Shown here: positions 1 to 64,000 of the stretch, one piece after another | Layout of the letters: each line of letters opens with the position of its first letter | How positions within the stretch are numbered: the stretch's first letter is position 1 | Position numbers and translations under genes: made by a program | Source: Mesorhizobium sp. NZP2298 | Lineage (GTDB): Bacteria > Pseudomonadota > Alphaproteobacteria > Rhizobiales > Rhizobiaceae | NCBI RefSeq assembly: GCF_013170825.1 | Contig: NZ_CP033365.1 | Coordinates: 4,166,001-4,230,000, forward strand | Length of the DNA: 64,000 nt | Direction of reading: 5' to 3' | The notes under the pieces: model-generated | Databases searched by the model: none | Told to the model about the DNA's origin: nothing | What the model saw: only the letters and a program-made list of their open reading frames with translations

Positions 1-2
1 TC

Positions 3-71
3 AACGAGAAGGTGCAGATTCTCCCCGGCATCAAGGACACGTTCACGGTCGTCACGTTTCGCGCCTTCTAG
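3..71 (+). CDS. 3' end of an unidentified gene (partial)
   Basis: Only the last 22 codons and a TAG stop are in the window. The peptide contains LPGIKDTFTVVTFRAF. A short 'LPGI+D' stretch followed by a beta strand near the C terminus resembles the end of Lrp/AsnC-type ligand-binding domains, but 22 residues are too few to identify the family. It lies about 165 bases upstream of the ATP-grasp gene on the same strand. Confidence 0.4.
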   Translation, partial: NEKVQILPGIKDTFTVVTFRAF

Positions 72-235
72 CCGGGGATGCATGTGCCCGGGCGCGAGGC
101 AAAGCCTGATCAAGGCCGTATTTCAGCTGCCTCAATTTTAGGCAGGCGCGACATACTGATCAACCGGACCTCCCAAATCACCGATTGCGCTTGATTTTCT
201 CCGGCGACGCCAGTGAAATGGCGTCACAGGGGAGT

Positions 236-1654
236 ATGCGATTGGCAGCGTTCGATGAAATGCTTCCGGAAGTCTCCGGATTGAGAAGACCGTATTCGGC
301 TTATGATCGTTGGCTGAAGGAGCAGGATCCAGCCAGGCTTACCGAGAAGATGCAGGACGCCGAACGCGTCTTCCGCAAAACCGGAATCACCTTTGCCGTC
401 TACGGCGAGCAAGAGGCGTCTGAGAGACTTATTCCCTTCGACATCGTTCCGCGCATCATTTCAGGCAATGAGTGGCGCCGCCTGACGCAAGGCATCGAAC
501 AGCGCGTGCAGGCACTGAACGCCTTCCTCGACGACATCTACCATCGCCAGGAAATCCTGCGCGCCGGCCGTGTCCCCAGGGACCTCATCGCCAGGAACGA
601 GGCTTTCCTGCCGGAGATGATCGGGGTGCGGCCGCCGGCCGGCGTCTACACTCATATCATCGGCGTCGATATCGTGCGCATCAGCGAGGACGAATTCTAC
701 GTGCTGGAGGACAATGCACGCACGCCGTCGGGTGTCTCCTACATGCTGGAGAACCGCGAGACGATGATGCAGCTGTTCCCCGAGCTGTTCCAGAAGATCA
801 AGGTGCGGCCGGTCGAGAACTACCCGCAGCTGCTGCGCCAGTCGCTGGCGGCGGTGCGGCCGCAGAGCACCAAGGGCGCGCCGACCATCGCGGTGCTGAC
901 ACCCGGCAGTTTCAACTCGGCCTATTTCGAGCACGCCTTCCTTGCCGACCAGATGGGCGTGCAACTGGTCGAGGGGCAGGATCTGCGCGTCGTCGACGGC
1001 CATGTCGCGATGCGCACGACCGAGGGCTACAAGCAGATCGATGTGCTTTATCGCCGCGTCGATGATTCCTTCCTCGACCCGCTGACCTTCCGGCCGGATT
1101 CGGCCCTTGGCATACCCGGCATCATGGATGTCTACCGCGCCGGCAACATCACCATCGCCAATGCGCCGGGCACTGGTATCGCCGACGACAAGGCGATCTA
1201 TTCCTACATGCCCGAGATCGTCGAGTTCTACACAGGCCGCAAGGCGATCCTCGGCAACATCCCGACATGGCGCTGTTCCGAGCCGGACAGCCTGAAATAT
1301 GTGCTCGAGCACATCCATGAGCTGGTGATCAAGGAAGTGCACGGATCGGGCGGCTACGGCATGCTGGTCGGCCCGGCGGCGACCAAGAAGGAATGCGAGG
1401 CGTTCGCCAAGAAACTGGCCGCGAAGCCTTCCAACTATATCGCCCAGCCGACACTGGCGCTGTCGACCTGTCCGATCCTGACCGACAAGGGGCTGGCACC
1501 GCGCCATGTCGACCTCAGGCCCTACGTGCTGGTTTCCGACCGCATCCAGATCGTGCCCGGTGGCCTGACGCGCGTGGCGTTGAAGGAAGGCTCGCTGGTG
1601 GTCAATTCCTCGCAGGGCGGCGGAACGAAAGATACCTGGGTGTTGGATGATTGA
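236..1654 (+). CDS. circularly permuted type 2 ATP-grasp protein (Anbu-cluster gene 1)
   Basis: Member of the circularly permuted ATP-grasp family (DUF404/DUF407), predicted amide or peptide ligases of unknown substrate. About 472 residues from ATG 236, the usual family length. Family-typical stretches are VYGEQEASERLIPFD near the N terminus, VRISEDEFYVLEDNARTPSG (nucleotide/metal-binding part of the fold), and KEVHGSGGYGML plus LRPYVL in the C-terminal half. Alternative in-frame starts are TTG 185 and ATG 218. I prefer 236 because GGGGAG precedes it and the protein then begins near the family's AFDEM block. It is followed by alpha-E, transglutaminase and Anbu genes on the same strand, the classic four-gene neighbourhood, which suggests joint action on a peptide or amide-linked product. 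The substrate is not known. Confidence 0.88.
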   Translation: MRLAAFDEMLPEVSGLRRPYSAYDRWLKEQDPARLTEKMQDAERVFRKTGITFAVYGEQEASERLIPFDIVPRIISGNEWRRLTQGIEQRVQALNAFLDDIYHRQEILRAGRVPRDLIARNEAFLPEMIGVRPPAGVYTHIIGVDIVRISEDEFYVLEDNARTPSGVSYMLENRETMMQLFPELFQKIKVRPVENYPQLLRQSLAAVRPQSTKGAPTIAVLTPGSFNSAYFEHAFLADQMGVQLVEGQDLRVVDGHVAMRTTEGYKQIDVLYRRVDDSFLDPLTFRPDSALGIPGIMDVYRAGNITIANAPGTGIADDKAIYSYMPEIVEFYTGRKAILGNIPTWRCSEPDSLKYVLEHIHELVIKEVHGSGGYGMLVGPAATKKECEAFAKKLAAKPSNYIAQPTLALSTCPILTDKGLAPRHVDLRPYVLVSDRIQIVPGGLTRVALKEGSLVVNSSQGGGTKDTWVLDD

Positions 1655-1745
1655 GACGAGCGGGGGGACGCAGCAATCATGAGACGTATTCTTCGCTATT
1701 CGCCACTCGCCATTGGCCTTTCGCCCGACACCGGAGCAAGCTGAC

Positions 1746-2687
1746 ATGCTTTTGGGCCGCACCGCCAACGGGCTCTACTGGATGAACCGCTATATAGAGC
1801 GGGCCGAAAACATGGCGCGGCTGGTCGATGCCGGGCTGCGCATGGCGCTGACCCGCACGCAAAGCGCGTCGGAGGAATGGAATTCGGTGCTGCTCAGCGC
1901 CGGCTCGGATGTCGCTTTCACGCAGAAGTACTCGGACTACACGGCCGCGAACGTCGCCGATTTTCTGCTGCGCGACACCTCGAACCCGTCGAGCGCGATG
2001 TCGTCGATCGAGACGGCCCGCAACAATGCCCGCATGGTGCGCACCGCGCTGACGCGAGAAACCTGGGAAAGCATCAACGAAGCCTGGATGTCACTGAAGC
2101 GGATGCTGGCTAGGCCGATCGACGAGCGTGACCTGCCAAGCGTCCTCGACGCGATCAAACGCGAGACGGCGCTGATCCGCGGTTCGTTCTACGGCACCAT
2201 GCTGCGCAACGAAATCTTCGACTTCTCGCAACTCGGCACCTATGTCGAGCGCGCCGACAACACAGCACGCATCCTCGATGTGAAATATTACGTGCTGTTG
2301 CCGTCGATCTCCTGGGTCGGCTCGACGCTCGACAACTATCAGTGGGAATCGATCCTGCGTTCGGTGTCGGCGCATCGTTCCTACCGCTGGGTCTACGACG
2401 CCGACTACAAGCCGACCAACATCGCCGATTACCTGATCCTCAACGTACGCATGCCGCGTTCGCTGACTTTCTGCTACCGCTTCCTGTCCGAACATCTGAA
2501 ATTCCTCAGCGATGATTACGGCGAGCGTCACGCCTGCCACGCAACGGCGGAGAAGACGCAGACCATGCTGAGGGCAGGGTCGATCAAGGACATTTTTGAT
2601 GCCGGCCTGCATGAGTTCCTGGCCAACTTCATTCGCGACAACACCAGGCTCGGCGACGAGATCGCGCAGGATTACCGGTTTTATTGA
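1746..2687 (+). CDS. alpha-E domain protein (Anbu-cluster gene 2)
   Basis: Alpha-E family protein (DUF403), an all-helical domain found almost only next to circularly permuted ATP-grasp and transglutaminase genes. 313 residues. The N terminus (MLLGRTANGLYWMNRYIERAENMARL) and the segment SQLGTYVERADNTARILD are diagnostic; the duplicated ERA(E/D)N(T/M)AR motif suggests an internal repeat. I chose ATG 1746, about 90 bases after the ATP-grasp stop, with GGAG upstream; a TTG at 1713 would add 11 residues of poor similarity. No catalytic activity is established; a structural or regulatory partner of the ATP-grasp enzyme is an inference. The gene ends 7 bases before the transglutaminase start. Confidence 0.88.
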   Translation: MLLGRTANGLYWMNRYIERAENMARLVDAGLRMALTRTQSASEEWNSVLLSAGSDVAFTQKYSDYTAANVADFLLRDTSNPSSAMSSIETARNNARMVRTALTRETWESINEAWMSLKRMLARPIDERDLPSVLDAIKRETALIRGSFYGTMLRNEIFDFSQLGTYVERADNTARILDVKYYVLLPSISWVGSTLDNYQWESILRSVSAHRSYRWVYDADYKPTNIADYLILNVRMPRSLTFCYRFLSEHLKFLSDDYGERHACHATAEKTQTMLRAGSIKDIFDAGLHEFLANFIRDNTRLGDEIAQDYRFY

Positions 2688-2694
2688 GGAAGCC

Positions 2695-3486
2695 ATGAGG
2701 CTCAAGATCACGCACCGGACCGAATACCGCTACGACACCCCGGTGCAATATCTGCTGCAACGGCTGCGGCTGCTGCCGGTGAGCGGGCAGACACAGACGG
2801 TGCTGTCATGGGCGCTGAAGGTCGACGGCGCGCGCGAGGAAGTGCGATTTACTGACCACTACGGCAACGACACCCGACTGTTGAGCGTCGAGGGTGACCA
2901 TGACTTCATCACGGTCGAGGCTTCTGGCGAGGTGGTGACGCGCGACACGTCAGGCGTTAGCGGGCCGCATCACGGCTTCGCGCCGCTGTGGTTGTTTGCG
3001 CAGGAGACACCGCTGACCACCATAGGCGGCGGCATCCGCGATCTTGCCGAAGCGGTCGGCGCGGGCACCGATATCGAAAGGCTGCATCGGCTGATGGCAA
3101 TGATCGGCGAGCGCGTCGCCTACACGCCGGGCACCACCAATGCGACGACACCGGCGGAAGAGGCGCTGGCGCTGAAAACCGGGGTTTGCCAGGACCACAG
3201 CCATATCTTTGCCGCCACTGCGAGGGCCATGGGTTTTCCGTCGCGCTACATCAGCGGCTATCTGATGATGGACGCCGTCGAACAAGCGGCAAGCCATGCC
3301 TGGGCCGAAGCGCATGTCCCGGGCCTCGGCTGGGTTGCCTTCGACCCCGCCAACGGTATTTCTCCCGACGAACGCTATGTGAAGGTGGCCACCGGCCGCG
3401 ACTACCGCGATGCCTCGCCGGTATCGGGAATTCGGCTGGGGCAGGCGGAAGAACAGCTTGCGGTCACCGTCACGGTAGAGCAGTAA
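2695..3486 (+). CDS. transglutaminase-like cysteine peptidase family protein (Anbu-cluster gene 3)
   Basis: Bacterial transglutaminase-like protein with the N-terminal beta domain (MRLKITHRTEYRYDTPVQY) followed by the papain-like catalytic core. The Cys is in TGVCQDHSHIFAA, the His in ASHAWAEAHVPG and the Asp in WVAFDPANG, so the triad is complete. 263 residues. ATG 2695 is preceded by GAGGAAG and lies 7 bases after the alpha-E stop, so the two are probably co-transcribed and perhaps coupled. The family may hydrolyse or transfer amide bonds; in this neighbourhood it is predicted to work with the ATP-grasp ligase and the Anbu peptidase. The substrate is unknown. Confidence 0.9.
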   Translation: MRLKITHRTEYRYDTPVQYLLQRLRLLPVSGQTQTVLSWALKVDGAREEVRFTDHYGNDTRLLSVEGDHDFITVEASGEVVTRDTSGVSGPHHGFAPLWLFAQETPLTTIGGGIRDLAEAVGAGTDIERLHRLMAMIGERVAYTPGTTNATTPAEEALALKTGVCQDHSHIFAATARAMGFPSRYISGYLMMDAVEQAASHAWAEAHVPGLGWVAFDPANGISPDERYVKVATGRDYRDASPVSGIRLGQAEEQLAVTVTVEQ

Positions 3487-3517
3487 TCCCGCAAGGATTA
3501 GTGCCAGAAGAGATTCC

Positions 3518-4249
3518 ATGACCTATTGCGTCGGCCTGAAGATCGATCGCGGGCTCGTGTTCATGTCGGACACGCGCACCAATGCCGGCATGGATTCGAT
3601 CTCGACCTTCAAGAAGATGCATGTCTGGGAGCAGCCCGGCGAACGCGTCATCGTGCTTATGTCGGCCGGCAATCTGGCGACGACACAGGCCGTGGTCAGC
3701 CTGCTCGACGAGCGTACCAAGGCGGTCGGCGATCGTCACGAGAAGCTCCTGGACACACCGTCCATGTACCAGACGGTGCGGCTGGTCGGCGACACGGTCA
3801 AGGAGGTGATCGCGCATTCCTCGCCCGCCGGCGAGAAGGCCGATTCCTATTTCAATGCCTCCTTCATCCTCGGCGGACAGATCAAGGGCAGTCCGCCGCG
3901 GCTGTTCATGATCTATCCCGAGGGCAATTTCATCGAGTCGACCGACGACACGCCGTTCTTTCAGATCGGCGAGACCAAATATGGCAAGCCGATCATCATT
4001 CGCGCCTATGAGCGGACCATGAGCCTGGCCGAGACGGTGAAGCTGCTCCTGGTGTCGTTCGATTCGACGCTGAAATCGAACCTGTCGGTTGGCTTGCCGC
4101 TCGACCTGCTGTTCCTGGAGAAGGATATTTTCAAGGTTGGCCTGAAGAAGCGGATCGGTCAGGACGACCAGTATTACCGCACGATCTCCGATGGCTGGTC
4201 GAATGCGTTGAAGACGGCTTTTGCCAGCCTGCCGGATTTCCCGGGCTAA
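3518..4249 (+). CDS. Anbu proteasome-type peptidase (Anbu-cluster gene 4)
   Basis: Ancestral beta-subunit (Anbu) peptidase, an N-terminal-nucleophile hydrolase of the proteasome/HslV superfamily. 243 residues. The protein starts MTYCVGLKIDRGLVFMSDTR: removal of Met would expose Thr1, Asp17 falls in the SDTRTNAG motif, and Lys31/Lys32 (TFKKMH) take the place of HslV Lys33. The GNLATTQAV segment matches the family's GSAGNLAT-like loop. Anbu proteins form helical or open-ring assemblies rather than closed barrels (published structural work on Hyphomicrobium and Yersinia homologues). It closes the four-gene cluster 31 bases after the transglutaminase. Native substrates are unknown. Confidence 0.92.
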   Translation: MTYCVGLKIDRGLVFMSDTRTNAGMDSISTFKKMHVWEQPGERVIVLMSAGNLATTQAVVSLLDERTKAVGDRHEKLLDTPSMYQTVRLVGDTVKEVIAHSSPAGEKADSYFNASFILGGQIKGSPPRLFMIYPEGNFIESTDDTPFFQIGETKYGKPIIIRAYERTMSLAETVKLLLVSFDSTLKSNLSVGLPLDLLFLEKDIFKVGLKKRIGQDDQYYRTISDGWSNALKTAFASLPDFPG

Positions 4250-4348
4250 TGCATGTCGCCCAAGCGTCCCCGGTTTTGGGCGAACGACATGCATGAAAAC
4301 AAGGACCTAAAGCGCATCGCCGTCGATCCGATCAAATGCGATGCGCTT
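4249..4348. repeat. rhizobial intergenic palindromic repeat, two adjacent hairpins
   Basis: Directly after the Anbu stop lie two inverted repeats. ATGCATGTCG (4249-4258) pairs with CGACATGCAT (4285-4294), with inner CCCAA/TTGGG arms. AAGCGCATCG (4310-4319) pairs with CGATGCGCTT (4339-4348). This bipartite arrangement with an AAAAC-AAGGACCTAAAG linker is a common dispersed palindrome in Mesorhizobium intergenic DNA, as I recall it. It may also act as transcript end for the Anbu cluster, although no T-tract follows. Confidence 0.7.
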
Positions 4349-4459
4349 CAGGGCGCGGCGCGGTGCGCGACAGCCGTTGAATCTATTTTACATGTTAATT
4401 AATGGTGGAATTCGAGAGCCGGGCCAGGGGTGCCGGATTTGCGATGTCGGGAGGACAGG

Positions 4460-5881
4460 ATGAACAACAACGAGTTCCGGCAATGGTCGCAGCGTGCCGC
4501 CGACTGGGGCGCCGACTATCGCAATTCGTTGCGCGAGCGGTCGGTGCGGCCGCTGGTCGATCCGGGCGACATTTTCGGGAGCATCGAAGCCTCTCCGCCC
4601 GAAGACGCCGAACCGATGGACAAGATCTTCGCCGACTTCGAGGAGAAGATCGTGCCGGGGATGACGCATTGGCAGCATCCGCGCTTCTTCGCCTATTTCC
4701 CGGCCAACGCGGCGCCGGTCTCGGTGGTGGCCGAGTATCTGGTGTCGGCGATGGCCGCGCAATGCATGCTTTGGCAGACGTCGCCGGCTGCGACCGAACT
4801 CGAAACACGCACCGTCGACTGGATGCGCCAGGCGCTCGGCCTTCCCGAAGGATTCTCCGGCGTTATCCAGGATTCCGCCTCGTCGGCGACACTCAATGCC
4901 GTGCTGACCATGCGCGAGCGGGCGCTGGATTGGCAAGGCAACAAAAAGGGACTGGCCGGCCAGGCACGGCTGCGCGTCTATTCCTCGGATCAGGTGCACA
5001 CTTCGATCGACCGCGCGATATGGGTTTCGGGCATCGGCGAGGACAATCTGGTGCGCATTCCCGTCAGCGGCCGCTTCCGCTCCATGGATACAGCAGCGCT
5101 GGAAGCGGCAATCGTCGCTGATCGTGCGGCTGGAATGCTGCCTGCCGGCATCATAGGCAGCGTCGGTGGAACCAGCATCGGCGGCACGGACGATATCGCC
5201 GCGGTCGCCGGTGTGGCGCGCCGGCATGGGCTCTATTTGCATGTCGATGCCGCCTGGGCCGGATCGGCAATGATCTGCCCGGAGTATCGTCATTTCTGGG
5301 CCGGCGCCGAACAAGCGGATTCTGTCGTCTTCAACCCGCACAAATGGCTGGGCGCGCAGTTCGACTGCTCCATCCAGTTCTTGCGACAGCCGGAAGACCT
5401 GGTGCGCACACTGGCGGTCAAGCCCGAATTCCTCAAGACGCACGGACGTGACGGCATCATCAACTATTCCGAATGGTCGGTGCCGCTCGGCCGGCGCTTC
5501 CGCGCCTTGAAATTGTGGTTCCTGCTGCGCGCCCACGGGCTGCAAAACCTGCGCGCCATGATCCGCAACCATGTCGCGTGGAGCGAGGGGCTTGCCGCAC
5601 GGCTGGCAGGAGAGCCAGATTTCGAGATTGTCAGCGAACCGATGCTGTCGCTGTTTTCGTTCCGGCACAAAACGACCTCAAGCGCTGATGCCGACGAGCA
5701 CAATCTGCGACTGGTCAATGCGATCAACGACGATGGACGTATCTACCTGACACAGACGAGGCTGGACGGCCAGGTGGCAATACGGTTCCAGGTCGGCCAA
5801 TTCGAAACGACAGCTGGTGATGTCGACGCTGCTTTTGCTATCATCACCGAAATCGCCAGGAATGGTGTGGTCCAGCCCTGA
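4460..5881 (+). CDS. PLP-dependent group II decarboxylase (aromatic-L-amino-acid decarboxylase family)
   Basis: 473 residues. Group II pyridoxal-phosphate decarboxylases remove the alpha-carboxylate of an aromatic or acidic amino acid. The PLP lysine is in VVFNPHKWLGAQFD, the PLP-nitrogen Asp is in LHVDAAWAGS, and the N-terminal HPRFFAYFPAN and QDSASSATL motifs belong to the DDC/TDC-like branch. ATG 4460 has AGGAC upstream; an in-frame start at 4430 would add ten residues with no ribosome binding site. It stands alone between the palindromic repeat and glpR, so neighbours do not reveal the substrate; tyrosine, tryptophan or phenylalanine are the family's usual ones. Confidence 0.88.
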   Translation: MNNNEFRQWSQRAADWGADYRNSLRERSVRPLVDPGDIFGSIEASPPEDAEPMDKIFADFEEKIVPGMTHWQHPRFFAYFPANAAPVSVVAEYLVSAMAAQCMLWQTSPAATELETRTVDWMRQALGLPEGFSGVIQDSASSATLNAVLTMRERALDWQGNKKGLAGQARLRVYSSDQVHTSIDRAIWVSGIGEDNLVRIPVSGRFRSMDTAALEAAIVADRAAGMLPAGIIGSVGGTSIGGTDDIAAVAGVARRHGLYLHVDAAWAGSAMICPEYRHFWAGAEQADSVVFNPHKWLGAQFDCSIQFLRQPEDLVRTLAVKPEFLKTHGRDGIINYSEWSVPLGRRFRALKLWFLLRAHGLQNLRAMIRNHVAWSEGLAARLAGEPDFEIVSEPMLSLFSFRHKTTSSADADEHNLRLVNAINDDGRIYLTQTRLDGQVAIRFQVGQFETTAGDVDAAFAIITEIARNGVVQP

Positions 5882-5951
5882 TGGCGTTGCGTTTCGGCTT
5901 TGCCTTGGCGATCGGGTAATTTCTGTTAGCCGGCTTATACCTTTTCATGGC

Positions 5952-5987
5952 TTTCGCTTTCGTCTATAGACAAGAAAAACGAAAACG
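5952..5987 (+). promoter_or_regulatory. probable GlpR operator upstream of glpR
   Basis: TTTCGCTTTCGT (5952-5963) and the inverted ACGAAAACG (5979-5987) flank TCTATAGACA, 12 bases before the glpR start. TTCG-type half-sites are typical of DeoR/GlpR repressors, and the same motif recurs before glpD (6799-6830). I infer autoregulation. No -35 element is clear enough to state. Confidence 0.5.
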
Positions 5988-5998
5988 GGAGCTTGCCT

Positions 5999-6766
5999 AT
6001 GTATCTGTCTCCGCGCCATGCCGAGATCATCCAGATGGCCAAGGACCATGGCCGTGTGCTGGTCGATGACCTGGCCACTCATTTCAATGTGACGCCGCAG
6101 ACCATTCGCAAGGATCTCAACGATCTCTGCGACCAGCGACTGCTTTCGCGTATCCATGGAGGCGCACTGTTCCCTTCCGGGATCGAGAACATGGAGTATG
6201 AGGCGAGGCGCAAGATCGCGGCGGATGAGAAGGAAGCGATCGGCCGCGCAGCGGCAAGGCTGATTCCCGACAATGCCTCGCTGTTCATCAACATCGGAAC
6301 CACGACGGAGGCGGTCAGCAAGGCGTTGCTCGATCACAGCGGCCTCATGGTCATTACCAATAACATCAATGTTGCCAACAGGATGCGCATATATCCTTCG
6401 ATCGAGGTGGTGATCGCCGGCGGGGTCGTGCGCGGCTCGGACGGCGGCGTCGTCGGCGAAGCCGCGGTCGATTTCATCCGGCAGTTCAAGGTCGACTACG
6501 CCGTCATCGGTGCTTCGGCCATCGACCATGACGGCGCCTTGCTCGATTTCGACTTTCGCGAGGTGAAGGTGGCGCAGGCGATCATTGCCAATGCCAGGCA
6601 CGTCATCCTGGTCTCCGACCAGACCAAGTTCGAGCGCACGGCGCCGGTGCGTATCGGCCACCTGTCGCAGGTCAACACCTTCATCACCGACCGTTGCGAC
6701 ATCGCGTCGGTGCGCAAGATCTGCCAGGAGGCCGAAGTTCAACTGATCGAGACGTCGCTCGGCTGA
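5999..6766 (+). CDS. glpR: DeoR-family glycerol regulon repressor GlpR
   Basis: 255 residues. The N-terminal DeoR helix-turn-helix (RHAEIIQMAKDHGRVLVDDLATHFNVTPQTIRKDLNDL) is followed by the sugar-phosphate isomerase-like effector domain with NIGTTTEAVS, AGGVVRGSDGGVVG and SDQTKFER motifs. ATG 5999 follows CGGGAG; a TTG six bases upstream is a less likely start. GlpR repressors respond to glycerol-3-phosphate. The gene sits immediately upstream of glpD and the glycerol ABC operon on the same strand, which supports the function. Operator-like TTCG repeats occur both before this gene and before glpD. Confidence 0.9.
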   Translation: MYLSPRHAEIIQMAKDHGRVLVDDLATHFNVTPQTIRKDLNDLCDQRLLSRIHGGALFPSGIENMEYEARRKIAADEKEAIGRAAARLIPDNASLFINIGTTTEAVSKALLDHSGLMVITNNINVANRMRIYPSIEVVIAGGVVRGSDGGVVGEAAVDFIRQFKVDYAVIGASAIDHDGALLDFDFREVKVAQAIIANARHVILVSDQTKFERTAPVRIGHLSQVNTFITDRCDIASVRKICQEAEVQLIETSLG

Positions 6767-6798
6767 GACTGGTCACGGCCGTCTCACGGCGTTTTGAT

Positions 6799-6833
6799 AT
6801 TTCGTTTGACATTCGTTATTAGTTCGAAATAAT
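6799..6833 (+). promoter_or_regulatory. glpD operon promoter overlapped by three phased TTCG operator repeats
   Basis: TTGACA (6806-6811) and AATAAT (6828-6833) are separated by 16 bases, a good sigma-70 promoter. TTCG occurs at 6801, 6812 and 6823, exactly 11 bases apart, and the outer ATTTCG (6799-6804) and CGAAAT (6825-6830) also form an inverted pair. The repeats cover the promoter, as expected for repression by GlpR. Confidence 0.7.
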
Positions 6834-6892
6834 TCCGCCACGGTTTCGCAAAAGACCAAAAATGGTGCAATGCGAAATCGTGGAGGAATTAA

Positions 6893-8419
6893 GTGGACAC
6901 AACTTCAGTCCGGGACATTTTCGTAATCGGCGGCGGCATCAATGGCTGCGGTATTGCCCGGGATGCCGTTGGGCGCGGGTTTTCGGTTTTTCTGGCCGAG
7001 ATGAACGACCTCGCCTCCGGAACCTCCTCCGGTTCGACCAAGCTGATCCATGGCGGCCTGCGTTACCTCGAATTCTACGAATTCCGCCTGGTGCGCGAGG
7101 CGCTGATGGAGCGTGAGGTTCTGTGGAGGAACGCGCCGCACATCATCTGGCCGATGCGCTTCGTGCTGCCTTATGCCAAGGGCCTGCGTCCCGCCTGGCT
7201 GATCCGGCTCGGCCTGTTCCTTTACGACCACATAGGCGGCCGCAAACTGCTGCCGGCGACCAGGACGCTCGACATGGCGAGCGACCCGGCGGGCAAGCCT
7301 TTGAAGCCGCTGTTCAAAAAGGCCTTCGAATATTCCGACGGCTGGGTGAATGATGCGCGCCTGGTGGCGCTCAACGCACGCGATGCCGCCGATCGTGGCG
7401 CGACGATTCGAACCCGGACGAAGGTTGTCGGCGCGCACCGCGAAGACGGCCTTTGGACGATCAAGATCGAGAATCTACAGAACGGCGAGACCGAGGAGGT
7501 CAAGGCCCGGCTGCTGGTTAATGCCGCCGGACCATGGGTCGATCACGTGCTTTCCGGCGTCGTCGGCTTGAACGATGTGCACAATGTCCGTCTCGTGCAG
7601 GGCAGCCATATCGTCATCGCCAAGAAATTCGACGATCCGCGCGCCTATTTCTTCCAGAACAAGGATGGCCGCATCATCTTCGCCATTCCCTACGAGGAAG
7701 AGTTCACGCTGATCGGCACCACCGACCGGGATTATCCCGGCGATCCGCACGACGTGAAGATCAGCGATACCGAGATCGATTATCTCTGCGCCGCGGCCAG
7801 CGAGTATTTCGCGCAACCCGTCAAGCGCTCGGACATTGTCTGGACCTATTCAGCGGTGCGTCCGCTCTATGATGACGGCGCCTCCAAGGCGCAGGAAGCA
7901 ACGCGCGACTACGTGCTGAGGGCCGATGGCGGCGAGGGCGACGCGCCGATCGTCAATGCCTTTGGCGGCAAGATCACCACCTACCGCCGGCTGTCGGAAT
8001 CGATGCTGGAGAAGATCGAGGGTTTCCTAGGCAAGCGCGGCAAGCCGTGGACGTCGGACGCGCCGCTGCCGGGCGGCGATTTCCCGGCCACCGGTTTCGA
8101 TGCGCAGGTGGCCAAGCTGAAGGCTGCCTATCCGTTCCTCGATGCGCGCCTCGCCCGGCGGCTGACGCGGCTCTACGGGACGCGCGCTCAGGTTCTGCTC
8201 GGACTTGCCAAGTCAAATGCCGAACTCGGCCGCAATTTCGGCGGCGACCTCTACGAGGCCGAGGTTCGCTATCTCGTTGAAAACGAATGGGCCGTCACAG
8301 CAGAGGATGTGCTGTGGCGCCGGACCAAGCGCGGCCTGCATCTCGCCCGCGAGCAGGTCGCAGCCCTCGATGAATTCATGCGCGGCATAAGCCGCCGGCA
8401 TGTCGCGGCCGCCGAATGA
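6893..8419 (+). CDS. glpD: glycerol-3-phosphate dehydrogenase, FAD-dependent
   Basis: 508 residues. Membrane-associated flavoenzyme that oxidises glycerol-3-phosphate to dihydroxyacetone phosphate and passes electrons to quinone. The FAD dinucleotide motif is at the N terminus (VIGGGINGCGIARDA), followed by SSGSTKLIHGGLRYLE, the classic GlpD/GlpO motif. GTTDRDY and NAFGGKITTYR occur further on. GTG 6893 follows GGAGGAATTAA, an excellent ribosome binding site. It is the first gene of the glycerol catabolic operon behind the TTCG-flanked promoter. Confidence 0.95.
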   Translation: MDTTSVRDIFVIGGGINGCGIARDAVGRGFSVFLAEMNDLASGTSSGSTKLIHGGLRYLEFYEFRLVREALMEREVLWRNAPHIIWPMRFVLPYAKGLRPAWLIRLGLFLYDHIGGRKLLPATRTLDMASDPAGKPLKPLFKKAFEYSDGWVNDARLVALNARDAADRGATIRTRTKVVGAHREDGLWTIKIENLQNGETEEVKARLLVNAAGPWVDHVLSGVVGLNDVHNVRLVQGSHIVIAKKFDDPRAYFFQNKDGRIIFAIPYEEEFTLIGTTDRDYPGDPHDVKISDTEIDYLCAAASEYFAQPVKRSDIVWTYSAVRPLYDDGASKAQEATRDYVLRADGGEGDAPIVNAFGGKITTYRRLSESMLEKIEGFLGKRGKPWTSDAPLPGGDFPATGFDAQVAKLKAAYPFLDARLARRLTRLYGTRAQVLLGLAKSNAELGRNFGGDLYEAEVRYLVENEWAVTAEDVLWRRTKRGLHLAREQVAALDEFMRGISRRHVAAAE

Positions 8420-8460
8420 GGAGATTTTGAGCTGATGCAGAAAGCCTGGGAGGAGGCGTC

Positions 8461-9540
8461 ATGCTTGAACTGAGGAACGTCACCAAGACAGTCGGTGCGG
8501 TGGAGCACATACACGATGTGTCGCTGACCCTTCAGCACGGCTCGCTCAACGTCCTGCTTGGGCCTACGCTTTCCGGAAAGACCAGCCTGATGCGGCTGAT
8601 GGCCGGCCTCGATGCGCCGACCTCCGGTTCAGTCTGGTTCGATGGCCATGATGTCACCGGCATACCGGTGCAGAAGCGCAAGATCGCCATGGTCTACCAG
8701 CAGTTCATCAATTATCCGGCGATGACGGTCTATGAGAACATCGCCTCGCCTCTGAGGGTGGCCGGCGTCGAGCAGGGCAAGATCGATAGCCAGGTGCGCG
8801 AGGCCGCCGCACTCCTCGAGCTGACGCCCTATCTCGACCGCACACCACTCAACCTGTCGGGCGGCCAGCAGCAGCGCACAGCGCTGGCGCGCGCCATCGT
8901 CAAGAATGCCAGCCTGGTGCTGCTCGACGAACCACTCGCCAATCTCGACTACAAGCTGCGCGAGGAGTTGCGGGCCGAACTGCCGAGGATCTTTGCCGCC
9001 GCCGGCACCATCTTCGTCTATGCCACAACGGAGCCGCACGAGGCGCTGCTGCTCGGCGGCAACACGGCAACGCTGTCGGAGGGCCGTATCACCCAGTTCG
9101 GGCCGACCATCGACGTCTTCCGCAGGCCGGTCGACCTGGTGACGGCCAGGACCTTCGCCGATCCGCCGCTCAACACCATCGTGCTGGCCAAGAAGGGCGC
9201 CGACTTCCTGCTCGAAGGCGGGGTGAAGCTGCCGGTGCCGCCCGAACTCGTCGGCATTGCCGACGGCAACTACACGATCGGCTTCCAGCCCCACCATCTT
9301 TCTCTCGAACGGCCCAATGCCTCGGCGGTGCCGGTGCGGGCAAAGGTCACCATCACCGAGATCACCGGGTCCGAGAGTTTCATCCATCTCGATTTCGCCG
9401 ATGTGCGCTGGGTCATGCTGACCCACGGCATCCGCGATTTCGAGACCGACGCGGTGGTCGAGGTGTTCATCGATCCGCGTCACATCATGGTCTTCGACGA
9501 GCACGGCCGTGCCGTGACCGCGCCGAAGCTGGCGGCTTGA
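8461..9540 (+). CDS. glpS: glycerol ABC transporter ATP-binding protein GlpS
   Basis: 359 residues; MalK/UgpC-type nucleotide-binding domain plus C-terminal TOBE region. Walker A is GPTLSGKTS, signature LSGGQQQR, Walker B LVLLDEP. The usual switch-histidine motif (VTHD) is replaced by VYATTEPHEA, so the His is missing. It pairs with GlpT, which has the opposite defect. Acts on the cytoplasmic face to drive glycerol import through GlpP/GlpQ. RBS GGGAGGAGG lies before ATG 8461. Homologous operons in rhizobia (glpSTPQUV of R. leguminosarum) are required for growth on glycerol. Confidence 0.92.
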   Translation: MLELRNVTKTVGAVEHIHDVSLTLQHGSLNVLLGPTLSGKTSLMRLMAGLDAPTSGSVWFDGHDVTGIPVQKRKIAMVYQQFINYPAMTVYENIASPLRVAGVEQGKIDSQVREAAALLELTPYLDRTPLNLSGGQQQRTALARAIVKNASLVLLDEPLANLDYKLREELRAELPRIFAAAGTIFVYATTEPHEALLLGGNTATLSEGRITQFGPTIDVFRRPVDLVTARTFADPPLNTIVLAKKGADFLLEGGVKLPVPPELVGIADGNYTIGFQPHHLSLERPNASAVPVRAKVTITEITGSESFIHLDFADVRWVMLTHGIRDFETDAVVEVFIDPRHIMVFDEHGRAVTAPKLAA

Positions 9541-9550
9541 GGAGGGCGAT

Positions 9551-10618
9551 ATGGCACGCATCGACGTCAACCATGTCAGGCATTCCTACCTGCCGAACCC
9601 GCGGAAGGATGCCGATTTCGCGCTGCGGGAAGTGCACCACACTTTCGAGGATGGCGGCGCCTATGCGCTGCTCGGCCCGTCCGGCTGCGGCAAGACCACG
9701 CTGCTCAACATCATTTCGGGGCTGCTTCATCCCTCGCATGGCCAGTTGCTGTTCAACGGCAGGGACGTGACCAATCTGTCGACGCAGGAGCGCAACATCG
9801 CGCAGGTGTTCCAGTTCCCGGTCATCTACGACACCATGACCGTCTATGACAATCTGGCCTTCCCGCTGCGCAATCGTGGCGTGCCGGAGGCCGATGTCGA
9901 CCGCAAGGTGCGCGAGACGCTGGAGATGATCGACCTGGCGTCGTGGGCGAAGAAGAAGGCGAGGGGCCTGACCGCCGACCAGAAGCAGAAGATCTCGCTC
10001 GGCCGCGGGCTGGTGCGCTCCGATGTCAACGCCATCCTGTTCGACGAGCCGCTGACCGTCATCGACCCGCACATGAAGTGGGTGCTGCGCTCGCAATTGA
10101 AGCAACTGCATCGCCGCTTCGGCTACACCATGGTCTACGTCACCCATGACCAGACCGAGGCGCTGACCTTCGCCGACCAGGTCGTGGTCATGTATGATGG
10201 CGGTATCGTCCAGATCGGCACGCCGGCGGAACTCTTCGAGCGGCCGCGCCACACTTTTGTTGGCTATTTCATCGGCTCGCCCGGCATGAACGTCATGCCG
10301 GTGGCGATCGACGGCAAGACCGCGACGCTCGGCTCCCAGCGGATCGAATTGCCGGGCGCACCCAAAGCGGCCGGCGGTGCCGTGGAACTCGGCATCCGTC
10401 CCGAATATGTGCGTCTCGGCCGCGAAGGCATGGCTGTTTCAATCAGCAAGGTCGAGGATCTGGGCCGCCACAAGGTGGTGCGCGCCAAACTGGAGGGGCG
10501 CGACATCGCCGCCGTCATCGGCGAGGACGAGGCCGTTCCGGCCGAACCGAAGGTGCGGTTCGAGCCTGCGGGCATCAACATCTATGCCGATTCCTGGCGT
10601 GTCGAGATGGGGGCATAG
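9551..10618 (+). CDS. glpT: glycerol ABC transporter ATP-binding protein GlpT
   Basis: 355 residues, second nucleotide-binding subunit of the importer; the name follows rhizobial usage and is not the E. coli GlpT antiporter. Walker A GPSGCGKTT, Walker B ILFDEPL and switch VTHDQTEAL are intact. The LSGGQ signature is degenerate (RGLTADQKQKISLGR). It probably forms a heterodimer with GlpS. A TOBE-like domain follows residue 240. It starts 10 bases after glpS with GAGGAGGGCG upstream and its TAG abuts the ATG of glpP. Confidence 0.92.
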   Translation: MARIDVNHVRHSYLPNPRKDADFALREVHHTFEDGGAYALLGPSGCGKTTLLNIISGLLHPSHGQLLFNGRDVTNLSTQERNIAQVFQFPVIYDTMTVYDNLAFPLRNRGVPEADVDRKVRETLEMIDLASWAKKKARGLTADQKQKISLGRGLVRSDVNAILFDEPLTVIDPHMKWVLRSQLKQLHRRFGYTMVYVTHDQTEALTFADQVVVMYDGGIVQIGTPAELFERPRHTFVGYFIGSPGMNVMPVAIDGKTATLGSQRIELPGAPKAAGGAVELGIRPEYVRLGREGMAVSISKVEDLGRHKVVRAKLEGRDIAAVIGEDEAVPAEPKVRFEPAGINIYADSWRVEMGA

Positions 10619-11485
10619 ATGGACAAGACCTGGAACAACAAGGCCTGGTTCCTGGTGCTGCCGGTGCTGGTGCTGGTGGCGTTCTCCGCCGTCATCCCGC
10701 TGATGACCGTCGTCAATTATTCGGTGCAGGACACGTTCGGCAACAACGTCTTCTTCTGGGCCGGCACCGAGTGGTTCGAGGAACTGCTCCATTCCAGCCG
10801 CTTCTGGGAGGCGATGAGCCGCAACCTCATCTTCTCCTTCATCATCCTCGCCATCCAAGTGCCGCTCGGCATCTTCATCGCGCTCAACATGCCGAAGAAG
10901 GGCTGGGGAGTGCCGGTTTGCCTGGTGCTGATGGCGCTGCCGCTGCTGATCCCGTGGAATGTCGTCGGCACCATCTGGCAGGTGTTCGGGCGCAACGACA
11001 TCGGCCTGCTCGGCTACTACGTCAACGCGCTCGGCATCGACTACAATTACGTGCAGGATCCATTCGATGCCTGGGTGACGATCATCATCATGGATGTCTG
11101 GCACTGGACGAGCCTCGTCGTGCTGCTCTGCTATGCCGGTCTGGTCTCGATCCCGGATGCCTTCTACCAGGCAGCCAAGATCGACGGCGCCTCGCGCTGG
11201 GCGGTGTTCCGTTACATCCAGTTGCCGAAGATGCAGCGGGTGCTTTTGATCGCCGTGCTGCTGCGCTTCATGGACAGTTTCATGATCTACACCGAGCCTT
11301 TCGTCGTCACCGGCGGCGGGCCGGGCAACTCGACGACGTTCCTGTCGATCGACCTCGTCAAGACGGCGCTCGGCCAGTTCGACCTCGGTCCGGCTGCCGC
11401 CATGTCGCTGGTCTACTTCCTCATCATCCTGTTGTTGTCATGGGTGTTCTACACCGTGATGACCAACTACGACGCGGAGCGCTGA
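10619..11485 (+). CDS. glpP: glycerol ABC transporter permease GlpP
   Basis: 288 residues, MalF-type inner-membrane permease with about six transmembrane segments; the first is LVLPVLVLVAFSAVIPLM. The EAA loop that contacts the ATPases is DAFYQAAKIDGASRWAVF. It begins directly at the base after the glpT stop, so translation is probably coupled. With GlpQ it forms the glycerol channel energised by GlpS/GlpT and fed by the periplasmic GlpV. Confidence 0.93.
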   Translation: MDKTWNNKAWFLVLPVLVLVAFSAVIPLMTVVNYSVQDTFGNNVFFWAGTEWFEELLHSSRFWEAMSRNLIFSFIILAIQVPLGIFIALNMPKKGWGVPVCLVLMALPLLIPWNVVGTIWQVFGRNDIGLLGYYVNALGIDYNYVQDPFDAWVTIIIMDVWHWTSLVVLLCYAGLVSIPDAFYQAAKIDGASRWAVFRYIQLPKMQRVLLIAVLLRFMDSFMIYTEPFVVTGGGPGNSTTFLSIDLVKTALGQFDLGPAAAMSLVYFLIILLLSWVFYTVMTNYDAER

Positions 11486-11486
11486 G

Positions 11487-12407
11487 ATGGCCGGCGCCAA
11501 TGAACGAACCGAGCGCAACGCGATGAACGGGGCCGCCGCCGCGGAAGGTCTGGCCAGTTCGCTGTCGCAGAGCGAACTCGACAGGCGCATGCGCCGTCGC
11601 GGCGAGGAATCGCGCTGGTGGTGGATCGTGCCGACGCTCTACATCTTCGTGCTGCTGATGCCGATCTACTGGCTCATCAACATGAGCTTCAAGACCAATG
11701 CGGAGATCGTCAACTCGCTGACGCTCTATCCGCATGCCCCGACCATCGCCAACTACGTCACGATCTTCACGCAGAAGGCCTGGTATTCCGGCTATATCAA
11801 CTCGATCACCTATGTCGTCATGAACATGGTGATTTCGGTGTCAGTGGCCTTGCCGGCGGCCTACGCCTTCTCGCGCTATCGCTTCCTTGGCGACAAGCAT
11901 CTGTTCTTCTGGCTCCTGACCAACCGCATGGCGCCGCCGGCGGTGTTCGCCCTGCCATTCTTCCAGCTCTATTCCGCCTTCGGTCTGATCGACACGCATA
12001 TCGCGGTGGCGCTCGCGCACTGCCTGTTCAACGTGCCGCTGGCGGTGTGGATCCTTGAAGGCTTCATGTCCGGGGTGCCGAAGGAAATCGACGAGACCGC
12101 CTATATTGACGGCTATTCCTTCCCGCGCTTCTTCATCAAGATCTTCATGCCGCTGATCGCCAGCGGCATCGGTGTCGCCTGCTTCTTCTGCTTCATGTTC
12201 TCGTGGGTCGAACTGCTGATCGCCCGCACGCTGACCACGACCGACGCCAAGCCGATCGCGGCGACCATGACCCGCACAGTGTCGGCATCGGGCATGGACT
12301 GGGGGCTGCTGGCCGCCGCCGGCGTGCTGACGCTGATCCCTGGCGCGCTCGTGATCTGGTTTGTGCGCAACTACATCGCCAAGGGCTTCGCCCTGGGGAG
12401 GGTGTGA
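11487..12407 (+). CDS. glpQ: glycerol ABC transporter permease GlpQ
   Basis: 306 residues, MalG-type permease with a long polar N terminus (about 45 residues) before the first membrane segment (WWIVPTLYIFVLLMPIYWL). The EAA-type loop is KEIDETAYIDGYSFPRFF. The C-terminal residues RNYIAKGFALGRV are encoded by a stretch that is nearly duplicated just downstream (see 12407-12478). One base separates it from glpP. The name follows rhizobial operons and does not denote the E. coli phosphodiesterase. Confidence 0.93.
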   Translation: MAGANERTERNAMNGAAAAEGLASSLSQSELDRRMRRRGEESRWWWIVPTLYIFVLLMPIYWLINMSFKTNAEIVNSLTLYPHAPTIANYVTIFTQKAWYSGYINSITYVVMNMVISVSVALPAAYAFSRYRFLGDKHLFFWLLTNRMAPPAVFALPFFQLYSAFGLIDTHIAVALAHCLFNVPLAVWILEGFMSGVPKEIDETAYIDGYSFPRFFIKIFMPLIASGIGVACFFCFMFSWVELLIARTLTTTDAKPIAATMTRTVSASGMDWGLLAAAGVLTLIPGALVIWFVRNYIAKGFALGRV

Positions 12408-12468
12408 TGAAACGAACGCAAGAGTCCGTTCGCAACACCATCGCCAAGGGATTCGCCCTGGGGAGGGG
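12365..12468 (+). repeat. near-identical 37-bp duplication of the glpQ 3' end
   Basis: The segment encoding RN(Y)IAKGFALGR at the end of glpQ (about 12366-12402) recurs about 65 bases downstream (about 12431-12467) with roughly three mismatches. The second copy supplies the coding sequence of a mini-ORF and the GGGGAGGGG that serves as ribosome binding site for glpU. The first copy carries an equivalent GGGGAGGG before the mini-ORF. Confidence 0.8.
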
Positions 12469-12478
12469 CCGTCCATGA
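12407..12478 (+). CDS. 23-residue mini-ORF coupled to glpQ and glpU
   Basis: ATG 12407 overlaps the glpQ stop (TGATG) and is preceded by GGGGAGGG 6 bases upstream. The reading frame runs 23 codons to TGA 12476-12478, which itself overlaps the glpU start (ATGA at 12475). The peptide is MKRTQESVRNTIAKGFALGR plus GRP; its second half copies the end of GlpQ. Both overlaps are of the type used in translational coupling. It could be a by-product of the duplication, or a translated leader that carries ribosomes from glpQ to glpU. Confidence 0.5.
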   Translation: MKRTQESVRNTIAKGFALGRGRP

Positions 12479-12762
12479 ATCTCGACTTCTCCTGGATGGC
12501 TTGGACCTGGCCGACGGCCGCCTTCTTCATCGTCATCGCGCTGCTGCTGGTCGGCATGGGGGTCTGGGAATATGCGTCGCCCGGCGGCAATCCGCGTGTC
12601 GGCGTGCTGCGCTTCGAGACGACGCGCGGCGATCGCCTCTTCGTTTCGCTGCTTGGCAGCGCCTTTATCCATCTCGCTTGGCTGGGTCTGATTGGGCCCA
12701 GCCTGTGGTGGGCTCTCGCTCTCTCCGTGGTCTACGCCATCGGCGTGTTCCGCTACGTATAG
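12475..12762 (+). CDS. glpU: DUF2160 small membrane protein of the glycerol transporter (GlpU)
   Basis: 95 residues with about three hydrophobic segments (TAAFFIVIALLLVGMGVW, LFVSLLGSAFIHLAWLGLI, ALALSVVYAIGVF). DUF2160 proteins are found in glycerol ABC operons between the permeases and the binding protein; the rhizobial name glpU is used. The role is unknown, perhaps an accessory subunit of the permease. ATG 12475 overlaps the stop of the preceding mini-ORF and has GGGGAGGGG upstream. Confidence 0.85.
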   Translation: MNLDFSWMAWTWPTAAFFIVIALLLVGMGVWEYASPGGNPRVGVLRFETTRGDRLFVSLLGSAFIHLAWLGLIGPSLWWALALSVVYAIGVFRYV

Positions 12763-12841
12763 AGGGGGAAACTGTTGGAGCGGCCGCGTGCTGGCGACCG
12801 CCCCAGATCGCACTTGAACCTTGAAAAGTGGAGGAAACACA

Positions 12842-14566
12842 ATGCGACGGCAATTCCTAACATCAACGACTGCCCTTGTGCTATTGCTCGGCGTGGGCAA
12901 CGCCTATGCGGGCATGGATGAGGCAAAAGCCTTTCTGGACAAGGAGATAGGCGACCTTTCATCTCTATCACGCGCCGATCAAGAAAAAGAGATGCAGTGG
13001 TTTGTCGACGCCGCCAAGCCGTTTGCCGGCATGGAAATCAAGGTCGTGTCGGAAACGCTGACGACGCACCAGTACGAGTCGCAGGTGCTGGCTCCAGCCT
13101 TTGCCGCCATCACCGGCATCAAGGTCACGCATGACGTCATTCAGGAGGGCGACGTCGTCGAGAAGATCCAGACCCAGATGCAGACCGGCCAGAACCTCTA
13201 TGACGGCTGGGTCAACGACTCCGACCTGATCGGCACCCATTGGCGCTATCAGCAGGTGCGCAACCTGACCGACTGGATGGCCAATGAAGGCAAGGATGTC
13301 ACCAATCCCGGCCTCGACCTTAAGGATTTCATCGGCTCCTCCTTCACCACCGCGCCGGACAAGAAGCTCTACCAGCTTCCCGACCAGCAGTTCGCCAACC
13401 TCTACTGGTTCCGTTACGACTGGTTCAACGACGAGAAGAACAAGGCCGATTTCAAGGCCAAGTACGGCTATGACCTCGGCGTTCCGGTCAACTGGTCGGC
13501 CTATGAGGACATCGCCGAATTCTTCACCGGCCGCGATGTCGGCGGCAAGAAGGTCTATGGTCACATGGACTACGGCAAGAAGGATCCCTCGCTCGGCTGG
13601 CGCTTCACCGACGCCTGGCTGTCGATGGCCGGCAACGGCGACAAGGGCATCCCGAACGGCCTGCCGGTCGACGAATGGGGCATCAAGGTCAACGAGAAAT
13701 CGCAGCCGGTCGGCTCCTGCACGGCGCGCGGCGGCGACACCAATGGCCCGGCGGCGGTCTATTCGATCCAGAAATACCTCGACTGGCTGAAGGCCTACGC
13801 GCCGCAGGAAGCGCAAGGCATGACCTTCTCCGAATCGGGTCCGGTGCCGGCGCAGGGCAACATCGCCCAGCAGATCTTCTGGTACACCGCCTTCACCGCC
13901 GACATGGTCAAGCCCGGCCTGCCGGTCATGAACGACGACGGTACGCCGAAGTGGCGCATGGCGCCGTCGCCGCATGGCGTCTACTGGAAGGACGGTATGA
14001 AGCTTGGCTACCAGGACGTCGGTTCGTGGACGCTGATGAAGTCGACGCCTGAGGACCGGGCGAAGGCGGCCTGGCTCTACGCTCAGTTCGTGACCTCGAA
14101 GACCGTGGACGTGAAGAAGAGCCATGTCGGCCTCACCTTCATCCGCGACTCCACCATCCATGACAAGAGCTTCACCGAACGTGCGCCGAAGCTCGGCGGC
14201 TTGATCGAGTTCTACCGCTCGCCGGCCCGCGTACAATGGTCGCCGACCGGCACCAACGTGCCGGACTATCCGAAGCTGGCACAGCTGTGGTGGCAGGCGA
14301 TCGGTGACGCTTCTTCTGGTGCCAAGTCGGCCCAGGAGGCGATGGACTCGCTCTGCGCCGAGCAGGAAAAGGTCATGGGCCGCATCGAGAAGTCCGGCGT
14401 CCAGGGTGACATCGGGCCGAAGCTCGCCGAGGAACATGATCTCGCCTACTGGAACGCCGACGCGGTCAAGGCCGGCAATCTCGCTCCTCAGCTCAAGATC
14501 GAGAACGAGAAGGAAAAGCCGCAGACCATCAACTATGACGAACTGGTCAAGAGCTGGCAGAAGTAG
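12842..14566 (+). CDS. glpV: periplasmic glycerol-binding protein GlpV
   Basis: 574 residues. An N-terminal signal peptide (MRRQFLTSTTALVLLLGV, cleavage near NAYA-GM) is followed by a family 1 extracellular solute-binding domain. It is larger than usual for the class (400-450 residues), as is typical of glycerol-binding proteins from rhizobia. GGAGG lies before ATG 12842; an upstream in-frame ATG at 12821 lacks a binding site and a signal-peptide fit. It delivers glycerol to GlpPQ. It follows glpU after 79 bases and precedes a hairpin and glpK. Confidence 0.92.
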   Translation: MRRQFLTSTTALVLLLGVGNAYAGMDEAKAFLDKEIGDLSSLSRADQEKEMQWFVDAAKPFAGMEIKVVSETLTTHQYESQVLAPAFAAITGIKVTHDVIQEGDVVEKIQTQMQTGQNLYDGWVNDSDLIGTHWRYQQVRNLTDWMANEGKDVTNPGLDLKDFIGSSFTTAPDKKLYQLPDQQFANLYWFRYDWFNDEKNKADFKAKYGYDLGVPVNWSAYEDIAEFFTGRDVGGKKVYGHMDYGKKDPSLGWRFTDAWLSMAGNGDKGIPNGLPVDEWGIKVNEKSQPVGSCTARGGDTNGPAAVYSIQKYLDWLKAYAPQEAQGMTFSESGPVPAQGNIAQQIFWYTAFTADMVKPGLPVMNDDGTPKWRMAPSPHGVYWKDGMKLGYQDVGSWTLMKSTPEDRAKAAWLYAQFVTSKTVDVKKSHVGLTFIRDSTIHDKSFTERAPKLGGLIEFYRSPARVQWSPTGTNVPDYPKLAQLWWQAIGDASSGAKSAQEAMDSLCAEQEKVMGRIEKSGVQGDIGPKLAEEHDLAYWNADAVKAGNLAPQLKIENEKEKPQTINYDELVKSWQK

Positions 14567-14577
14567 GACTGTCTATG

Positions 14578-14593
14578 CGGGCGTTCGCGCCCG
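14578..14593 (+). other. UUCG-loop hairpin after glpV
   Basis: CGGGCG (14578-14583), TTCG loop (14584-14587), CGCCCG (14588-14593): a perfect 6-bp stem with a UUCG loop 11 bases after the glpV stop. No T-tract follows, so it is more likely an mRNA 3'-end stabiliser or processing barrier than a terminator. Confidence 0.6.
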
Positions 14594-14604
14594 TGTGAAA
14601 TTGG

Positions 14605-14637
14605 GGGAGGCGGCGCGTTGCCGTCTCCCTTCTTTGT
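14605..14637 (+). terminator. hairpin with T-rich tail between glpV and glpK
   Basis: GGGAGGCGGC (14605-14614) pairs with GCCGTCTCCC (14620-14629) with one G-T pair and a five-base loop; TTCTTTGT follows. It could partially terminate transcription after the abundant binding-protein gene, lowering glpK expression relative to glpV. Confidence 0.6.
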
Positions 14638-14658
14638 GTCAAGGCGGAGGACGCTGGA

Positions 14659-16152
14659 ATGAATGGTTTTGTGCTGGCAATCGACCAGGGAACGACGTCG
14701 ACCCGTGCGATCCTGTTCGATGGCCAGATGAAAGTCGTAGGCAGCGGACAGAAGGAATTCACCCAGCACTATCCTGCCTCCGGCTGGGTCGAGCATGACC
14801 CGGAGGAGATCTGGGCGAGTGTCGTGACAACCGTGAAGGCCGCGCTGAAGGCTGCCGGCCGCGAGGCATCCGACGTTGCCGCTATCGGTATCACCAACCA
14901 GCGCGAGACCGTCGTCATCTGGGACAAGGCGACGGGCAAGCCGATCCACAATGCCATCGTCTGGCAGGACCGCCGCACCGCGCCGCTGTGCCAGAAGCTG
15001 AAAAAGCAAGGATTGGAAAAGAAATTCACGCGCAAGACCGGGCTGCTGCTCGATCCCTATTTCTCGGGCACCAAGATCGCCTGGATGCTCGACAAGGTGA
15101 AGGGCGCCAGGAAACGCGCCGAGAAGGGCGAATTGCTGGCCGGCACCATCGACAGTTTTCTGATCTGGCGGCTGACCGGCGGCAAGATCCACGCCACAGA
15201 CGCCACCAACGCCTCGCGCACGCTAGTCTACAACATCGCGGAAAACGCCTGGGACGATGAGTTGCTGGCCATTCTCAACATCCCGGCAAAAATGCTGCCG
15301 GAGGTCAAGGATTGCGCCGATGACTATGGAGCGACCGAGAAAAATCTGTTTGGCGCCGAGATAAAAATCCTCGGTGTTGCCGGCGACCAGCATGCCGCGA
15401 CCATCGGCCAGGCTTGCTTCGAGCCCGGCATGATGAAATCCACCTATGGCACCGGCTGTTTTGCGCTGCTCAACACCGGCAGCGATCTGGTGCGTTCGAA
15501 GAACCGGCTTTTGACCACCATTGCCTATCGATTGAACGGCAAGACCACATACGCGCTGGAGGGTTCGATCTTCATTGCCGGGGCGGCCGTGCAATGGCTG
15601 CGCGACGGCATCAAGGTGATCGGCAAGGCCGAGCATAGCGGGCAACTGGCCGCCGAGGCCGACCCGACGCAGAATGTCTACCTGGTGCCGGCCTTTGTCG
15701 GACTGGGCGCGCCGCACTGGGACGCCGACGCGCGCGGCGCCATTTTCGGACTGACCCGCAATTCCGGCCCGGCGGAATTTGCGCGGGCCGCACTCGAATC
15801 CGTCGCCTACCAGACCCGCGACCTGCTCGACGCCATGCGCAAGGACTGGAAGGGGACTTCCGCCAAAACGGTTCTCAGGGTCGACGGCGGCATGGTTGCA
15901 TCCGACTGGACCATGCAGCGCCTGGCCGACATACTCGACGCGCCGGTCGACCGCCCGACCATCCTCGAGACGACCGCGCTGGGTGCGGCCTGGCTCGCCG
16001 GCTCGAAAGCAGGGGTCTGGCCGAAGGCGAAGGAGTTCACGAAAAGCTGGGCACTGGAGCGGCGTTTCAAGCCGGAGATGGAGAACTCCATGCGGTCCGC
16101 GAAGCTGGCGGGCTGGCGCGATGCTGTGCGCAGGACGCTGAGCGTGCCATAA
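14659..16152 (+). CDS. glpK: glycerol kinase
   Basis: 497 residues, FGGY family. It phosphorylates glycerol to glycerol-3-phosphate, the substrate of GlpD and inducer of GlpR. The N terminus has [15 protein letters not shown] (phosphate-binding loop). [16 protein letters not shown] and [13 protein letters not shown] match the family, and the C-terminal [11 protein letters not shown] motif is present. ATG 14659 follows GGAGGACGCTGG. It is the last gene of the glycerol cluster, 92 bases after glpV. Confidence 0.96.
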
Positions 16153-16185
16153 CGCTCACCACGGAACGAGCTGAAGGTGGGGGGC

Positions 16186-16662
16186 ATGCAGCCAGACTGG
16201 TATCCTGCTTGGCGGGACGAGGCTTTTGAACAGCTACGCGACAAGAATGCCCGTTTGGAGAAGGAGTTCCGCCTCGGTCACTGGCCGCGCTATGACTACG
16301 ACCTGACGACCGGCAGGCTTCTGTTCTCGGACCAGGGTGTCGTAAAAGTCGTCACCGAGATTCAGATTGCAGGCTCGACAAGCGCCAAAGCTGGTAACTG
16401 GCTTTGGGCCTGGTCGAATTCTAACCTGCCCGACGACCTTCTCGGCGATGCCAAGCGGGTTCGTTCCTTCGGTGAGAAGAACGATATCGCCGAACTTGAG
16501 CAGGCCTATGTGACCGACACGAAAGATGATCTGGAAGCGCTCGGCTGGGAACTGACAGCAGCGATGGTGCGTGTCTGCGAAGCACTCGGTGCTTACCGCT
16601 CTCCGCGCGGGGAAGGGGGCGGTCTTTATCTGATCCTCAAAAGCGCAGGCTGGGCCAGCTGA
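16186..16662 (+). CDS. DUF6882 domain protein
   Basis: 158 residues, no signal peptide or membrane segment. The motif RLGHWPRYDYDLTTGRLLFSD and a conserved WLWAWSNSNLP segment fit the DUF6882 family of bacterial cytoplasmic proteins with no known function; the assignment is from memory of the family. ATG 16186 is preceded by AAGGTGGGGG; a GTG at 16177 adds three residues. It lies 33 bases downstream of glpK and converges on the BA14K gene over a shared terminator. Confidence 0.75.
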   Translation: MQPDWYPAWRDEAFEQLRDKNARLEKEFRLGHWPRYDYDLTTGRLLFSDQGVVKVVTEIQIAGSTSAKAGNWLWAWSNSNLPDDLLGDAKRVRSFGEKNDIAELEQAYVTDTKDDLEALGWELTAAMVRVCEALGAYRSPRGEGGGLYLILKSAGWAS

Positions 16663-16707
16663 CAGGAACTTCATTCCGCCGATCGGGATGGTGTAATTCC
16701 AACCGAA

Positions 16708-16737
16708 AAGGCCCGCGCCATTTCCGACGCGGGCCTT
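16708..16737. terminator. bidirectional terminator between the DUF6882 and BA14K genes
   Basis: AAGGCCCGCG (16708-16717) and CGCGGGCCTT (16728-16737) form a 10-bp perfect stem with a 10-base loop. On the minus strand it is followed by CTTTTCGG, making it a terminator of the BA14K gene; the plus-strand tail is only CCATTC. Confidence 0.75.
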
Positions 16738-16775
16738 CCATTCAGAGTTTCCAGCTACTGATATACGCGCTTGGA

Positions 16776-17264
16776 TCAGTAAGGCGAACGGCATTCCCTC
16801 CGCGGGCCGTAATTTGGCTGGAAGGTGTTGTCCGAGGAACGGTAGCTCCGGTAGTGGTCGTAACACCACTGCACATGGGAATTGCCTTCGTAGACGCGGT
16901 GGTTCTCGCTGTTGACGATCGCACCCGTGATCAGCGCGCCAGTCGCGAAAGCTGCGAGCGGGAACCAATAGTCGCCGTGGCGGCGATAGCCGCGATGGTA
17001 TTCGCGATAACCGCGATGGCCATTCCAATATCCGCCGCCATCGTTGTTTCGAGCAAAGTTGCGATGGCCGTTGAAATGACGATTGCCGGAATTGCGGTTA
17101 AAGTGACGGTTGTTCATCCACGGCTTGTAATCGACCGTCTGCACATCGCTCGAAGCCGATGCCGCCTGCGGCACAAACATCTGCGCTGCATTGGCAGGCA
17201 CAGCTGCGGCGGCAAACGAAGCCGAAAGTGTGGTCGCCAGTATACCCGTTACGATCTTATTCAT
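16776..17264 (-). CDS. BA14K family secreted protein
   Basis: 162 residues. A signal peptide ([20 protein letters not shown], cleavage near ANA-AQ) is followed by an Asn/His/Arg/Gly-rich segment ([19 protein letters not shown]), a short hydrophobic helix ([15 protein letters not shown]), and the BA14K C-terminal motif [18 protein letters not shown] with the final Cys (RREC). BA14K proteins of Brucella and rhizobia are immunoreactive or lectin-like envelope proteins. Start chosen at ATG 17264, which has GAAGGAG upstream; longer in-frame extensions have no signal peptide. Confidence 0.88.
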
Positions 17265-17565
17265 GGTCTTCTCCTTCGAAAGGGTGATTGACGTCCCTTG
17301 TGGTGAGACAACGGGTGATGTGGGCGAAGGTTCCTCGTCAAATCCCAAGTTGCTGATTTGTAATGTTTCTCCGGGCTGTACCCGGTGACGACGGGAGGTT
17401 GCGCCTCTGCTTCGCCAGGAGCGTGCCACTCGTAACCGAAGCGGGCAGGAAGGCACGGCGGCGATGCTTGAGAAGTCTGGCCCGTGGACCTCTTTTTCCG
17501 GTTGACCGGTCGAGGCACTCTCCCTATGTTCCGCGCAATTTCGAGGGCGGCCTTCAAGCCCGCGG

Positions 17566-17641
17566 GAGCGCGTAGCTCAGCCGGTAGAGCAACTGACTTT
17601 TAATCAGTAGGTCATGGGTTCGAATCCCATCGCGCTCACCA
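17566..17641 (+). tRNA. tRNA-Lys (anticodon UUU)
   Basis: Acceptor stem GAGCGCG (17566-17572) pairs with CGCGCTC (17631-17637). The D stem/loop, a 5-bp anticodon stem (ACTGA/TCAGT) with loop CTTTTAA, anticodon TTT at 17599-17601, and a T arm ATGGG-TTCGAAT-CCCAT are all present. Discriminator A 17638 and a genome-encoded CCA (17639-17641) complete it. Only small variable genes follow, so it may mark an edge of accessory DNA. Confidence 0.97.
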
Positions 17642-17708
17642 AAAATAGCCAAGAATATCAAATGATTTAGCGGAAAGCCGGCCGGCGGCGGGCGGATCAT
17701 TTGGCCTT

Positions 17709-17785
17709 GGGGGAAAGCGTGGGGGAAAGCCGGCCCCTTTTCCCCCGATTCCTTCTCCCCGGCTTTTTCCCCAAGCCTTTCCCCC
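17709..17785. repeat. long imperfect inverted repeat upstream of the small HTH gene
   Basis: GGGGGAAAGCGT-GGGGGAAAGCCGG (17709-17733) is matched by the complement at 17759-17785 (CCGGCTTTTTCCCC then CCTTTCCCCC) around a pyrimidine-rich core. GGGGGAAAG is also directly repeated 12 bases apart. The hairpin lies between the tRNA and the HTH gene. Its function is unknown. Confidence 0.6.
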
Positions 17786-17811
17786 GTCGCCGGATCGTGA
17801 GAGTTTCTCCT

Positions 17812-18027
17812 ATGCCCGATCCATTCGCCGCCCTCATTGCCGGCCTCGAACGCGCCGGCCTGAGTCGCCCCGAGATCGCCCGGCAGGCGAATGTTTCCCC
17901 GACGACGATCTGGAGAATGGCGAACGGCGTGAACAACGATCATATGGCCGGGCCGGCTTCGCGCATCGCGCGGCTGCATGAGCGAGTCGTCGGTTGCGAT
18001 GCAACGAAGAAGGGCGTGGAGAGTTGA
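17812..18027 (+). CDS. small Cro/C1-like helix-turn-helix protein
   Basis: 71 residues. A single helix-turn-helix (LERAGLSRPEIARQANVSPTTIWRMANG) occupies most of the protein, followed by a short basic tail. The architecture is that of phage- or plasmid-type Cro regulators, but no integrase or phage gene is nearby. ATG 17812 is downstream of the pyrimidine-rich inverted repeat and has only a weak ribosome binding site (GAGAG). Targets unknown. Confidence 0.65.
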   Translation: MPDPFAALIAGLERAGLSRPEIARQANVSPTTIWRMANGVNNDHMAGPASRIARLHERVVGCDATKKGVES

Positions 18028-18061
18028 ATACTACCGCATGCCTCTTGAGAGGAGCGCGATT

Positions 18062-18232
18062 ATGGCCGGTAGATACGACCACTACATTCAACTTGAAAAC
18101 ATCAAAAATTTCTCATCAAAACTGGAAACAGAAGCCGATCCGGCAAAGCGGAATATGCTTGTAAAGCTTTTAGCCGAGGAAACCGCTAAATTGCAGGGCA
18201 GGCGAAAAATCCGCGACAACAAGCCTGCATGA
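18062..18232 (+). CDS. small hypothetical protein
   Basis: 56 residues, charged and helical: LENIKNFSSKLETEADPAKRNMLVKLLAEETAKL has heptad-like leucine spacing. GAGAGGAG lies 7 bases before ATG 18062. Many rhizobia carry short proteins with the same 'E-x-DPAKR-x-LL-AEE' pattern, as I recall; no function is known. It is 34 bases after the HTH gene and shares its strand. Confidence 0.6.
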   Translation: MAGRYDHYIQLENIKNFSSKLETEADPAKRNMLVKLLAEETAKLQGRRKIRDNKPA

Positions 18233-18439
18233 GCACATTGTGCCGAGGGAGACAGTGCCCGGAAGGCTCCACGGGGAAAGGGCGATAGAGCAGATGGTAC
18301 GGATTCGTACGGACTGACCCTCACACAATTTTTTGTTGCGGGATTTTCTGGGTCATTTTATTTTATCAGACGTCATCCCGTCTTGAGGGCACAGGGATGA
18401 TGAAAGAGGACAGCGCTTTCGCCTGAGTGGAGGTGTCAA

Positions 18440-18637
18440 ATGCCGTTCCAAAACACAGCCGATCCCGACCAGCTATCCATCCTAACCAGAGCGCTTGACG
18501 AGCATTGCCAGACCACGGGCATCCCGCTCGACAGTCCAGAGCGCGAGAACCTAGCATCTCGCGTCATGGCGCTATTCAGTACCGGCAAGACGACTTTGGA
18601 CGAGTTGAAATCTGCGTTGTCGAGCACCGACCGATAG
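18440..18637 (+). CDS. small hypothetical protein
   Basis: 65 residues: DQLSILTRALDEHCQTTGIPLDSPERENLASRVMALFSTG. Hydrophilic, no signal peptide, predicted helical. GGAGG lies 7 bases before ATG 18440. Short proteins of this pattern occur in many Rhizobiales, but I do not recognise a named family. The upstream 200 bases hold no gene. Confidence 0.6.
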   Translation: MPFQNTADPDQLSILTRALDEHCQTTGIPLDSPERENLASRVMALFSTGKTTLDELKSALSSTDR

Positions 18638-18831
18638 TCGCCTTACAGCGCGCGATTGGCGCTGACCGCTGTAGCGGGTCGGCGATACGGCCCATGCGCG
18701 CTGGCGGGGCTGGCAGGCGGCAATCCCTGGCGTTTTCGCCCGGACGGCGCTATAGTCGTTGCCACGAAGATTGGCACGGTACGGCATGGCTCGGATGATA
18801 TAGTGGGCCTGTCGCACTAGGTCGTGGCGAG

Positions 18832-20433
18832 ATGAGAAGCGACACGGATCCTATCCTGCGTTTCCACGGCGCAGCCCGTGGCGTCACCGGTTCATGCTAT
18901 GAGATCGAAACGGCGCACTGGCGGATCCTCGTCGACTGTGGCCTGTTCCAGGGGTCGAAGTCCGAGCGGGAATTGAACTACGGGGCATTCCCGTTTCCAC
19001 CTGAAGCGATTGACGCGGTCATTCTGACGCACGCGCATATCGATCACAGCGGCCTGTTGCCGAAACTGGTCAAGCAGGGCTTTTCTGGTCCCATCCTCAC
19101 GACCCTCGCCACCATCGACCTCTGCTCGGTCATGCTGCCGGATTCGGCGCATATCCAGGAAACGGAGGTCGAGCACCTGAACCGTCGCAACGCGCAGCGT
19201 GGGCGCCCGCTCGTTGAACCGATCTACAGCCAGCAAGATGCCGCCGCCTGCATGACCATGTTTCGGGCTTTGGAATATGGCGAATGGACTACGGTCGCCG
19301 AAGGCCTTCGCGCTCGGTTCTGGAACGCTGGCCATATGCTTGGTTCGGCATCCGTCGAGCTTGAGATCGATCGACACGAGGCGCCGCTGCGCATCATATT
19401 TTCGGGCGACATCGGGCCAGGCCACAAGCTGCTTCAAACCGATCCCGAGGGGCCCGCCGGCGTCGACTATCTGATCTGCGAGTCGACCTATGGCGACCGC
19501 GACCGGCCGGACGTTTCGCCCGAACAGCGGCGCTCCTTGCTCGGCGACATCGTGCGTGGCGCCGCCGAGGCCGTCGGCCCGCTCATCATTCCGTCCTTCG
19601 CTGTCGAAAGGACGCAAGAATTGCTGGTCGATCTGTATTTGCTCATGCAAGCGGGGAAGGTGCCGACAGCTCCGGTCTTCGTTGACTCGCCGCTGGCAAC
19701 ACGTGCCAGTGCGATTTTTGAGCGCCATGCCGATGAGATCGAACAGGGTGACGTGCTACGCCAGGCGCTCAAGTCCAAGGAGCTACGTTTTACCGAGACG
19801 GTGGAACAGAGCAAGGCGATCAACCGCCTGACCGGCTTCTTCGTGGTGATCGCTGCCAGCGGCATGTGCGACGCGGGGCGCATCCGCCATCATCTGAAGG
19901 CCAATCTCTGGCGCCGGAACGCCACGGTGATGATCGCCGGGTACCAAGCCCAGGGTTCGCTTGGCAGGATCCTGCTCGACGGGGCTCGGCGCGTGCGCAT
20001 CCAGGGCGAAGAGGTGGAGGTCAAGGCGCATATAAGTCTATTCGACCTGTATTCCGGCCATGCCGACGCCGGCGAGCTGGTCGCCTGGGTCCAGGCTCGA
20101 CTTCCGGTCAAGCAGGTGGCTTTCCTGACCCACGGCGAGGAAACGGGGCTCAGCGCTCTCAGCAAGCGGCTGCGAGGGTTGATCCCGGAAGGCAGGATCG
20201 TCATGCCGAGCCTGGATGACGCCTTCCGATTGACACCCGGCGGCAGTGTGCCGGTGGCACTCAACGAACCGCGCCGTCTGAGACCGGAAAAGGTCGCTCG
20301 CCTCGATTGGCACAACGACCTTTCCAAGCTTCTCCTGGATATAAATGAGGCGGTGAGCGCCGCGGCAGATGAGCGGGGTCGCGCAGCGGTTATCAGGCGC
20401 GTGCGCAGGGCGCTCGAAGAAAAGGGGGCATAA
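18832..20433 (+). CDS. metallo-beta-lactamase/beta-CASP RNase-like protein
   Basis: 533 residues. The metallo-beta-lactamase core has THAHIDHSG (HxHxDH) at about residues 65-73. The beta-CASP insertion follows, with motif A in ICESTYGDR, then GHADAGEL and LTHGEETGL near the C terminus. The family (COG1236, CPSF73-like) includes RNA endo/exonucleases. Some annotations call these 'exonuclease of the beta-lactamase fold'. No exact substrate is known for the bacterial members. ATG 18832 has GGCGAG upstream. It opens the stress-gene region. Confidence 0.85.
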   Translation: MRSDTDPILRFHGAARGVTGSCYEIETAHWRILVDCGLFQGSKSERELNYGAFPFPPEAIDAVILTHAHIDHSGLLPKLVKQGFSGPILTTLATIDLCSVMLPDSAHIQETEVEHLNRRNAQRGRPLVEPIYSQQDAAACMTMFRALEYGEWTTVAEGLRARFWNAGHMLGSASVELEIDRHEAPLRIIFSGDIGPGHKLLQTDPEGPAGVDYLICESTYGDRDRPDVSPEQRRSLLGDIVRGAAEAVGPLIIPSFAVERTQELLVDLYLLMQAGKVPTAPVFVDSPLATRASAIFERHADEIEQGDVLRQALKSKELRFTETVEQSKAINRLTGFFVVIAASGMCDAGRIRHHLKANLWRRNATVMIAGYQAQGSLGRILLDGARRVRIQGEEVEVKAHISLFDLYSGHADAGELVAWVQARLPVKQVAFLTHGEETGLSALSKRLRGLIPEGRIVMPSLDDAFRLTPGGSVPVALNEPRRLRPEKVARLDWHNDLSKLLLDINEAVSAAADERGRAAVIRRVRRALEEKGA

Positions 20434-20640
20434 AGGTCGAAGACAGGCGAATTGATTCAGGGCAATGCGGCCCGCGAAAACCGATGCAAGAAGAGGTTAG
20501 ACGGACAGCATATCGATGGCGGTCTGGTCCGCGAGTTGATCGGAGTTGCGATGTTGGCCCCGAGCGCTGCTGCGGCCTTGGGCGTTCATCTCGGCGAGTA
20601 ATTTGTCTTCAGCCAAGAATCGGATCGCCGGAGAGGAAGA

Positions 20641-21303
20641 ATGACCATGGCAGGCATATCGAGACGTGTTTTTCTGTCAATTGCATCCATGGTTGCAGCT
20701 TTCTCCAACCGGACTGCACTAGCCGACACGTCTTCCAGCTTGCCGGACGCTGCCAAGAATGGAGGGATGTCATTGCTCGAGGCGCTTTCGCTCAGGCAAT
20801 CGACACGGCTCTTCGCCGACAAACCCATTGATGACGAGACCCTTTCGACATTGCTTTGGTGCGCCTTCGGCATCAACAGGCCGAACAGCGGCGGCCATAC
20901 GGCGCCTTCATGGCATGGCGCCATGGAGACCGACATCTATGTCGCCGACGAACGGGGCGTGCGCAAATTCGACCCGGCCGGACAGGCTGCCGTGACCATT
21001 CTTTCGCGCGACATTCGGCGCTTGGCAAGCAAGGAGACTTTTGTTGAAACCGCGCCTGCAGTCCTGATCTACTGCGCCGATAGGGGGCGCTTGCATGTTG
21101 CGAACGAAGATCAGGCAAGTGCGTTTGCCCATGTCGACGCGGGCATCGTGGCGCAAAACGTCTATCTCTACTGCGCATCGGCCGGTCTGGGTACGTGCCT
21201 GGTGGGCGGGGTGGACAAGCCGACGCTTGGCAAGGTGCTTGGCCTGTCGCAGACGCAGTTCGTGACCTTCGTGCAACCTGTAGGATATCCGAGCTCAGGC
21301 TGA
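20641..21303 (+). CDS. Tat-exported nitroreductase-family protein
   Basis: 220 residues. The N terminus carries a twin-arginine signal (GISRRVFLS then a hydrophobic stretch ending near ALADT). A nitroreductase/SagB-like FMN domain follows: [13 protein letters not shown] (FMN phosphate contact), the segment [10 protein letters not shown], and [11 protein letters not shown]. Nitroreductase-family proteins use FMN to reduce nitro, quinone or related groups; export with cofactor fits the Tat signal. GGAGAGGAAG lies before ATG 20641, so it is probably expressed separately from the beta-CASP gene. A hairpin follows the stop. Confidence 0.82.
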
Positions 21304-21324
21304 TGGAGCTCTACACTCCATCAG
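21300..21324. other. 9-bp perfect hairpin after the nitroreductase gene
   Basis: CTGATGGAG (21300-21308) and CTCCATCAG (21316-21324) with a 7-base loop overlap the stop codon of the nitroreductase gene. No T-tract follows on either strand, so it may be a weak terminator or mRNA end stabiliser. Confidence 0.5.
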
Positions 21325-21380
21325 CCATCGATTGTGCTCACGACATCTTGCCCGATTTTGACGAACCCGGTTCTGAGCCG

Positions 21381-21630
21381 CATCCGGCCGAGCACGCGAG
21401 CTGTGTCCTTCATGGATTCCTTGGTGACCGATATGGCTGCCCGTGGGGCCGAAATAGGTGACATGAGCGCCCTGGTCATGAGCCGCTACCTCGAACCCCG
21501 TCCGCGTGCGCGTGGAATCCTTCTCGAAGATCAGCGCGATGTTGTTCCTGACAAGACGAGGGATCTCGTGTCCGGCGGGCTTGGCCGCCTTGAGATCGGC
21601 CGCCAGCTTGAGAAGAAGCGAAAGCCAAGC
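21381..21630 (-). pseudogene. arcB: remnant of catabolic ornithine carbamoyltransferase
   Basis: Reading the minus strand from 21630, the translation gives [13 protein letters not shown], then [18 protein letters not shown] and [18 protein letters not shown]. After a one-base frameshift near 21421 it continues [14 protein letters not shown]. These match the N-terminal carbamoyl-phosphate domain of ornithine carbamoyltransferase (STRTR is the carbamoyl-phosphate loop). An in-frame TGA lies at 21637-21639 just upstream, and everything after GRM is lost. It is therefore a 5'- and 3'-truncated, frameshifted remnant. In related bacteria the catabolic enzyme belongs to the anaerobic arginine deiminase pathway, which suits the low-oxygen theme here. 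Confidence 0.85.
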
Positions 21631-21823
21631 TCGCGATCAGTCCCTCGCGCCGGCAAACCAGGAAGTGTCGTCAAACAATTGCATTGATATGGTGCGGCAA
21701 AGCGATCCGGGGTCGAAATAGTTTCGCTATCCGGACTAGGCACCCAACCAAACGCAGCTTGGCATATCGTCCTTTGAAGAAGGTCTCAGCGCGCCGGATA
21801 GACGCGCCGAGACAAGCGGGTCA

Positions 21824-22363
21824 CTACGCAGCCTTGACCGTGATCTTCTTCTCGGCCTTCTGGGCTTCGGCGGTCTTGGGCAGTTTCACCGTCAACACGC
21901 CCTTGGCGAAGCTTGCATCGATCTTGTCGGCGTCGACGCCTTCAGGCAGTTGGAACGAACGCTGGAAGGAGCCGTAGCGGCGCTCGGACAGATAGTAGTC
22001 CTTGTCCTTCTCTTCCTTTTCGTCCCTCTTCTCGCCCTTGATCGTCAGCGTGTGGTTGGAGAGCTTGATCTCGACATTTTTCTCGTCGATGCCGGGCAGC
22101 TCGGCCGTGATCTCGTACTCCTTGTCCTTCTCGACCAGATCCATGGCGGGCGCGACTGGCCAACCCGCATTCCGCAGGGACGGCAGTTCACGGCCGAATA
22201 GGGACCGTGTCGAAGGCATGCGGAAGTCGAATGGGTGAAAGTCGTCGAATAGCCGGTCGATTTCGCGACGCAGGCTTTCGAACGGTGCTGTCCAGTTGTC
22301 GGACCGGGCAGGGGCAGTGCTCTTCTCAGTCTTGACTGGGAGTTTGGTGGCAGCTTCAGCCAT
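21824..22363 (-). CDS. Hsp20/alpha-crystallin small heat shock protein
   Basis: 179 residues. An N-terminal arm (FESLRREIDRLFDDFHPFD) precedes the alpha-crystallin domain: AMDLVEKDKEYEITAELPG, GVDADKIDASFAKGVLTVKLPK and a short basic tail. It holds unfolding proteins in the cytoplasm for refolding by other chaperones. GGAG before ATG 22363 (CAAAGGAGAAAAACC). A perfect FNR/FixK box lies at 22601-22614, some 240 bases upstream, implying a long leader if that is its promoter. Confidence 0.93.
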   Translation of the reverse strand: MAEAATKLPVKTEKSTAPARSDNWTAPFESLRREIDRLFDDFHPFDFRMPSTRSLFGRELPSLRNAGWPVAPAMDLVEKDKEYEITAELPGIDEKNVEIKLSNHTLTIKGEKRDEKEEKDKDYYLSERRYGSFQRSFQLPEGVDADKIDASFAKGVLTVKLPKTAEAQKAEKKITVKAA

Positions 22364-22737
22364 GGTTTTTCTCCTTTGGTGAGTTGATCGGCAGGTATCG
22401 CCGCCTCCACTCTTCCACCTTTAGGTCTCCCAAGAGGTGCTAGAGCTGGAGGTCAGCGGACCTGCTTGCCAAGTGTCGTCGTCGAACTGGCCCATTGCTT
22501 CGCGAATCCGCGGTTTTGCTGCGGTCCATCGCGCCCGCGTCGCCAAATCTGGCTCGGCCTGGCAAGAACAGCATCAAAGCCGTTGCAAGGGGAGGCCTCA
22601 TTGATCGACATCAATGGCGACTGAAAATGTTTCCCGCTGGAATCGTGGTGGAGATGAGCGATCACTGAGCTACAGCGCAATCAAATCATTACCGAGCCGG
22701 ACGTCTTCCGTTAGCAAAGTGCACGGCGCGGTGATGA
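22364..22737. other. 374-bp intergenic region; only a FixK box recognised
   Basis: Lies between hsp20 (start 22363, minus) and the end of the DUF3775 gene (22738, minus). No coding sequence on either strand is convincing. It contains the FNR/FixK box at 22601-22614. I looked for a ROSE-type RNA thermometer near the hsp20 start and did not see the expected pairing with the GGAG. Confidence 0.6.
22601..22614. promoter_or_regulatory. FNR/FixK box (perfect)
   Basis: TTGATCGACATCAA is an exact TTGAT-N4-ATCAA palindrome. It lies about 240 bases upstream of hsp20 (minus strand), the only divergently reachable start, so it probably controls hsp20 under low oxygen. Confidence 0.75.
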
Positions 22738-23184
22738 CTAAAAGTGCTCGCGCTCAAATTCGAGGCAGGAGTAGCCGAGTGTGGACAGTCCATCGGCAAG
22801 ATAGTCCGCGAGCAGCGGTGTCCCACAGAGATAGTCGGCCGTGTGCTCATTGTGCGCGTCCGTCGCCTGCTGGCGGACACTTTGCCATTCGTCGGCGGAT
22901 TGATCATCGCGACCCAGCCACATCAGGGCGACCAGGTCGATCTGAGCGTCGAGCGAAAGGTCGGAAATCAGGGACTGCAGTTCTTCGAGGACGGGGTCGT
23001 CGGCATGATCCTCCAGGATCGCCGCGGATCGGTCGTCGGATGGATTGGAGGCGGGGTTGGATTCGGTGACCGGATCCTTGGCATCGAATTCACGCGCCTT
23101 CATGATGATGAAGCATACGGTTTCGAGGGGAACTTCGAGTTCCGTTTCACCATTGCCAATACTGCTCGCCGCTTTTTCCATCAT
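22738..23184 (-). CDS. DUF3775 family protein
   Basis: 148 residues. The core ETVCFIIMKAREFDAKD, DPVLEELQSLISDLSLDAQIDLVALMWLGR and ADYLADGLSTLGYSC matches the DUF3775 family, acidic cytoplasmic proteins of unknown function found in Alphaproteobacteria. Its ATG overlaps the stop of the HhH gene by ATGA, so translation is coupled. GAAGGAAAC lies upstream. The pair is driven from the box at 24160. Confidence 0.82.
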   Translation of the reverse strand: MMEKAASSIGNGETELEVPLETVCFIIMKAREFDAKDPVTESNPASNPSDDRSAAILEDHADDPVLEELQSLISDLSLDAQIDLVALMWLGRDDQSADEWQSVRQQATDAHNEHTADYLCGTPLLADYLADGLSTLGYSCLEFEREHF

Positions 23185-24092
23185 ACTGTTTCCTTCAGTT
23201 GCTGTTCACTTTCGCGTCCCCGCACGACGCGTCTGCCGATCATCGGACCATGTGTTTCGGTGACGACCGTACAGCGCCCTTCCGGTTGGCCGTCGACCTG
23301 GAAATAGATCACGACCCAGTCGCGCGTCTTCGCCAGTTCGTGCGCCAGCCTGGTGTTCGAGAAAAACGCGGTGAAATGCCAGTCGTCATGTCGCGCATGC
23401 AACACCGGCAGCCAGGCCTCGCCTTTCGGATTGAAGCGCTTTGGCGCAATCTTGCGAAGCGCCCCGGCCGCCGCCTTTTCGCGATACATGCGATCAACAT
23501 CGAGCAGCATCGACACTGGCGGCAAGGGTTGAGATTGATGGGTCGTTCTCAGCCGAGCCCTGCCGAGCCGCTCGGCGAGGGCTGCCCCCAGCATCTCCTT
23601 GCGCCTGTGACCGATGCCCTTGACGTGAAGCGCGCCGCTATGGAGCGCATTCTCGAGGTCTTCGAGGGTCTCGAGTTGTCCGTCCTCGGCGAGGCGGTGC
23701 GCGTATCGTGGTCCGATTCCGGGGATTGACCGAAACAACGCCTCCGGCTCCATTTCGCCGCGCAGCCGTTCCAACTGGGACCAGCGTCCCGTTGCAACCA
23801 TCTCGGCAATCGCGCCAGCCAGGCCTGTTCCGATTGCCGGGAGGGCGACGAGGCCATCGCGTCCTTCCCTTGCCAGGATCTCGCCCACCGGCCGTTCCAG
23901 CCTGGAAACGACATCTGCGGCCCTTCTGTAGGCCCGTGCACGGAAACCGTCGGCGCCTTGGCTGTCGAGGAGATCGGCAAAATCGCGGAATTTTGCTGCC
24001 ACCCCGATGTTCTCGAGGAGCGGCTTGGTCGCCAATGGCGTCATTGGCTTGACGCCAAGGCTGGGCCTGGCGGTCTGAAGCGGCTCGGGCAT
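23181..24092 (-). CDS. PolX-like helix-hairpin-helix DNA-binding protein without polymerase domain
   Basis: 303 residues. Residues about 22-180 resemble the N-terminal 8-kDa and HhH region of family X DNA polymerases: FADLLDSQGADGFRARAYRR, LPAIGTGLAGAIAEM, SIPGIGPRYAHRL (HhH), HVKGIGHRRKEML. The palm, nucleotidyltransferase and PHP domains are absent; instead a C-terminal module follows (PVSMLLDVDRMYREKA, AWLPVLHARHDDWHFTAFFSN, DWVVIYFQVDG). It is probably a nucleic-acid-binding protein. GAGGAAGG precedes ATG 24092, and a FNR/FixK box lies 68 bases upstream. It is coupled to DUF3775. Confidence 0.75.
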   Translation of the reverse strand: MPEPLQTARPSLGVKPMTPLATKPLLENIGVAAKFRDFADLLDSQGADGFRARAYRRAADVVSRLERPVGEILAREGRDGLVALPAIGTGLAGAIAEMVATGRWSQLERLRGEMEPEALFRSIPGIGPRYAHRLAEDGQLETLEDLENALHSGALHVKGIGHRRKEMLGAALAERLGRARLRTTHQSQPLPPVSMLLDVDRMYREKAAAGALRKIAPKRFNPKGEAWLPVLHARHDDWHFTAFFSNTRLAHELAKTRDWVVIYFQVDGQPEGRCTVVTETHGPMIGRRVVRGRESEQQLKETV

Positions 24093-24159
24093 GACCTTCC
24101 TCGGTGCTGGAGTTCAAAAGGTTGATTAGCCCTCCTAGGCCATTCGACGCCTCGTATTC

Positions 24160-24173
24160 TTGACCCGCATCAA
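24160..24173. promoter_or_regulatory. FNR/FixK box between the HhH and Nramp genes
   Basis: TTGACCCGCATCAA (TTGAC-N4-ATCAA) lies 68 bases from the start of the minus-strand HhH gene and 126 bases from the plus-strand Nramp start. It could act on either or both divergent genes. Confidence 0.65.
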
Positions 24174-24298
24174 TCCGTCGGACTTCGAAACCGGATAGAA
24201 AATATGCGTGCTTCTTCGCGCTCGAAGGTTCGGAACAGCTCGGCGTGGCAATAGTGAGCTCGGTTCGCGTGACGAGAAAAGTGAGGGGAAATCATTCG

Positions 24299-25576
24299 AT
24301 GGAACCGTCGGAGGCATCGGCTGCCGCGTTTAGCAAACGCTACAACTTCTTCGGAAGCTTGGGCCCAGGCCTGATCACGGGGGCGGCTGATGATGATCCA
24401 AGCGGTATTGCCACCTATAGTCAGGTGGGCGCCCAATTCGGCTACTCTCTCGCATGGACCATGCTCTTCAGCTATCCGCTGATGGCTGTAACTCAAGGGA
24501 TCAGTGCCGGGATCGGCGCGGTAACCGGCCAAGGTATCGCGCGCAATCTGCGTCGACACTACTCGCCCTGGCTGCTGCGTTTCGCCGTTCTTCTGCTGCT
24601 TGTCGCCAACGTCATCAACATCGGCGCCGACCTCGGCGCCATGGGAGCGGCGCTTGAATTGCTCATAGGTGGCCCGCAATATTTGTATGCGGTGTTGTTC
24701 GCGCTGACGTGCATCTTCCTGGAAATCTTCGTGAGCTACCGCCGCTACGTCACGGTGCTTAAATGGCTGACCCTGTCCCTGCTTGCCTATGTCGCGGTGG
24801 TGCTGTCGGTTCATGTGCCGTGGGGCACGGCGCTCTATGGCACGCTGGTTCCGCAGATCGCCTTCGACGGCGATCACGCCATGGCGCTGGTTGCCGTTCT
24901 TGGCACGACAATCAGTCCTTACCTCTTCTTTTGGCAAGCCGGGGAGGAGGTCGAGGAGCAGCACCGGCAACATCGTCAACGGCTGGGCGCCAACTCGCAC
25001 GCTGCCGGGCCGGAGCTGTCGCGCATCCGGGGCGACACACTGTTCGGAATGGGCTTCTCCAACCTGGTGGCCATTGTCATCATCATCGCCACCGCGGCAA
25101 CGCTCCATGCCAACGGGATCACGCAGATCCAAACCTCATCGCAGGCGGCCGAAGCACTCAGGCCTGTCGCCGGGGAGTTTGCGTTCGCCATTTTCGCTGC
25201 CGGCATTATCGGCACGGGCATGCTTGCCATCCCCGTGCTTGCCGGCTCGGCCGCCTATGCAGTCGCGGAGATGTTTCGTTGGTCGGAAGGCCTCGATCGG
25301 CGCCCGCAAGATGCCAAGGCCTTCTACGGCACGATTGCGGTGGCGACGCTGGGTGGGGTAACTCTGACTTTTGTCGGCATGGATCCCATAAGAGCGCTCT
25401 ATTGGAGTGCTGTGGTGAACGGAGTTCTGGCCGCTCCACTGATGGCGATCATGATGATGATCGCCATGAACCCTCGGATCATGGGCCATCTCACCTTGCC
25501 GCGCTGGATGGCTCTCGGCGGCGCGCTCGCCACGGCGGTGATGGCCCTGGCTTCAATTGGCTTTTTCGTGCTGTGA
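24299..25576 (+). CDS. Nramp-family transporter with non-canonical metal-site motifs
   Basis: 425 residues, about eleven membrane segments. The fold is Nramp-like: [19 protein letters not shown] in TM1 and [19 protein letters not shown] in TM6. Classic Mn/Fe Nramps have DPGN and MPH at these places; here they read DPSG and SPY, so the Asn and the metal-binding Met are missing. The gene's ion is therefore uncertain. ATG 24299 follows GAGGGGAAATC; the GTG at 24245 would add 18 residues without membrane character. It is divergent from the HhH gene with a FNR/FixK box between them. Confidence 0.8.
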
Positions 25577-25875
25577 CAGACGGAAGGGTCCTGCCGTCGA
25601 CGGCTTGGATGATGCGGGCGCAACGGCCGGTGAGATCGTGATTGTGGGTGATGATAAAAGATCTTCCCACGCTCTGTGTTGAAGCGCCGCATCAAGTCGA
25701 AGACAGCATCGGCCGAGGCCGTGTCGAGATTGCAGGTCGGTTCATCGGCGAGCACCAGCAACGGTTTCATCGCCAAGGCGCGGGCAATGGCCACGCGTTG
25801 CTGCTGCAAGCGCCTGTGACCTCGTGCCAGATCAATTCTGGCTCTCGGCTTGCCGGCTTCCGATCGCGCGGCCAA
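25577..25875 (-). pseudogene. remnant of an ABC transporter ATP-binding subunit
   Basis: The minus-strand translation keeps [20 protein letters not shown] and [19 protein letters not shown] (signature end, Walker B and D-loop). A frameshift then replaces the expected H-loop; the other frame continues with [16 protein letters not shown] and [11 protein letters not shown]. Walker A and the N-terminal third are missing. Sequence is nearest in style to LolD/MacB-type ATPases. It lies between the Nramp stop and the CBS-BON gene. I read it as decayed, not expressed. Confidence 0.75.
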
Positions 25876-25895
25876 GCTCAGTTGGCAGTACTGCC

Positions 25896-26603
25896 TTAAG
25901 CTGGCGGGTCGACCACGATGCCGGACAGAGGCTCGACCCAGTACAGATGATCGGTCACGGATTTCACGCCGGCAACATTTTCTGCCGCGACAAGCGCGGC
26001 CTGACGCTCGCGCTCGTCAAGGATCGCGCCGTTCAGCTCGGCAATCCCTTTGTCGACCCTGACATGGATCATGTCTGTTCCAGCCCATGGCTGCGCCGCA
26101 AGCTCCGCAACGATCTTCTGACGAATCTGTTCGTCGGTTGCCACCGTCGAGTCGCCCTTTGGAAGAGAGCGAAGCAATGCGCGCAGAAGATCGGAACGTG
26201 TGACGATGCCGATAACTTTTCCGCCCTCGACCACCGGAATGCGTTTGACCTGGTGGCGCGTCATGAGTTCGACGACGTCCTCCAATGCGCTTTCAGGGGA
26301 TGTCGTGACGACTTGTTCGGACATTACCTCGTCGACCCGACGGCCGTTGGCATGGACATACTCCTCGGCGACACGTCCTGGGCTGACGAGAAACTCCAGC
26401 CAGCGTGAGCGCTTGCGTTTCGTGCCCAGCTCGCTGCGGCGCAGAAAATCGCCTTCACTGACAATCCCGACCAGCACGCCATCGCTGCGGATGACGGGAA
26501 GGCCGCTGATCTTGCGCGAGAGCATCAATCCGGCCGCGTCGGCGATCGATGCGGACGGTTCGACGCCAATGACGGGGGAAGTCATTATCGATGAGGCTTG
26601 CAC
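25896..26603 (-). CDS. CBS-pair and BON domain protein
   Basis: 235 residues. Two CBS domains occupy about residues 7-60 ([41 protein letters not shown]) and 92-145 ([41 protein letters not shown]). A BON domain follows ([31 protein letters not shown]). CBS pairs usually sense adenine nucleotides and BON domains bind membranes or lipids. GTG 26603 follows GAAGGAGACGAAC, a good binding site; ATG 26585 is the alternative. A perfect TTGAC-N4-GTCAA box lies 100 bases upstream. Confidence 0.88.
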
Positions 26604-26704
26604 GTTCGTCTCCTTCGAAATCTAGACTTGTTCGGCTTGCCGCCGAGGGATCGCGACAGCATGGAATAGCTGACCTCATCCTATTCCCTGGGCAGGCGGG
26701 CGCT

Positions 26705-26718
26705 TTGACCGGCGTCAA
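26705..26718. promoter_or_regulatory. FNR/FixK box between the CBS-BON gene and the FtsH remnant
   Basis: TTGACCGGCGTCAA is a symmetric TTGAC-N4-GTCAA site. It lies 101 bases upstream of the CBS-BON start (minus strand) and 69 bases before the FtsH-remnant ORF (plus strand), so it could drive both. Confidence 0.65.
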
Positions 26719-26786
26719 GGCAGGATCCCGACCGAGGTTGCAGTTTTCAAATCCAATCCTGCAAAATCTGGTTCGAGCGTCGAACG

Positions 26787-26969
26787 ATGGGCAATGAGCA
26801 TAAATTCAACATCGGCTACGTCGTGGCCGCCCTCCTGCTGCTCGAGAAGGAAACGCTGACGCCTGACGACTTCGCGCCGTTGCGGCGAACCGCCGAGTTG
26901 GTGCGGCGGCGTGAAGGCGACGCAGGCCGAGATGCTGGCCCATTTGAACAAACGAGGAGAGTGTCATGA
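26787..26969 (+). pseudogene. ftsH: FtsH remnant: N terminus fused to C terminus by a large internal deletion
   Basis: The 60-codon reading frame starts MGNEHKFNIGYVVAALLLL, like the cytoplasmic end and first membrane segment of FtsH. It then reads LLEKETLTPDDFAPL, a pattern found at the very C terminus of FtsH (about residues 580-600 in full-length proteins). The AAA and zinc-protease domains are missing. The most economical explanation is an in-frame internal deletion. The frame ends in ATGA overlapping the next gene, and the FNR/FixK box precedes it. Confidence 0.6.
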
Positions 26970-27484
26970 AACACAAGCTTCAGCAGAAGATGATCGACAT
27001 CCTGGCGCGTTGCATGGACATGACGATAGCAACGACCCGCTCCGATGGCTCGCCACAGGCGACGGTCGTCTCGTTCGCCCATGATGGTCTGCTGCTTTAT
27101 TTCGGCTGCGGAGCCAGCTCGCAAAAGGCCATGAATATCTCTCGCGATCCGCGCGTTTCGGTGGCCCTGACCGCACCCTATGAGAACTGGCTGGAGATCA
27201 AGGGGTTGTCGATGGCGGCGACCGCGACGGAGGTCGCCTTGCCTTCCGAACTCACGGAAATCGGACGCATGATGGTGCAGCGCTTCCCGCAGATTTCGGC
27301 TGTCCAGCCCAGTGAGTCCGTACCTGTGAAGCTGTTCAGAGTACGGCCCACGATCGTCTCTGTGCTCGACTATTCCCTGGGTTTTGGTCACACCGACCTC
27401 GTCAAAGTCGAGGCCGATGACATCGCCGAGACCCTGGACAGCATGCGACACCATTGGCTCGTGGGCACTCCCGCCAGCTCTTGA
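26966..27484 (+). CDS. pyridoxamine 5'-phosphate oxidase-fold protein
   Basis: 172 residues with the split-barrel FMN-binding fold: DMTIATTRSDGSPQATVVSF, LLLYFGCGASSQKAMNISRDP and RVSVALTAPYENWLEIKGLSM. General-stress proteins and F420/FMN-dependent enzymes of this fold often reduce small molecules or buffer flavins. GAGGAGAGTGTC lies before ATG 26966. Its ATG overlaps the stop of the FtsH remnant, so it probably was, and may still be, expressed from the box at 26705. Confidence 0.8.
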   Translation: MKHKLQQKMIDILARCMDMTIATTRSDGSPQATVVSFAHDGLLLYFGCGASSQKAMNISRDPRVSVALTAPYENWLEIKGLSMAATATEVALPSELTEIGRMMVQRFPQISAVQPSESVPVKLFRVRPTIVSVLDYSLGFGHTDLVKVEADDIAETLDSMRHHWLVGTPASS

Positions 27485-27527
27485 CGATCGCGTCGATCGA
27501 CCAAGCAGCTGACTATCCGACGCGGCA

Positions 27528-27541
27528 TTGAGCCGGATCAA
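27528..27541. promoter_or_regulatory. FNR/FixK box upstream of the BON gene (one mismatch)
   Basis: TTGAGCCGGATCAA matches TTGAT-N4-ATCAA except for G at position 5. It ends 75 bases before the BON-protein start at 27616. Confidence 0.55.
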
Positions 27542-27615
27542 TGAGCAAGGGCGCAAAAGATGCTTTTTGTTGACGCTGCGGGCGAGAAGTCCGCTCAACA
27601 AACAGGAGACAGACC

Positions 27616-28263
27616 ATGACGGATTTAACGTTGCGTCAGAACATTCTCGATGAATTGGAATTCGAGCCGAGCATCGACGCTGCACACATCGGCGTCGCCG
27701 TGGAAGATGGCATCGTCACCCTTACCGGACATGTTTCTTCCTACTGGGAAAAGACCACCGCCGAAAATGTGGTCAAGCGGGTCAAGGGCGTGAAGGGTCT
27801 CGCCGAGGAAATCGAAGTCCGGCTGATTGGCCAGAAGGGGACCGCGGACGACGAGATCGCCAAACGTGCGGTCAATGCGGTCACCTGGAACGTCTCCATC
27901 CCGAGGGACAAGGTGCAGGTCAAGGTCCAGGACGGCTGGATCACGCTGACCGGGAAAGTTGAATGGCAGTACCAGAAGAACGCGGCGGCCGAGGCGGTGC
28001 GCGGGCTGGCCGGCGTTGTCGGTATTGCCAATCAGATCGAAGTCACCCCTCGTGCCTCGGTGCCCGACGTCAAGAAGCGCATCGAGGACGCGCTGAAACG
28101 TGATGCGGAAATCGAAGCCCAGGCGATCCGCGTCATCGTTCTGGATGGCAAGGTTACCCTTGAAGGCAAGGTCAAGGCTTGGTCCGAGCGCCAGGCAGCC
28201 GAGCGTGCCGCCTGGTCGTCGCCGGGCGTCCGGGCGGTGGACGATCGGATTTCCATAATCTGA
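27616..28263 (+). CDS. triple BON domain protein
   Basis: 215 residues made of three BON domains: about 5-72 (GVAVEDGIVTLTGHVSS, VKGVKGLAEEIEV), 78-148 (VQVKVQDGWITLTGKVEWQY, GLAGVVGIANQIEV), and 150-214 (IRVIVLDGKVTLEGKVKAW, SSPGVRAVDDRISI). There is no signal peptide, so it appears cytoplasmic, unlike OsmY. Such proteins are induced by osmotic or low-oxygen stress in several rhizobia. ATG 27616 follows ACAGGAGACAGACC. A FNR/FixK box with one mismatch lies 75 bases upstream. Confidence 0.88.
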   Translation: MTDLTLRQNILDELEFEPSIDAAHIGVAVEDGIVTLTGHVSSYWEKTTAENVVKRVKGVKGLAEEIEVRLIGQKGTADDEIAKRAVNAVTWNVSIPRDKVQVKVQDGWITLTGKVEWQYQKNAAAEAVRGLAGVVGIANQIEVTPRASVPDVKKRIEDALKRDAEIEAQAIRVIVLDGKVTLEGKVKAWSERQAAERAAWSSPGVRAVDDRISII

Positions 28264-28463
28264 TGAGGCCGACAAGGCCGGCGCGGCGGCTTCCATGAGT
28301 TGCCGCCACGCCGATGCAGCGCGCGGTGCGTATTCGGTTAAGAGAAGCACGCTCGGAGGAAGAGGGCGCGCTCTTCCAGTTCACGAGGCGACGAAGATCG
28401 TTGCCAAGGATGGCGAGGCAGTGCGTTGGACCTCGATCAAGACCGTGTCAAAGGAGAAACAAA

Positions 28464-28868
28464 ATGATTCTGGCTAATGGCACTATCATCGCGGTCACCG
28501 ACGGCGAGAACCTGCGTCTCTTCCGCAACAAGAGCCCCGAACCCCGGATCGACCTGGTGGAATTGCCCGAACCGATGCTGCATTCGGCTAACACGGGCTC
28601 GGGCGGACGGCATCGCAGTTCCGCGGCCAATCCCGATGATTCCCGCCTGCGGGAAGACGACTTTGCCGCCACCGTGGCAGCCTATCTCAATCGCGAAGCG
28701 CTGGCGGAAGCGTTCCAGCATGTGGTGGTGATCGCCGATCCGCGCACGCTGGGCGAACTGCGCAAGCACTTTCAGCCTTCGCTGAAAGCAAAGCTGGTGG
28801 GCGAGCTGGCCAAGGATCTCGCGAAACATCCCGCCGGGGCGATCGAGAACACGTTGGCGGCGGCTTGA
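28464..28868 (+). CDS. host attachment family protein
   Basis: 134 residues: NGTIIAVTDGENLRLFRNK, FAATVAAYLNREALAEAFQHVVVIADPRTLGELRKHF, and LKAKLVGELAKDLAKHPAGAIENTL. This is the pattern of the 'host attachment protein' family (COG5622, related to Agrobacterium attachment loci); the biochemical role is unknown. The fold resembles eRF1/baeRF-type domains. ATG 28464 follows AAAGGAGAAACAAA. A 200-base gap separates it from the BON gene; no box occurs in it, so read-through from the BON promoter is likely. Confidence 0.82.
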   Translation: MILANGTIIAVTDGENLRLFRNKSPEPRIDLVELPEPMLHSANTGSGGRHRSSAANPDDSRLREDDFAATVAAYLNREALAEAFQHVVVIADPRTLGELRKHFQPSLKAKLVGELAKDLAKHPAGAIENTLAAA

Positions 28869-28981
28869 GCCCCGCCCAGATCATCGACCAAACCCTGCCG
28901 ATCTCGACTATCGTCGAGAACCTTTTAGCATGGCGACTTTGGGCGGATTGGATGCTCAGTTCAATTTGAACGCATCCCGGT

Positions 28982-29197
28982 TTAGAGGAGTGAGAAGCTC
29001 GAGCCAAGGAAGACGAGAAACTGACCGGTGATCAGGGGAATTTTCAACATGGGCCCATTCTCGCCGCTGTCCTGGATCGGCGATCCCGCGACGTAAGGGT
29101 GCACCTTCAGGATGTTTTTCCAGATCGTTGGAAAATCCGCTCCCTTGTTCTTTTCAGCGTTGCACGCATTGAGAAGCCCCGCGACGATGTGAGTCAT
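28982..29197 (-). CDS. small hypothetical protein under a perfect FixK box
   Basis: 71 residues: MTHIVAGLLNACNAEKNKGA, then DFPTIWKNILKVHPYVAG and PMLKIPLITGQFLVFLGSSF. Hydrophilic start, hydrophobic end, no clear signal peptide. I recall short rhizobial proteins with 'DFPTIW-x-ILK-HP-x-VAG', but not a named family. No Shine-Dalgarno is strong. Support for a real gene comes from the perfect FixK box at 29260-29273, 63 bases upstream, and from amino-acid composition. Confidence 0.55.
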   Translation of the reverse strand: MTHIVAGLLNACNAEKNKGADFPTIWKNILKVHPYVAGSPIQDSGENGPMLKIPLITGQFLVFLGSSFSLL

Positions 29198-29259
29198 TGA
29201 ACCCGTATTAATTAAGCGCCTGTTTTGAAATCATATGAATGAACACGACACGGATGGTT

Positions 29260-29273
29260 TTGATTTCGATCAA
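29260..29273. promoter_or_regulatory. FNR/FixK box (perfect)
   Basis: TTGATTTCGATCAA, exact palindrome, 63 bases upstream of the 71-residue minus-strand gene and just downstream of the ChaB-like gene. It cannot serve ChaB, which reads toward it. Confidence 0.75.
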
Positions 29274-29284
29274 ACTGCGCGGGC

Positions 29285-29500
29285 TCAAATGAGCACCCAG
29301 CCTTTGCCTTGCTTTCGATAAAGGCGCTTCACGGCAGCCCAAGCGACGCGGTAGGCAGTCTCTTCACGCCTTTCGCCTTGGTCGGCATATTCGTCCCAGG
29401 CGCTGTTGAAAGCAGCGCGAAAGATCTCCCTCGCATGCAGGGGCAGGTGCGCCCTGACAGACGGTGGAAGATCCTTCTCGGTCGCATAGGGCATTGCCAT
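29285..29500 (-). CDS. ChaB-like protein
   Basis: 71 residues: MPYATEKDLPPSVRAHLPLH and AFNSAWDEYADQGERREETA, then YRVAWAAVKRLYRKQGKGW. It matches the ChaB family of small helical proteins (first described with the E. coli ChaA cation antiporter) and occurs widely in stress clusters. I start at ATG 29500 (or ATG 29494); longer frames add unrelated residues. It follows the truncated universal stress gene by 70 bases on the same strand, probably in the transcript from the box at 30781. Confidence 0.82.
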   Translation of the reverse strand: MAMPYATEKDLPPSVRAHLPLHAREIFRAAFNSAWDEYADQGERREETAYRVAWAAVKRLYRKQGKGWVLI

Positions 29501-29573
29501 TCTCACTGCAGCCAAGCCAACGCCCATGGCTGGGATGTGGCCGATGAACATCGGACGTGGCCGTCGCGGACGA

Positions 29574-29891
29574 TCAGCTTGACATGAAGCGGCAGAGCCG
29601 GCTGTCGTCGAGCAGCGGGCGGGTAACGCCGCCGAATACCCATTCCCTGATCCGACTGTGCCCGTAGGCGCCTGACACGACCAGGTCTGCGTTGGCGGAG
29701 CTCAGGAAGTCGACCAGCTCGTCGCTCTCGTCATCGGCCTTCAGCACTTCGGTGCGCGCCGTGATGCCATGCGTTGCCATGAAGGTCGCGACATCGTTGA
29801 TGCCGGCCCCGGTCCTGTCGCTGGGCTCTGAGTCGACCGTGACCACGATCGCCTCGTTTGCCATCGCCATCAGCGGCACGGTGTCGGTCAC
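29574..29891 (-). pseudogene. truncated second universal stress protein (C-terminal half)
   Basis: The 105 codons align with the second half of the neighbouring universal stress protein: MTDTVPLMAMANEAIVVTVD and VVSGAYGHSRIREWVFGGVT match VTDALPFLTGAQDVLVAT and VVAGGYGHSRLREWAFGGMT. The ATP-binding G-x2-G-x9-G(S/T) type loop is retained, but the N-terminal UspA domain and part of the second are lost. An in-frame stop lies upstream. It is either a pseudogene or a short single-domain protein. Confidence 0.7.
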
Positions 29892-29909
29892 CGCGCTGCA
29901 TTCAGCGCG

Positions 29910-30725
29910 TCAGTTCGAGAACAAGCGGTCGACGGAGCCATTCCTGAGCAGGGAGCGGGTCATGCCGCCAAAGGCCCATTCGCGCAGCCGGCTATGACCG
30001 TAGCCACCGGCGACGACAAGATCGGCACCCATGCCATGGGCGAGTTCGATGATGGTTTCGCAAGCATCCTTATGATCCGAGTCCAGGACTTCCGATCTCG
30101 CCTTGATGCCGTGCCTCATCATGAACCGGACGACGTCGCTGACACTTTCGCGCGCATCTCTCTGGTTCTGTTCTTCGATCGTCGCCACGAGCACATCTTG
30201 TGCGCCGGTCAGGAAGGGCAATGCATCGGTGACTGCTCGCCGAGCCTCGCGGGTATCCTTCCACGCGACCAGAACGTTCTTGGGGTCGGGTGGGACAAGC
30301 CGGTCGGCCGCAATCAGCACAGGCCGTCCGGCCGACAGCACAAATGTTCCGATGTCGACCACCCGGTGGTGATCAGCGCCGGAGACCGGCGTTCCCGTCA
30401 CGACGAGATCGGCGGCGCGGGCATGCATCGCGAGCAGACGTGTCGGGTCCCCGATCTCTTCACGCCATGTGGCGTCGTCTCCGACGAGGCTCAGGAATTC
30501 CTCCTTCAGAATCTTCAGGCGATCCTCGATCTCGATCCGGCGCTCACGCATGATTTCCGCCGCCGCCATGCCGCCATCGTCACCCGGAACAAACACGTAT
30601 GAATCGGCTGCGGCGAAACCGATCAGCGTAGCTTCGAAGCGCCGCGCCAACTCCAGCGCATAGGTCGCTCGCGGCGCAGCCGGAGAATCGACGTCGAGTT
30701 GAACCATGATGGTGTTGAAGATCAT
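29910..30725 (-). CDS. universal stress protein, two UspA domains
   Basis: 271 residues. The first UspA domain runs about 1-145 (IMVQLDVDSPAAPRATYALE, RAADLVVTGTPVSGADH) and the second about 155-271 (KNVLVAWKDTREARRAVTDALP, GADLVVAGGYGHSRLREWAFGG). Tandem UspA proteins bind ATP and accumulate under hypoxia and stress. The start at ATG 30725 has GGAGG upstream; a longer frame to 30803 lacks one and would overlap the regulatory box. A perfect FixK box lies at 30781-30794, 56 bases upstream. Confidence 0.9.
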   Translation of the reverse strand: MIFNTIMVQLDVDSPAAPRATYALELARRFEATLIGFAAADSYVFVPGDDGGMAAAEIMRERRIEIEDRLKILKEEFLSLVGDDATWREEIGDPTRLLAMHARAADLVVTGTPVSGADHHRVVDIGTFVLSAGRPVLIAADRLVPPDPKNVLVAWKDTREARRAVTDALPFLTGAQDVLVATIEEQNQRDARESVSDVVRFMMRHGIKARSEVLDSDHKDACETIIELAHGMGADLVVAGGYGHSRLREWAFGGMTRSLLRNGSVDRLFSN

Positions 30726-30780
30726 TTCCGTGCCTCCGATGAGATTTGTTGCAAGATCACCGGAGGTCCGATCTCGCGCC

Positions 30781-30794
30781 TTGATGCGTATCAA
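30781..30794. promoter_or_regulatory. FNR/FixK box (perfect)
   Basis: TTGATGCGTATCAA, exact palindrome, ends 56 bases upstream of the universal stress protein start (minus strand). Confidence 0.8.
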
Positions 30795-30965
30795 AGTCCG
30801 CATATCTTGTAAGTCCGTCAGGGCACATCGTCATCGCCGGCTTGCGAGACGCCGGACGCAGTAGCCAAGAGAGAACAAGCCACTTGAATGAGAATGCGGG
30901 CAGCGCGGCATTGCTGCGCCGAAATCATCATCGAGTTTGTCTTGGCAACGACGTTTCGCGCGGTA

Positions 30966-32588
30966 TTACATAGTCATCTCTGGTTCGAGAGCGCGTTCTT
31001 TCGCCGGTTCCGGAATTTCGGTCATGGTCGCTTCCGTCAAGAGCAGAACGCTCGCGACCGAGACGGCGTTTTCCAGAGCGATGCGCACCACTTTGGTCGG
31101 GTCGATGATCCCGGCCTCGACGAGATCGACGTATTCCTTGCGGCCCGCATCGAAGCCGAAATTGCCGATGCCTTCAATCATCTTGGCAATGACGACCCCG
31201 CCGTCGACTGCTGAATTTTCTGCAATCTGCCTGACTGGTGCTTCCAGCGCGCGCTTGAGGATCTGTACGCCGGTCCGCTCGTCGCCCTCGCAATGCTGCT
31301 CCTCGTCAGCCACGGTCGCGATGCAGCGCAAGAGGGCAAGCCCGCCGCCTGGCACTATACCTTCGGCGACCGCGGCCTTCGTGGCGCTGATGGCATCGTC
31401 GAGCGCTTCCTTCTTCGATTTCATCTCGGCCTCTGTCGGCGCGCCGACCTTGATGACGGCGACGCCGCCCGCAAGCTTGGCCAGCCGCTCCTGCAGCTTT
31501 TCGCGATCATAGTCGCTCGTCGTGTTGTCGATCTCGCGCCGAATCTGCTCAACACGGCCCTTGATCGCCTTTGCATCTCCGCTGCCGCCGATGATCGTCG
31601 TATTGTCCTTGTCGACGACAATGCGCTTCGCGCGCCCCAACTGCTCCATGGTCACATTTTCCAGTTTGAGCCCGAGGTCTTCGGAGATGACCTGGCCGCC
31701 GGTCAGGATGGCAATGTCCTGCAGCATGGCCTTGCGGCGATCGCCGAAGCCAGGTGCCTTTACGGCACAGTTCTTGAAGGTGCCCCGGATCTGGTTGACG
31801 ATGAGCGTCGCAAGGGCCTCGCCTTCGACTTCCTCGGCGATCACCAGCAAGGGCGAACCGGACTTCGCCACGGCTTCAAGCAGCTTGATAAGATCATTCA
31901 GCGAAGCGATCTTCTTTTCGACGATCAGCACGAGCGCATCTTCGAGGACCGCTTCCATCTTCTCCGGATCGGTCACGAAATAGGGCGACAGGAATCCGCG
32001 GTCGAACTGCATGCCTTCGACGACGTCGAGGACGGTTTCCGTGGTCTTCGATTCTTCGACCGTGATGACACCTTCGCCGCCGACCTTCTCCATTGCTTCG
32101 CCGACCAACTGGCCGATGAGGGGATCGTTGTGCGCGGAGATCGTTGCCACCTGTTCCTTTTCGCGACGGGTCGAGACCGGCCGAGATATCTGCTTGAGTG
32201 TGTCGATCGCCCGTTTTGTTGCACGATCGAGACCTTTCTTGATGTCGATCGCGCTGGCGCCGGCAACGACATTGCGCACCCCGTCGGCGAACATCGCGTG
32301 GGCCAGGATGGTTGACGTGCTGGTGCCGTCACCGACCATGTCCCCGGTCTTCTCGGCTGCCTGCCTGAGCATCCGCGCGCCAAGATTCTCCTCGGGGTCC
32401 TTCAGGTCGAATTCCTTCGCGATGGTCACGCCGTCATTGCAGACGATGGGAGCGCCCCACTTCTTTTCGATCAGAACCGATTTCGAGCGCGGCCCGAGCG
32501 TCACGCGTACGGCGTCGGCGAGCTGGGTTGCGCCACGAAGAATCTTTTCGCGCGCTGCTGAACGAAACAATACCTGTTTGTGAGCCAT
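30966..32588 (-). CDS. groEL: 60-kDa chaperonin GroEL, without a neighbouring groES
   Basis: 540 residues, full length. ATP-site motifs [15 protein letters not shown] and VPGGGLALL are present, as are [10 protein letters not shown] and [17 protein letters not shown]. The C terminus ends EPEMTM and lacks the glycine-methionine-rich tail of housekeeping GroEL. No groES precedes it, so it must borrow a co-chaperonin or act in an accessory role; rhizobia commonly have several groEL copies with different regulation. No CIRCE element was seen upstream. Two FNR/FixK boxes lie at 32643 and 32675, about 55 and 87 bases upstream of ATG 32588. Confidence 0.93.
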
Positions 32589-32642
32589 GATCGCCTCCGA
32601 GCTATGATGCGTCTTGGCTAACAGGGATGAGGTCAGCCGGCT

Positions 32643-32656
32643 TTGATACGCATCAA
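32643..32656. promoter_or_regulatory. FNR/FixK box (perfect), groEL proximal
   Basis: TTGATACGCATCAA, exact palindrome, 54 bases upstream of the groEL start. With its neighbour at 32675 it forms a tandem pair with centres 32 bases apart, close to three helical turns. Confidence 0.8.
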
Positions 32657-32674
32657 TCCAAGCGTCAGCCCAGG

Positions 32675-32688
32675 TTGACGAGGATCAA
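32675..32688. promoter_or_regulatory. FNR/FixK box, groEL distal
   Basis: TTGACGAGGATCAA (TTGAC-N4-ATCAA), 86 bases upstream of groEL and 18 bases beyond the perfect box at 32643-32656. Confidence 0.65.
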
Positions 32689-32987
32689 AGTAGACCCGTT
32701 TCCTGTTGGGTGGCTGTCAACGCAGCTTGGATAACAGCCATGCCACACAGCCCGAATTCGCTATCGAACGGGTCCCAAAACGTCAGTGAAACAAGTTGCC
32801 GCGATCAAGGCGTTGAGGGGCTCGGCCAAGCCGATCGCCAGCAGAGCAGCTATGCAAACGAATAGGGAGGAGTGAGTCTGAGCAATCTGTTGCGATAAAA
32901 CGCATCCGCGGCGGACGTGTACTTTAGTGCTTCCGATTTTCATATCACGCTGGCGCCGTTGTTAAACCTTGCGCCGCGATCGACCGC

Positions 32988-33485
32988 TCAGCCGTTCCGC
33001 GACAGATGCACGTCCAGGACCGCGGCCTTCTTGGCGATCAGGCCTTCCAGATCCGCGTCCGATCGCTTGGTGCCGGTCCGTTCGCGCAGCAGCGAGATCA
33101 CAGCGCTCATCGAAAGTGGGGCGGTTTGGGAAAGTGGGGCGGTTTGAGTGCCCAGAATGGCATCCACCGCGCTGGCAACATCCGGAGTCTCCGCTGGCGC
33201 TCGCATGGTCGGTTCCTTTCTGTTCAGGTCGGCCTCGGTGCCATCAGCCGGTCCCCTGGCGCCGCGATCGAAGACGACCGCCAGGCCGTTCTTCACCGCG
33301 AGTGCGGCGACCATATCGTCGAGCTTGCGATCGGAAAGGGCTGGGTCCGCTGGTTTCAGCATCCTGCGGATCACCCTGGCAGCCTGATCCGTCGATACGA
33401 AGCCATAACGCCGTTTTCTGGCCTCGACATATTGTTCGATGATCATACTCAGGCGTCGGGCCGCGATATCCCTGGGCTCCTGCAC
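32988..33485 (-). CDS. hypothetical protein with an 18-bp tandem repeat
   Basis: 165 residues, charged and soluble; no family recognised. Segments include RLSMIIEQYVEARKRRYGFV, DRKLDDMVAALAVKNGLAVV and ISLLRERTGTKRSDADLEGL. The last two look like repeated helical modules of about 50 residues. An 18-bp unit (33112-33129 and 33130-33147) is repeated in tandem and encodes two copies of TAPLSQ in the linker. GTG 33485 is supported by AAGGAGG at good spacing. It lies between groEL and the GT4 gene; no FixK box precedes it. Confidence 0.65.
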   Translation of the reverse strand: MQEPRDIAARRLSMIIEQYVEARKRRYGFVSTDQAARVIRRMLKPADPALSDRKLDDMVAALAVKNGLAVVFDRGARGPADGTEADLNRKEPTMRAPAETPDVASAVDAILGTQTAPLSQTAPLSMSAVISLLRERTGTKRSDADLEGLIAKKAAVLDVHLSRNG

Positions 33486-33653
33486 CTAGGCCTCCTTAAG
33501 CTGAGTGCAACTCGGCAGCCAAAATGAAATAGGGCGGCTCGATCGAACGTCAAAGGCTCCCGACCATTTGACGCATCTGCGAATGAGGCCGGAACGATCC
33601 TGCGGCTGAGGCATTTCCACTGCATGACCAGCTCATTGAGGGAAGGCCGGGCC

Positions 33654-34715
33654 ATGAAGATTGCCCACGTCGCGCCACTATATGAATCCGTACCTCCAAG
33701 GCTCTATGGCGGCACCGAGCGCATCATTTCCTACCTGACCGAGGCTCTCGTCGCCCTCGGCCACGATGTGACGTTGTTCGCCAGTGGCGACACGAAGACC
33801 TCCGCCAGGCTCGTGCCATGCCGCGAGCGGGCCCTTCGTCTTGATCCGCGTCCATTGAAATCCGAGATCGCGGCGCATCTATCGATGCTCGACGAGGTGA
33901 GGAAACGGGCCGACGATTTCGACGTCATTCATTTCCATCTCAGTCATTTCCTGCATTTCCCGTTCTTCCGAGGGATCCCGCAACGTACAGTGACGACGCC
34001 GCATGGCAGGCTGGATTACGCCGACCTCGCACAAGCCTACGACCGGTTCCCGCGGTTTCCGATGATTTCCATATCCCGCAGCCAGCGGGCGCGGTTCGCG
34101 TCCGCGAATTGGCTGGCGACGATTCATCACGGATTGCCGGTCGATCTCTACGAACCCGATTTCGAGGCAGGCTCGGATGGCGGCTATCTTGCGTTTCTCG
34201 GCAGGATGTCGCGCGACAAGCGACCGGACCGAGCGATCGAAATCGCCCGCCGCACCGGGCTGAAACTCAAACTTGCGGCCAAGGTCGGTGATGGCGATCG
34301 CGCTTATTTCGAGGAAGTCGTCCAGCCGATGATCGATGGCGACAGGGTCGAATATGTCGGCGAGATCGGCGAGGATCAGAAGAGCAGATTTCTTGGCAAC
34401 GCAGCCGCCCTCTTGTTTCCCATTGATTGGCCCGAACCCTTCGGCCTTGCCGTGATCGAGGCCATGGCCTGCGGAACCCCGGTCATGGCCTGGAGTTGCG
34501 GCGCCATGCCCGAGATCATCGATTATGGAGTTACCGGCTTCGTCGTCGAAACGATCGAAGATGCTGTCGCCACGATGCCGGCTCTCCTGCAACTCGACAG
34601 GCGGCGCATAAGGGCGGTGTTCGAAAGGCGGTTTTCAGCCGACAGGATGGCCAGGGACTACGTCGCGGCTTATTCGCGGCTGAACAACGGCCATGAGCAA
34701 AGCAGAGCCTCATAG
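33654..34715 (+). CDS. GT4-family glycosyltransferase
   Basis: 353 residues, GT-B fold. The N-terminal domain contains VAPLYESVPPRLYGGTERII and HFHLSHF; the C-terminal nucleotide-sugar domain has FLGRMSRDKRPDRAIEIAR, FPIDWPEPFGLAVIEAMACG and TPVMAWSCGAMPEII, with the EPFG/EAMA(C)G motif of retaining GT4 enzymes. The acceptor is unknown. ATG 33654 follows GAAGGCC. It begins a four-gene sugar cluster (GT4, debranching-type glucosidase, GT20, OtsB-like phosphatase) at the right end of the stress region. Confidence 0.88.
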   Translation: MKIAHVAPLYESVPPRLYGGTERIISYLTEALVALGHDVTLFASGDTKTSARLVPCRERALRLDPRPLKSEIAAHLSMLDEVRKRADDFDVIHFHLSHFLHFPFFRGIPQRTVTTPHGRLDYADLAQAYDRFPRFPMISISRSQRARFASANWLATIHHGLPVDLYEPDFEAGSDGGYLAFLGRMSRDKRPDRAIEIARRTGLKLKLAAKVGDGDRAYFEEVVQPMIDGDRVEYVGEIGEDQKSRFLGNAAALLFPIDWPEPFGLAVIEAMACGTPVMAWSCGAMPEIIDYGVTGFVVETIEDAVATMPALLQLDRRRIRAVFERRFSADRMARDYVAAYSRLNNGHEQSRAS

Positions 34716-34744
34716 CCCGTTCGAAACCAGTACGGGACGATCTT

Positions 34745-36913
34745 TTGACCATAACCCATCTCGACGAGCGCAAGCTTGATCCTGCCATAGCACTGGCTTC
34801 CCTGGACGAAACCGCGCCCAGGGAGCCGCATCGTCTTTTCGCGCTCAAGCATGGCGACTGCTTTGTCGTCGCCGACGCCTATGGCGACATACGCGGGGTC
34901 GGCGACGGATTCTTCCGCGACGACACGCGCGTACTTTCCGAATTTCGCCTCACCGTTGGCGGGCGGTCGACGTCGTTGCTTGGCGCGTCGCTCAGCCAGG
35001 ACAACGTGCTGTTCACCACCAACCTCACCAATCTGCCGATCGAGAGCGCCGCGGGCCGCCAGATACCGCAAGGCGCTATCCACATCGAGCGCGTCCGGCT
35101 GCTGTGGGAGGAAAGGCTGTATGAGCGCATAACGCTGTCCAACTACAGCCGGGAGCATTCGACGATCCTGCTGTCGCTGCGTTTTGCTGCTGATTTTCGC
35201 GACATGTTCGAGGTTCGCGGCTCGACCCGCTCGAGGCGTGGAACGGCCCATACGGCCGAGATCGCCAAGAGCGCGGTCGTGCTCCGCTACGAAGGCCTGG
35301 ACAGCGTGGTGCGGACATCGGCGATTTCGTTTTCGCAGACGCCCGATCAACTGACCTCCGACCAGGCGGATTTTGTCATCGCCGTCACCAAGCGCAGCAG
35401 CCAGACGCTTTACGTGGAAGTGGGCAACGAGACGGATGCTAACCCCGAAAGCCAGCGATTTCGCGCTGCTGCCGCCCGTGCTCGTTTCGGCATGCGCGCC
35501 AAACGTCGACATGGCGCGACGCTGCACAGTTCGGGCCGCGTTTTCAATGACTGGATGGCGCGGGCTCGCGCCGATGTCGCGCTGCTCACCACGGAACTGG
35601 CTACCGGACCTTATCCCTATGCCGGCATTCCCTGGTTCTCCACCGCCTTTGGCCGCGATGGCGTGATTTCAGCCTTGCAGATGCTTTGGCTCAATCCTGG
35701 TCTGGCGCGCGGCGTCCTGGCGTTTCTCGCCCAGCACCAGGCGACCGAGACCTCTCCCTTCAGCGATTCCGAACCCGGCAAGATCATGCACGAGACGCGC
35801 AAGGGTGAGATGGTGGCGCTGAGCGAACTGCCGTTCGGGCGCTATTATGGCGGTGTCGACACGACGCCGCTCTATATCCATCTTGCCTGCGCCTATGCGG
35901 ACCGCACGGGGGACATAGCCTTCATAGATACGCTGTGGCCCTCGCTGTGCGCCGCGGCCGAGTGGATCGAAACAGCGAGCCGCTCGACGGGTTTCCTCAC
36001 CTATCAGCGCGCTGCGGAATCCGGCCTTGCCAACCAGGGATGGAAGGACAGTTTCGATTCCGTCTTTCACGCCGATGGCCGCATTCCGAAGGGACCGATC
36101 GCGCTGGTCGAGGTACAGGGCTACGTCTTTGCGGCATTCCAGGGGTTGGCGAAACTGGCACGGTTGCGCGGTGAGACGGAGCGGGCGGAAAACTGGGAAA
36201 TACGCGCCGACGCCATTCGGCAAAAAGTCGAGCGCCATTTCTGGATCGAGGAGCTTGGCTACTATGCGCTGGCGCTGGATGGCGACGGCCAACCCTGCAA
36301 GGTGCGCACATCCAATGCCGGTCACCTGCTCTATGTCGGCCTTCCCGAACCGGACCGCGCGCGCATGGTCGCCGACCAGCTGCTATCGGCCTCGTTCCAT
36401 TCCGGCTGGGGACTGCGAACGCTGGCGGACGACGCGATCTTCTTCAATCCGATGTCCTATCACAACGGATCCATCTGGCCGCACGACACGGCGATCTGCG
36501 CGGCCGGACTGGCGCGATACGGCAGCCGCGACAGCGTGGTGCGGCTGATGAGCGGCACTTTCGAATCCGCCGTTCACTTCAACATGCGGCTGCCGGAACT
36601 CTTTTGCGGCTTCACGCGCGCGGCCGGCGAGGCACCGATTGCCTATCCGGTGGCTTGCCTGCCGCAAGCCTGGTCCGCCGGCTCCGCTTTCATGCTCATG
36701 CAATCGTGCCTCGGCCTTCAGATCGATGGCTGGACAGGCGAGATCCATGTAACCCGGCCGCGCCTGCCGATCGGCATCGACAACCTCGTCATTCGCCATC
36801 TTTCGGTAGGGCAGGCGTCGGTGGATCTGACATTCCAGCGCGTGGGGGACCGTGTCGGAGCCTTCCTTGCCGAACCTCATGAGGGGCTGGTGCCGCTCGT
36901 GGTCAGGAGCTGA
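34745..36913 (+). CDS. amylo-alpha-1,6-glucosidase / glycogen-debranching-type protein
   Basis: 722 residues. The N-terminal half is a GDE_N_bis-type beta domain (FALKHGDCFVVADAYGDIRG, GFFRDDTRVLSEF); the C-terminal half is an (alpha/alpha)6 barrel (YPYAGIPWFSTAFGRDGVIS, WKDSFDSVFHADGR, NPMSYHNGSIWPHD, AWSAGSAFM), typical of GH-like debranching enzymes. It should act on alpha-glucan or glycoside chains. No ATG is available; TTG 34745 is the plausible start, 30 bases after the GT4 stop. Neighbouring GT4 and GT20 genes suggest a shared polysaccharide or compatible-solute pathway. Confidence 0.85.
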   Translation: MTITHLDERKLDPAIALASLDETAPREPHRLFALKHGDCFVVADAYGDIRGVGDGFFRDDTRVLSEFRLTVGGRSTSLLGASLSQDNVLFTTNLTNLPIESAAGRQIPQGAIHIERVRLLWEERLYERITLSNYSREHSTILLSLRFAADFRDMFEVRGSTRSRRGTAHTAEIAKSAVVLRYEGLDSVVRTSAISFSQTPDQLTSDQADFVIAVTKRSSQTLYVEVGNETDANPESQRFRAAAARARFGMRAKRRHGATLHSSGRVFNDWMARARADVALLTTELATGPYPYAGIPWFSTAFGRDGVISALQMLWLNPGLARGVLAFLAQHQATETSPFSDSEPGKIMHETRKGEMVALSELPFGRYYGGVDTTPLYIHLACAYADRTGDIAFIDTLWPSLCAAAEWIETASRSTGFLTYQRAAESGLANQGWKDSFDSVFHADGRIPKGPIALVEVQGYVFAAFQGLAKLARLRGETERAENWEIRADAIRQKVERHFWIEELGYYALALDGDGQPCKVRTSNAGHLLYVGLPEPDRARMVADQLLSASFHSGWGLRTLADDAIFFNPMSYHNGSIWPHDTAICAAGLARYGSRDSVVRLMSGTFESAVHFNMRLPELFCGFTRAAGEAPIAYPVACLPQAWSAGSAFMLMQSCLGLQIDGWTGEIHVTRPRLPIGIDNLVIRHLSVGQASVDLTFQRVGDRVGAFLAEPHEGLVPLVVRS

Positions 36914-37020
36914 AAAATCGGAACCATCAGGCGCCGCGGGCGTTTGACCACCAGCTATGGGCGTCGAAGCTCCATCAGATGGAGTTGTTTCGGCATCCCA
37001 TTGAAAGGTAATCGATTTCA

Positions 37021-38790
37021 ATGCCCGACAACAGTTTGTACCTGGCCGTTCCCGTATTCGCCTTGTGGCTCTTCATTCTTGCAGCTGTCGTCGTCCTGGC
37101 TGTTGTATTGGTGACGATGAAAGTGCGGGCGCGCAAGGGTAACAGGATTGCCGCCGCGGACGTTGAACCCGCTCGCAGCTCTTTGCCGGAATTTGAGAAA
37201 AATGGGCAGTCGGCGGCCGCGGCACTGGTGCAGTGGTCGCCCGAAACGCTGCGTCATATCCTGGCAACCGAACTTCCCGATGCCCAGGTGATCGTCGTCT
37301 CGAATCGCGAGCCATATATCCACAACCGCGAGGGCGACGACATCCAACTGGTCGTACCCGCCAGCGGCCTGGTCTCCGCCCTGGAACCGATCACGCGGGC
37401 CTGTGCAGGCACCTGGATCGCCTATGGCGGCGGTTCAGCCGACGCGCTTGTGGTCGACAAGAACGACCGGATCGAGGTGCCGCCCGACAATCCTTCCTAC
37501 ACGCTGCGCCGTGTCTGGCTGAGCGAGGAAGAACAGCAAGGCTATTATCTCGGCTTTGCCAATGAAGGTCTCTGGCCGCTGTGCCATATAGCGTTCACCC
37601 GGCCGATATTCCGTGCCTCGGATTGGGAAGCCTATGAGGCGGTCAACCGCAAGTTCGCCGACACCGTCGTCGCGGAGGCCCGTAACGAGCGGCCGATCGT
37701 GCTGGTCCAGGACTACCACTTCGCGTTGCTGCCGCGGATGGTCCGGGAACGCCTGCCCGAGGCGATCATCATCACCTTCTGGCATATTCCGTGGCCCAAT
37801 TCGGAGGTGTTCAGCATCTGCCCGTGGCGCGAGAAGATCCTCGAGGGGCTGCTTGGCAGTTCGATCGTTGGTTTTCACACCCAGTTTCATTGCAACAACT
37901 TCATCGACAGCGTCGACCGCTTCCTGGAGAGCAGGATCGAGCGCGAGGACTCGGCCATCTCCTATGGCGGCCAGATCAGCCTGGTTCATGCCTATCCGAT
38001 TTCAATCGAATGGCCGCCGGCGCAACTGGCCAAACTGCCTGACGTGGCGCAATGCCGCCTGCGTGTCCGTGAGAGATTCGGTCTGACTGAGAATGTCAAA
38101 CTGTGCGTTGGCGTCGAACGTCTCGACTATACAAAGGGTATCCTCGATCGCTTCAATGCGCTCGATGAACTGCTGACGCTTCATCCGGAATGGATCGGCA
38201 AGGTGGCGTTCCTGCAGATCGCGGCGCCCAGCCGCGGCACTCTTCCCGCCTATCAACAATTGTATGAGGAATGCCTGCGCCATGCCGAGGATATCAACCA
38301 GCGCCATGGTCGCGAAGGCTACACGCCCGTTCTGATGGTGACGGAGCATCACTCGCAAGACCAAGTCTACGAGATCTACCGTGCGGCCGATGTCTGCACA
38401 GTGACCAGCCTGCATGACGGCATGAACCTGGTCGCCAAGGAGTTTGTTGCGGCGCGTGAGGATGAACAAGGTGTGCTGCTGCTCAGCATGTTCGCCGGCG
38501 CCTCCAAGGAACTGCTGGAGGCGCTGATCGTCAATCCCTATGACGCGGCGATGATGGGCGACGCCTTGCTGCAGGCCCTGACCATGTCCGAGGACGAGCA
38601 ACTCCAGCGCATGCGACGCATGCGCGAGATCGTGCGCGACAACAATGTCTATCGGTGGGCGGGCAGCATGCTTCTCGATGCCGCGCGCCTACGCAAGCGT
38701 GATGCGGTCGATCGTGCCGTCGGCGTCGCTCCGGCGCCCCCTGGCAATGTGATATCGCTGCTTGATCGCAGACGTGTGGCGGCGCTGTGA
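37021..38790 (+). CDS. GT20-family trehalose-6-phosphate synthase-like protein with N-terminal membrane anchor
   Basis: 589 residues, longer than OtsA (about 470). An N-terminal membrane segment ([20 protein letters not shown]) and a 40-residue linker precede the GT20 catalytic domain: [16 protein letters not shown], the donor-site [50 protein letters not shown] and [12 protein letters not shown]. Sugar-nucleotide and acceptor specificity cannot be read from sequence. The stop overlaps the start of the phosphatase gene (TGATG), so synthase and phosphatase are coupled as in OtsA/OtsB. Confidence 0.85.
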
Positions 38791-39572
38791 TGTCGATATC
38801 GCCAAACCTGCCAGAACCCGTCGTCCCGCAAGGTCCATGGAGCCTGTTCCTCGATATCGATGGCACGCTTCTCGAACATGCCGCGCATCCCGATGCGGTG
38901 GTTGTCAGTGAGGAGTTGCGCGTGCTGTTGACACGGCTAGAAGCGCAATTGGACGGAGCATTGGCGTTCATCACGGGACGGTCGATCGCCGCCGTCGACC
39001 ATCTCTTCCAACCCCTCAGATTGCGCGCCGCCGGGCTCTATGGCCTCGAGCACAGGCTGGCGCGCGATGGTCCGGTCGAAGCGGCCGGCGAACCGGCCGA
39101 CATCGCAGCGCTTGCCAACGAAATCGCGACGGAACTGGACAATGCGGACGTCTACATCGAACGCAAGGGACCGATCCTTGCCATTCATACACGCGCGGCG
39201 CCGCATTTGCTGCAGCGGGCGACGCAGTTGGTCGAACAGGCCCTGGACAAGTTACCTGCGGGATATCGGGTCCTGGCCGGAAATGCCGGTGTGGAACTGA
39301 TGCCGCTGGAGGCGGCGAAGGGAGCAGCCATAAGACGCTTCATGCAAATTCCGGCTTTCAGGGGACGCCGACCGGTGTTCCTCGGTGACGATACTTCAGA
39401 CGAGAACGGGTTCGAGGTCGTCAACGAATTGGACGGCATCTCCGTTCGCATAAAGCCGTATGGATCGACAGCGGCACCTTTTGCGCTGGCCGGCGTAGAC
39501 GCCGCCTTGGCCTGGCTGGACGTGATGAGCAGACGCGAGACCGTGGCCACGCTAGCCGCAATGGCCAAATGA
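38790..39572 (+). CDS. otsB: trehalose-phosphatase (OtsB-like, HAD superfamily)
   Basis: 260 residues. HAD motifs: FLDIDGTLLEHAAHPDAVVV (nucleophile Asp with DxDGTL), FITGRS (motif II), and FLGDDTSDENGFE (motif IV). A trehalose-6-phosphate phosphatase-type cap lies between. It removes phosphate from trehalose-6-phosphate or the analogous product of the neighbouring GT20 enzyme. ATG 38790 overlaps the GT20 stop; the in-frame GTG one codon earlier is an alternative. Confidence 0.9.
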   Translation: MSISPNLPEPVVPQGPWSLFLDIDGTLLEHAAHPDAVVVSEELRVLLTRLEAQLDGALAFITGRSIAAVDHLFQPLRLRAAGLYGLEHRLARDGPVEAAGEPADIAALANEIATELDNADVYIERKGPILAIHTRAAPHLLQRATQLVEQALDKLPAGYRVLAGNAGVELMPLEAAKGAAIRRFMQIPAFRGRRPVFLGDDTSDENGFEVVNELDGISVRIKPYGSTAAPFALAGVDAALAWLDVMSRRETVATLAAMAK

Positions 39573-39617
39573 ACCGGATTGCACCCAAGCCGTTCCCGCG
39601 CATGGAAGGAGTCTGCA

Positions 39618-39830
39618 ATGACCCAACTGACCAGCCTCATCCGGGAAATCATGCCCGCCTGGCTGCGGCGGCGCTCTGAGCCGCAAAGCGGTGACGCCAA
39701 GACGGCAGCTCAGCCGTTGCGTCCCGAAGATGCCGACGCAGTCTGGCGCAAGGCTGTCGAGAACGATTTGTTTGGAGCCAACACAACGGATTATGCCGAG
39801 GCCGGGGAGAAGGGCGGCAACCGCCATTGA
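39618..39830 (+). CDS. small hypothetical protein
   Basis: 70 residues, hydrophilic: MTQLTSLIREIMPAWLRRRS, then EDADAVWRKAVENDLFGANT. AGGAGTCTGC lies before ATG 39618. Not assigned to a family. It is 45 bases after otsB and converges on dprA, which ends 9 bases later; it marks the right edge of the sugar/stress region. Confidence 0.55.
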   Translation: MTQLTSLIREIMPAWLRRRSEPQSGDAKTAAQPLRPEDADAVWRKAVENDLFGANTTDYAEAGEKGGNRH

Positions 39831-39839
39831 TCGTTGCGC

Positions 39840-40973
39840 TCAACCGTCCCCGAAAACCAGCGAAACATTGCCTCCGGCATGGCGTTCGAGCCGACCGGCA
39901 AGGTCGAGTTCCAGCAATATCATGAACACCTGGGCCGGGTGCAAGCCGGTGTGGCGGATGATTTCGTCGACCGACACCGGCGTCGGGCCGAGCGCCTCGA
40001 TGACGCGTGCGCGGTCACTTTCGCCGGGCGGCGGGGTGGCCGAAAAGTCGGGCGGGTCTTCAAACGGCGGCACATCAGGCGCCCGCATGCCGGTCAACGG
40101 TGCGATCGCCCTGGAAATATCAGATGCCTCGGTGACCAGCGTGGCGCCGTCCTTGAGCAGGCCGTTGCATCCCGCGGCGCGCGGATCAAGCGGGGAGCCC
40201 GGCACGGCAAAGACCAGCCTGCCCATTTCGCCGGCAAGCCTGGCGCTGATCAGCGAGCCTGAACGCTGCGCCGCCTCGACCACCACCAGCCCAAGGGCAG
40301 CCCCCGCGACGAGCCGGTTGCGGCGTGGAAAATCCTGGGCGCGCGGCTGCCAGCCGAATGGCATTTCAGAGATGATGGCACCCCGCTCGGCAATGTCGTC
40401 ACATAGGCTTGCGTTTTCAGGCGGGTAGGGCAGGTCGAGGCCCCCTGCGAGCACACCGACAGTGCCGGTCGCCAGACTGCCCTGATGCGCCGCCGTGTCG
40501 ATGCCGCGCGCCAGGCCGGAGATGATGCCGTAGCCATCGCCGCCAAGATCGGCCGCCAGCTTGCGCGCCATCTTTATGCCGGCCAGCGATGCGTTACGGG
40601 CGCCGACGATGGCAACCCCCGGCAACCGGAACACAGCTGCATTGCCCCTGACCGCCAGTAGCGGGGGAGGATTGTCCATGCTTCTCAGCAAGGATGGATA
40701 GTCTGGCTCGCCGATACCGACAAAACGCGCGCCAGCCTTGCGAGCTGCCTCGAGCTCGGCTTCGGCTTCGGCGATCGACGGAATGCGGGCGATCCGGCTG
40801 GCGCCGCCCGAAATCATCAGTTCCGGCAGGATCTCCAGCGCCACTTCGGCGGAACCGAAGCGGTTGATCAGATCGCGAAAGGAAGCGGGGCCGACATTCT
40901 GGGTGCGGATCAGCCGCAGCCAGCTCAGCCGCTGCCGGTCGCTGAGGCGCGGCCCGGCGGCCGGCTCGCTCAT
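39840..40973 (-). CDS. dprA: DNA-processing protein DprA
   Basis: 377 residues. The Rossmann core has [38 protein letters not shown] ([11 protein letters not shown] motif), [10 protein letters not shown] and [22 protein letters not shown]-terminal winged-helix-like segment ([18 protein letters not shown]) follows. DprA loads RecA on incoming single-stranded DNA. ATG 40973 overlaps the plsY stop (ATGA). In S. meliloti the gene is followed by topA (my recollection); here topA is not adjacent. Confidence 0.92.
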
Positions 40974-41557
40974 CCCTTGGCTCCGATCTTGCCCTCGGTG
41001 CCGGCAAGCAGCCGCGAAATGTTCGCCCTGTGCTTGATGAAGACGATGATGCTCATCACCACGAACAGGACGGCTGTTTGCGGTGCGCTCATGAAATACA
41101 GGGCGATCGGCACGATGACGGCCGCCGTCAGCGCCGCCAGCGAGGAGAAGCGAAACAGGAAGGCCATCACCAGCCAGACGACGGCGAAGATCAGCGCCAC
41201 CTGCCAGGCAAGGCCGATCAGCACACCGAGATAAGTCGCGACGCCCTTGCCGCCCTTGAAGCCCAGCCACACCGGGAAGAGGTGGCCGAGAAAGGCGCCG
41301 AGGCCGGCCCAGACCGCCGTTTCGGGCGTGAAATGGCCTGCAATCAGCACGGCGGCCGTGCCCTTCAGCGCATCAAGCAGCAGGGTCGCGGCGGCCAGGC
41401 CCTTGTTGCCGGTGCGCAGCACGTTGGTGGCGCCGATGTTGCCCGAGCCGATCTTGCGCACGTCACCGAGGCCGGCGGCACGGGTCAGCAGCAAGCCGAA
41501 TGGGATCGAGCCCAGGAGATAGCCGAACACCAATGCCAGGATCAGGCCGTAAGTCAT
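40970..41557 (-). CDS. plsY: glycerol-3-phosphate acyltransferase PlsY
   Basis: 195 residues, five membrane segments. PlsY motifs: GSIPFGLLL and [12 protein letters not shown] (motif 1), [18 protein letters not shown] (motifs 2-3), [12 protein letters not shown]. It transfers acyl from acyl-phosphate to glycerol-3-phosphate in phospholipid synthesis. ATG 41557 is preceded by GGGGGAAACA; a longer frame to 41584 is less likely. The stop overlaps dprA, giving translational coupling in a pyrB-pyrC'-plsY-dprA block. Confidence 0.94.
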
Positions 41558-41613
41558 TGTTTCCCCCGCATTTTCCTGGGCCAACCGGATCAGGTTCGAC
41601 GCCCGTTCCCAGT

Positions 41614-42900
41614 CTATGCCGGGTACACTGTGCGGCCCGCGACCAGTGTTTGCAAGACCTTGCCTTGCAGGCGCGCGCCTTCGAAACAGGTGTTTTTCGA
41701 GCGCGAGCGAATGCCGCTTTCACTGACGATCCAGGGTTCGTCGAGATCAACAAGGGCAAGATCGGCAACAGCACCAGGCTTCAGCGTGCCGCCGGCCAAT
41801 CCGAACAGCCTTGCCGGCGCGGTGGACAGGGTTTCGATCAGCCGGAGCAGCGGCACATCGCCATTGTGGTAGAGCCGCAAGGCCGCACCAAGCAACGTCT
41901 CCAATCCGATGGCTCCGGCCGCGGCGTCGGCGAAGGGCAGGCGCTTGGTGTCGACATCCTGCGGATCGTGCGAGGAGACGATGATGTCGACCGTGCCATC
42001 CCTGACCGCCTCGATCATCGCCAGCCGGTCTTCCTCGGCGCGCAGCGGCGGTGTCAGACGGAAGAAGGTGCGGTATTCACCAACATCGTTTTCGTTGAGC
42101 GACAGATTGTGGATCGACACGCCTGAAGTGACGGCAGCGCCGTCGGCTTTGGCGCGCGTCACGGCGCTTGCCGCCATCGCCGTCGAGATCTTTGCCGCAT
42201 GGTAGGAACCGCGCGTCAGACGGGCCAAAGCCAGATCGCGCTCCAGCGGGATGGATTCGGCTTCACGCGGAATGCCGGAGAGGCCGAGCCAGCTGGCGTA
42301 CAGGCCCTCGTTCATGACGCCTGACGAGCCGAGGTCGGCATCCTGCGTTTCATGCACGATCGTAGCGCCGAAGTCGCGGGCATAGGTCAGGGCGCGGCGC
42401 ATCACCAGCGCGCTTGCTATGGTGTGGCGGCCATCGGTGAAAGCGACGGCGCCGGCCTCGCGCAACAGGCCGAACTCGGTCATCTCGCGGCCATCGAGGC
42501 CCCTGGTGATCGCCGCCGCCGGGAAGATATTGACGATCGCCGTGTCCTTGGCGGTGCGCAGCACAAACTCGACCAGCGCCACATTGTCGATCACGGGATC
42601 GGTATCGGGCATCATGACGATGGAGGTGACGCCGCCGGCCGCGGCGGCAACACTCGCCGAAGCGATGGTTTCGCGATGCTCGCCACCTGGTTCGCCGATG
42701 AAGACGCGGCCATCGATCAGGCCGGGGATGATCGCCTTGTTGGCGCAGTCGATGACGGTCGCTCCCTCGGGCACGCCCTGGTTCAACGCCGCCTTGCCGG
42801 CGGCAACGATCTTCTTGCCATCGACAATGACGGAGCCGACTTCGTCGATGCCGCGCGAGGGGTCGACGATGCGGGCGCGTTCAAAGACCGTCGTGCTCAT
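41614..42900 (-). CDS. pyrC: dihydroorotase-like protein without the metal HxH (PyrX/PyrC' type)
   Basis: 428 residues, amidohydrolase fold. The first metal-binding strand should read PG-DxHxH; here it is [19 protein letters not shown], with both histidines lost. The later 'HCED' and 'SDHAP' regions read HETQDADL and [11 protein letters not shown]. It resembles the inactive dihydroorotases that form the scaffold of a dodecameric aspartate carbamoyltransferase in Pseudomonas (PyrC'). The ATGA overlap with pyrB supports a complex. A catalytic PyrC should exist elsewhere. The gene is conserved in this position in rhizobia. Confidence 0.85.
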
Positions 42901-43862
42901 GCGTCGCGACCCTCTTGATTGCGACGGGGGTCGAGCAGCGCTTCCATCACCGCCATGCGCACGGCAACGCCCATCTCCACCTGTTCCTGGATGACGCTTT
43001 GCGGACCGTCGGCGATTTCGGAGGCAATCTCGACGCCGCGGTTCATCGGGCCGGGATGCATGACCATTGCGTCGTCCTTGGCCACCTTCAGCTTTTCGGC
43101 ATCGAGGCCGAAATAGCGGAAATATTCGCGCACCGAAGGCACGAAGGCGCCTTCCATCCGCTCGCGCTGCAGGCGCAGCATCATCACCACGTCGGCGTCT
43201 TTCAGGCCTTCGGCCATCGACCGGGTGACAATCACCCCCATTCGGTCGATGCCGGAGGGTAGCAGCGTTGAAGGTGCTACGACCCGAACCTGTGCGCCGA
43301 GCGCGTTGAGCAGCATGATATTGGAGCGCGCCACGCGCGAATGCAGGATATCGCCGCAGATTGCCACGATCAGCTTCGACAGCGGACCCTTGGCGCGGCG
43401 GATGGTCAGCGCGTCGAGCAGCGCTTGTGTCGGATGCTCGTGCGCGCCGTCGCCGGCGTTGACGACGGAGCAGCCGACTTTCTGCGCCAGAAGGGCGGCC
43501 GCGCCCGCCGACTGGTGGCGGATGATCAGGATGTCGGGTCGCATGGCGTTCAGCGTCATCGCCGTGTCGATGAGCGTCTCGCCCTTCTTCACCGAGGAAC
43601 TCGCCACCGACATGTTCATGACGTCGGCGCCGAGCCGCTTGCCGGCCAGCTCGAACGAAGACTGCGTACGGGTCGAGGCTTCGTAGAAGAGATTGATCTG
43701 GGTGCGTCCGCGCAGCGTCGAGGTCTTTTTCTCGGACTGCCGCGAGATCGCGACCGCCCGATCCGCCCGGTCGAGCAATAGCTCGATGTCGGCGGGCGAA
43801 AGATCGCTGATGCCCAGAAGATGGCGGTGAGGGTAGAGTGGCAGGGACGAAGCGTCGGTCAT
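42897..43862 (-). CDS. pyrB: aspartate carbamoyltransferase catalytic subunit
   Basis: 321 residues. Carbamoyl-phosphate motif [20 protein letters not shown], then [20 protein letters not shown] (HPTQ motif), and [14 protein letters not shown]. It makes carbamoyl-aspartate, the committed step of pyrimidine synthesis. No pyrI is adjacent, which fits a complex with the dihydroorotase-like protein. The stop overlaps the next ATG by ATGA. Confidence 0.95.
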
Positions 43863-44051
43863 CTCAAGGCGCTGCTATAGGGTGCGGATTTTGCGCCTGC
43901 AAGCGCCAGCTTTGGATTGACGCCGTTCTCCTCATTTTTTTCGTGTAGATAGCCGATTAAATCGGCCGGTATTTTCGTCGCGCGCGCGGCAACGCTTGGC
44001 TATATCTAGCCGAGGGCCTCGGATTCGTGGCTTTCGCACGATAAGGACCTT

Positions 44052-44080
44052 TCTACCGATAAAGGTCTACCGATAAAAGG
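44052..44080 (+). repeat. tandem 14-bp direct repeat before the AidB-like gene
   Basis: TCTACCGATAAAGG (44052-44065) is followed at once by TCTACCGATAAAAGG (44066-44080). The repeat immediately precedes the start and carries the AAAAGG that may serve as ribosome binding site. Confidence 0.7.
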
Positions 44081-44088
44081 GATTGGGC

Positions 44089-45717
44089 GTGACCGACGAC
44101 GTAACGAACCAGCCGCCGCCGTTGACGGGCGGCAACGCCTGGCGGGGCGATCCGTTGCTGATCCAGCTTGCCGAGCGCTTTTCCGACCCGGTGCGCAAGG
44201 ACCTGGACGGGCTCGGCCGTTTCGTGCTGACGCAGGAGGCGCAGGAACTGGCCCGTCTCGCCAATGTCGAGACGCCGAAACTGAGGACGCATGATCGCCA
44301 GGGACGACGCATCGACCTGGTCGAATTCCACCCCGCTTACCACGCCTTGATGCGCCGTTCGGTGGCGAATGGCCTGCATTCCTCGGTCTGGGAAAATGGC
44401 GATGCCGAGATCGGTCGCCGCCATCAGGTGCGCGCCGCGCGCTTCTATTTGACGGCGGAGCTGGAGACCGGGCATCTCTGCCCGATCACAATGACCAGCG
44501 CCTCGCTGGCGGCGTTGATGGCCAGCCCGAAACTGTTCCGCGAATGGGCGCCGCGGGTCACGACGCGCAAATACGACCAGAGCCAGAAGCCGCCAGTCGA
44601 GAAGACCGGGCTGACGCTCGGCATGGGCATGACGGAGAAGCAGGGCGGCACGGATGTGCGCGCCAATACGACAAGGGCCGAACGCGCCGGCAGCGGCTTC
44701 TACCGCCTGACCGGCCACAAATGGTTCATGTCGGCGCCGATGTCGGATGCCTTCCTGGTGCTGGCACAGGCGCCGGAGGGACTGTCCTGCTTCCTCGTGC
44801 CGCGTGTTCTCGGCGACGGGTCGGGCAATGGCTTCCGCTTCCAGCGGCTGAAGGACAAGCTCGGCAACCGCTCCAACGCGTCGTCCGAGGTCGAATTCGT
44901 CAACGCCATCGGCGAGATGGTCGGCGAACCCGGCGCCGGCGTGAAGACGATCATGGACATGGTGACCCTGACCCGGCTCGACTGTGCCGTGGCGTCCTCG
45001 GCGATCATGCGGGCAGGGCTGGCGGAAGCGGTTCATCATGCCCGCCACCGCCAGGTGTTCGGCTCGACCTTGATCGAGCAGCCACTGATGCAGCGCGTGC
45101 TGGCCGACATGGCGCTCGATGTCGCCGCGGCCACCGCGCTGTCGTTCAGGCTGGCGCGCTCTTTCGACGAGGCGGCGAGCGATCGCGGCGAGGCGGCGTT
45201 TGCCCGCGCCATGACGCCGGTGGTCAAATACTGGGTGTGCAAGATCGCGCCGCCGCTGCTTTACGAGGCTATGGAATGCCTCGGCGGCAATGGCTATGTC
45301 GAGGAAGCGCCGCTCGCCCGTTATTATCGCGAGGCCCCGGTCAACGCGATCTGGGAAGGATCGGGCAACGTCATGGCACTCGACGTGCTGCGTGTGCTCG
45401 GCCGCGCGCCGGGCCTGTTCGAAGAGGTGCTGGCAGGAATCGACCGTGACCTCGGCGCCGGCGGGCGTGGCACGATCGGCGTGCTGAAGGCGGCGATGCA
45501 GGTGGCTTCGACCGATGAGGGCTCCGCCCGTCTGCTGACGGAACAGCTGGCGTTGTCGGCAGCGGCGGCGGAACTGCGACGGCTGGGGGCAGGGCGGATT
45601 GCCGATGCCTTCGTCGAAACGCGTCTGGCCGGCCAGTGGCGCAACACCTACGGCATGCTCGATTCGCGCCACGATGCGCGCATGATCATCGACACGCTTT
45701 ATCCGCCGGTGAACTGA
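44089..45717 (+). CDS. aidB: AidB-type acyl-CoA dehydrogenase-like protein
   Basis: 542 residues. The FAD/acyl-CoA fold has the AidB signature GMGMTEKQGGTDVRANTT, followed by YRLTGHKWFMSAPMSDAF, LGNRSNASSEVEFVNA and YVEEAPLARYYREAPVNAIW. AidB of E. coli is part of the adaptive response to DNA alkylation and binds DNA; enzymatic activity is weak. I prefer GTG 44089, which has AAAAGGG upstream; TTG 44083 adds two residues. It is divergent from pyrB. Confidence 0.85.
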   Translation: MTDDVTNQPPPLTGGNAWRGDPLLIQLAERFSDPVRKDLDGLGRFVLTQEAQELARLANVETPKLRTHDRQGRRIDLVEFHPAYHALMRRSVANGLHSSVWENGDAEIGRRHQVRAARFYLTAELETGHLCPITMTSASLAALMASPKLFREWAPRVTTRKYDQSQKPPVEKTGLTLGMGMTEKQGGTDVRANTTRAERAGSGFYRLTGHKWFMSAPMSDAFLVLAQAPEGLSCFLVPRVLGDGSGNGFRFQRLKDKLGNRSNASSEVEFVNAIGEMVGEPGAGVKTIMDMVTLTRLDCAVASSAIMRAGLAEAVHHARHRQVFGSTLIEQPLMQRVLADMALDVAAATALSFRLARSFDEAASDRGEAAFARAMTPVVKYWVCKIAPPLLYEAMECLGGNGYVEEAPLARYYREAPVNAIWEGSGNVMALDVLRVLGRAPGLFEEVLAGIDRDLGAGGRGTIGVLKAAMQVASTDEGSARLLTEQLALSAAAAELRRLGAGRIADAFVETRLAGQWRNTYGMLDSRHDARMIIDTLYPPVN

Positions 45718-45812
45718 GCCGGGAACCGCCGGGTCGCTGTGCGTCCTGTGGATCGCCGTTAACCTTAACAAATGGTTTCCATTGCGACGGCGGGCGGCAA
45801 AGCCCACTGTCA

Positions 45813-45830
45813 TTCCTGCCGAAGCAGGAA
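45813..45830 (+). repeat. CATTCCTGC-type palindrome covering the ribosome binding site
   Basis: TTCCTGC (45813-45819), CGAA loop, GCAGGAA (45824-45830): a perfect 7-bp stem five bases before ATG 45836. It belongs to the common 'GTCATTCC-GC-GAA-GC-GGAA' intergenic repeat type, here inserted so that it sequesters the AGGA. Confidence 0.65.
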
Positions 45831-45835
45831 CCACG

Positions 45836-46384
45836 ATGCGACACGTATTGACCTCCTTTCTGTCTGTGCACTGGGCGATTGTTTTCGCCCTGCTGGCACT
45901 GATCTGCATCGATGGAAACCGCGGCGTGGCCGCAGCCCTCGGCGTGCTCGGCGTCACGGTCGAGAGCGCCCGGTTCGTCAATCTGGAGAATGTCATCGTT
46001 GTCGCGCCGCTGGCGACAGCATTGCTGGTGGTGTCGGTGCTGTTCTTCTGGGCCTTTGTCGATTCCCTGATCAACGATGCGGCCAGCCCGGGCGCAGACA
46101 GCGTCGTTCGCATGGCCTTCATTTCCGCTTCAGGCGTGCTGTCGATGATCCTGATCGGTGGCGCCGCGCAGGGCATCAACGGGCTTTTCATGGTCGTCGC
46201 GGTGCAACTGGCCGCGCTGCTGGCCTCCTATGTCGCGATGCTCGCCGAGCGGCGCTCGGCGGCCGCGTCCGATGACGCGGATTTCCATGCCATGGCGCAC
46301 AGCATGGCGAAGGCAGCGGCCCATAATTCGCTGCTCTCCCTGATATCGGGCCGAACTGGACCGAACGGGAAGGGAGGCCGCTGA
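45836..46384 (+). CDS. hypothetical inner-membrane protein
   Basis: 182 residues with about four membrane segments (WAIVFALLALICI, VIVVAPLATALLVVSVLFFWAF, MAFISASGVLSMILIGGAA, GLFMVVAVQLAALLASYVAM) and a polar C-terminal tail. No family recognised. ATG 45836 is preceded by GCAGGAACCACG, where the AGGA lies in the arm of a 7-bp hairpin. It overlaps DUF6105 by TGATG at 46384, so the two are coupled. Confidence 0.72.
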   Translation: MRHVLTSFLSVHWAIVFALLALICIDGNRGVAAALGVLGVTVESARFVNLENVIVVAPLATALLVVSVLFFWAFVDSLINDAASPGADSVVRMAFISASGVLSMILIGGAAQGINGLFMVVAVQLAALLASYVAMLAERRSAAASDDADFHAMAHSMAKAAAHNSLLSLISGRTGPNGKGGR

Positions 46385-46725
46385 TGCGTTATATCTTCGG
46401 AATGTGGGCGGCCCCGATGGCGATCTTCTGGGGCTGGTTCTATCTGTCGGCCAACGACCTCAATTTCGGCTACGTCATGCTCAGCCGGCAAACGCACGAC
46501 TTCTTCTTCCAGCTCTACGGTCAGATGCTGGGCATCGACCCCTCGATCATCCCTGGAATGGTAGCGAAGACGTGCATCTTCGACGGGCTTCTGCTGCTGG
46601 CCCTGTGGGCGTTCCGCCGCCGTCGCGAAATCGCCGGCTGGATCAGTCGGCGTTGGGCGGTCCAGGTTCCGTTCGTTCGGCTGCATCGAGCGACCGAAGC
46701 CGGTCCAAAACTCCCTGCAGAATAA
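46384..46725 (+). CDS. DUF6105 membrane protein
   Basis: 113 residues. Segments [18 protein letters not shown] and [20 protein letters not shown] flank [20 protein letters not shown], which matches the rhizobial DUF6105 family as I know it. Function unknown. Its ATG overlaps the upstream stop (TGATG). Its last 83 bases overlap ruvX on the other strand. Confidence 0.78.
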
Positions 46726-47182
46726 AGGCGGCCGCGGCCGAGTCGATCTTGCCGGCGCGTTTGGCGCGCGAGAAATCCATTTCGATCAACGTCCTTTCGG
46801 CCGCGACCGTCGACAGCCGCTCATCCCAGAACACGAAGGGCAGGTCGCTCAGTTGGGCCATGTTGCGTACGAAGGCGCGTGATTTCTGCGCGCGCGGACC
46901 TTCCGAGCCATCCATGTTGATCGGCAGCCCGATCGCAACCGCGCCGACATTCTCCTTCTCCAGCAAGGCCAGAAGCACGGCGGCGTCGAGGGAGAATTTC
47001 CTTCGCATGATGACCGGGCGTGGATGGGCGAAGGAGAATCCCCGGTCGGAAACCGCAACGCCGATCGTCTTGTCGCCGAGATCGAGCCCCGCCAGCGTCC
47101 TGCCATTGGCGAGCCGTGCCGGCAATTGCTCAATCGTGATGATAGCCAACAGTTTTCCCTTGTCTTTTTCAGCGGCACGCAT
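46643..47182 (-). CDS. ruvX: Holliday junction resolvase-like protein RuvX/YqgF
   Basis: 179 residues. RNase H-like fold: [16 protein letters not shown] (first catalytic Asp), [20 protein letters not shown] (GLP-NMDGSEG motif), [13 protein letters not shown] and [16 protein letters not shown]. Members process rRNA and possibly recombination intermediates. The start is uncertain: ATG 47182, or a TTG about 33 bases downstream that has AAGGGA upstream. Its 3' end overlaps the DUF6105 gene on the opposite strand by 83 bases. Confidence 0.88.
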
Positions 47183-47273
47183 CCTTCCGGATGGGCGGCG
47201 GACACTATACCCTTTGATCTCGGGGCTATCGGCGTTCTATCCTTTGGCCCGGCAAAAATCGAGGAATGCATAC

Positions 47274-47981
47274 ATGAAACTGACCTGGTACGGCCATTCG
47301 GCCTTCCGTATAGAAACCGCTGACGCCAAGATACTCATCGACCCTTATCTGATCGGCAACCCATCCTGGACGGGCGGCTGGGAAGGACCGGCGGAAGGGA
47401 TCACGCATGTCCTGCTGACGCACGGGCACAGCGACCACATCAGCGGCGCGCTGGAAGTGCTCGGCAAGAGTGGTGCCCAGCTGGTCGCCAATTTCGAGAT
47501 CTGCATGTATCTGGTCGGCAAGGGCGTGGACGGCAACAAGATCAATCCCGGCAACATCGGCGGCACGGTCGATTGCGGCGGCTTCACCACCACCTTTGTC
47601 CAGGCGTTGCACTCTTCCTCGTTTGGCGAAGAGGGCGGCAAGAATGTCTATCTCGGCAATCCCGGCGGGCTGGTCCTGCATTTCCCGGAAGACCGGACGC
47701 TCTACCATATGGGCGATACCGACATCTTTTCCGACATGGCGCTGATCAACGAGCTGCATGAGCCGAAGATCGGCATCGTGCCGATCGGCGACCGTTTCAC
47801 CATGGGCGGCGCGGTGGCGGCACTTGCATGTCGCCGTTTCTTCAAGTTCGACACGGTCGTGCCTTGTCACTTCGGCACGTTTCCAATGATCGATCCGACG
47901 CCCGAGAAATTCGAGGCCGGCCTGGAAGGGTCCGGCGTGAAGGTCGCATTGCCTGATATCGGCCAGGCGATTACGATCTAG
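47274..47981 (+). CDS. UPF0173 metal-dependent hydrolase
   Basis: 235 residues. Metallo-beta-lactamase fold: MKLTWYGHSAFRIETADAKI, LLTHGHSDHISG (HxHxDH), HMGDTDIFSDMALINELHE, and PCHFGTFPMIDP. This is the UPF0173 / YtkL family, a metal-dependent hydrolase of unknown substrate. ATG 47274 has AGGA upstream; the much longer frame that opens at 46404 is a shadow of DUF6105 and ruvX. Confidence 0.9.
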   Translation: MKLTWYGHSAFRIETADAKILIDPYLIGNPSWTGGWEGPAEGITHVLLTHGHSDHISGALEVLGKSGAQLVANFEICMYLVGKGVDGNKINPGNIGGTVDCGGFTTTFVQALHSSSFGEEGGKNVYLGNPGGLVLHFPEDRTLYHMGDTDIFSDMALINELHEPKIGIVPIGDRFTMGGAVAALACRRFFKFDTVVPCHFGTFPMIDPTPEKFEAGLEGSGVKVALPDIGQAITI

Positions 47982-48005
47982 AAACAGCCAAAGCGGAACA
48001 AGTCC

Positions 48006-48422
48006 ATGGTGTTGCGACGATCTCTTTGCGTGTCAATGTTTGTCGCGGCATCGCCCGCGCTTGCCGCGGATGACTTTATCGAAGGCGTCTATCTGCAGTC
48101 CGAGGAGCTTTGCACGCAGGCCAGGAAGGACACGCTGCAGACGTTGATCGACGCCGGCAACATAGTGCTTTCCGTGCATGGCCTGCAGGGCGTCGAATAC
48201 AATTGCGAATTCGTGCAGGTCAGCAAGGCGACACGCTCGCCGAGCTGGGCGGTGACGGCCATTTGCCAGGAACCGGGCTATGTCTTTCCCGATGTCCTGT
48301 CGGTGAGGCGGATCAGCCCGACGCAGCTCGATCTCGTGTCGGTCCGGCCGATCGATGACGAAAGCGAGGCGAGCGGCAACAGCGGCAGCTACTATCGGTG
48401 CGAGGGCGTCAACATGCCTTGA
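48006..48422 (+). CDS. secreted hypothetical protein
   Basis: 138 residues. Signal peptide (LRRSLCVSMFVAASPALA, cleavage near LAA-DD) and a compact domain with Cys pairs: YLQSEELCTQARKDTL, VEYNCEFVQVSK, VTAICQEPGYVFP, YYRCEGV. Four cysteines suggest disulphides in the periplasm. No family recognised. ATG 48006 follows GGAACAAG. It is 24 bases after UPF0173. Confidence 0.7.
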   Translation: MVLRRSLCVSMFVAASPALAADDFIEGVYLQSEELCTQARKDTLQTLIDAGNIVLSVHGLQGVEYNCEFVQVSKATRSPSWAVTAICQEPGYVFPDVLSVRRISPTQLDLVSVRPIDDESEASGNSGSYYRCEGVNMP

Positions 48423-48990
48423 TCGTCCCGGAACTTATGATCTTGACCTGAATTACATCAGCAACGCGCAGGTCGTCGTCCGCGCCAGAGTGCTGTCCTA
48501 TCAACCGGTATTCGACCCGGAGATCCCGGAGCGGCAGCGCAAGTTTATCGAGGCTTTGGGCAAGGACGATCATGCGCATCTGACGGGACGGGTTATCGGA
48601 ACGCCCTGCCGATAGCATTCGTATCAAGTTCGAAGTCACCGAGACCATCCTCGATTCTCCGTGATTGAAGAATTGGGGGCGGTCTGGGTCCATTCGACAT
48701 TCGCTATGCCAGAGCAATGAGCGGCCCGGAAAATGTGATCGTCGGCTTGCGCGCTGCCATCGATCGTCATGGAATACCGTTCGTTCAGCTTGTCCAGCAA
48801 CCTTGTGCGCCGATGATGATCCTTAAAGACAACCCCGCGAACCGCAAAGCTGTCGTCAACGCCATTATTGCGCAAAGCCGCGGGCACGCAGGCTATGCCT
48901 TTCAGTGAGGTGTAACCGAACTGGCACCAATATGTTGCGCACACGGCTCGGCGCGGCTATAGCGCGGGCAGGTTTTTCGAAGGTTCCAGA
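48423..48990 (+). other. low-confidence region with fragmentary reading frames before gatC
   Basis: No full gene is convincing. A plus-strand frame reads YDLDLNYISNAQVVVRARVL and IPERQRKFIEALGKDD (ending at 48615), and another opens at ATG 48717 (MSGPENVIVGLRAAIDRHGI, ends 48908). Both have coding-like composition but no clear ribosome binding site or family, and the first has no start. They may be remnants of two genes. Confidence 0.4.
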
Positions 48991-49278
48991 ATGTCCGTTG
49001 ATGTCAAGACTGTGAAGCGCGTCGCGCGTCTCGCCCGTATCGCGGTGAGCGAAGAGGATGCGGAGCGCATGACCGGCGAGCTGAACGCCATCCTTGGTTT
49101 TGTCGAGCAGCTGAACGAGGTGGATGTGTCCGGCATCGAGCCGATGACCTCGGTGACGCCGATGGAGATGAAGAAGCGCCAGGACGTCGTCACCGACGGC
49201 AACAAGGCGGCCGACATCGTCGCCAATGCGCCGGCGACCGAAGAGAATTTCTTCCTCGTGCCGAAGGTCGTGGAGTAG
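48991..49278 (+). CDS. gatC: Asp/Glu-tRNA amidotransferase subunit C
   Basis: 95 residues, the usual length. [20 protein letters not shown], the segment [20 protein letters not shown] and a C terminus ([13 protein letters not shown]) match GatC. It stabilises the GatCAB complex that amidates Glu-tRNA(Gln) and Asp-tRNA(Asn). GAAGGTTCCAGA lies before ATG 48991. A GNAT gene stands between it and gatA. Confidence 0.93.
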
Positions 49279-49285
49279 GGCGTCG

Positions 49286-49741
49286 ATGGCAATCGAGATC
49301 GCCATCGAGACGCCGCTGCAGGACGATGTGCGCGGGCTGGTCCAGGAACTCAACGAGACCTTGCTCGAATTGACGCCGCCTGAGCATTGCTACCATCTGA
49401 CGGTCGAGCAGATGGCGGGCCAGGATACGACCGTTTTCATCGCCCGCGACGATGGCGTCGCCATCGGTTGTGGGGCGCTGAAACGCCATGGCGACGCCAT
49501 AGGCGAGGTCAAGCGTATGTACACGCGGCCTTCGCATCGCGGCCGCAAGATCGGCGCTGGGATCGTCGAACGGGTCGAGGCGCTGGCGCGGCAGGAAGGA
49601 CTGAAGCGGCTGGTGCTGGAGACGGGCGATCGTCATCCCGCGGCCTGGGCCGTCTACGAACGTGCCGGGTTCTCGCGCTGCGGCCCGGTGCTGGATTATC
49701 CCGATTCCGAGTGGTCGGTATTTTACGAAAAGAGCCTTTGA
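49286..49741 (+). CDS. GNAT-family N-acetyltransferase between gatC and gatA
   Basis: 151 residues. GNAT fold with the acetyl-CoA motif [20 protein letters not shown] and [20 protein letters not shown]. The acceptor is unknown; the KRMYV-type sequence is found in small-molecule and protein acetyltransferases. ATG 49286 is 7 bases after the gatC stop, and the stop overlaps the gatA ATG (TGATG), so it is fully embedded in the gat operon. Confidence 0.85.
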
Positions 49742-51306
49742 TGAGCGATCTGACCCGACTGACGATTTCGCAGGCCCGCGCCAAGCTGCGAGGCAAGGAA
49801 ATCACCGCGACCGAGATCACCGAGGCCTATCTCTCGGCGATCGATCGCGCCAATCCGGCGCTCAATGCCTATGTCGCGGTGACCGGCGACAGAGCGCGCG
49901 ACATGGCCAAGGCATCCGATGTCAGGCTGGTCAAGGGCGAGGGCGGTGCGCTGGAAGGCATTCCGCTGGGGATCAAGGATCTGTTCGGCACCGAAGGCGT
50001 TCATACCCAGGCCTGCAGCCATGTACTCGACGGCTTCAAGCCGCGTTACGAATCGACTGTCACCGCCAATCTGTGGGCCGACGGCGCAGTGATGCTCGGC
50101 AAGCTCAACATGGATGAGTTCGCCATGGGCTCGTCCAACGAGACATCCTATTATGGCCCGGTCATAAACCCTTGGCGGCGCTCGCGCCTCGACACGGTGG
50201 TGATGCCGACGACGCATCAGGGCGATGGCGGCTTCGTATCTGCCGGCGGCACGAAAACCCAGCGCAGCCTGGACAATGCGCAACTGGTGCCGGGCGGCTC
50301 TTCCGGTGGTTCGGCAACCGCCGTCTCGGCCTTCCTGTGCGCCGGCGCCACGGCCACGGACACTGGCGGTTCGATCCGCCAGCCGGCCGCGTTCACCGGA
50401 ACCGTCGGCATCAAGCCGACCTATGGCCGCTGCTCACGCTGGGGCATCGTCGCGTTCGCCTCGTCTCTCGACCAGGCCGGACCGATCGCGCGCGACGTGC
50501 GCGACGCCGCGATCCTGCTCAGGTCGATGGCCTCCGTCGACCCAAAGGACACCACCTCGGTCGACCGGCCGGTTCCGGACTATGAGGCGGCGATCGGCAA
50601 GCCGATCAAGGGCATGAAGGTCGGCATTCCCAAGGAATACCGCGTCGACGGCATGCCTGAGGAGATCGAGGCGCTGTGGCAGAAGGGCATTGCCTGGCTC
50701 AAGGATGCCGGCGCCGAGATCGTCGATATTTCCTTGCCGCACACCAAATACGCGCTGCCGGCCTACTACATCGTGGCACCCGCGGAAGCTTCATCCAACC
50801 TCGCGCGCTACGACGGCGTCCGCTACGGCTTGCGCGTGCCGGGCAAGGACATTGTCGAGATGTATGAGAAGACCCGTGCGGCCGGTTTCGGCCGTGAGGT
50901 CAAGCGCCGTATCATGATCGGCACCTATGTGCTGTCGGCCGGCTACTATGACGCTTACTATCTGCAGGCTCAGAAGGTCCGCAACCTGATCAAGCGCGAC
51001 TTCGAAAACGTCTTCGCCGCCGGTGTCGACGTCATCCTGACCCCGGCGACCCCGTCGGCCGCCTTCGGCATCGCCGATGAGGACATGGCCGCCGACCCGG
51101 TCAAGATGTACCTCAACGACATTTTCACGGTCACCGTGAACATGGCCGGCCTGCCGGGCATCGCCGTGCCGGCCGGTCTCGATCCCAAGGGCCTGCCACT
51201 TGGCCTGCAGCTCATCGGCAGGCCGTTCGAGGAAGAAACACTGTTCCAGACCGCCGCCGTCATCGAGCAGGCGGCCGGCACATTCCAGCCGGAAAAGTGG
51301 TGGTAA
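49741..51306 (+). CDS. gatA: Asp/Glu-tRNA amidotransferase subunit A
   Basis: 521 residues. The amidase signature includes the catalytic Lys in [14 protein letters not shown], the first Ser in [15 protein letters not shown] and the second in [15 protein letters not shown]. An extra stretch (about residues 145-180, [20 protein letters not shown] and following) stands just before the GGSSGGS motif, where most GatA proteins have only a few residues. It releases ammonia from glutamine and feeds GatB. ATG 49741 overlaps the GNAT stop. Confidence 0.94.
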
Positions 51307-51361
51307 GGGTATCGCTCGTCTAGCGCGTAAAAGGATGCGCGGCGCCGTATTGGGGTGAGCG

Positions 51362-52159
51362 ATGTTCTTCCTTCTTTCCAAGGTCTTCTGGTTCTTCATC
51401 CAGCCGCTCAACCTGACGATCTTCCTGCTTCTGGCGGGGCTGATCGCCGCAATGATCGGCCGGCGGCGGCTGGCCGTCACCGGTAGCGTTCTCGCCTTTC
51501 TGATTCTGGCGCTCTCGACCTGGACGTCCCTTGGCGCGATGATGCTCAACCCGCTGGAAGAGCGCTTTCCGCGCCCGCCGCTGCCGCAAAAGGTCGACGG
51601 CATCATCGTGCTCGGCGGCGGCTTCGAGGGCGCCATCAACTTGGCGCGTGGCGGCTATGAATTGGGCAGCAGCGGCGACCGCATGATCGAGACCGCAATC
51701 CTCGCCCGGCGCTTCCCACAAGCCAAGGTGGTTGTATCAGGCGGACACGGCTCGTTTTTCATCGACGCCGAGGGGGACGCCGACACCGCGTCCCGCCTGC
51801 TCGTTCCGCTTGGTGTATCGGCCGATCGTCTTGTCCTTGAGGACAAGTCCCGCAACACCTACGAAAATGCGGTCTTCAGCCGCAAACTCGTCGAACCGAA
51901 GCCGGGCGAGACCTGGCTGCTGGTGACCTCCGCCTTCCACATGCCACGGGCCAAGGCGCTTTTCGACAAGGCTGGGTTTCCAACCGTTCCCTGGCCGGTC
52001 GACTATCACACTTCCGGCAAGGAAGGTGTCGGCTTGTTTCGCGACAATGCGATCGATTCCGTGCAGAACACCACCATAGCGCTCCGCGAATGGATTGGGC
52101 TTTTCGCCTATTGGCTTTCGGGCCGCATCGATCAGCCGTTTCCGGCGCCGGGCGGCTGA
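51362..52159 (+). CDS. YdcF/DUF218 family membrane protein
   Basis: 265 residues. Two N-terminal membrane segments (VFWFFIQPLNLTIFLLLAGL, LAVTGSVLAFLILALSTW) precede the DUF218 domain: DGIIVLGGGFEG, AKVVVSGGHG, EDKSRNTYENAVFS and LLVTSAFHMPRAKALF. DUF218 proteins (SanA/YdcF/ElyC) act in envelope integrity in E. coli. ATG 51362 is preceded by GTGAGCG. Its last 28 bases overlap the DUF599 gene convergently. Confidence 0.88.
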   Translation: MFFLLSKVFWFFIQPLNLTIFLLLAGLIAAMIGRRRLAVTGSVLAFLILALSTWTSLGAMMLNPLEERFPRPPLPQKVDGIIVLGGGFEGAINLARGGYELGSSGDRMIETAILARRFPQAKVVVSGGHGSFFIDAEGDADTASRLLVPLGVSADRLVLEDKSRNTYENAVFSRKLVEPKPGETWLLVTSAFHMPRAKALFDKAGFPTVPWPVDYHTSGKEGVGLFRDNAIDSVQNTTIALREWIGLFAYWLSGRIDQPFPAPGG

Positions 52160-52851
52160 CCGATGACGGCGCGCCGCGCCGCCGAGAAGAACTGGCGGCG
52201 CACCAGCACGGCCAGCAACAGAAGCGTCGACAGCACAAACACCACCGGGTCGACGAACCAACCGAGATAGCCGATCGAGAAGAACACGCCGCGCAGGCCC
52301 GAGTTGAAATGCTTGCCGGCCAGCATGTTCATCTGCGCCGCGCGCCACACCGCCGTTTCGGTGACCGGATTGCGCGAGGCTTCGCCGTGCGGGATCGGCA
52401 CCGCGCCGATCAGGATCGAGCAGTAGTTGAACAGCCGGTATGCCCAGCCGAATTTGAAGAAGGAAAAGGCGAGGATCAGCACCAGTCCCAGCACCTTGAT
52501 CTGGAAGGCCGGGCGCGACGGCGCTCCGCCGAGTGGCAGGTTGCTCAGCACCTCAAGCACTCGGTCGGACGCGCCGAGCAAGGCAAAGCAGCCGCCGAGC
52601 GCGATCAGGGAACTGGAGGCGAAGAAGGCGGTTCCCTGCTGCAGGCCGCTCATGATGGCGGTGTCGACGATACGGATTTCGCGTTCGGCCATGGTGCGCA
52701 TCCAGGCTTCGCGCTGTGCATTCATCGCGGTCGTCAGCGACATGCGGCTGACCAGCTTGCCGTCGGAGGCGAGCGTGTGCAGCAGCCACGCGATCAGGAA
52801 GAAGGCCAGCGCCCCGAAATCAGCCATCGAAAGATAGAAGGAATCGCCCAT
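52132..52851 (-). CDS. DUF599 membrane protein
   Basis: 239 residues, about four membrane segments. ADFGALAFFLIAWLLHTLAS, the segment IVDTAIMSGLQQGTAFFASS, and FNYCSILIGAVP match DUF599, a proteobacterial membrane family of unknown function. Its 3' end overlaps ydcF by 28 bases. Confidence 0.86.
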   Translation of the reverse strand: MGDSFYLSMADFGALAFFLIAWLLHTLASDGKLVSRMSLTTAMNAQREAWMRTMAEREIRIVDTAIMSGLQQGTAFFASSSLIALGGCFALLGASDRVLEVLSNLPLGGAPSRPAFQIKVLGLVLILAFSFFKFGWAYRLFNYCSILIGAVPIPHGEASRNPVTETAVWRAAQMNMLAGKHFNSGLRGVFFSIGYLGWFVDPVVFVLSTLLLLAVLVRRQFFSAARRAVIGQPPGAGNG

Positions 52852-53029
52852 GGGCTGAATTTATCACATCCAGCGCGGTCGCTTCGATGCGGGCTCACGT
52901 GATCGACGGCAATGTCGCTGCCGGAGCAAACAAGGTCGGCAGGTGCTGCGCCGCGATTGCCAAAAGAGCGGAAACATCCGGGGAATTCCTATATCTGTAT
53001 GTAGTCCTCGACGTGCCCCAGGAGACAGC

Positions 53030-54433
53030 GTGTTCCTTTCGGTTTTCGACCTGTTCAAGATAGGCATCGGCCCCTCCAGCTCTCACACGATGGGGCCGAT
53101 GACTGCCGCCCGGCGGTTTCTCGACGAAGTCGCGGGGGACGACTGGCCGCGGCCCGCCGGCGCCAAGGTCGCCCGCATCGGGGCCAGCCTGCATGGCTCG
53201 CTCGCTTATACCGGAATCGGCCATGGCAGCGACCGCGCCGTTATCCTCGGCCTCGCCGGCCAGACCCCGCAAACAGTCGATCCCGACCAGGCTGACGGCA
53301 TTGTCAGCCGCATCACCGCCGACAGGCTGATTTCACCGCCCGGCCACCCGTCCTACCATTTCGACCCGACCACGGATCTGGTGCTCGACCGCAAGACGCC
53401 GCTCACGGGTCACGCCAACGGCATGGCGTTCTATGCCTACGATTCCGCTGATCGCCTGCTTCTCAAACGCATCTACTATTCGATCGGCGGCGGCTTCGTG
53501 GTCTCGGAAGAAGAACTGCAGCGGATGAAGGCCAAGGGGTCGGTGACGACGGAAGGCAAGAAAGTGCCTTATCCCTTCAAGAACGCGGTCGAGATGCTGA
53601 AGATGGCGGCCAAGAGCGGCCTTTCCATCGCCGAGATGAAGCGCGTCAACGAGGAGACGCAGATGTCGCGCGAGGATCTCGATGCCGGCCTCGACGCGAT
53701 CTGGAGTGCGATGAAGGGCTGCATCGACCGTGGCTTGTCGCAGGATGGCATCATGCCTGGCGGGCTGAAGGTGCGGCGCCGCGCCCGGCAGCTCCACGAC
53801 AAGCTGCAGGAACAGTGGCAACAGAACCGGCCAAATCCGCTGCTCGCCAATGACTGGCTGTCGATCTACGCGATGGCGGTTAACGAGGAGAATGCGGCCG
53901 GCGGGCGCGTCGTCACCGCGCCGACCAATGGCGCAGCCGGCACGCTGCCGGCGGTGCTTCGCTACTGGCTGCATTTCCATCCGGAGGCCGACCAGCCGAG
54001 CATCCGCGACTTCCTGCTGACGGCAGCGGCCGTCGGCGGCATCATCAAGACCAATGCGTCGATCTCGGGCGCCGAGGTCGGATGCCAGGGCGAGGTCGGC
54101 TCCGCCTCGGCAATGGCAGCGGCCGGCTTGTGCGCCGTCATGGGCGGTACGGCCATGCAGGTCGAGAATGCGGCCGAGATCGCGCTCGAACACCATCTCG
54201 GCATGACCTGCGATCCGGTCGGCGGGCTGGTGCAGGTTCCGTGCATCGAGCGCAATGCTCTCGGCGCGGTCAAGGCGGTGACCGCCGCGTCATTGGCGAT
54301 CAAGGGCGACGGCGTTCACTTCGTGCCCCTCGACTCGGCGATCGAGACCATGCGCCAGACCGGCCTCGACATGAACGAGAAGTACAAGGAAACCAGCCTC
54401 GGCGGGCTCGCTGTCAATGTCGTGGAGTGCTGA
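53030..54433 (+). CDS. sdaA: L-serine ammonia-lyase (iron-sulfur)
   Basis: 467 residues, single-chain type. [20 protein letters not shown] opens the beta domain; the catalytic domain has [40 protein letters not shown] and [20 protein letters not shown], with the three Cys for a [4Fe-4S] cluster. It deaminates L-serine to pyruvate. GTG 53030 follows CAGGAGACAGC; an upstream extension to 52943 lacks similarity. Confidence 0.94.
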
Positions 54434-54502
54434 GGGCGCTTGGCACTGTGGAGAAGTTCGTCAGGCCGTTGACGTACCGGTGCTCCGGACTAACCTTAGC
54501 GA

Positions 54503-54940
54503 ATGGCTCTCAATCTCCTAAAACTGTGCGTCGGCTGCGACAGCGTCGAGGATCTCGAGGAATGGATCGAGTTCCGTCTTGACGAACGGCGCCGAGCCGG
54601 TGAACCGGCCGAACACTGGCACACCACGCGCATGGTGCCGACGCGCGGCGCCGAGATCATCGATGGTGGTTCGCTCTACTGGGTGATCAAGGGCAACGTG
54701 CAGTGCCGCCAGCTGATCACTGAGATCCGGCCGTTCACCGACGATGAGGGCATCGGCCGCTGCCATTTGATGCTCGATCCGCAAGTCGTGCGCACCGACT
54801 GGCAGCCGCGGCGGGCTTTCCAGGGCTGGCGCTACCTGAAACCTTCGGACGCGCCACTCGATCTCGGCAAGGGCAAGGCCGGACTGGTCGAGATGCCGCC
54901 GAAACTCAGGCGCGAGCTTGCCGACCTCGGCTTGCTGTAG
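54503..54940 (+). CDS. DUF1489 family protein
   Basis: 145 residues. MALNLLKLCVGCDSVEDLEE, then HTTRMVPTRGAEIIDGGSLY and WQPRRAFQGWRYLKPSDAP are hallmarks of DUF1489, an alphaproteobacterial family of unknown function. A pair of Cys-x-x-Cys-like residues near the N terminus (LCVGC) is notable. ATG 54503 has weak TTAGCGA upstream. It lies 69 bases after sdaA. Confidence 0.88.
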   Translation: MALNLLKLCVGCDSVEDLEEWIEFRLDERRRAGEPAEHWHTTRMVPTRGAEIIDGGSLYWVIKGNVQCRQLITEIRPFTDDEGIGRCHLMLDPQVVRTDWQPRRAFQGWRYLKPSDAPLDLGKGKAGLVEMPPKLRRELADLGLL

Positions 54941-55217
54941 GTCTCCGCGCACAAGCGTTGCCTGTCCCGGCGCGGGCTGTTTCTGGCCCCCAATCTTGCC
55001 TCGCACTGGACTTGCAAGCGGAGCCACAACGCCACATCTTGAAATTCATGCGCGATCAAAAGCTGTCGAACTCGACGAAAGCCGCGGCATTCGCCGGGCC
55101 GGCCTGCATGGCGGCCTCTTCTCGCCCGAGGGAAGGCCATCATTCCGGCGCAGAAAAAGTGTTCGGTGACATCACGCGGCTGTCCGGGCGGACAGGATAT
55201 CCGCGGGGCGGTGGGAA

Positions 55218-55919
55218 ATGTTAGGCGCAATTATCGTTCTGGTCGCATTGCTGCTGGTGCTCTTGGCCGTGGTCTCGGCCTTCCTCCGGGCGGACCCCGC
55301 ACGGCTCGCGAGCGGGACGAGAACACTGGCTCCGGTCCTGCTGGCGCTGGCGGGCGGCGCCCTGCTTCTAGTCGGTCGAAGCGGAATCGGCGGCGTCATC
55401 CTGTTCGTGGCGATCGGCTGGTATGCCGCCGCCCACGCGAACCGACCCAAGGCCGGTTCGGCGCCAGGAAAACGCTCGACGGTGCGGACGGCGGCACTCG
55501 AGATGGAGCTGGATCACAATACGGGCGGCCTTGAAGGACTGGTTCTGGCCGGCCGCCACGACGGCAAGATGCTTGGCGCGATGGGCCTTGCGGAGCTGCA
55601 GCATCTCTACCGCGAACTCTCCGGCGATGCGGAGAGTCGCCAACTGCTAGAGACGTATCTTGACGGCCGATTTCCCGTCTGGCGCAAAAACACTGAGACG
55701 AACGGTGGCGAAGGGCTGGGTGTTGCGCCAGGTCCGGGCTCCATGACTAAGGAGGAGGCCTACAAGGTCCTTGGTCTTGAAGCGGGGGCCGCCGCGGCGG
55801 ATGTCCGCAAGGCGCACCGCCGCCTGATGCAGCGCCTGCACCCCGATGTCGGCGGCACGTCTTTCCTGGCGGCGCGAATTAACGAAGCCAAGGACGTCTT
55901 GCTCTCCAATCACAATTAG
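55218..55919 (+). CDS. membrane-anchored J-domain protein
   Basis: 233 residues. Two N-terminal hydrophobic segments (IIVLVALLLVLLAVVSAFLR and VLLALAGGALLLVG) anchor the protein; a middle region (LEMELDHNTGGLEGLVLAG) follows, and a J domain ends it (MTKEEAYKVLGLEAGAAAAD, HPD motif in RLHPDVGG). It may recruit DnaK to the membrane. ATG 55218 lies after GGGCGGTGGGAA. The 277 bases upstream hold no gene I can support. Confidence 0.85.
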   Translation: MLGAIIVLVALLLVLLAVVSAFLRADPARLASGTRTLAPVLLALAGGALLLVGRSGIGGVILFVAIGWYAAAHANRPKAGSAPGKRSTVRTAALEMELDHNTGGLEGLVLAGRHDGKMLGAMGLAELQHLYRELSGDAESRQLLETYLDGRFPVWRKNTETNGGEGLGVAPGPGSMTKEEAYKVLGLEAGAAAADVRKAHRRLMQRLHPDVGGTSFLAARINEAKDVLLSNHN

Positions 55920-55966
55920 TTCTCCTTCGACGCAGCAAATTTCCGGGAGATCGCTTCCACACCGTT

Positions 55967-57391
55967 CTATTGCTGGACGGCGTAGCACTCGATTTTCTTC
56001 TTCTTCAAAGCGGTGCAGGCCTTCCAGGCGGCGTCCTTCGATCCGAAGCCGCCAAAGCGGGCGCGGTAATAGGTGACGCCGTCCTTGTCGAAGGCGACGG
56101 TGAAGCCGGCAGCATCCGCCAGCACCTTGGGCGCCTGCTTGGTGGTCTTGTCGAGGAATGCCTGGGCTTCCGACTGTTTAGGCGACGATGCGACCTGGAT
56201 GGCCCAGCCCGACGGTACCGACGCCGTGTTGACCGGATCGACAGCCGGTGCCGGTTCCGCATAGGCGGCCACGACCTGCGCCGTAGCGACCTTGGGGGCA
56301 GCGACGATGACGGTCTTCACCTTCTTTGCCGGGACTACCAGCTTGGGTGTCTCGGCCTGAGCGGTATCCGCGTCCTCGCTGTCGCCCTGGGCAACGGTTG
56401 CGTCGTCGGCGACAGCCGTGTCGTCTTCAGCGACAGCTACCGGCTTTTCATCCGGGGTGGGCGCGTCGTGCTTGGGCAGGAGAACCTTGGCAAGTGCCTT
56501 GATCGGATTGTTGCTGTCAGCCTTGGCAACCAGATCGCCACCGCCGCGGGTCGATGCCCTCGGCATATAGGTGTTGATCAGACTTGCCATCTGGTTGTCG
56601 CGGCTGCCGCCCGACGTCCCGCCCATGACAACGGCGACGAGCCGGCGGTTGCCGTCGGAGACGGACGAGACGAGATTGAAGCCGGAGGCACGGGTGTAGC
56701 CGGTTTTGATGCCGTCGACGCCCTTGATGCGTCCAAGCAGGCGGTTATGGCCGTTGATGCGCTGGCGGCCGTAGAGAAAGGAGCGCTGCGAGAAATAGCC
56801 ATAGTACTGGGGAAAATGCTCGCGCAGTGCGATGCCCAGCGTAGCCATGTCGCGCGCGGTGGTGAACTGACCAGGGTCGGGCAAGCCGTTGGCATTGCGG
56901 AAGACGGTGCCGTTCATGCCGAGCTGCCGCGCCTTGGCGGTCATCATGCGGGCAAAGGTGGTTTCATCACCGCCAAGCATTTCGCCGAGCGCGGTGGCCG
57001 AATCATTCGCCGACTTGGTGACGATCGACAGGATCGCGGTCTCGACCGTGACCGAACCGCCCGGCTTTACGCCGAGTTTCGTCGGCGCCTCGGCGGAGGC
57101 ATGGGCCGAAAACACCACCGGCGAGTTTTTGCTGATCTTGCCCTTCGCCATCGCTTCGAAGGTCAGATAGAGCGTCATCATCTTGGTCAGCGACGCCGGA
57201 TAGCGCCTGCCGTTGGCATCCGCGGAGTACAGCACCTTGCCCGTCTTGGCGTCCACGACAATGGCTGCCGGCCGCGCTGCCAGCGACGAGGCGACGTCAG
57301 CGCAGACGAATGTCATCGCCAAGGCGAAGACCATGATCGCTTTGAGGGGGGAGGTGGATTTGGAAACGATGCCCAACAACGCCTGACGCAC
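55967..57391 (-). CDS. D-alanyl-D-alanine carboxypeptidase with SPOR domain
   Basis: 474 residues. Signal peptide around residues 1-38, then peptidase S11: RYPASLTKMMTLYL (SxxK), TKSANDSATALGE (SxN), and VDGIKTGYTRASGF (KTG). An Ala/Val/Pro-rich linker (about 290-390) leads to a SPOR domain (WAIQVASSPKQSEAQAFLDK, YYRARFGGFGSKDAAWKACT) for septal peptidoglycan. Start taken as GTG 57391 with AAGGGAA upstream; the extension to 57457 has none. Lies opposite the J-protein. Confidence 0.9.
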   Translation of the reverse strand: MRQALLGIVSKSTSPLKAIMVFALAMTFVCADVASSLAARPAAIVVDAKTGKVLYSADANGRRYPASLTKMMTLYLTFEAMAKGKISKNSPVVFSAHASAEAPTKLGVKPGGSVTVETAILSIVTKSANDSATALGEMLGGDETTFARMMTAKARQLGMNGTVFRNANGLPDPGQFTTARDMATLGIALREHFPQYYGYFSQRSFLYGRQRINGHNRLLGRIKGVDGIKTGYTRASGFNLVSSVSDGNRRLVAVVMGGTSGGSRDNQMASLINTYMPRASTRGGGDLVAKADSNNPIKALAKVLLPKHDAPTPDEKPVAVAEDDTAVADDATVAQGDSEDADTAQAETPKLVVPAKKVKTVIVAAPKVATAQVVAAYAEPAPAVDPVNTASVPSGWAIQVASSPKQSEAQAFLDKTTKQAPKVLADAAGFTVAFDKDGVTYYRARFGGFGSKDAAWKACTALKKKKIECYAVQQ

Positions 57392-57552
57392 TGATATTTC
57401 CCTTGAATTCTTCGTTGCGCTGGAGGCGGCAAAGGGTCCTGCCTCACTTCCAGCCAAGCTAGCGGGGCAGCGTTACCAATCCGTTTATGGTAACCGCCGC
57501 GTTCACCATTTTCTTCGGGCTTGAAACTCACTTTATTTGATTTTTAGCCATT

Positions 57553-57564
57553 GCCTGCGCAGGC
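57553..57564. promoter_or_regulatory. perfect palindrome upstream of the phasin gene (possible PhaR site)
   Basis: GCCTGCGCAGGC is a 12-bp perfect palindrome containing CTGC and GCAG, the half-sites reported for PhaR in Rhodobacter and Paracoccus. It lies about 113 bases upstream of the phasin start. Confidence 0.45.
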
Positions 57565-57587
57565 AGGCCCCGCACGCAGGTCAAATA

Positions 57588-57615
57588 TTGACTTTTGTGC
57601 GGCGCACAATATATT
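57588..57615 (+). promoter_or_regulatory. phasin promoter with an overlapping palindrome
   Basis: TTGACT (57588-57593) and TATATT (57610-57615) are 16 bases apart. The spacer holds TTGTGC-GGC-GCACAA (57595-57609), a palindrome with TGC/GCA half-sites like PhaR operators. The phasin start is 61 bases further on. Confidence 0.6.
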
Positions 57616-57676
57616 TGAGTGCATTGCACAAGGGCGCCCCGAAGAAGGACGCCTCAACCGTCAAGGGAATCGTGAA

Positions 57677-58006
57677 ATGACCCAGACCTATGAGGACTTC
57701 AGCAAATACGGCAAGGAATTCGCCGATACCGGATTGAAGAGCTTCGCTTCGCTCTCCAAGGGCGCGCAGGCGATCGCGACCGAAGCCGGTGAATACACCA
57801 AGAAGAGTTTCGAGGCCGGCAGCGCCGCTGCCGAGAAGCTGTTTTCGGCCAAGTCGCTGGAAAAGGCGATCGAGATCCAGTCCGACTACGCCAAGCAGTC
57901 CTACGAGGCGTTCGTCGCCGAAGCCACCAAGATTGGCGATCTCTATGCCGAACTCGCCAAGGAAGCCTACAAGCCGTTCGAATCGATCGTTGCCAAGGCG
58001 AAGTAA
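57677..58006 (+). CDS. phasin (PHA granule protein)
   Basis: 109 residues, amphipathic helices rich in Ala, Lys and Glu: FSKYGKEFADTGLKSFASLS, then AGSAAAEKLFSAKSLEKAIE and EAYKPFESIVAKAK. Phasin_2-type protein that coats polyhydroxyalkanoate granules. ATG 57677 follows AAGGGAATCGTGAA. PhaR-like palindromes and a strong promoter lie upstream, and a strong terminator downstream, so it is a single-gene unit. Confidence 0.88.
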   Translation: MTQTYEDFSKYGKEFADTGLKSFASLSKGAQAIATEAGEYTKKSFEAGSAAAEKLFSAKSLEKAIEIQSDYAKQSYEAFVAEATKIGDLYAELAKEAYKPFESIVAKAK

Positions 58007-58050
58007 TTTTCGTCCGACAGCTGCAACTCCGGCCCTTTGGGTCTGGGACA

Positions 58051-58082
58051 AACCCGGTCGCGGAAGCGCGGCCGGGTTTTTT
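58051..58082 (+). terminator. rho-independent terminator after the phasin gene
   Basis: AACCCGGTCGCG (58051-58062), GAAG loop, CGCGGCCGGGTT (58067-58078) with one mismatch, then TTTTTT through 58082. Confidence 0.9.
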
Positions 58083-58204
58083 CACGCCAATTTCCGCTCC
58101 GGGGCGGCGTAGCGCTTCACGATTGCGAAAATCCGCGAAGTTTGGTCACCTAGCCATATTGTCAGCTAACCAGAAGGGCTTAAAATCGTCCATCGAACAC
58201 CTAC

Positions 58205-58612
58205 ATGTCGAACTCGCATGAGGATTCGAAGAGGCAGGATTACGTGACGATCGGTTTGACTGCCACGAAACAAGTGGCGCGGATGCAAAACGGCGGCGGC
58301 GACGGCAATGAGGCCGGCCGCGGGACGGCCGTCATCACGCGCACCAAAACCAAGACCAAGAAGCCCAGCCTTTACCGGGTCCTCATCCTCAACGACGACT
58401 ACACTCCGATGGAGTTCGTGGTTCACGTCCTGGAGCGTTTTTTCCAGAAGGACCGCGAAGCCGCCACACGCATCATGCTTCATGTTCACAATCATGGAGT
58501 GGGCGAGTGCGGGGTCTATACATTCGAGGTGGCCGAGACCAAAGTGTCTCAGGTCATGGATTTCGCCCGACAGAATCAGCATCCGCTGCAATGCGTGATG
58601 GAGAAGAAGTGA
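58205..58612 (+). CDS. clpS: ATP-dependent Clp protease adaptor ClpS
   Basis: 135 residues from ATG 58205. The core has [20 protein letters not shown], the segment [20 protein letters not shown] and [20 protein letters not shown], the N-degron pocket residues (NDD, H of HNHGVG) included. A variable N terminus is present; ATG 58283 ([10 protein letters not shown]) may be the true start, since ClpS is usually about 105-120 residues. It delivers N-degron substrates to ClpA, encoded 6 bases downstream. Confidence 0.92.
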
Positions 58613-58618
58613 GGTAAC

Positions 58619-61087
58619 ATGCCGGCTTTCTCCCAAGGCCTGGAAAAGGCGCTTCACCAGGCGCTGACGCTCGCCAATGAGCGGCACCATGAATACGCAA
58701 CCCTTGAACATCTGCTGCTCGCGCTGATCGACGACACCGAGGCGGCCGCCGTCATGCGCGCCTGCAACGTCGATCTCGACGAGCTGAAGCACACTGTTCT
58801 CACCTATATCGACACCGAGCTCGACAACCTCGTCACCGGCTACGACGAGGACTCCAAGCCGACCGCGGGGTTCCAGCGCGTCATCCAGCGCGCGGTCATC
58901 CATGTGCAGTCGTCGGGCCGCGAGGAAGTGTCGGGCGCCAACGTGCTCGTCGCCATCTTCGCCGAGCGCGAGAGCCACGCCGCCTATTTCCTGCAGGAAC
59001 AGCAGATGACCCGCTACGACGCGGTCAACTACATCTCGCACGGCATCGCCAAGCGCCCGGGCGCATCGGAGACGCGCTCGCCGCGCGGCGCCGATGACGA
59101 GCAGGGCGGCCAGAACGGCGCCGAGCCGCAAGAGGAAGGCGGCAAGAAGAAGCAGCAGCAGGACGCGCTGACCGCCTACTGCGTCAACCTCAACAACAAG
59201 GCCAAGGCCGGGAAGATCGATCCGTTGATCGGGCGCGAGTCGGAAATCAACCGCACCATCCAGGTGCTGTGCCGCCGCTCCAAGAACAACCCGCTCTATG
59301 TCGGCGACCCCGGCGTCGGCAAGACGGCGATCGCCGAAGGCCTGGCCAAGCGCATCGTCGAGGGCGATGTTCCCGAAGTGCTGCACAACGCCACCATCTT
59401 CGCGCTCGACATGGGCACGCTGCTGGCCGGCACGCGCTATCGCGGCGATTTCGAGGAGCGGCTGAAGCAGGTCGTCAAGGAGCTCGAGGATTATCCGGGC
59501 GCCGTGCTGTTCATCGATGAGATCCATACGGTGATCGGCGCCGGCGCCACGTCGGGCGGCGCGATGGACGCGTCCAACCTGTTGAAGCCGGCTTTGTCGT
59601 CGGGTGCGATCCGCTGCATCGGCTCGACCACCTACAAGGAATTCCGCCAGTTCTTCGAGAAGGATCGCGCGCTCGTGCGGCGCTTCCAGAAGATCGACGT
59701 CAACGAGCCGACCATTGAGGATGCCATCGAGATCATGAAGGGGCTGAAGCCCTATTTCGAGGAATTCCACAAGGTCCGCTACACGAGCGAAGCCATCAAG
59801 GCCTCGGTCGAGCTGTCGGCGCGCTACATCAATGACCGCAAGCTGCCGGACAAGGCGATCGACGTGATCGACGAGACCGGTGCCTCGCAGATGCTGGTGC
59901 CGGAAGCCAAGCGCAAGAAGACCATCGGCATCAAGGAGATCGAAGCAACGATCGCCACAATGGCGCGCATTCCGCCGAAGACGGTTTCGGCCGATGACGA
60001 GAAAGTGCTGCAAGGCCTCGACATCGAACTGAAGCGTGTCGTCTATGGCCAGGATACCGCCATTACCGCGCTCACCTCGGCGATCAAGCTGGCTCGTGCC
60101 GGCCTGCGCGAACCGGAGAAGCCGATCGGCTCATACCTGTTCTCGGGCCCGACCGGCGTCGGCAAGACCGAAGTCGCCAAGCAACTCGCCGCCTCGCTCG
60201 GTGTCGAGCTGATCCGCTTCGACATGTCGGAATACATGGAACGTCATACCGTTTCACGGCTGATCGGCGCGCCTCCCGGCTATGTCGGCTTCGACCAGGG
60301 CGGCCTTTTGACCGATGGCGTCGACCAGCATCCGCACTGCGTGCTTTTGCTAGACGAGGTCGAGAAGGCACATCCGGACCTGTTCAACATCCTGTTGCAA
60401 GTGATGGATCACGGCAAGCTGACCGACCACAACGGCAAGCAGATCGACTTCCGCAATGTGATCCTGATCATGACCACCAATGCGGGTGCATCGGATGCGC
60501 AGCGGGCGGCGATCGGTTTCGGTTCGACCAAGCGCGAAGGCGACGATGTCGAGGCGATCAATCGGCTGTTCACGCCGGAGTTCCGCAACCGTCTCGATGC
60601 GATCATCCCGTTCGGCTCGCTGCCGGTGCCGGTGATCCATCAGGTGGTGCAGAAGTTCGTCATGCAGCTCGAGGCCCAGCTCTCCGAGCGTGGCGTCACC
60701 TTCGACCTGTCGCCGGATGCGATCGCCTGGCTTGCCGACAAGGGCTATGACGAGCGCATGGGGGCGCGACCGCTCGGTCGTGTCATCCAAGAGCACATCA
60801 AGAAGCCGTTGGCCGACGAGGTGCTGTTCGGCAAGCTGAAGAAGGGCGGCACGGTGCGCGTCACCGTCGAGAAGAAGGAAACCGGCGAGACCGGCCTGAA
60901 GCTCGAATCGCTGGCCGATGAGGCGCCGGTGCAGCCGAAGAAGGAAGAGCCGGAAGACGCACCCAAGCCAAGGAAGGCCGTGGCCAAGAAACCCGCGGCA
61001 AAGAAGGTTGTGGCGCAGAAGCCGGAGCCCAAGGGCAAGGATGGCGGCAAGCGCAGCCTGGTGCCGCAACTGCCAAGAAAGAACTGA
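58619..61087 (+). CDS. clpA: ATP-dependent Clp protease ATP-binding subunit ClpA
   Basis: 822 residues. The N domain (about 1-145) is followed by two AAA+ modules: first Walker [14 protein letters not shown] near residue 227 and second [13 protein letters not shown] near 510. The ClpP-binding loop segment and D2 sensor ([20 protein letters not shown]) are present. The C terminus adds about 60 residues rich in Lys, Pro and Glu. It unfolds substrates for ClpP. ATG 58619 follows GAGGTAAC and is 6 bases after clpS. Confidence 0.96.
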
Positions 61088-61103
61088 TCATTTCGCAGTC
61101 GAG

Positions 61104-61130
61104 AAAAGCCCCGGAAACGGGGCTTTTTTT
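61104..61130 (+). terminator. rho-independent terminator after clpA
   Basis: AAAAGCCCCG (61104-61113), GAAA tetraloop, CGGGGCTTTT (61118-61127) and T-run to 61130. A textbook terminator. Confidence 0.95.
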
Positions 61131-61151
61131 CATTTGAACAATGGGGTGGCT

Positions 61152-61793
61152 ATGGCCGGCCAGATCATCATCCTCAACGGCGCGCCGCGATCAGGAAAGT
61201 CGAGCATCGCCCGAGCCATTCAGGAAAGCTTCGATGGCCCGTGGATGAATCTGGGCGTCGACGGCTATGAGCGGATCACACCCCCGCGATATCGTCCGGG
61301 AATAGGCCTGCGCCCCGGCGGGGAGCGACCTGACCTTGAGGTCCTCGTGCCCCGCTTTTATGCGGCCCTCTATGAATCGATCGCGGCCCACAGCCGGCTG
61401 GGCCTGAATGTCGTGACGGATGTCGGCCATCACGATGCGTATTCAAAGCCCCTCAACTGCCTGATCGATTGTGCGCGCCGGCTCGCCGACCTGCCGGTGC
61501 TGTTTGTCGGCGTTCGCTGTCCAATTGAAATCATTATGGAAAGGCGAGCCGCCAGCGAGGCGGGCAGGGGTTATGTCATCGGCTCGCCGGCTGATCCCGT
61601 ACCTTCGCCGGTGCGCCTGTGGCAGGATGAGGTACATCGGCCGGGCGTATACGATCTTGAGGTCGACACTTCGTTGCTGAGCCCGGTGCAGTGCGCGGAT
61701 GCGATCCGCGAACGGCTTCTACCGGGAGCGGCGCACCCGACAGTCTTTCAGGGGCTTGCGGATCCGCCCCCCGCAATCCATCAGCGTTCCTGA
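61152..61793 (+). CDS. chloramphenicol phosphotransferase-like kinase
   Basis: 213 residues. P-loop GAPRSGKSSIARAIQESF, then LGVDGYERITPPRY (base Asp of CPT proteins), LGLNVVTDVGHHD and VGVRCPIEIIMERRAA. The family (CPT) transfers phosphate to hydroxyl groups of small molecules; the Streptomyces enzyme inactivates chloramphenicol. Here the substrate is unknown. ATG 61152 is preceded by GGGGTGG; ATG 61141 is out of frame. It stands alone after the clpA terminator. Confidence 0.75.
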   Translation: MAGQIIILNGAPRSGKSSIARAIQESFDGPWMNLGVDGYERITPPRYRPGIGLRPGGERPDLEVLVPRFYAALYESIAAHSRLGLNVVTDVGHHDAYSKPLNCLIDCARRLADLPVLFVGVRCPIEIIMERRAASEAGRGYVIGSPADPVPSPVRLWQDEVHRPGVYDLEVDTSLLSPVQCADAIRERLLPGAAHPTVFQGLADPPPAIHQRS

Positions 61794-62948
61794 CTATACC
61801 GACGCAGCTTCCGGGCGGGCCGAAGGAATCTCGCTCGCGAAACGCGAAGCAATCGTCGTCCGGGACAATACAACACCGGTGATTTTCCAGATGGCGACCG
61901 AGATCAGCATGCCCGCGTAACCGTCCGGGGCGTAGTGCCACCCAAGAACCACGGACCCGAGCATGATGATCGCCGCGAATATCCACATTACGACGCCCAG
62001 CCGTGGAGACAGCCTCGTTACATAGAGCGCAAAAAGCACGGATGACGCGACATGAATGGAAGGGAACGCTGATATGCCCATGGTTCCTGAAGACAGACCC
62101 TCATAGCCGTTCCACAACCGCTCCTGCAGGGACAGGGCCCAGACTGGATACTGTTTATTCGCCGATTGAAGTGCGTCCATCAACGGCTGATAGAGATCGC
62201 CAAACCCCAACCTTGCAAAGTAGCAAGGGCCGGCGGATGAGAATGTCAAAGCAACGAAGAAGCCGCCGATCAGCCAGAGCAGCATGAAACTGAGCAGGAA
62301 CTGATGACGCAGAAGAGTATCGCGGGTCGCCACGGCACTTGAAAAGACAGTCACGATCAGCACCACAAACCAAAAATTATAGCAGAAATTGAGAAGGCGG
62401 ATGGCTAGCGGGCTTTCAAGAATCCACCAGAGCCATTGGTAAGAAGCGCGGCCGAAATGCAGCTTGGTGCTGAAGTGTGCGATGGCCTGGTCCCAGGAGA
62501 AAGGCGCCAATACAGCGATCGCGCCCTTCAGCACTGAAAAACCCGAAACAAAAATCAGGATCGCGGCAAGGCCGTTCACGCCATTGGCAATGCGGTTCCT
62601 ATCGGTCAGCAATTGCCGGAAGGAAACCAGCAAATGGTTGGCCGGCGACTTTGCGCGATGGACCAACGCCAGTTGAATCAACCGGAAGGCTGCATATGCA
62701 CATCCAAAAATCCAGAAATAGACCACCAGATAAAAGGCATATTCATAAAGCAATCCGAAATCCGGAAAATTCCCGACCCGGGCGCCAACCACAAAGCCTA
62801 ATCCCAGAGTAAACAGCGCAACCGCATGAATAATACTGTGCCGAAGAAATGATTCGACCAAGAGTTTTGAAAACGCGGCCTCACCATTGGCTCCGGATCG
62901 CCGGCTCAAATATTCGAAAGTATCTTGCAATGCATGTCCCTCGCGCAC
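61794..62948 (-). CDS. PAP2-superfamily multi-pass membrane protein
   Basis: 384 residues, about eight membrane segments. PAP2 motif C2 is SAFPSIHVASSVLFALY and C3 is GWHYAPDGYAGM (H-x3-D), as in inositolphosphorylceramide synthase/Aur1-like and PAP2_3 proteins. It probably acts on a lipid phosphate in the inner membrane. The start is uncertain: GTG 62948, or a TTG about 18 bases downstream with GAGGGA upstream. Its stop abuts the CPT gene convergently. Confidence 0.8.
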   Translation of the reverse strand: MREGHALQDTFEYLSRRSGANGEAAFSKLLVESFLRHSIIHAVALFTLGLGFVVGARVGNFPDFGLLYEYAFYLVVYFWIFGCAYAAFRLIQLALVHRAKSPANHLLVSFRQLLTDRNRIANGVNGLAAILIFVSGFSVLKGAIAVLAPFSWDQAIAHFSTKLHFGRASYQWLWWILESPLAIRLLNFCYNFWFVVLIVTVFSSAVATRDTLLRHQFLLSFMLLWLIGGFFVALTFSSAGPCYFARLGFGDLYQPLMDALQSANKQYPVWALSLQERLWNGYEGLSSGTMGISAFPSIHVASSVLFALYVTRLSPRLGVVMWIFAAIIMLGSVVLGWHYAPDGYAGMLISVAIWKITGVVLSRTTIASRFASEIPSARPEAASV

Positions 62949-63041
62949 GAGAAATGCCTCGCAAGGGCTTGCTGGAGTATTAAGAAAGAAGCCGCCGGGT
63001 GGTGTCCCGGTCGCAGCGGTGATCGCTCGGTTTACAAAGGC

Positions 63042-63479
63042 TTAAGATTCAGCCGAAAGGGCGGCGCGGATCTTTTCGGCGTTCGCAGCCAGCACTTCGG
63101 GCTTTTCCATAGCGCCGGTATGCGGCTTCAGGGGGATGCCGTCGAAGCGCGGGATGACATGGATGTGCAGGTGATAGACGGTTTGCCCGGAGGCCGGTTC
63201 GTTGAACTGCAGGATGGTGACGCCATCGGCGTTGAGAGCCTTCTTCACGGCCAGGGCCACTTTCTGGACGACCGTGAAAAGCGGGCCGAAGGTCGACGGG
63301 TCGGCGTCGAGCAGATTGCGCGACGGCGCCTTTGGCACCACCAGCGTGTGGCCCGGCCCCTGCGGCATCACATCCATGAAAGCCACGACCGCATCGTCTT
63401 CGTAAACGCGGTGCGAAGGAATTTCGCCGCGCAGGATCTTGGCGAAGATGTTCTCGGTGTCATAGGCGGTTTGGGCCAT
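63042..63479 (-). CDS. HIT-family nucleotide-binding protein
   Basis: 145 residues from ATG 63479. Histidine triad YHLHIHVIPRFDG; also IFAKILRGEIPSHRVYEDDA and FMDVMPQGPGHTLVVPKA. HIT proteins hydrolyse AMP-lysine or dinucleotide-type substrates. A longer frame to 63509 adds ten unlikely residues. Confidence 0.92.
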   Translation of the reverse strand: MAQTAYDTENIFAKILRGEIPSHRVYEDDAVVAFMDVMPQGPGHTLVVPKAPSRNLLDADPSTFGPLFTVVQKVALAVKKALNADGVTILQFNEPASGQTVYHLHIHVIPRFDGIPLKPHTGAMEKPEVLAANAEKIRAALSAES

Positions 63480-63586
63480 GGCGAACGCTCCGGATTTGTA
63501 CCTCGCCATCCCGTGTAGCGAAGCTCTTCCGGAGCGGCAAGACGATGCGGCGGGCGATCAGGCGAGATCGACCGTGTCAAGCCTGC

Positions 63587-64000
63587 TTACTCCTCCAGGT
63601 CCTTGCGGAACGGGGTATGCTCTTCCAGATATTCGCCCATCCGCTCGACTTCGCGCCGCTCGCGCCTGAGATAGTCGGCGACCGCGTTGCGCAAGCCAGG
63701 ATGCGAAATGTAGTGGGCGGAATGCATTGTCACCGGCCTGTAGCCGCGCGCCAGCTTATGCTCTCCCTGCGCGCCAGCCTCGACCACCTTCAGCTTGCGT
63801 TCGATGGCGAAATCGATGGCCTGATGGTAGCACACCTCGAAATGCAGGAAGGGGTGATCCTCGATGCAACCCCAGTTGCGGCCATAGAGCGCGTCGGAGC
63901 CGATGAAATTGATGGCGCCGGCAACGTAGCGCCCGTTGCGCCTGGCCATCACCAGCAGGATATCGTCCGCCATGCGTTCGCCGATCAGCGAGAAGAACTG
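63587..64000 (-). CDS. COG3146-type GNAT-like protein (5' end outside the window)
   Basis: Partial: 137 residues at the C-terminal end, starting outside the window. AGAINFIGSDALYGRNWGC, then HFEVCYHQAIDFAIERKL and VEAGAQGEHKLARGYRPVTM match the C-terminal half of the COG3146 (peptidogalycan biosynthesis/FemAB-related, GNAT) family. Function unknown. It is read toward the HIT gene on the same strand. Confidence 0.82.
   Translation of the reverse strand, partial: QFFSLIGERMADDILLVMARRNGRYVAGAINFIGSDALYGRNWGCIEDHPFLHFEVCYHQAIDFAIERKLKVVEAGAQGEHKLARGYRPVTMHSAHYISHPGLRNAVADYLRRERREVERMGEYLEEHTPFRKDLEE

Follow-up and report, generated by a model that had tools for sequence, protein, structure and literature searches.

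A run of stress-protein genes in Mesorhizobium sp. NZP2298 carries FNR-type palindromes in its intergenic DNA, which raises the question of whether these genes are switched on together by low oxygen and whether they stand alone in doing so. We examined a window of 64,000 nucleotides (contig NZ_CP033365.1, positions 4,166,001 to 4,230,000) together with the rest of the genome and the equivalent loci of relatives. The boxes very probably serve as operators for a CRP/FNR-family activator of FixK/FnrN type that would act in class II fashion in response to low oxygen.

Organization of the cluster

The features of the cluster, in window coordinates, are as follows.

21824..22363, minus strand: hsp20, small heat shock protein, 179 aa (PF00011, 2.7e-29)
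22364..22566, minus strand: predicted long 5′ leader of hsp20, ~203 nt, from a start site placed 41.5 bp from the box centre
22601..22614: box 1 (FixK/FnrN, TTGATCGACATCAA), centred 244 bp before the hsp20 start codon (ATG)
22738..23184, minus strand: DUF3775 protein (PF12616, 1.2e-28)
23181..24092, minus strand: HhH protein, HHH_8, PolX-like N-terminal part, 303 aa (PF14716, 1.3e-15)
24160..24173: box 2 (FixK/FnrN), between the divergent HhH (-74) and Nramp (-133) genes
24300..25576, plus strand: Nramp metal transporter (PF01566, 2.6e-87)
25896..26603, minus strand: CBS-CBS-BON protein, 235 aa (PF00571 and PF04972)
26705..26718: box 3 (FixK/FnrN), upstream of CBS-BON (-108) and the FtsH remnant
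26787..26969, plus strand: FtsH remnant, short N-terminal and C-terminal pieces with the body missing (FtsH identity by eye)
26966..27484, plus strand: PNPOx-fold flavoprotein, 172 aa (PF01243, 9.1e-13)
27528..27541: imperfect box 4 (TTGAGCCGGATCAA), ~82 bp upstream of the BON gene
27616..28263, plus strand: three-BON-domain protein, 215 aa (PF04972, 1.2e-48)
28982..29197, minus strand: orf71, orphan protein, 71 aa
29260..29273: box 5 (FixK/FnrN), 69 bp upstream of orf71
29910..30725, minus strand: usp, 271-aa universal stress protein containing two Usp stretches (PF00582, search on the longer reading from 30803)
30781..30794: box 6 (FixK/FnrN), 62 bp upstream of usp
30966..32588, minus strand: groEL, 540 aa (NF009489, 1.3e-266)
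32643..32656: box 7 (FixK/FnrN), proximal groEL box, -61
32675..32688: box 8 (FixK/FnrN), distal groEL box, -93, 32 bp from box 7

The DUF3775 gene and the end of the HhH gene share 4 bases, and the two genes therefore probably form an operon. The FtsH piece is, judged by its sequence, a broken remnant, and its place partly matches that at which six relatives show matches to the FtsH body. The box nearest to the PNPOx gene in the window is 254 bp off and faces CBS-BON. The called gene list contains no groES-sized gene beside groEL.

Box frequency in the window and the genome

The window contains seven exact copies of TTGAYNNNNRTCAA (TTGAY-N4-RTCAA), at 22601, 24160, 26705, 29260, 30781, 32643 and 32675, and four of them read TTGAT-N4-ATCAA. 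According to a simple custom gene caller all seven are intergenic, in a region in which intergenic DNA accounts for 2202 of 10337 bases. The first-pass annotation had listed these sites, their intergenic setting, the four TTGAT-N4-ATCAA copies and an eighth box at 27528, and each was recovered, the last with one mismatch. Shuffled versions of the window have a mean of 0.15 and a maximum of 2 exact boxes. A lone inexact match carries little weight, since allowing one mismatch yields 13 matches in the window (6 of them inexact) against 4.5 expected; the imperfect box at 27528 was accepted because it is conserved in relatives.

Genome-wide, 52 exact boxes occur in 7,336,816 bases, 37 of them intergenic, compared to 6 for a control pattern read backwards. 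The earlier estimate of about one chance occurrence per megabase was made for a fixed 10-base pattern, which this one is not: with two positions two-fold degenerate, about 4 per Mb are expected in random sequence at equal base use. The rate seen with the backwards pattern, 0.8 per Mb, is nevertheless near the earlier estimate. The comparison of density with background that the annotation had proposed, made here with the exact pattern, came out in its favour, as the seven boxes within 10,088 bases (22601-32688) form the densest such stretch of the 7.34-Mb genome, where 0.036 would be predicted from the rate outside the three box clusters described below.

Conservation of box position and promoter geometry

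Relatives were counted when the tblastn match started no later than residue 3 and the available upstream DNA was 150 bp or longer, which excludes divergent HhH loci. Under this rule the distance from box to start codon is kept for hsp20 (11/11 relatives, at -239 to -248), HhH (10/10), usp (7/7, at -62/-63) and Nramp (2/2), and box 3 is in the same place in the sole CBS-BON orthologue with upstream DNA (L083). The proximal groEL box keeps its distance in 4/4 relatives with upstream DNA. In 4 of the 5 promoters compared, orthologues of at least 70% identity agree fully (100%) with the window in the TTGA/TCAA letters, compared to 59-78% for the rest of the 300 bp. The corresponding letters of box 4 are 98% identical in 8 relatives, all of which keep its odd G; the exact pattern lies near the BON gene in only 2 of 10 relatives, the box being imperfect in the window and its close relatives. 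At gene level, an own box is absent for DUF3775 (0/10), baeRF12 (0/8) and PNPOx (0/6), and ChaB has none in the one relative with DNA upstream of it. Boxes are also missing at one of 8 Usp paralogues (L076) and at both CBS-BON paralogues, and of eight divergent HhH relatives for which upstream DNA exists (L075-L079, L081, L082, L085), read by hand, only three (L076-L078) have a box close upstream.

A -10-like hexamer peaks genome-wide at 29 bases from the box centre, and only on the gene-facing side. Its score there is 3.82 over 49 gene-facing orientations (9 in the window), against 1.92 (sd 0.29), and none of 20000 permutations reached 3.82; the signal is lost in 25 orientations facing away (1.48) and in 30 of in-gene sites (1.73). 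Candidate elements are TTTGAT at box 1 (22573-22578, place counted by hand), TAGGAG (24132-24137, minus strand) and TAGAAA (24196-24201, plus strand) at box 2, and TAGCCA at box 7 (32615-32620). Individual elements are poor, with GATCTT at usp and the best orf71 hexamer 2 bases off, and the signature is therefore a mean over promoters. The 29-base spacing is the geometry of class II FNR-type activation. Together, the kept start-codon distance and the gene-facing hexamer say that the boxes probably work.

hsp20, groEL and orf71

The hsp20 box is unusually distant from its gene, at 244 bp. The leader plus 30 coding bases has a mean column identity of 86% over 12 sequences, and its fold has a z-score of -3.19. 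A leader both long and conserved was less expected, as was the placing of the twin groEL boxes 32 bp apart. The latter spacing is 32, 32 and 33 in three of four relatives; L067, the fourth, has its next box 126 bp away from the proximal box.

Another less expected observation is the tie of an orphan 71-residue family to a FixK/FnrN box. Searches of Pfam and NCBIfam found no family for orf71. A family search gave 41 proteins, the window's own included, of which 32 entered the AlphaFold alignment, and dN/dS is 0.12-0.26. The box keeps its distance to the orf71 start codon in 6/6 relatives and, in a wider set, in 28 of 29 other same-genus loci as well as in the window itself. These 30 loci are one from each of the best 30 of 41 matching genomes (146 searched), the window's genome among them, so that the count leaves out 11 weaker genomes (at most 66% identity over at least part of the protein). 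With slightly less than even confidence, we propose that orf71 may represent a new low-oxygen family defined by a box ~69 bp before the start codon, within an accessory stress locus of box-carrying cassettes reshuffled between species, in which a pair of boxes spaced by three helical turns would serve groEL, and hsp20 would be read from a long structured leader possibly adding a second layer of control at the RNA level.

Regulators and the wider regulon

Among the proteins encoded by the genome, one is FixK-like, three are of FnrN type and carry the cysteine motif C-X2-C-X7-C (read by eye), and two FixLJ pairs are present. FixJ scores above its curated family cut-off twice; FixK, FnrL and FixL are best matches but fall below theirs. 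Exact boxes cluster at two further places, 2.29-2.33 and 7.09-7.14 Mb, before fixNOQP/fixG/hemN and phosphoketolase/acetate kinase/FtsH genes; these clusters' genes were named by eye, except for the regulators, which were checked by family matches. Genes of all three clusters are matched interleaved in 8 relatives (L066-L068, L070-L074), and the same locus contains a fixK-like match in two others (L080, 80% identical; L085, 72%). The evidence thus supports the window cluster as one of three box clusters of a probable FixK/FnrN-type regulon, and the single stand-alone island first envisaged must be given up. FixK/FnrN-type control, as proposed for these genes, gains from the kept positions, the -10 signature, the same box before fixNOQP/fixG/hemN and the regulator genes; it does not extend to an own box for DUF3775, baeRF12, PNPOx and ChaB. 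The genome also contains nifH and nodA, and the data are only compatible with a bacteroid role of the cluster.

Alternative explanations

A chance origin, or one in base composition, is contradicted by conservation and the -10 signature, and the box excess in window and genome, the density, the kept positions and the letter conservation also speak against it; the 14 of 52 genome boxes that lie within called genes outside the clusters look like background, and the probability left to this explanation is close to nil. The genes might instead be controlled mainly by heat shock or by NifA/sigma-54, with the boxes merely fine-tuning, which we consider quite improbable. The genes hsp20 and groEL are classical heat-shock genes, and the leader of hsp20 resembles RNA thermometers in being long, conserved and stably folding. 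A loose sigma-32 pattern with up to 3 mismatches occurs 92 times, where 54 would be expected, and these matches lie throughout the window. A search of 20400-33700, hsp20 leader included, gave no Rfam match, however, and the -10 element tracks the box. The NifA-type TGT-N10-ACA pattern has 4 matches against 6.0 expected, none of them upstream of the eight box-bearing genes, and sigma-54-like sites (76 against 75.5) are at chance level, so that the upstream sequence and -24/-12 elements of a NifA/sigma-54 regulon are at or below chance in the window.

Marginally more probable, but still improbable, is that real boxes are served mainly by an NO-responsive NnrR/DNR-type or other CRP-family regulator, the signal being denitrification or NO and not low oxygen. 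Genes such as fixNOQP, fixG and hemN are classic oxygen targets, and the same box before the genes read as these argues against this proposal, as do the fixK-like matches within the same locus in L080 and L085. A further CRP-family gene (7103609-7104313) does adjoin genes reading like nnrS and nirK (names by eye), but its protein differs in the recognition helix, with HTVSR where the FixK-like protein and all three proteins of FnrN type have ETVSR. In published work the target sequence is regarded as common to FNR, FixK and DNR (PMC2908626).

Comparison with known systems

The Mycobacterium DosR dormancy regulon differs from FixK/FnrN in regulator family and operator. Its likeness to the window, many hypoxia-induced Usp genes (PMC6127331), is an analogy only. 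A close parallel is the rhizobial FixK/FnrN (anaerobox) regulon, e.g. of R. leguminosarum, with the same box, before fixNOQP and fixGHIS (PMC7888657); its activating boxes are fixed at -32 to -34 before transcription starts (Table 1 of that paper). There, a small heat shock protein with a TTGA-N6-TCAA box, -87.5 from the start codon, is induced ~50-fold at low oxygen in an FnrN-dependent manner (PMC11784457). The window likewise has the upstream palindrome, class II -10 spacing (as a mean, with predicted starts), kept position and encoded FixK/FnrN; compared to that regulon, as far as the available text describes it, the box set here reaches groEL, Nramp, CBS-BON, BON, HhH-DUF3775 and orf71 in one dense cluster.

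The window cluster also resembles the lxa locus of Burkholderia cenocepacia (BCAM0275-0323), with clustered Usp, heat shock, BON and flavin/nitroreductase-type proteins and a tie to limited oxygen, for which a FixK homologue has been suggested as the regulator (PMC6127331); the window likewise has its usp, hsp20, BON and flavin/nitroreductase genes in a cluster. The comparison covers gene content. B. cenocepacia, a beta-proteobacterium, has one locus, whereas the Mesorhizobium genome has three clusters, and groEL, Nramp, HhH and orf71 are not among the lxa proteins in the available text (PMC6127331). The alpha-proteobacterial FNR core regulon (Dufour et al. 2010) shares UspA, cbb3 oxidase subunits, oxygen-independent coproporphyrinogen oxidase and RdxA/FixG; the words "chaperon" and "groEL" are absent from its main text (PMC2908626), whereas the window cluster has groEL. 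The available text of an M. huakuii bacteroid transcriptome paper lists one Usp and a phosphoketolase, and does not mention groEL, heat shock, fixK or fnr (PMC3973600).

Proposed mechanism and implications

From the observed sites, spacing, conservation and regulator genes we infer binding, an oxygen response, the acting regulator and the protein roles as follows. When oxygen drops, FixLJ-induced FixK and/or FnrN bearing an Fe-S cluster would become active. A dimer of the activator would occupy each TTGAY-N4-RTCAA box, centred ~41.5 bp before the transcription start, and bring RNA polymerase to a weak -10 element that lies 29 bp away from the middle of the box. Transcription would then start near 22566 (hsp20), 24125 (HhH), 24208 (Nramp), 26670 (CBS-BON), 29225 (orf71), 30746 (usp) and 32608 (groEL). 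This would turn on hsp20, HhH-DUF3775, Nramp, CBS-BON, BON, orf71, usp and groEL, and the same induction would cover fixNOQP, fixG, hemN and the fermentation-type genes of the other two clusters. The products may protect and refold proteins and hold metabolism during hypoxia.

Mesorhizobium, a legume-nodulating genus, thereby gains a concrete low-oxygen stress regulon outside the nif/fix genes, predicted from sequence and with start sites predicted for seven promoters. Its stress-protection block would be mostly behind a low-oxygen switch that is kept in related species. The arrangement suggests that a chaperonin, metal transport and several proteins of unknown function have become part of the FixK/FnrN network. 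It is in line with the idea that loci of this kind expand by gathering genes that bring their box along. The orf71 family would offer a clean target for a new hypoxia function.

Distribution of the boxes in the genome

The first-pass annotation had described a low-oxygen regulon of stress genes behind eight FixK/FnrN-type boxes (TTGAY-N4-RTCAA). A pattern scan recovered seven exact boxes at the positions it gave; the eighth, before the BON gene, is present as a one-mismatch site and is not exact. The genes behind the boxes are hsp20, the overlapping HhH (303-residue HHH_8 protein) and DUF3775 genes with Nramp, CBS-BON, BON, a 71-residue gene (orf71), usp and groEL. HhH-DUF3775 and Nramp use one common box, BON stands behind the imperfect box, and groEL has two.

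The window spans positions 4166001–4230000 of a single contig of 7,336,816 bases. In the whole contig the pattern occurs 52 times, compared to 6 times for a reversed control. With genes called by a simple caller of our own on sequence fetched around all 52 sites, 37 sites lie between genes and 15 within them, while the intergenic share of that sequence is 17%. Three clusters hold 26 of the 52 sites, and no other 10-kb stretch of the genome is as dense as the window cluster.

Clusters of exact boxes
2.2945–2.3279 Mb: seven sites
The window: seven sites
7.092–7.1385 Mb: twelve sites

By names read from the proteins by eye, the 7.1-Mb cluster contains fixNOQP, fixG, hemN and usp genes; it also holds a FixK-like regulator, an FnrN-type regulator and a FixLJ pair. 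The 2.3-Mb cluster contains phosphoketolase, acetate kinase, a cation ATPase, dehydrogenases, BON and FtsH (names likewise by eye), together with a second FixLJ pair. Its FtsH gene (2314617–2316478) is called as two adjacent frames (506 and 109 residues) and may itself be interrupted. Elsewhere in the genome, boxes precede cydA-like and clpB-like genes (named by eye).

Several further features were observed in and near the window's stress-gene region, a region that starts at 18832.

17566–17641: tRNA-Lys gene, ∼1.2 kb ahead of the region
25402–25875 (−): ABC-transporter ATPase fragment (only the domain end matches), overlapping the Nramp 3′ end
26787–26969: FtsH remnant, body missing; the relatives' loci L066, L068 and L071–L074 match the FtsH body at that place
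26966–27484: PNPOx-fold protein; best NCBIfam match the F420-dependent class TIGR03618, below cut-off
29574–29891: half Usp gene without N-terminal part or box; a complete paralogue carrying a box at −69 to −73 lies close by in the relatives' loci L066–L068, L070, L071 and L083
33112–33146: perfect 18-bp tandem duplication within a 165-residue gene upstream of groEL

The tRNA-Lys gene is a possible insertion point of an accessory region; no integrase was noticed by eye in the gene list.

Conservation of the boxes in relatives

Twenty named loci, 13 of them from Mesorhizobium, were gathered via the HhH protein, for which just 3 of the 36 other genomes of the genus that were searched have a match of at least 65% identity.

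Boxes kept at constant distance in relatives (positions before the start codon)
hsp20: 11/11 relatives, −239 to −248
HhH: 10/10 relatives, −68 to −76
orf71: 6/6 relatives, −69 to −72
usp: 7/7 orthologues, −62/−63; Usp paralogues 7/8
Nramp: 2/2 relatives
CBS-BON: orthologue 1/1; paralogues 0/2

A box of their own is absent from DUF3775 (0/10 relatives), baeRF12 (0/8) and PNPOx (0/6). Outside the 10/10 count, a box also lies close upstream in three of a further eight loci where HhH is divergent and upstream DNA is available. The groEL gene retains the proximal box in 4/4 relatives and the distal box, at a spacing of 32–33 bp, in 3/4. Across the alignments, identity to the window at the TTGA/TCAA letters is 100% for four promoters and 98% for BON, whereas the inner six letters (59–94%) and the remainder of 300 bp (59–78%) vary. 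A template placed off the box never scores equally high in four of five promoters; for orf71 it does so in 1/260. The odd letter of the BON box (TTGAG, 27528–27541) is kept in 8/8 close relatives, and its imperfect form thus seems to be maintained.

The orf71 gene (28982–29197, −) was followed through 30 same-genus loci, the window's own included. An exact box lies within 300 bp in 29, of which 27 have it at 60–80 bp, and the thirtieth carries a one-letter variant at 68 bp. The 71-residue protein is a true gene, since dN/dS against 28 equal-length relatives is 0.12–0.26. It is present in 41 of 146 same-genus genomes, again including this one; a protein search returned 41 members with itself, and all names bearing an organism are Mesorhizobium. 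Neither Pfam nor NCBIfam has a family for it. The predicted model is small and confident (two helices and four strands, pLDDT 90.5), and a structure search gave no convincing match.

Predicted activation geometry

Were the boxes to act by class II activation, a −10 element would be expected to start ∼29 bp from the box centre, towards the gene. At 29 bp, 49 gene-facing orientations have a mean −10 score of 3.82, a value that none of 20,000 permutations reached; at other distances the score is 1.92 (sd 0.29). At the same distance, 25 orientations facing away score 1.48 and 30 within-gene orientations 1.73. The window fits the remaining sites, as its nine gene-facing orientations average 4.11, with single elements weak. 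In Rhizobium leguminosarum, activating anaeroboxes are reported at positions −32 to −34 relative to the transcription start (PMC7888657), which would agree with the class II place if measured to the box end nearer the start.

Judged by the position of its box, hsp20 would have a leader of ∼203 nt (22364–22566, −). This leader with 30 coding bases is 86% identical across 12 sequences. The region folds 3.2 sd below shuffles and contains a 28-pair hairpin (97.6% of cells paired, little covariation); it matches no Rfam family.

At groEL, the proximal box (32643) has the class II place, with TAGCCA at +29, which would put the distal box (32675) at about −73, on the same side of the helix and three turns further upstream. 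The 32-bp spacing is shared with R. leguminosarum fnrN, whose anaeroboxes, at −34 and −2, are described in the same source as activating (distal) and repressing (proximal) (PMC7888657). We favour synergy between the groEL boxes; repression is possible and ranks behind it. No paper on box-controlled groEL was among the literature matches listed.

Regulators and the proposed regulon

One FixK-like protein, which has no cysteines, is encoded in the genome along with three FnrN-type proteins that carry C-X2-C-X7-C plus a later cysteine; as read from their sequences, all four carry the helix ETVSR. FixJ scores above the NCBI cut-off in both FixLJ pairs. FixK and FnrN share one target box (PMC7888657), so by sequence either may be the acting regulator. 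Two relatives' loci (L080 and L085) contain a match to the fixK-like gene, and in eight others (L066–L068, L070–L074) matches to genes from each of the three clusters are interleaved, orthologues and paralogues taken together. This suggests one regulon, whose genes would have moved about along with their boxes.

Low-oxygen clusters of this kind are already known, and the window cluster joins them. One is the Burkholderia lxa locus, which likewise groups Usp, heat shock and BON genes and for which a FixK regulator is proposed (PMC6127331). In addition, UspA is reported to belong to the core of the FNR regulon of alpha-proteobacteria (PMC2908626), and a rhizobial sHSP is reported to depend on FnrN (PMC11784457). 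None of the matches listed describes this locus in Mesorhizobium; orf71 carries no name by which papers on it could be retrieved.

A second nodA-like stretch with two stops (6757686–6758099) lies near the intact nodA at 6771352. The oxygen response of the regulon and a role in nodules are predictions; since nifH and nodA are present, the strain could meet a nodule setting.
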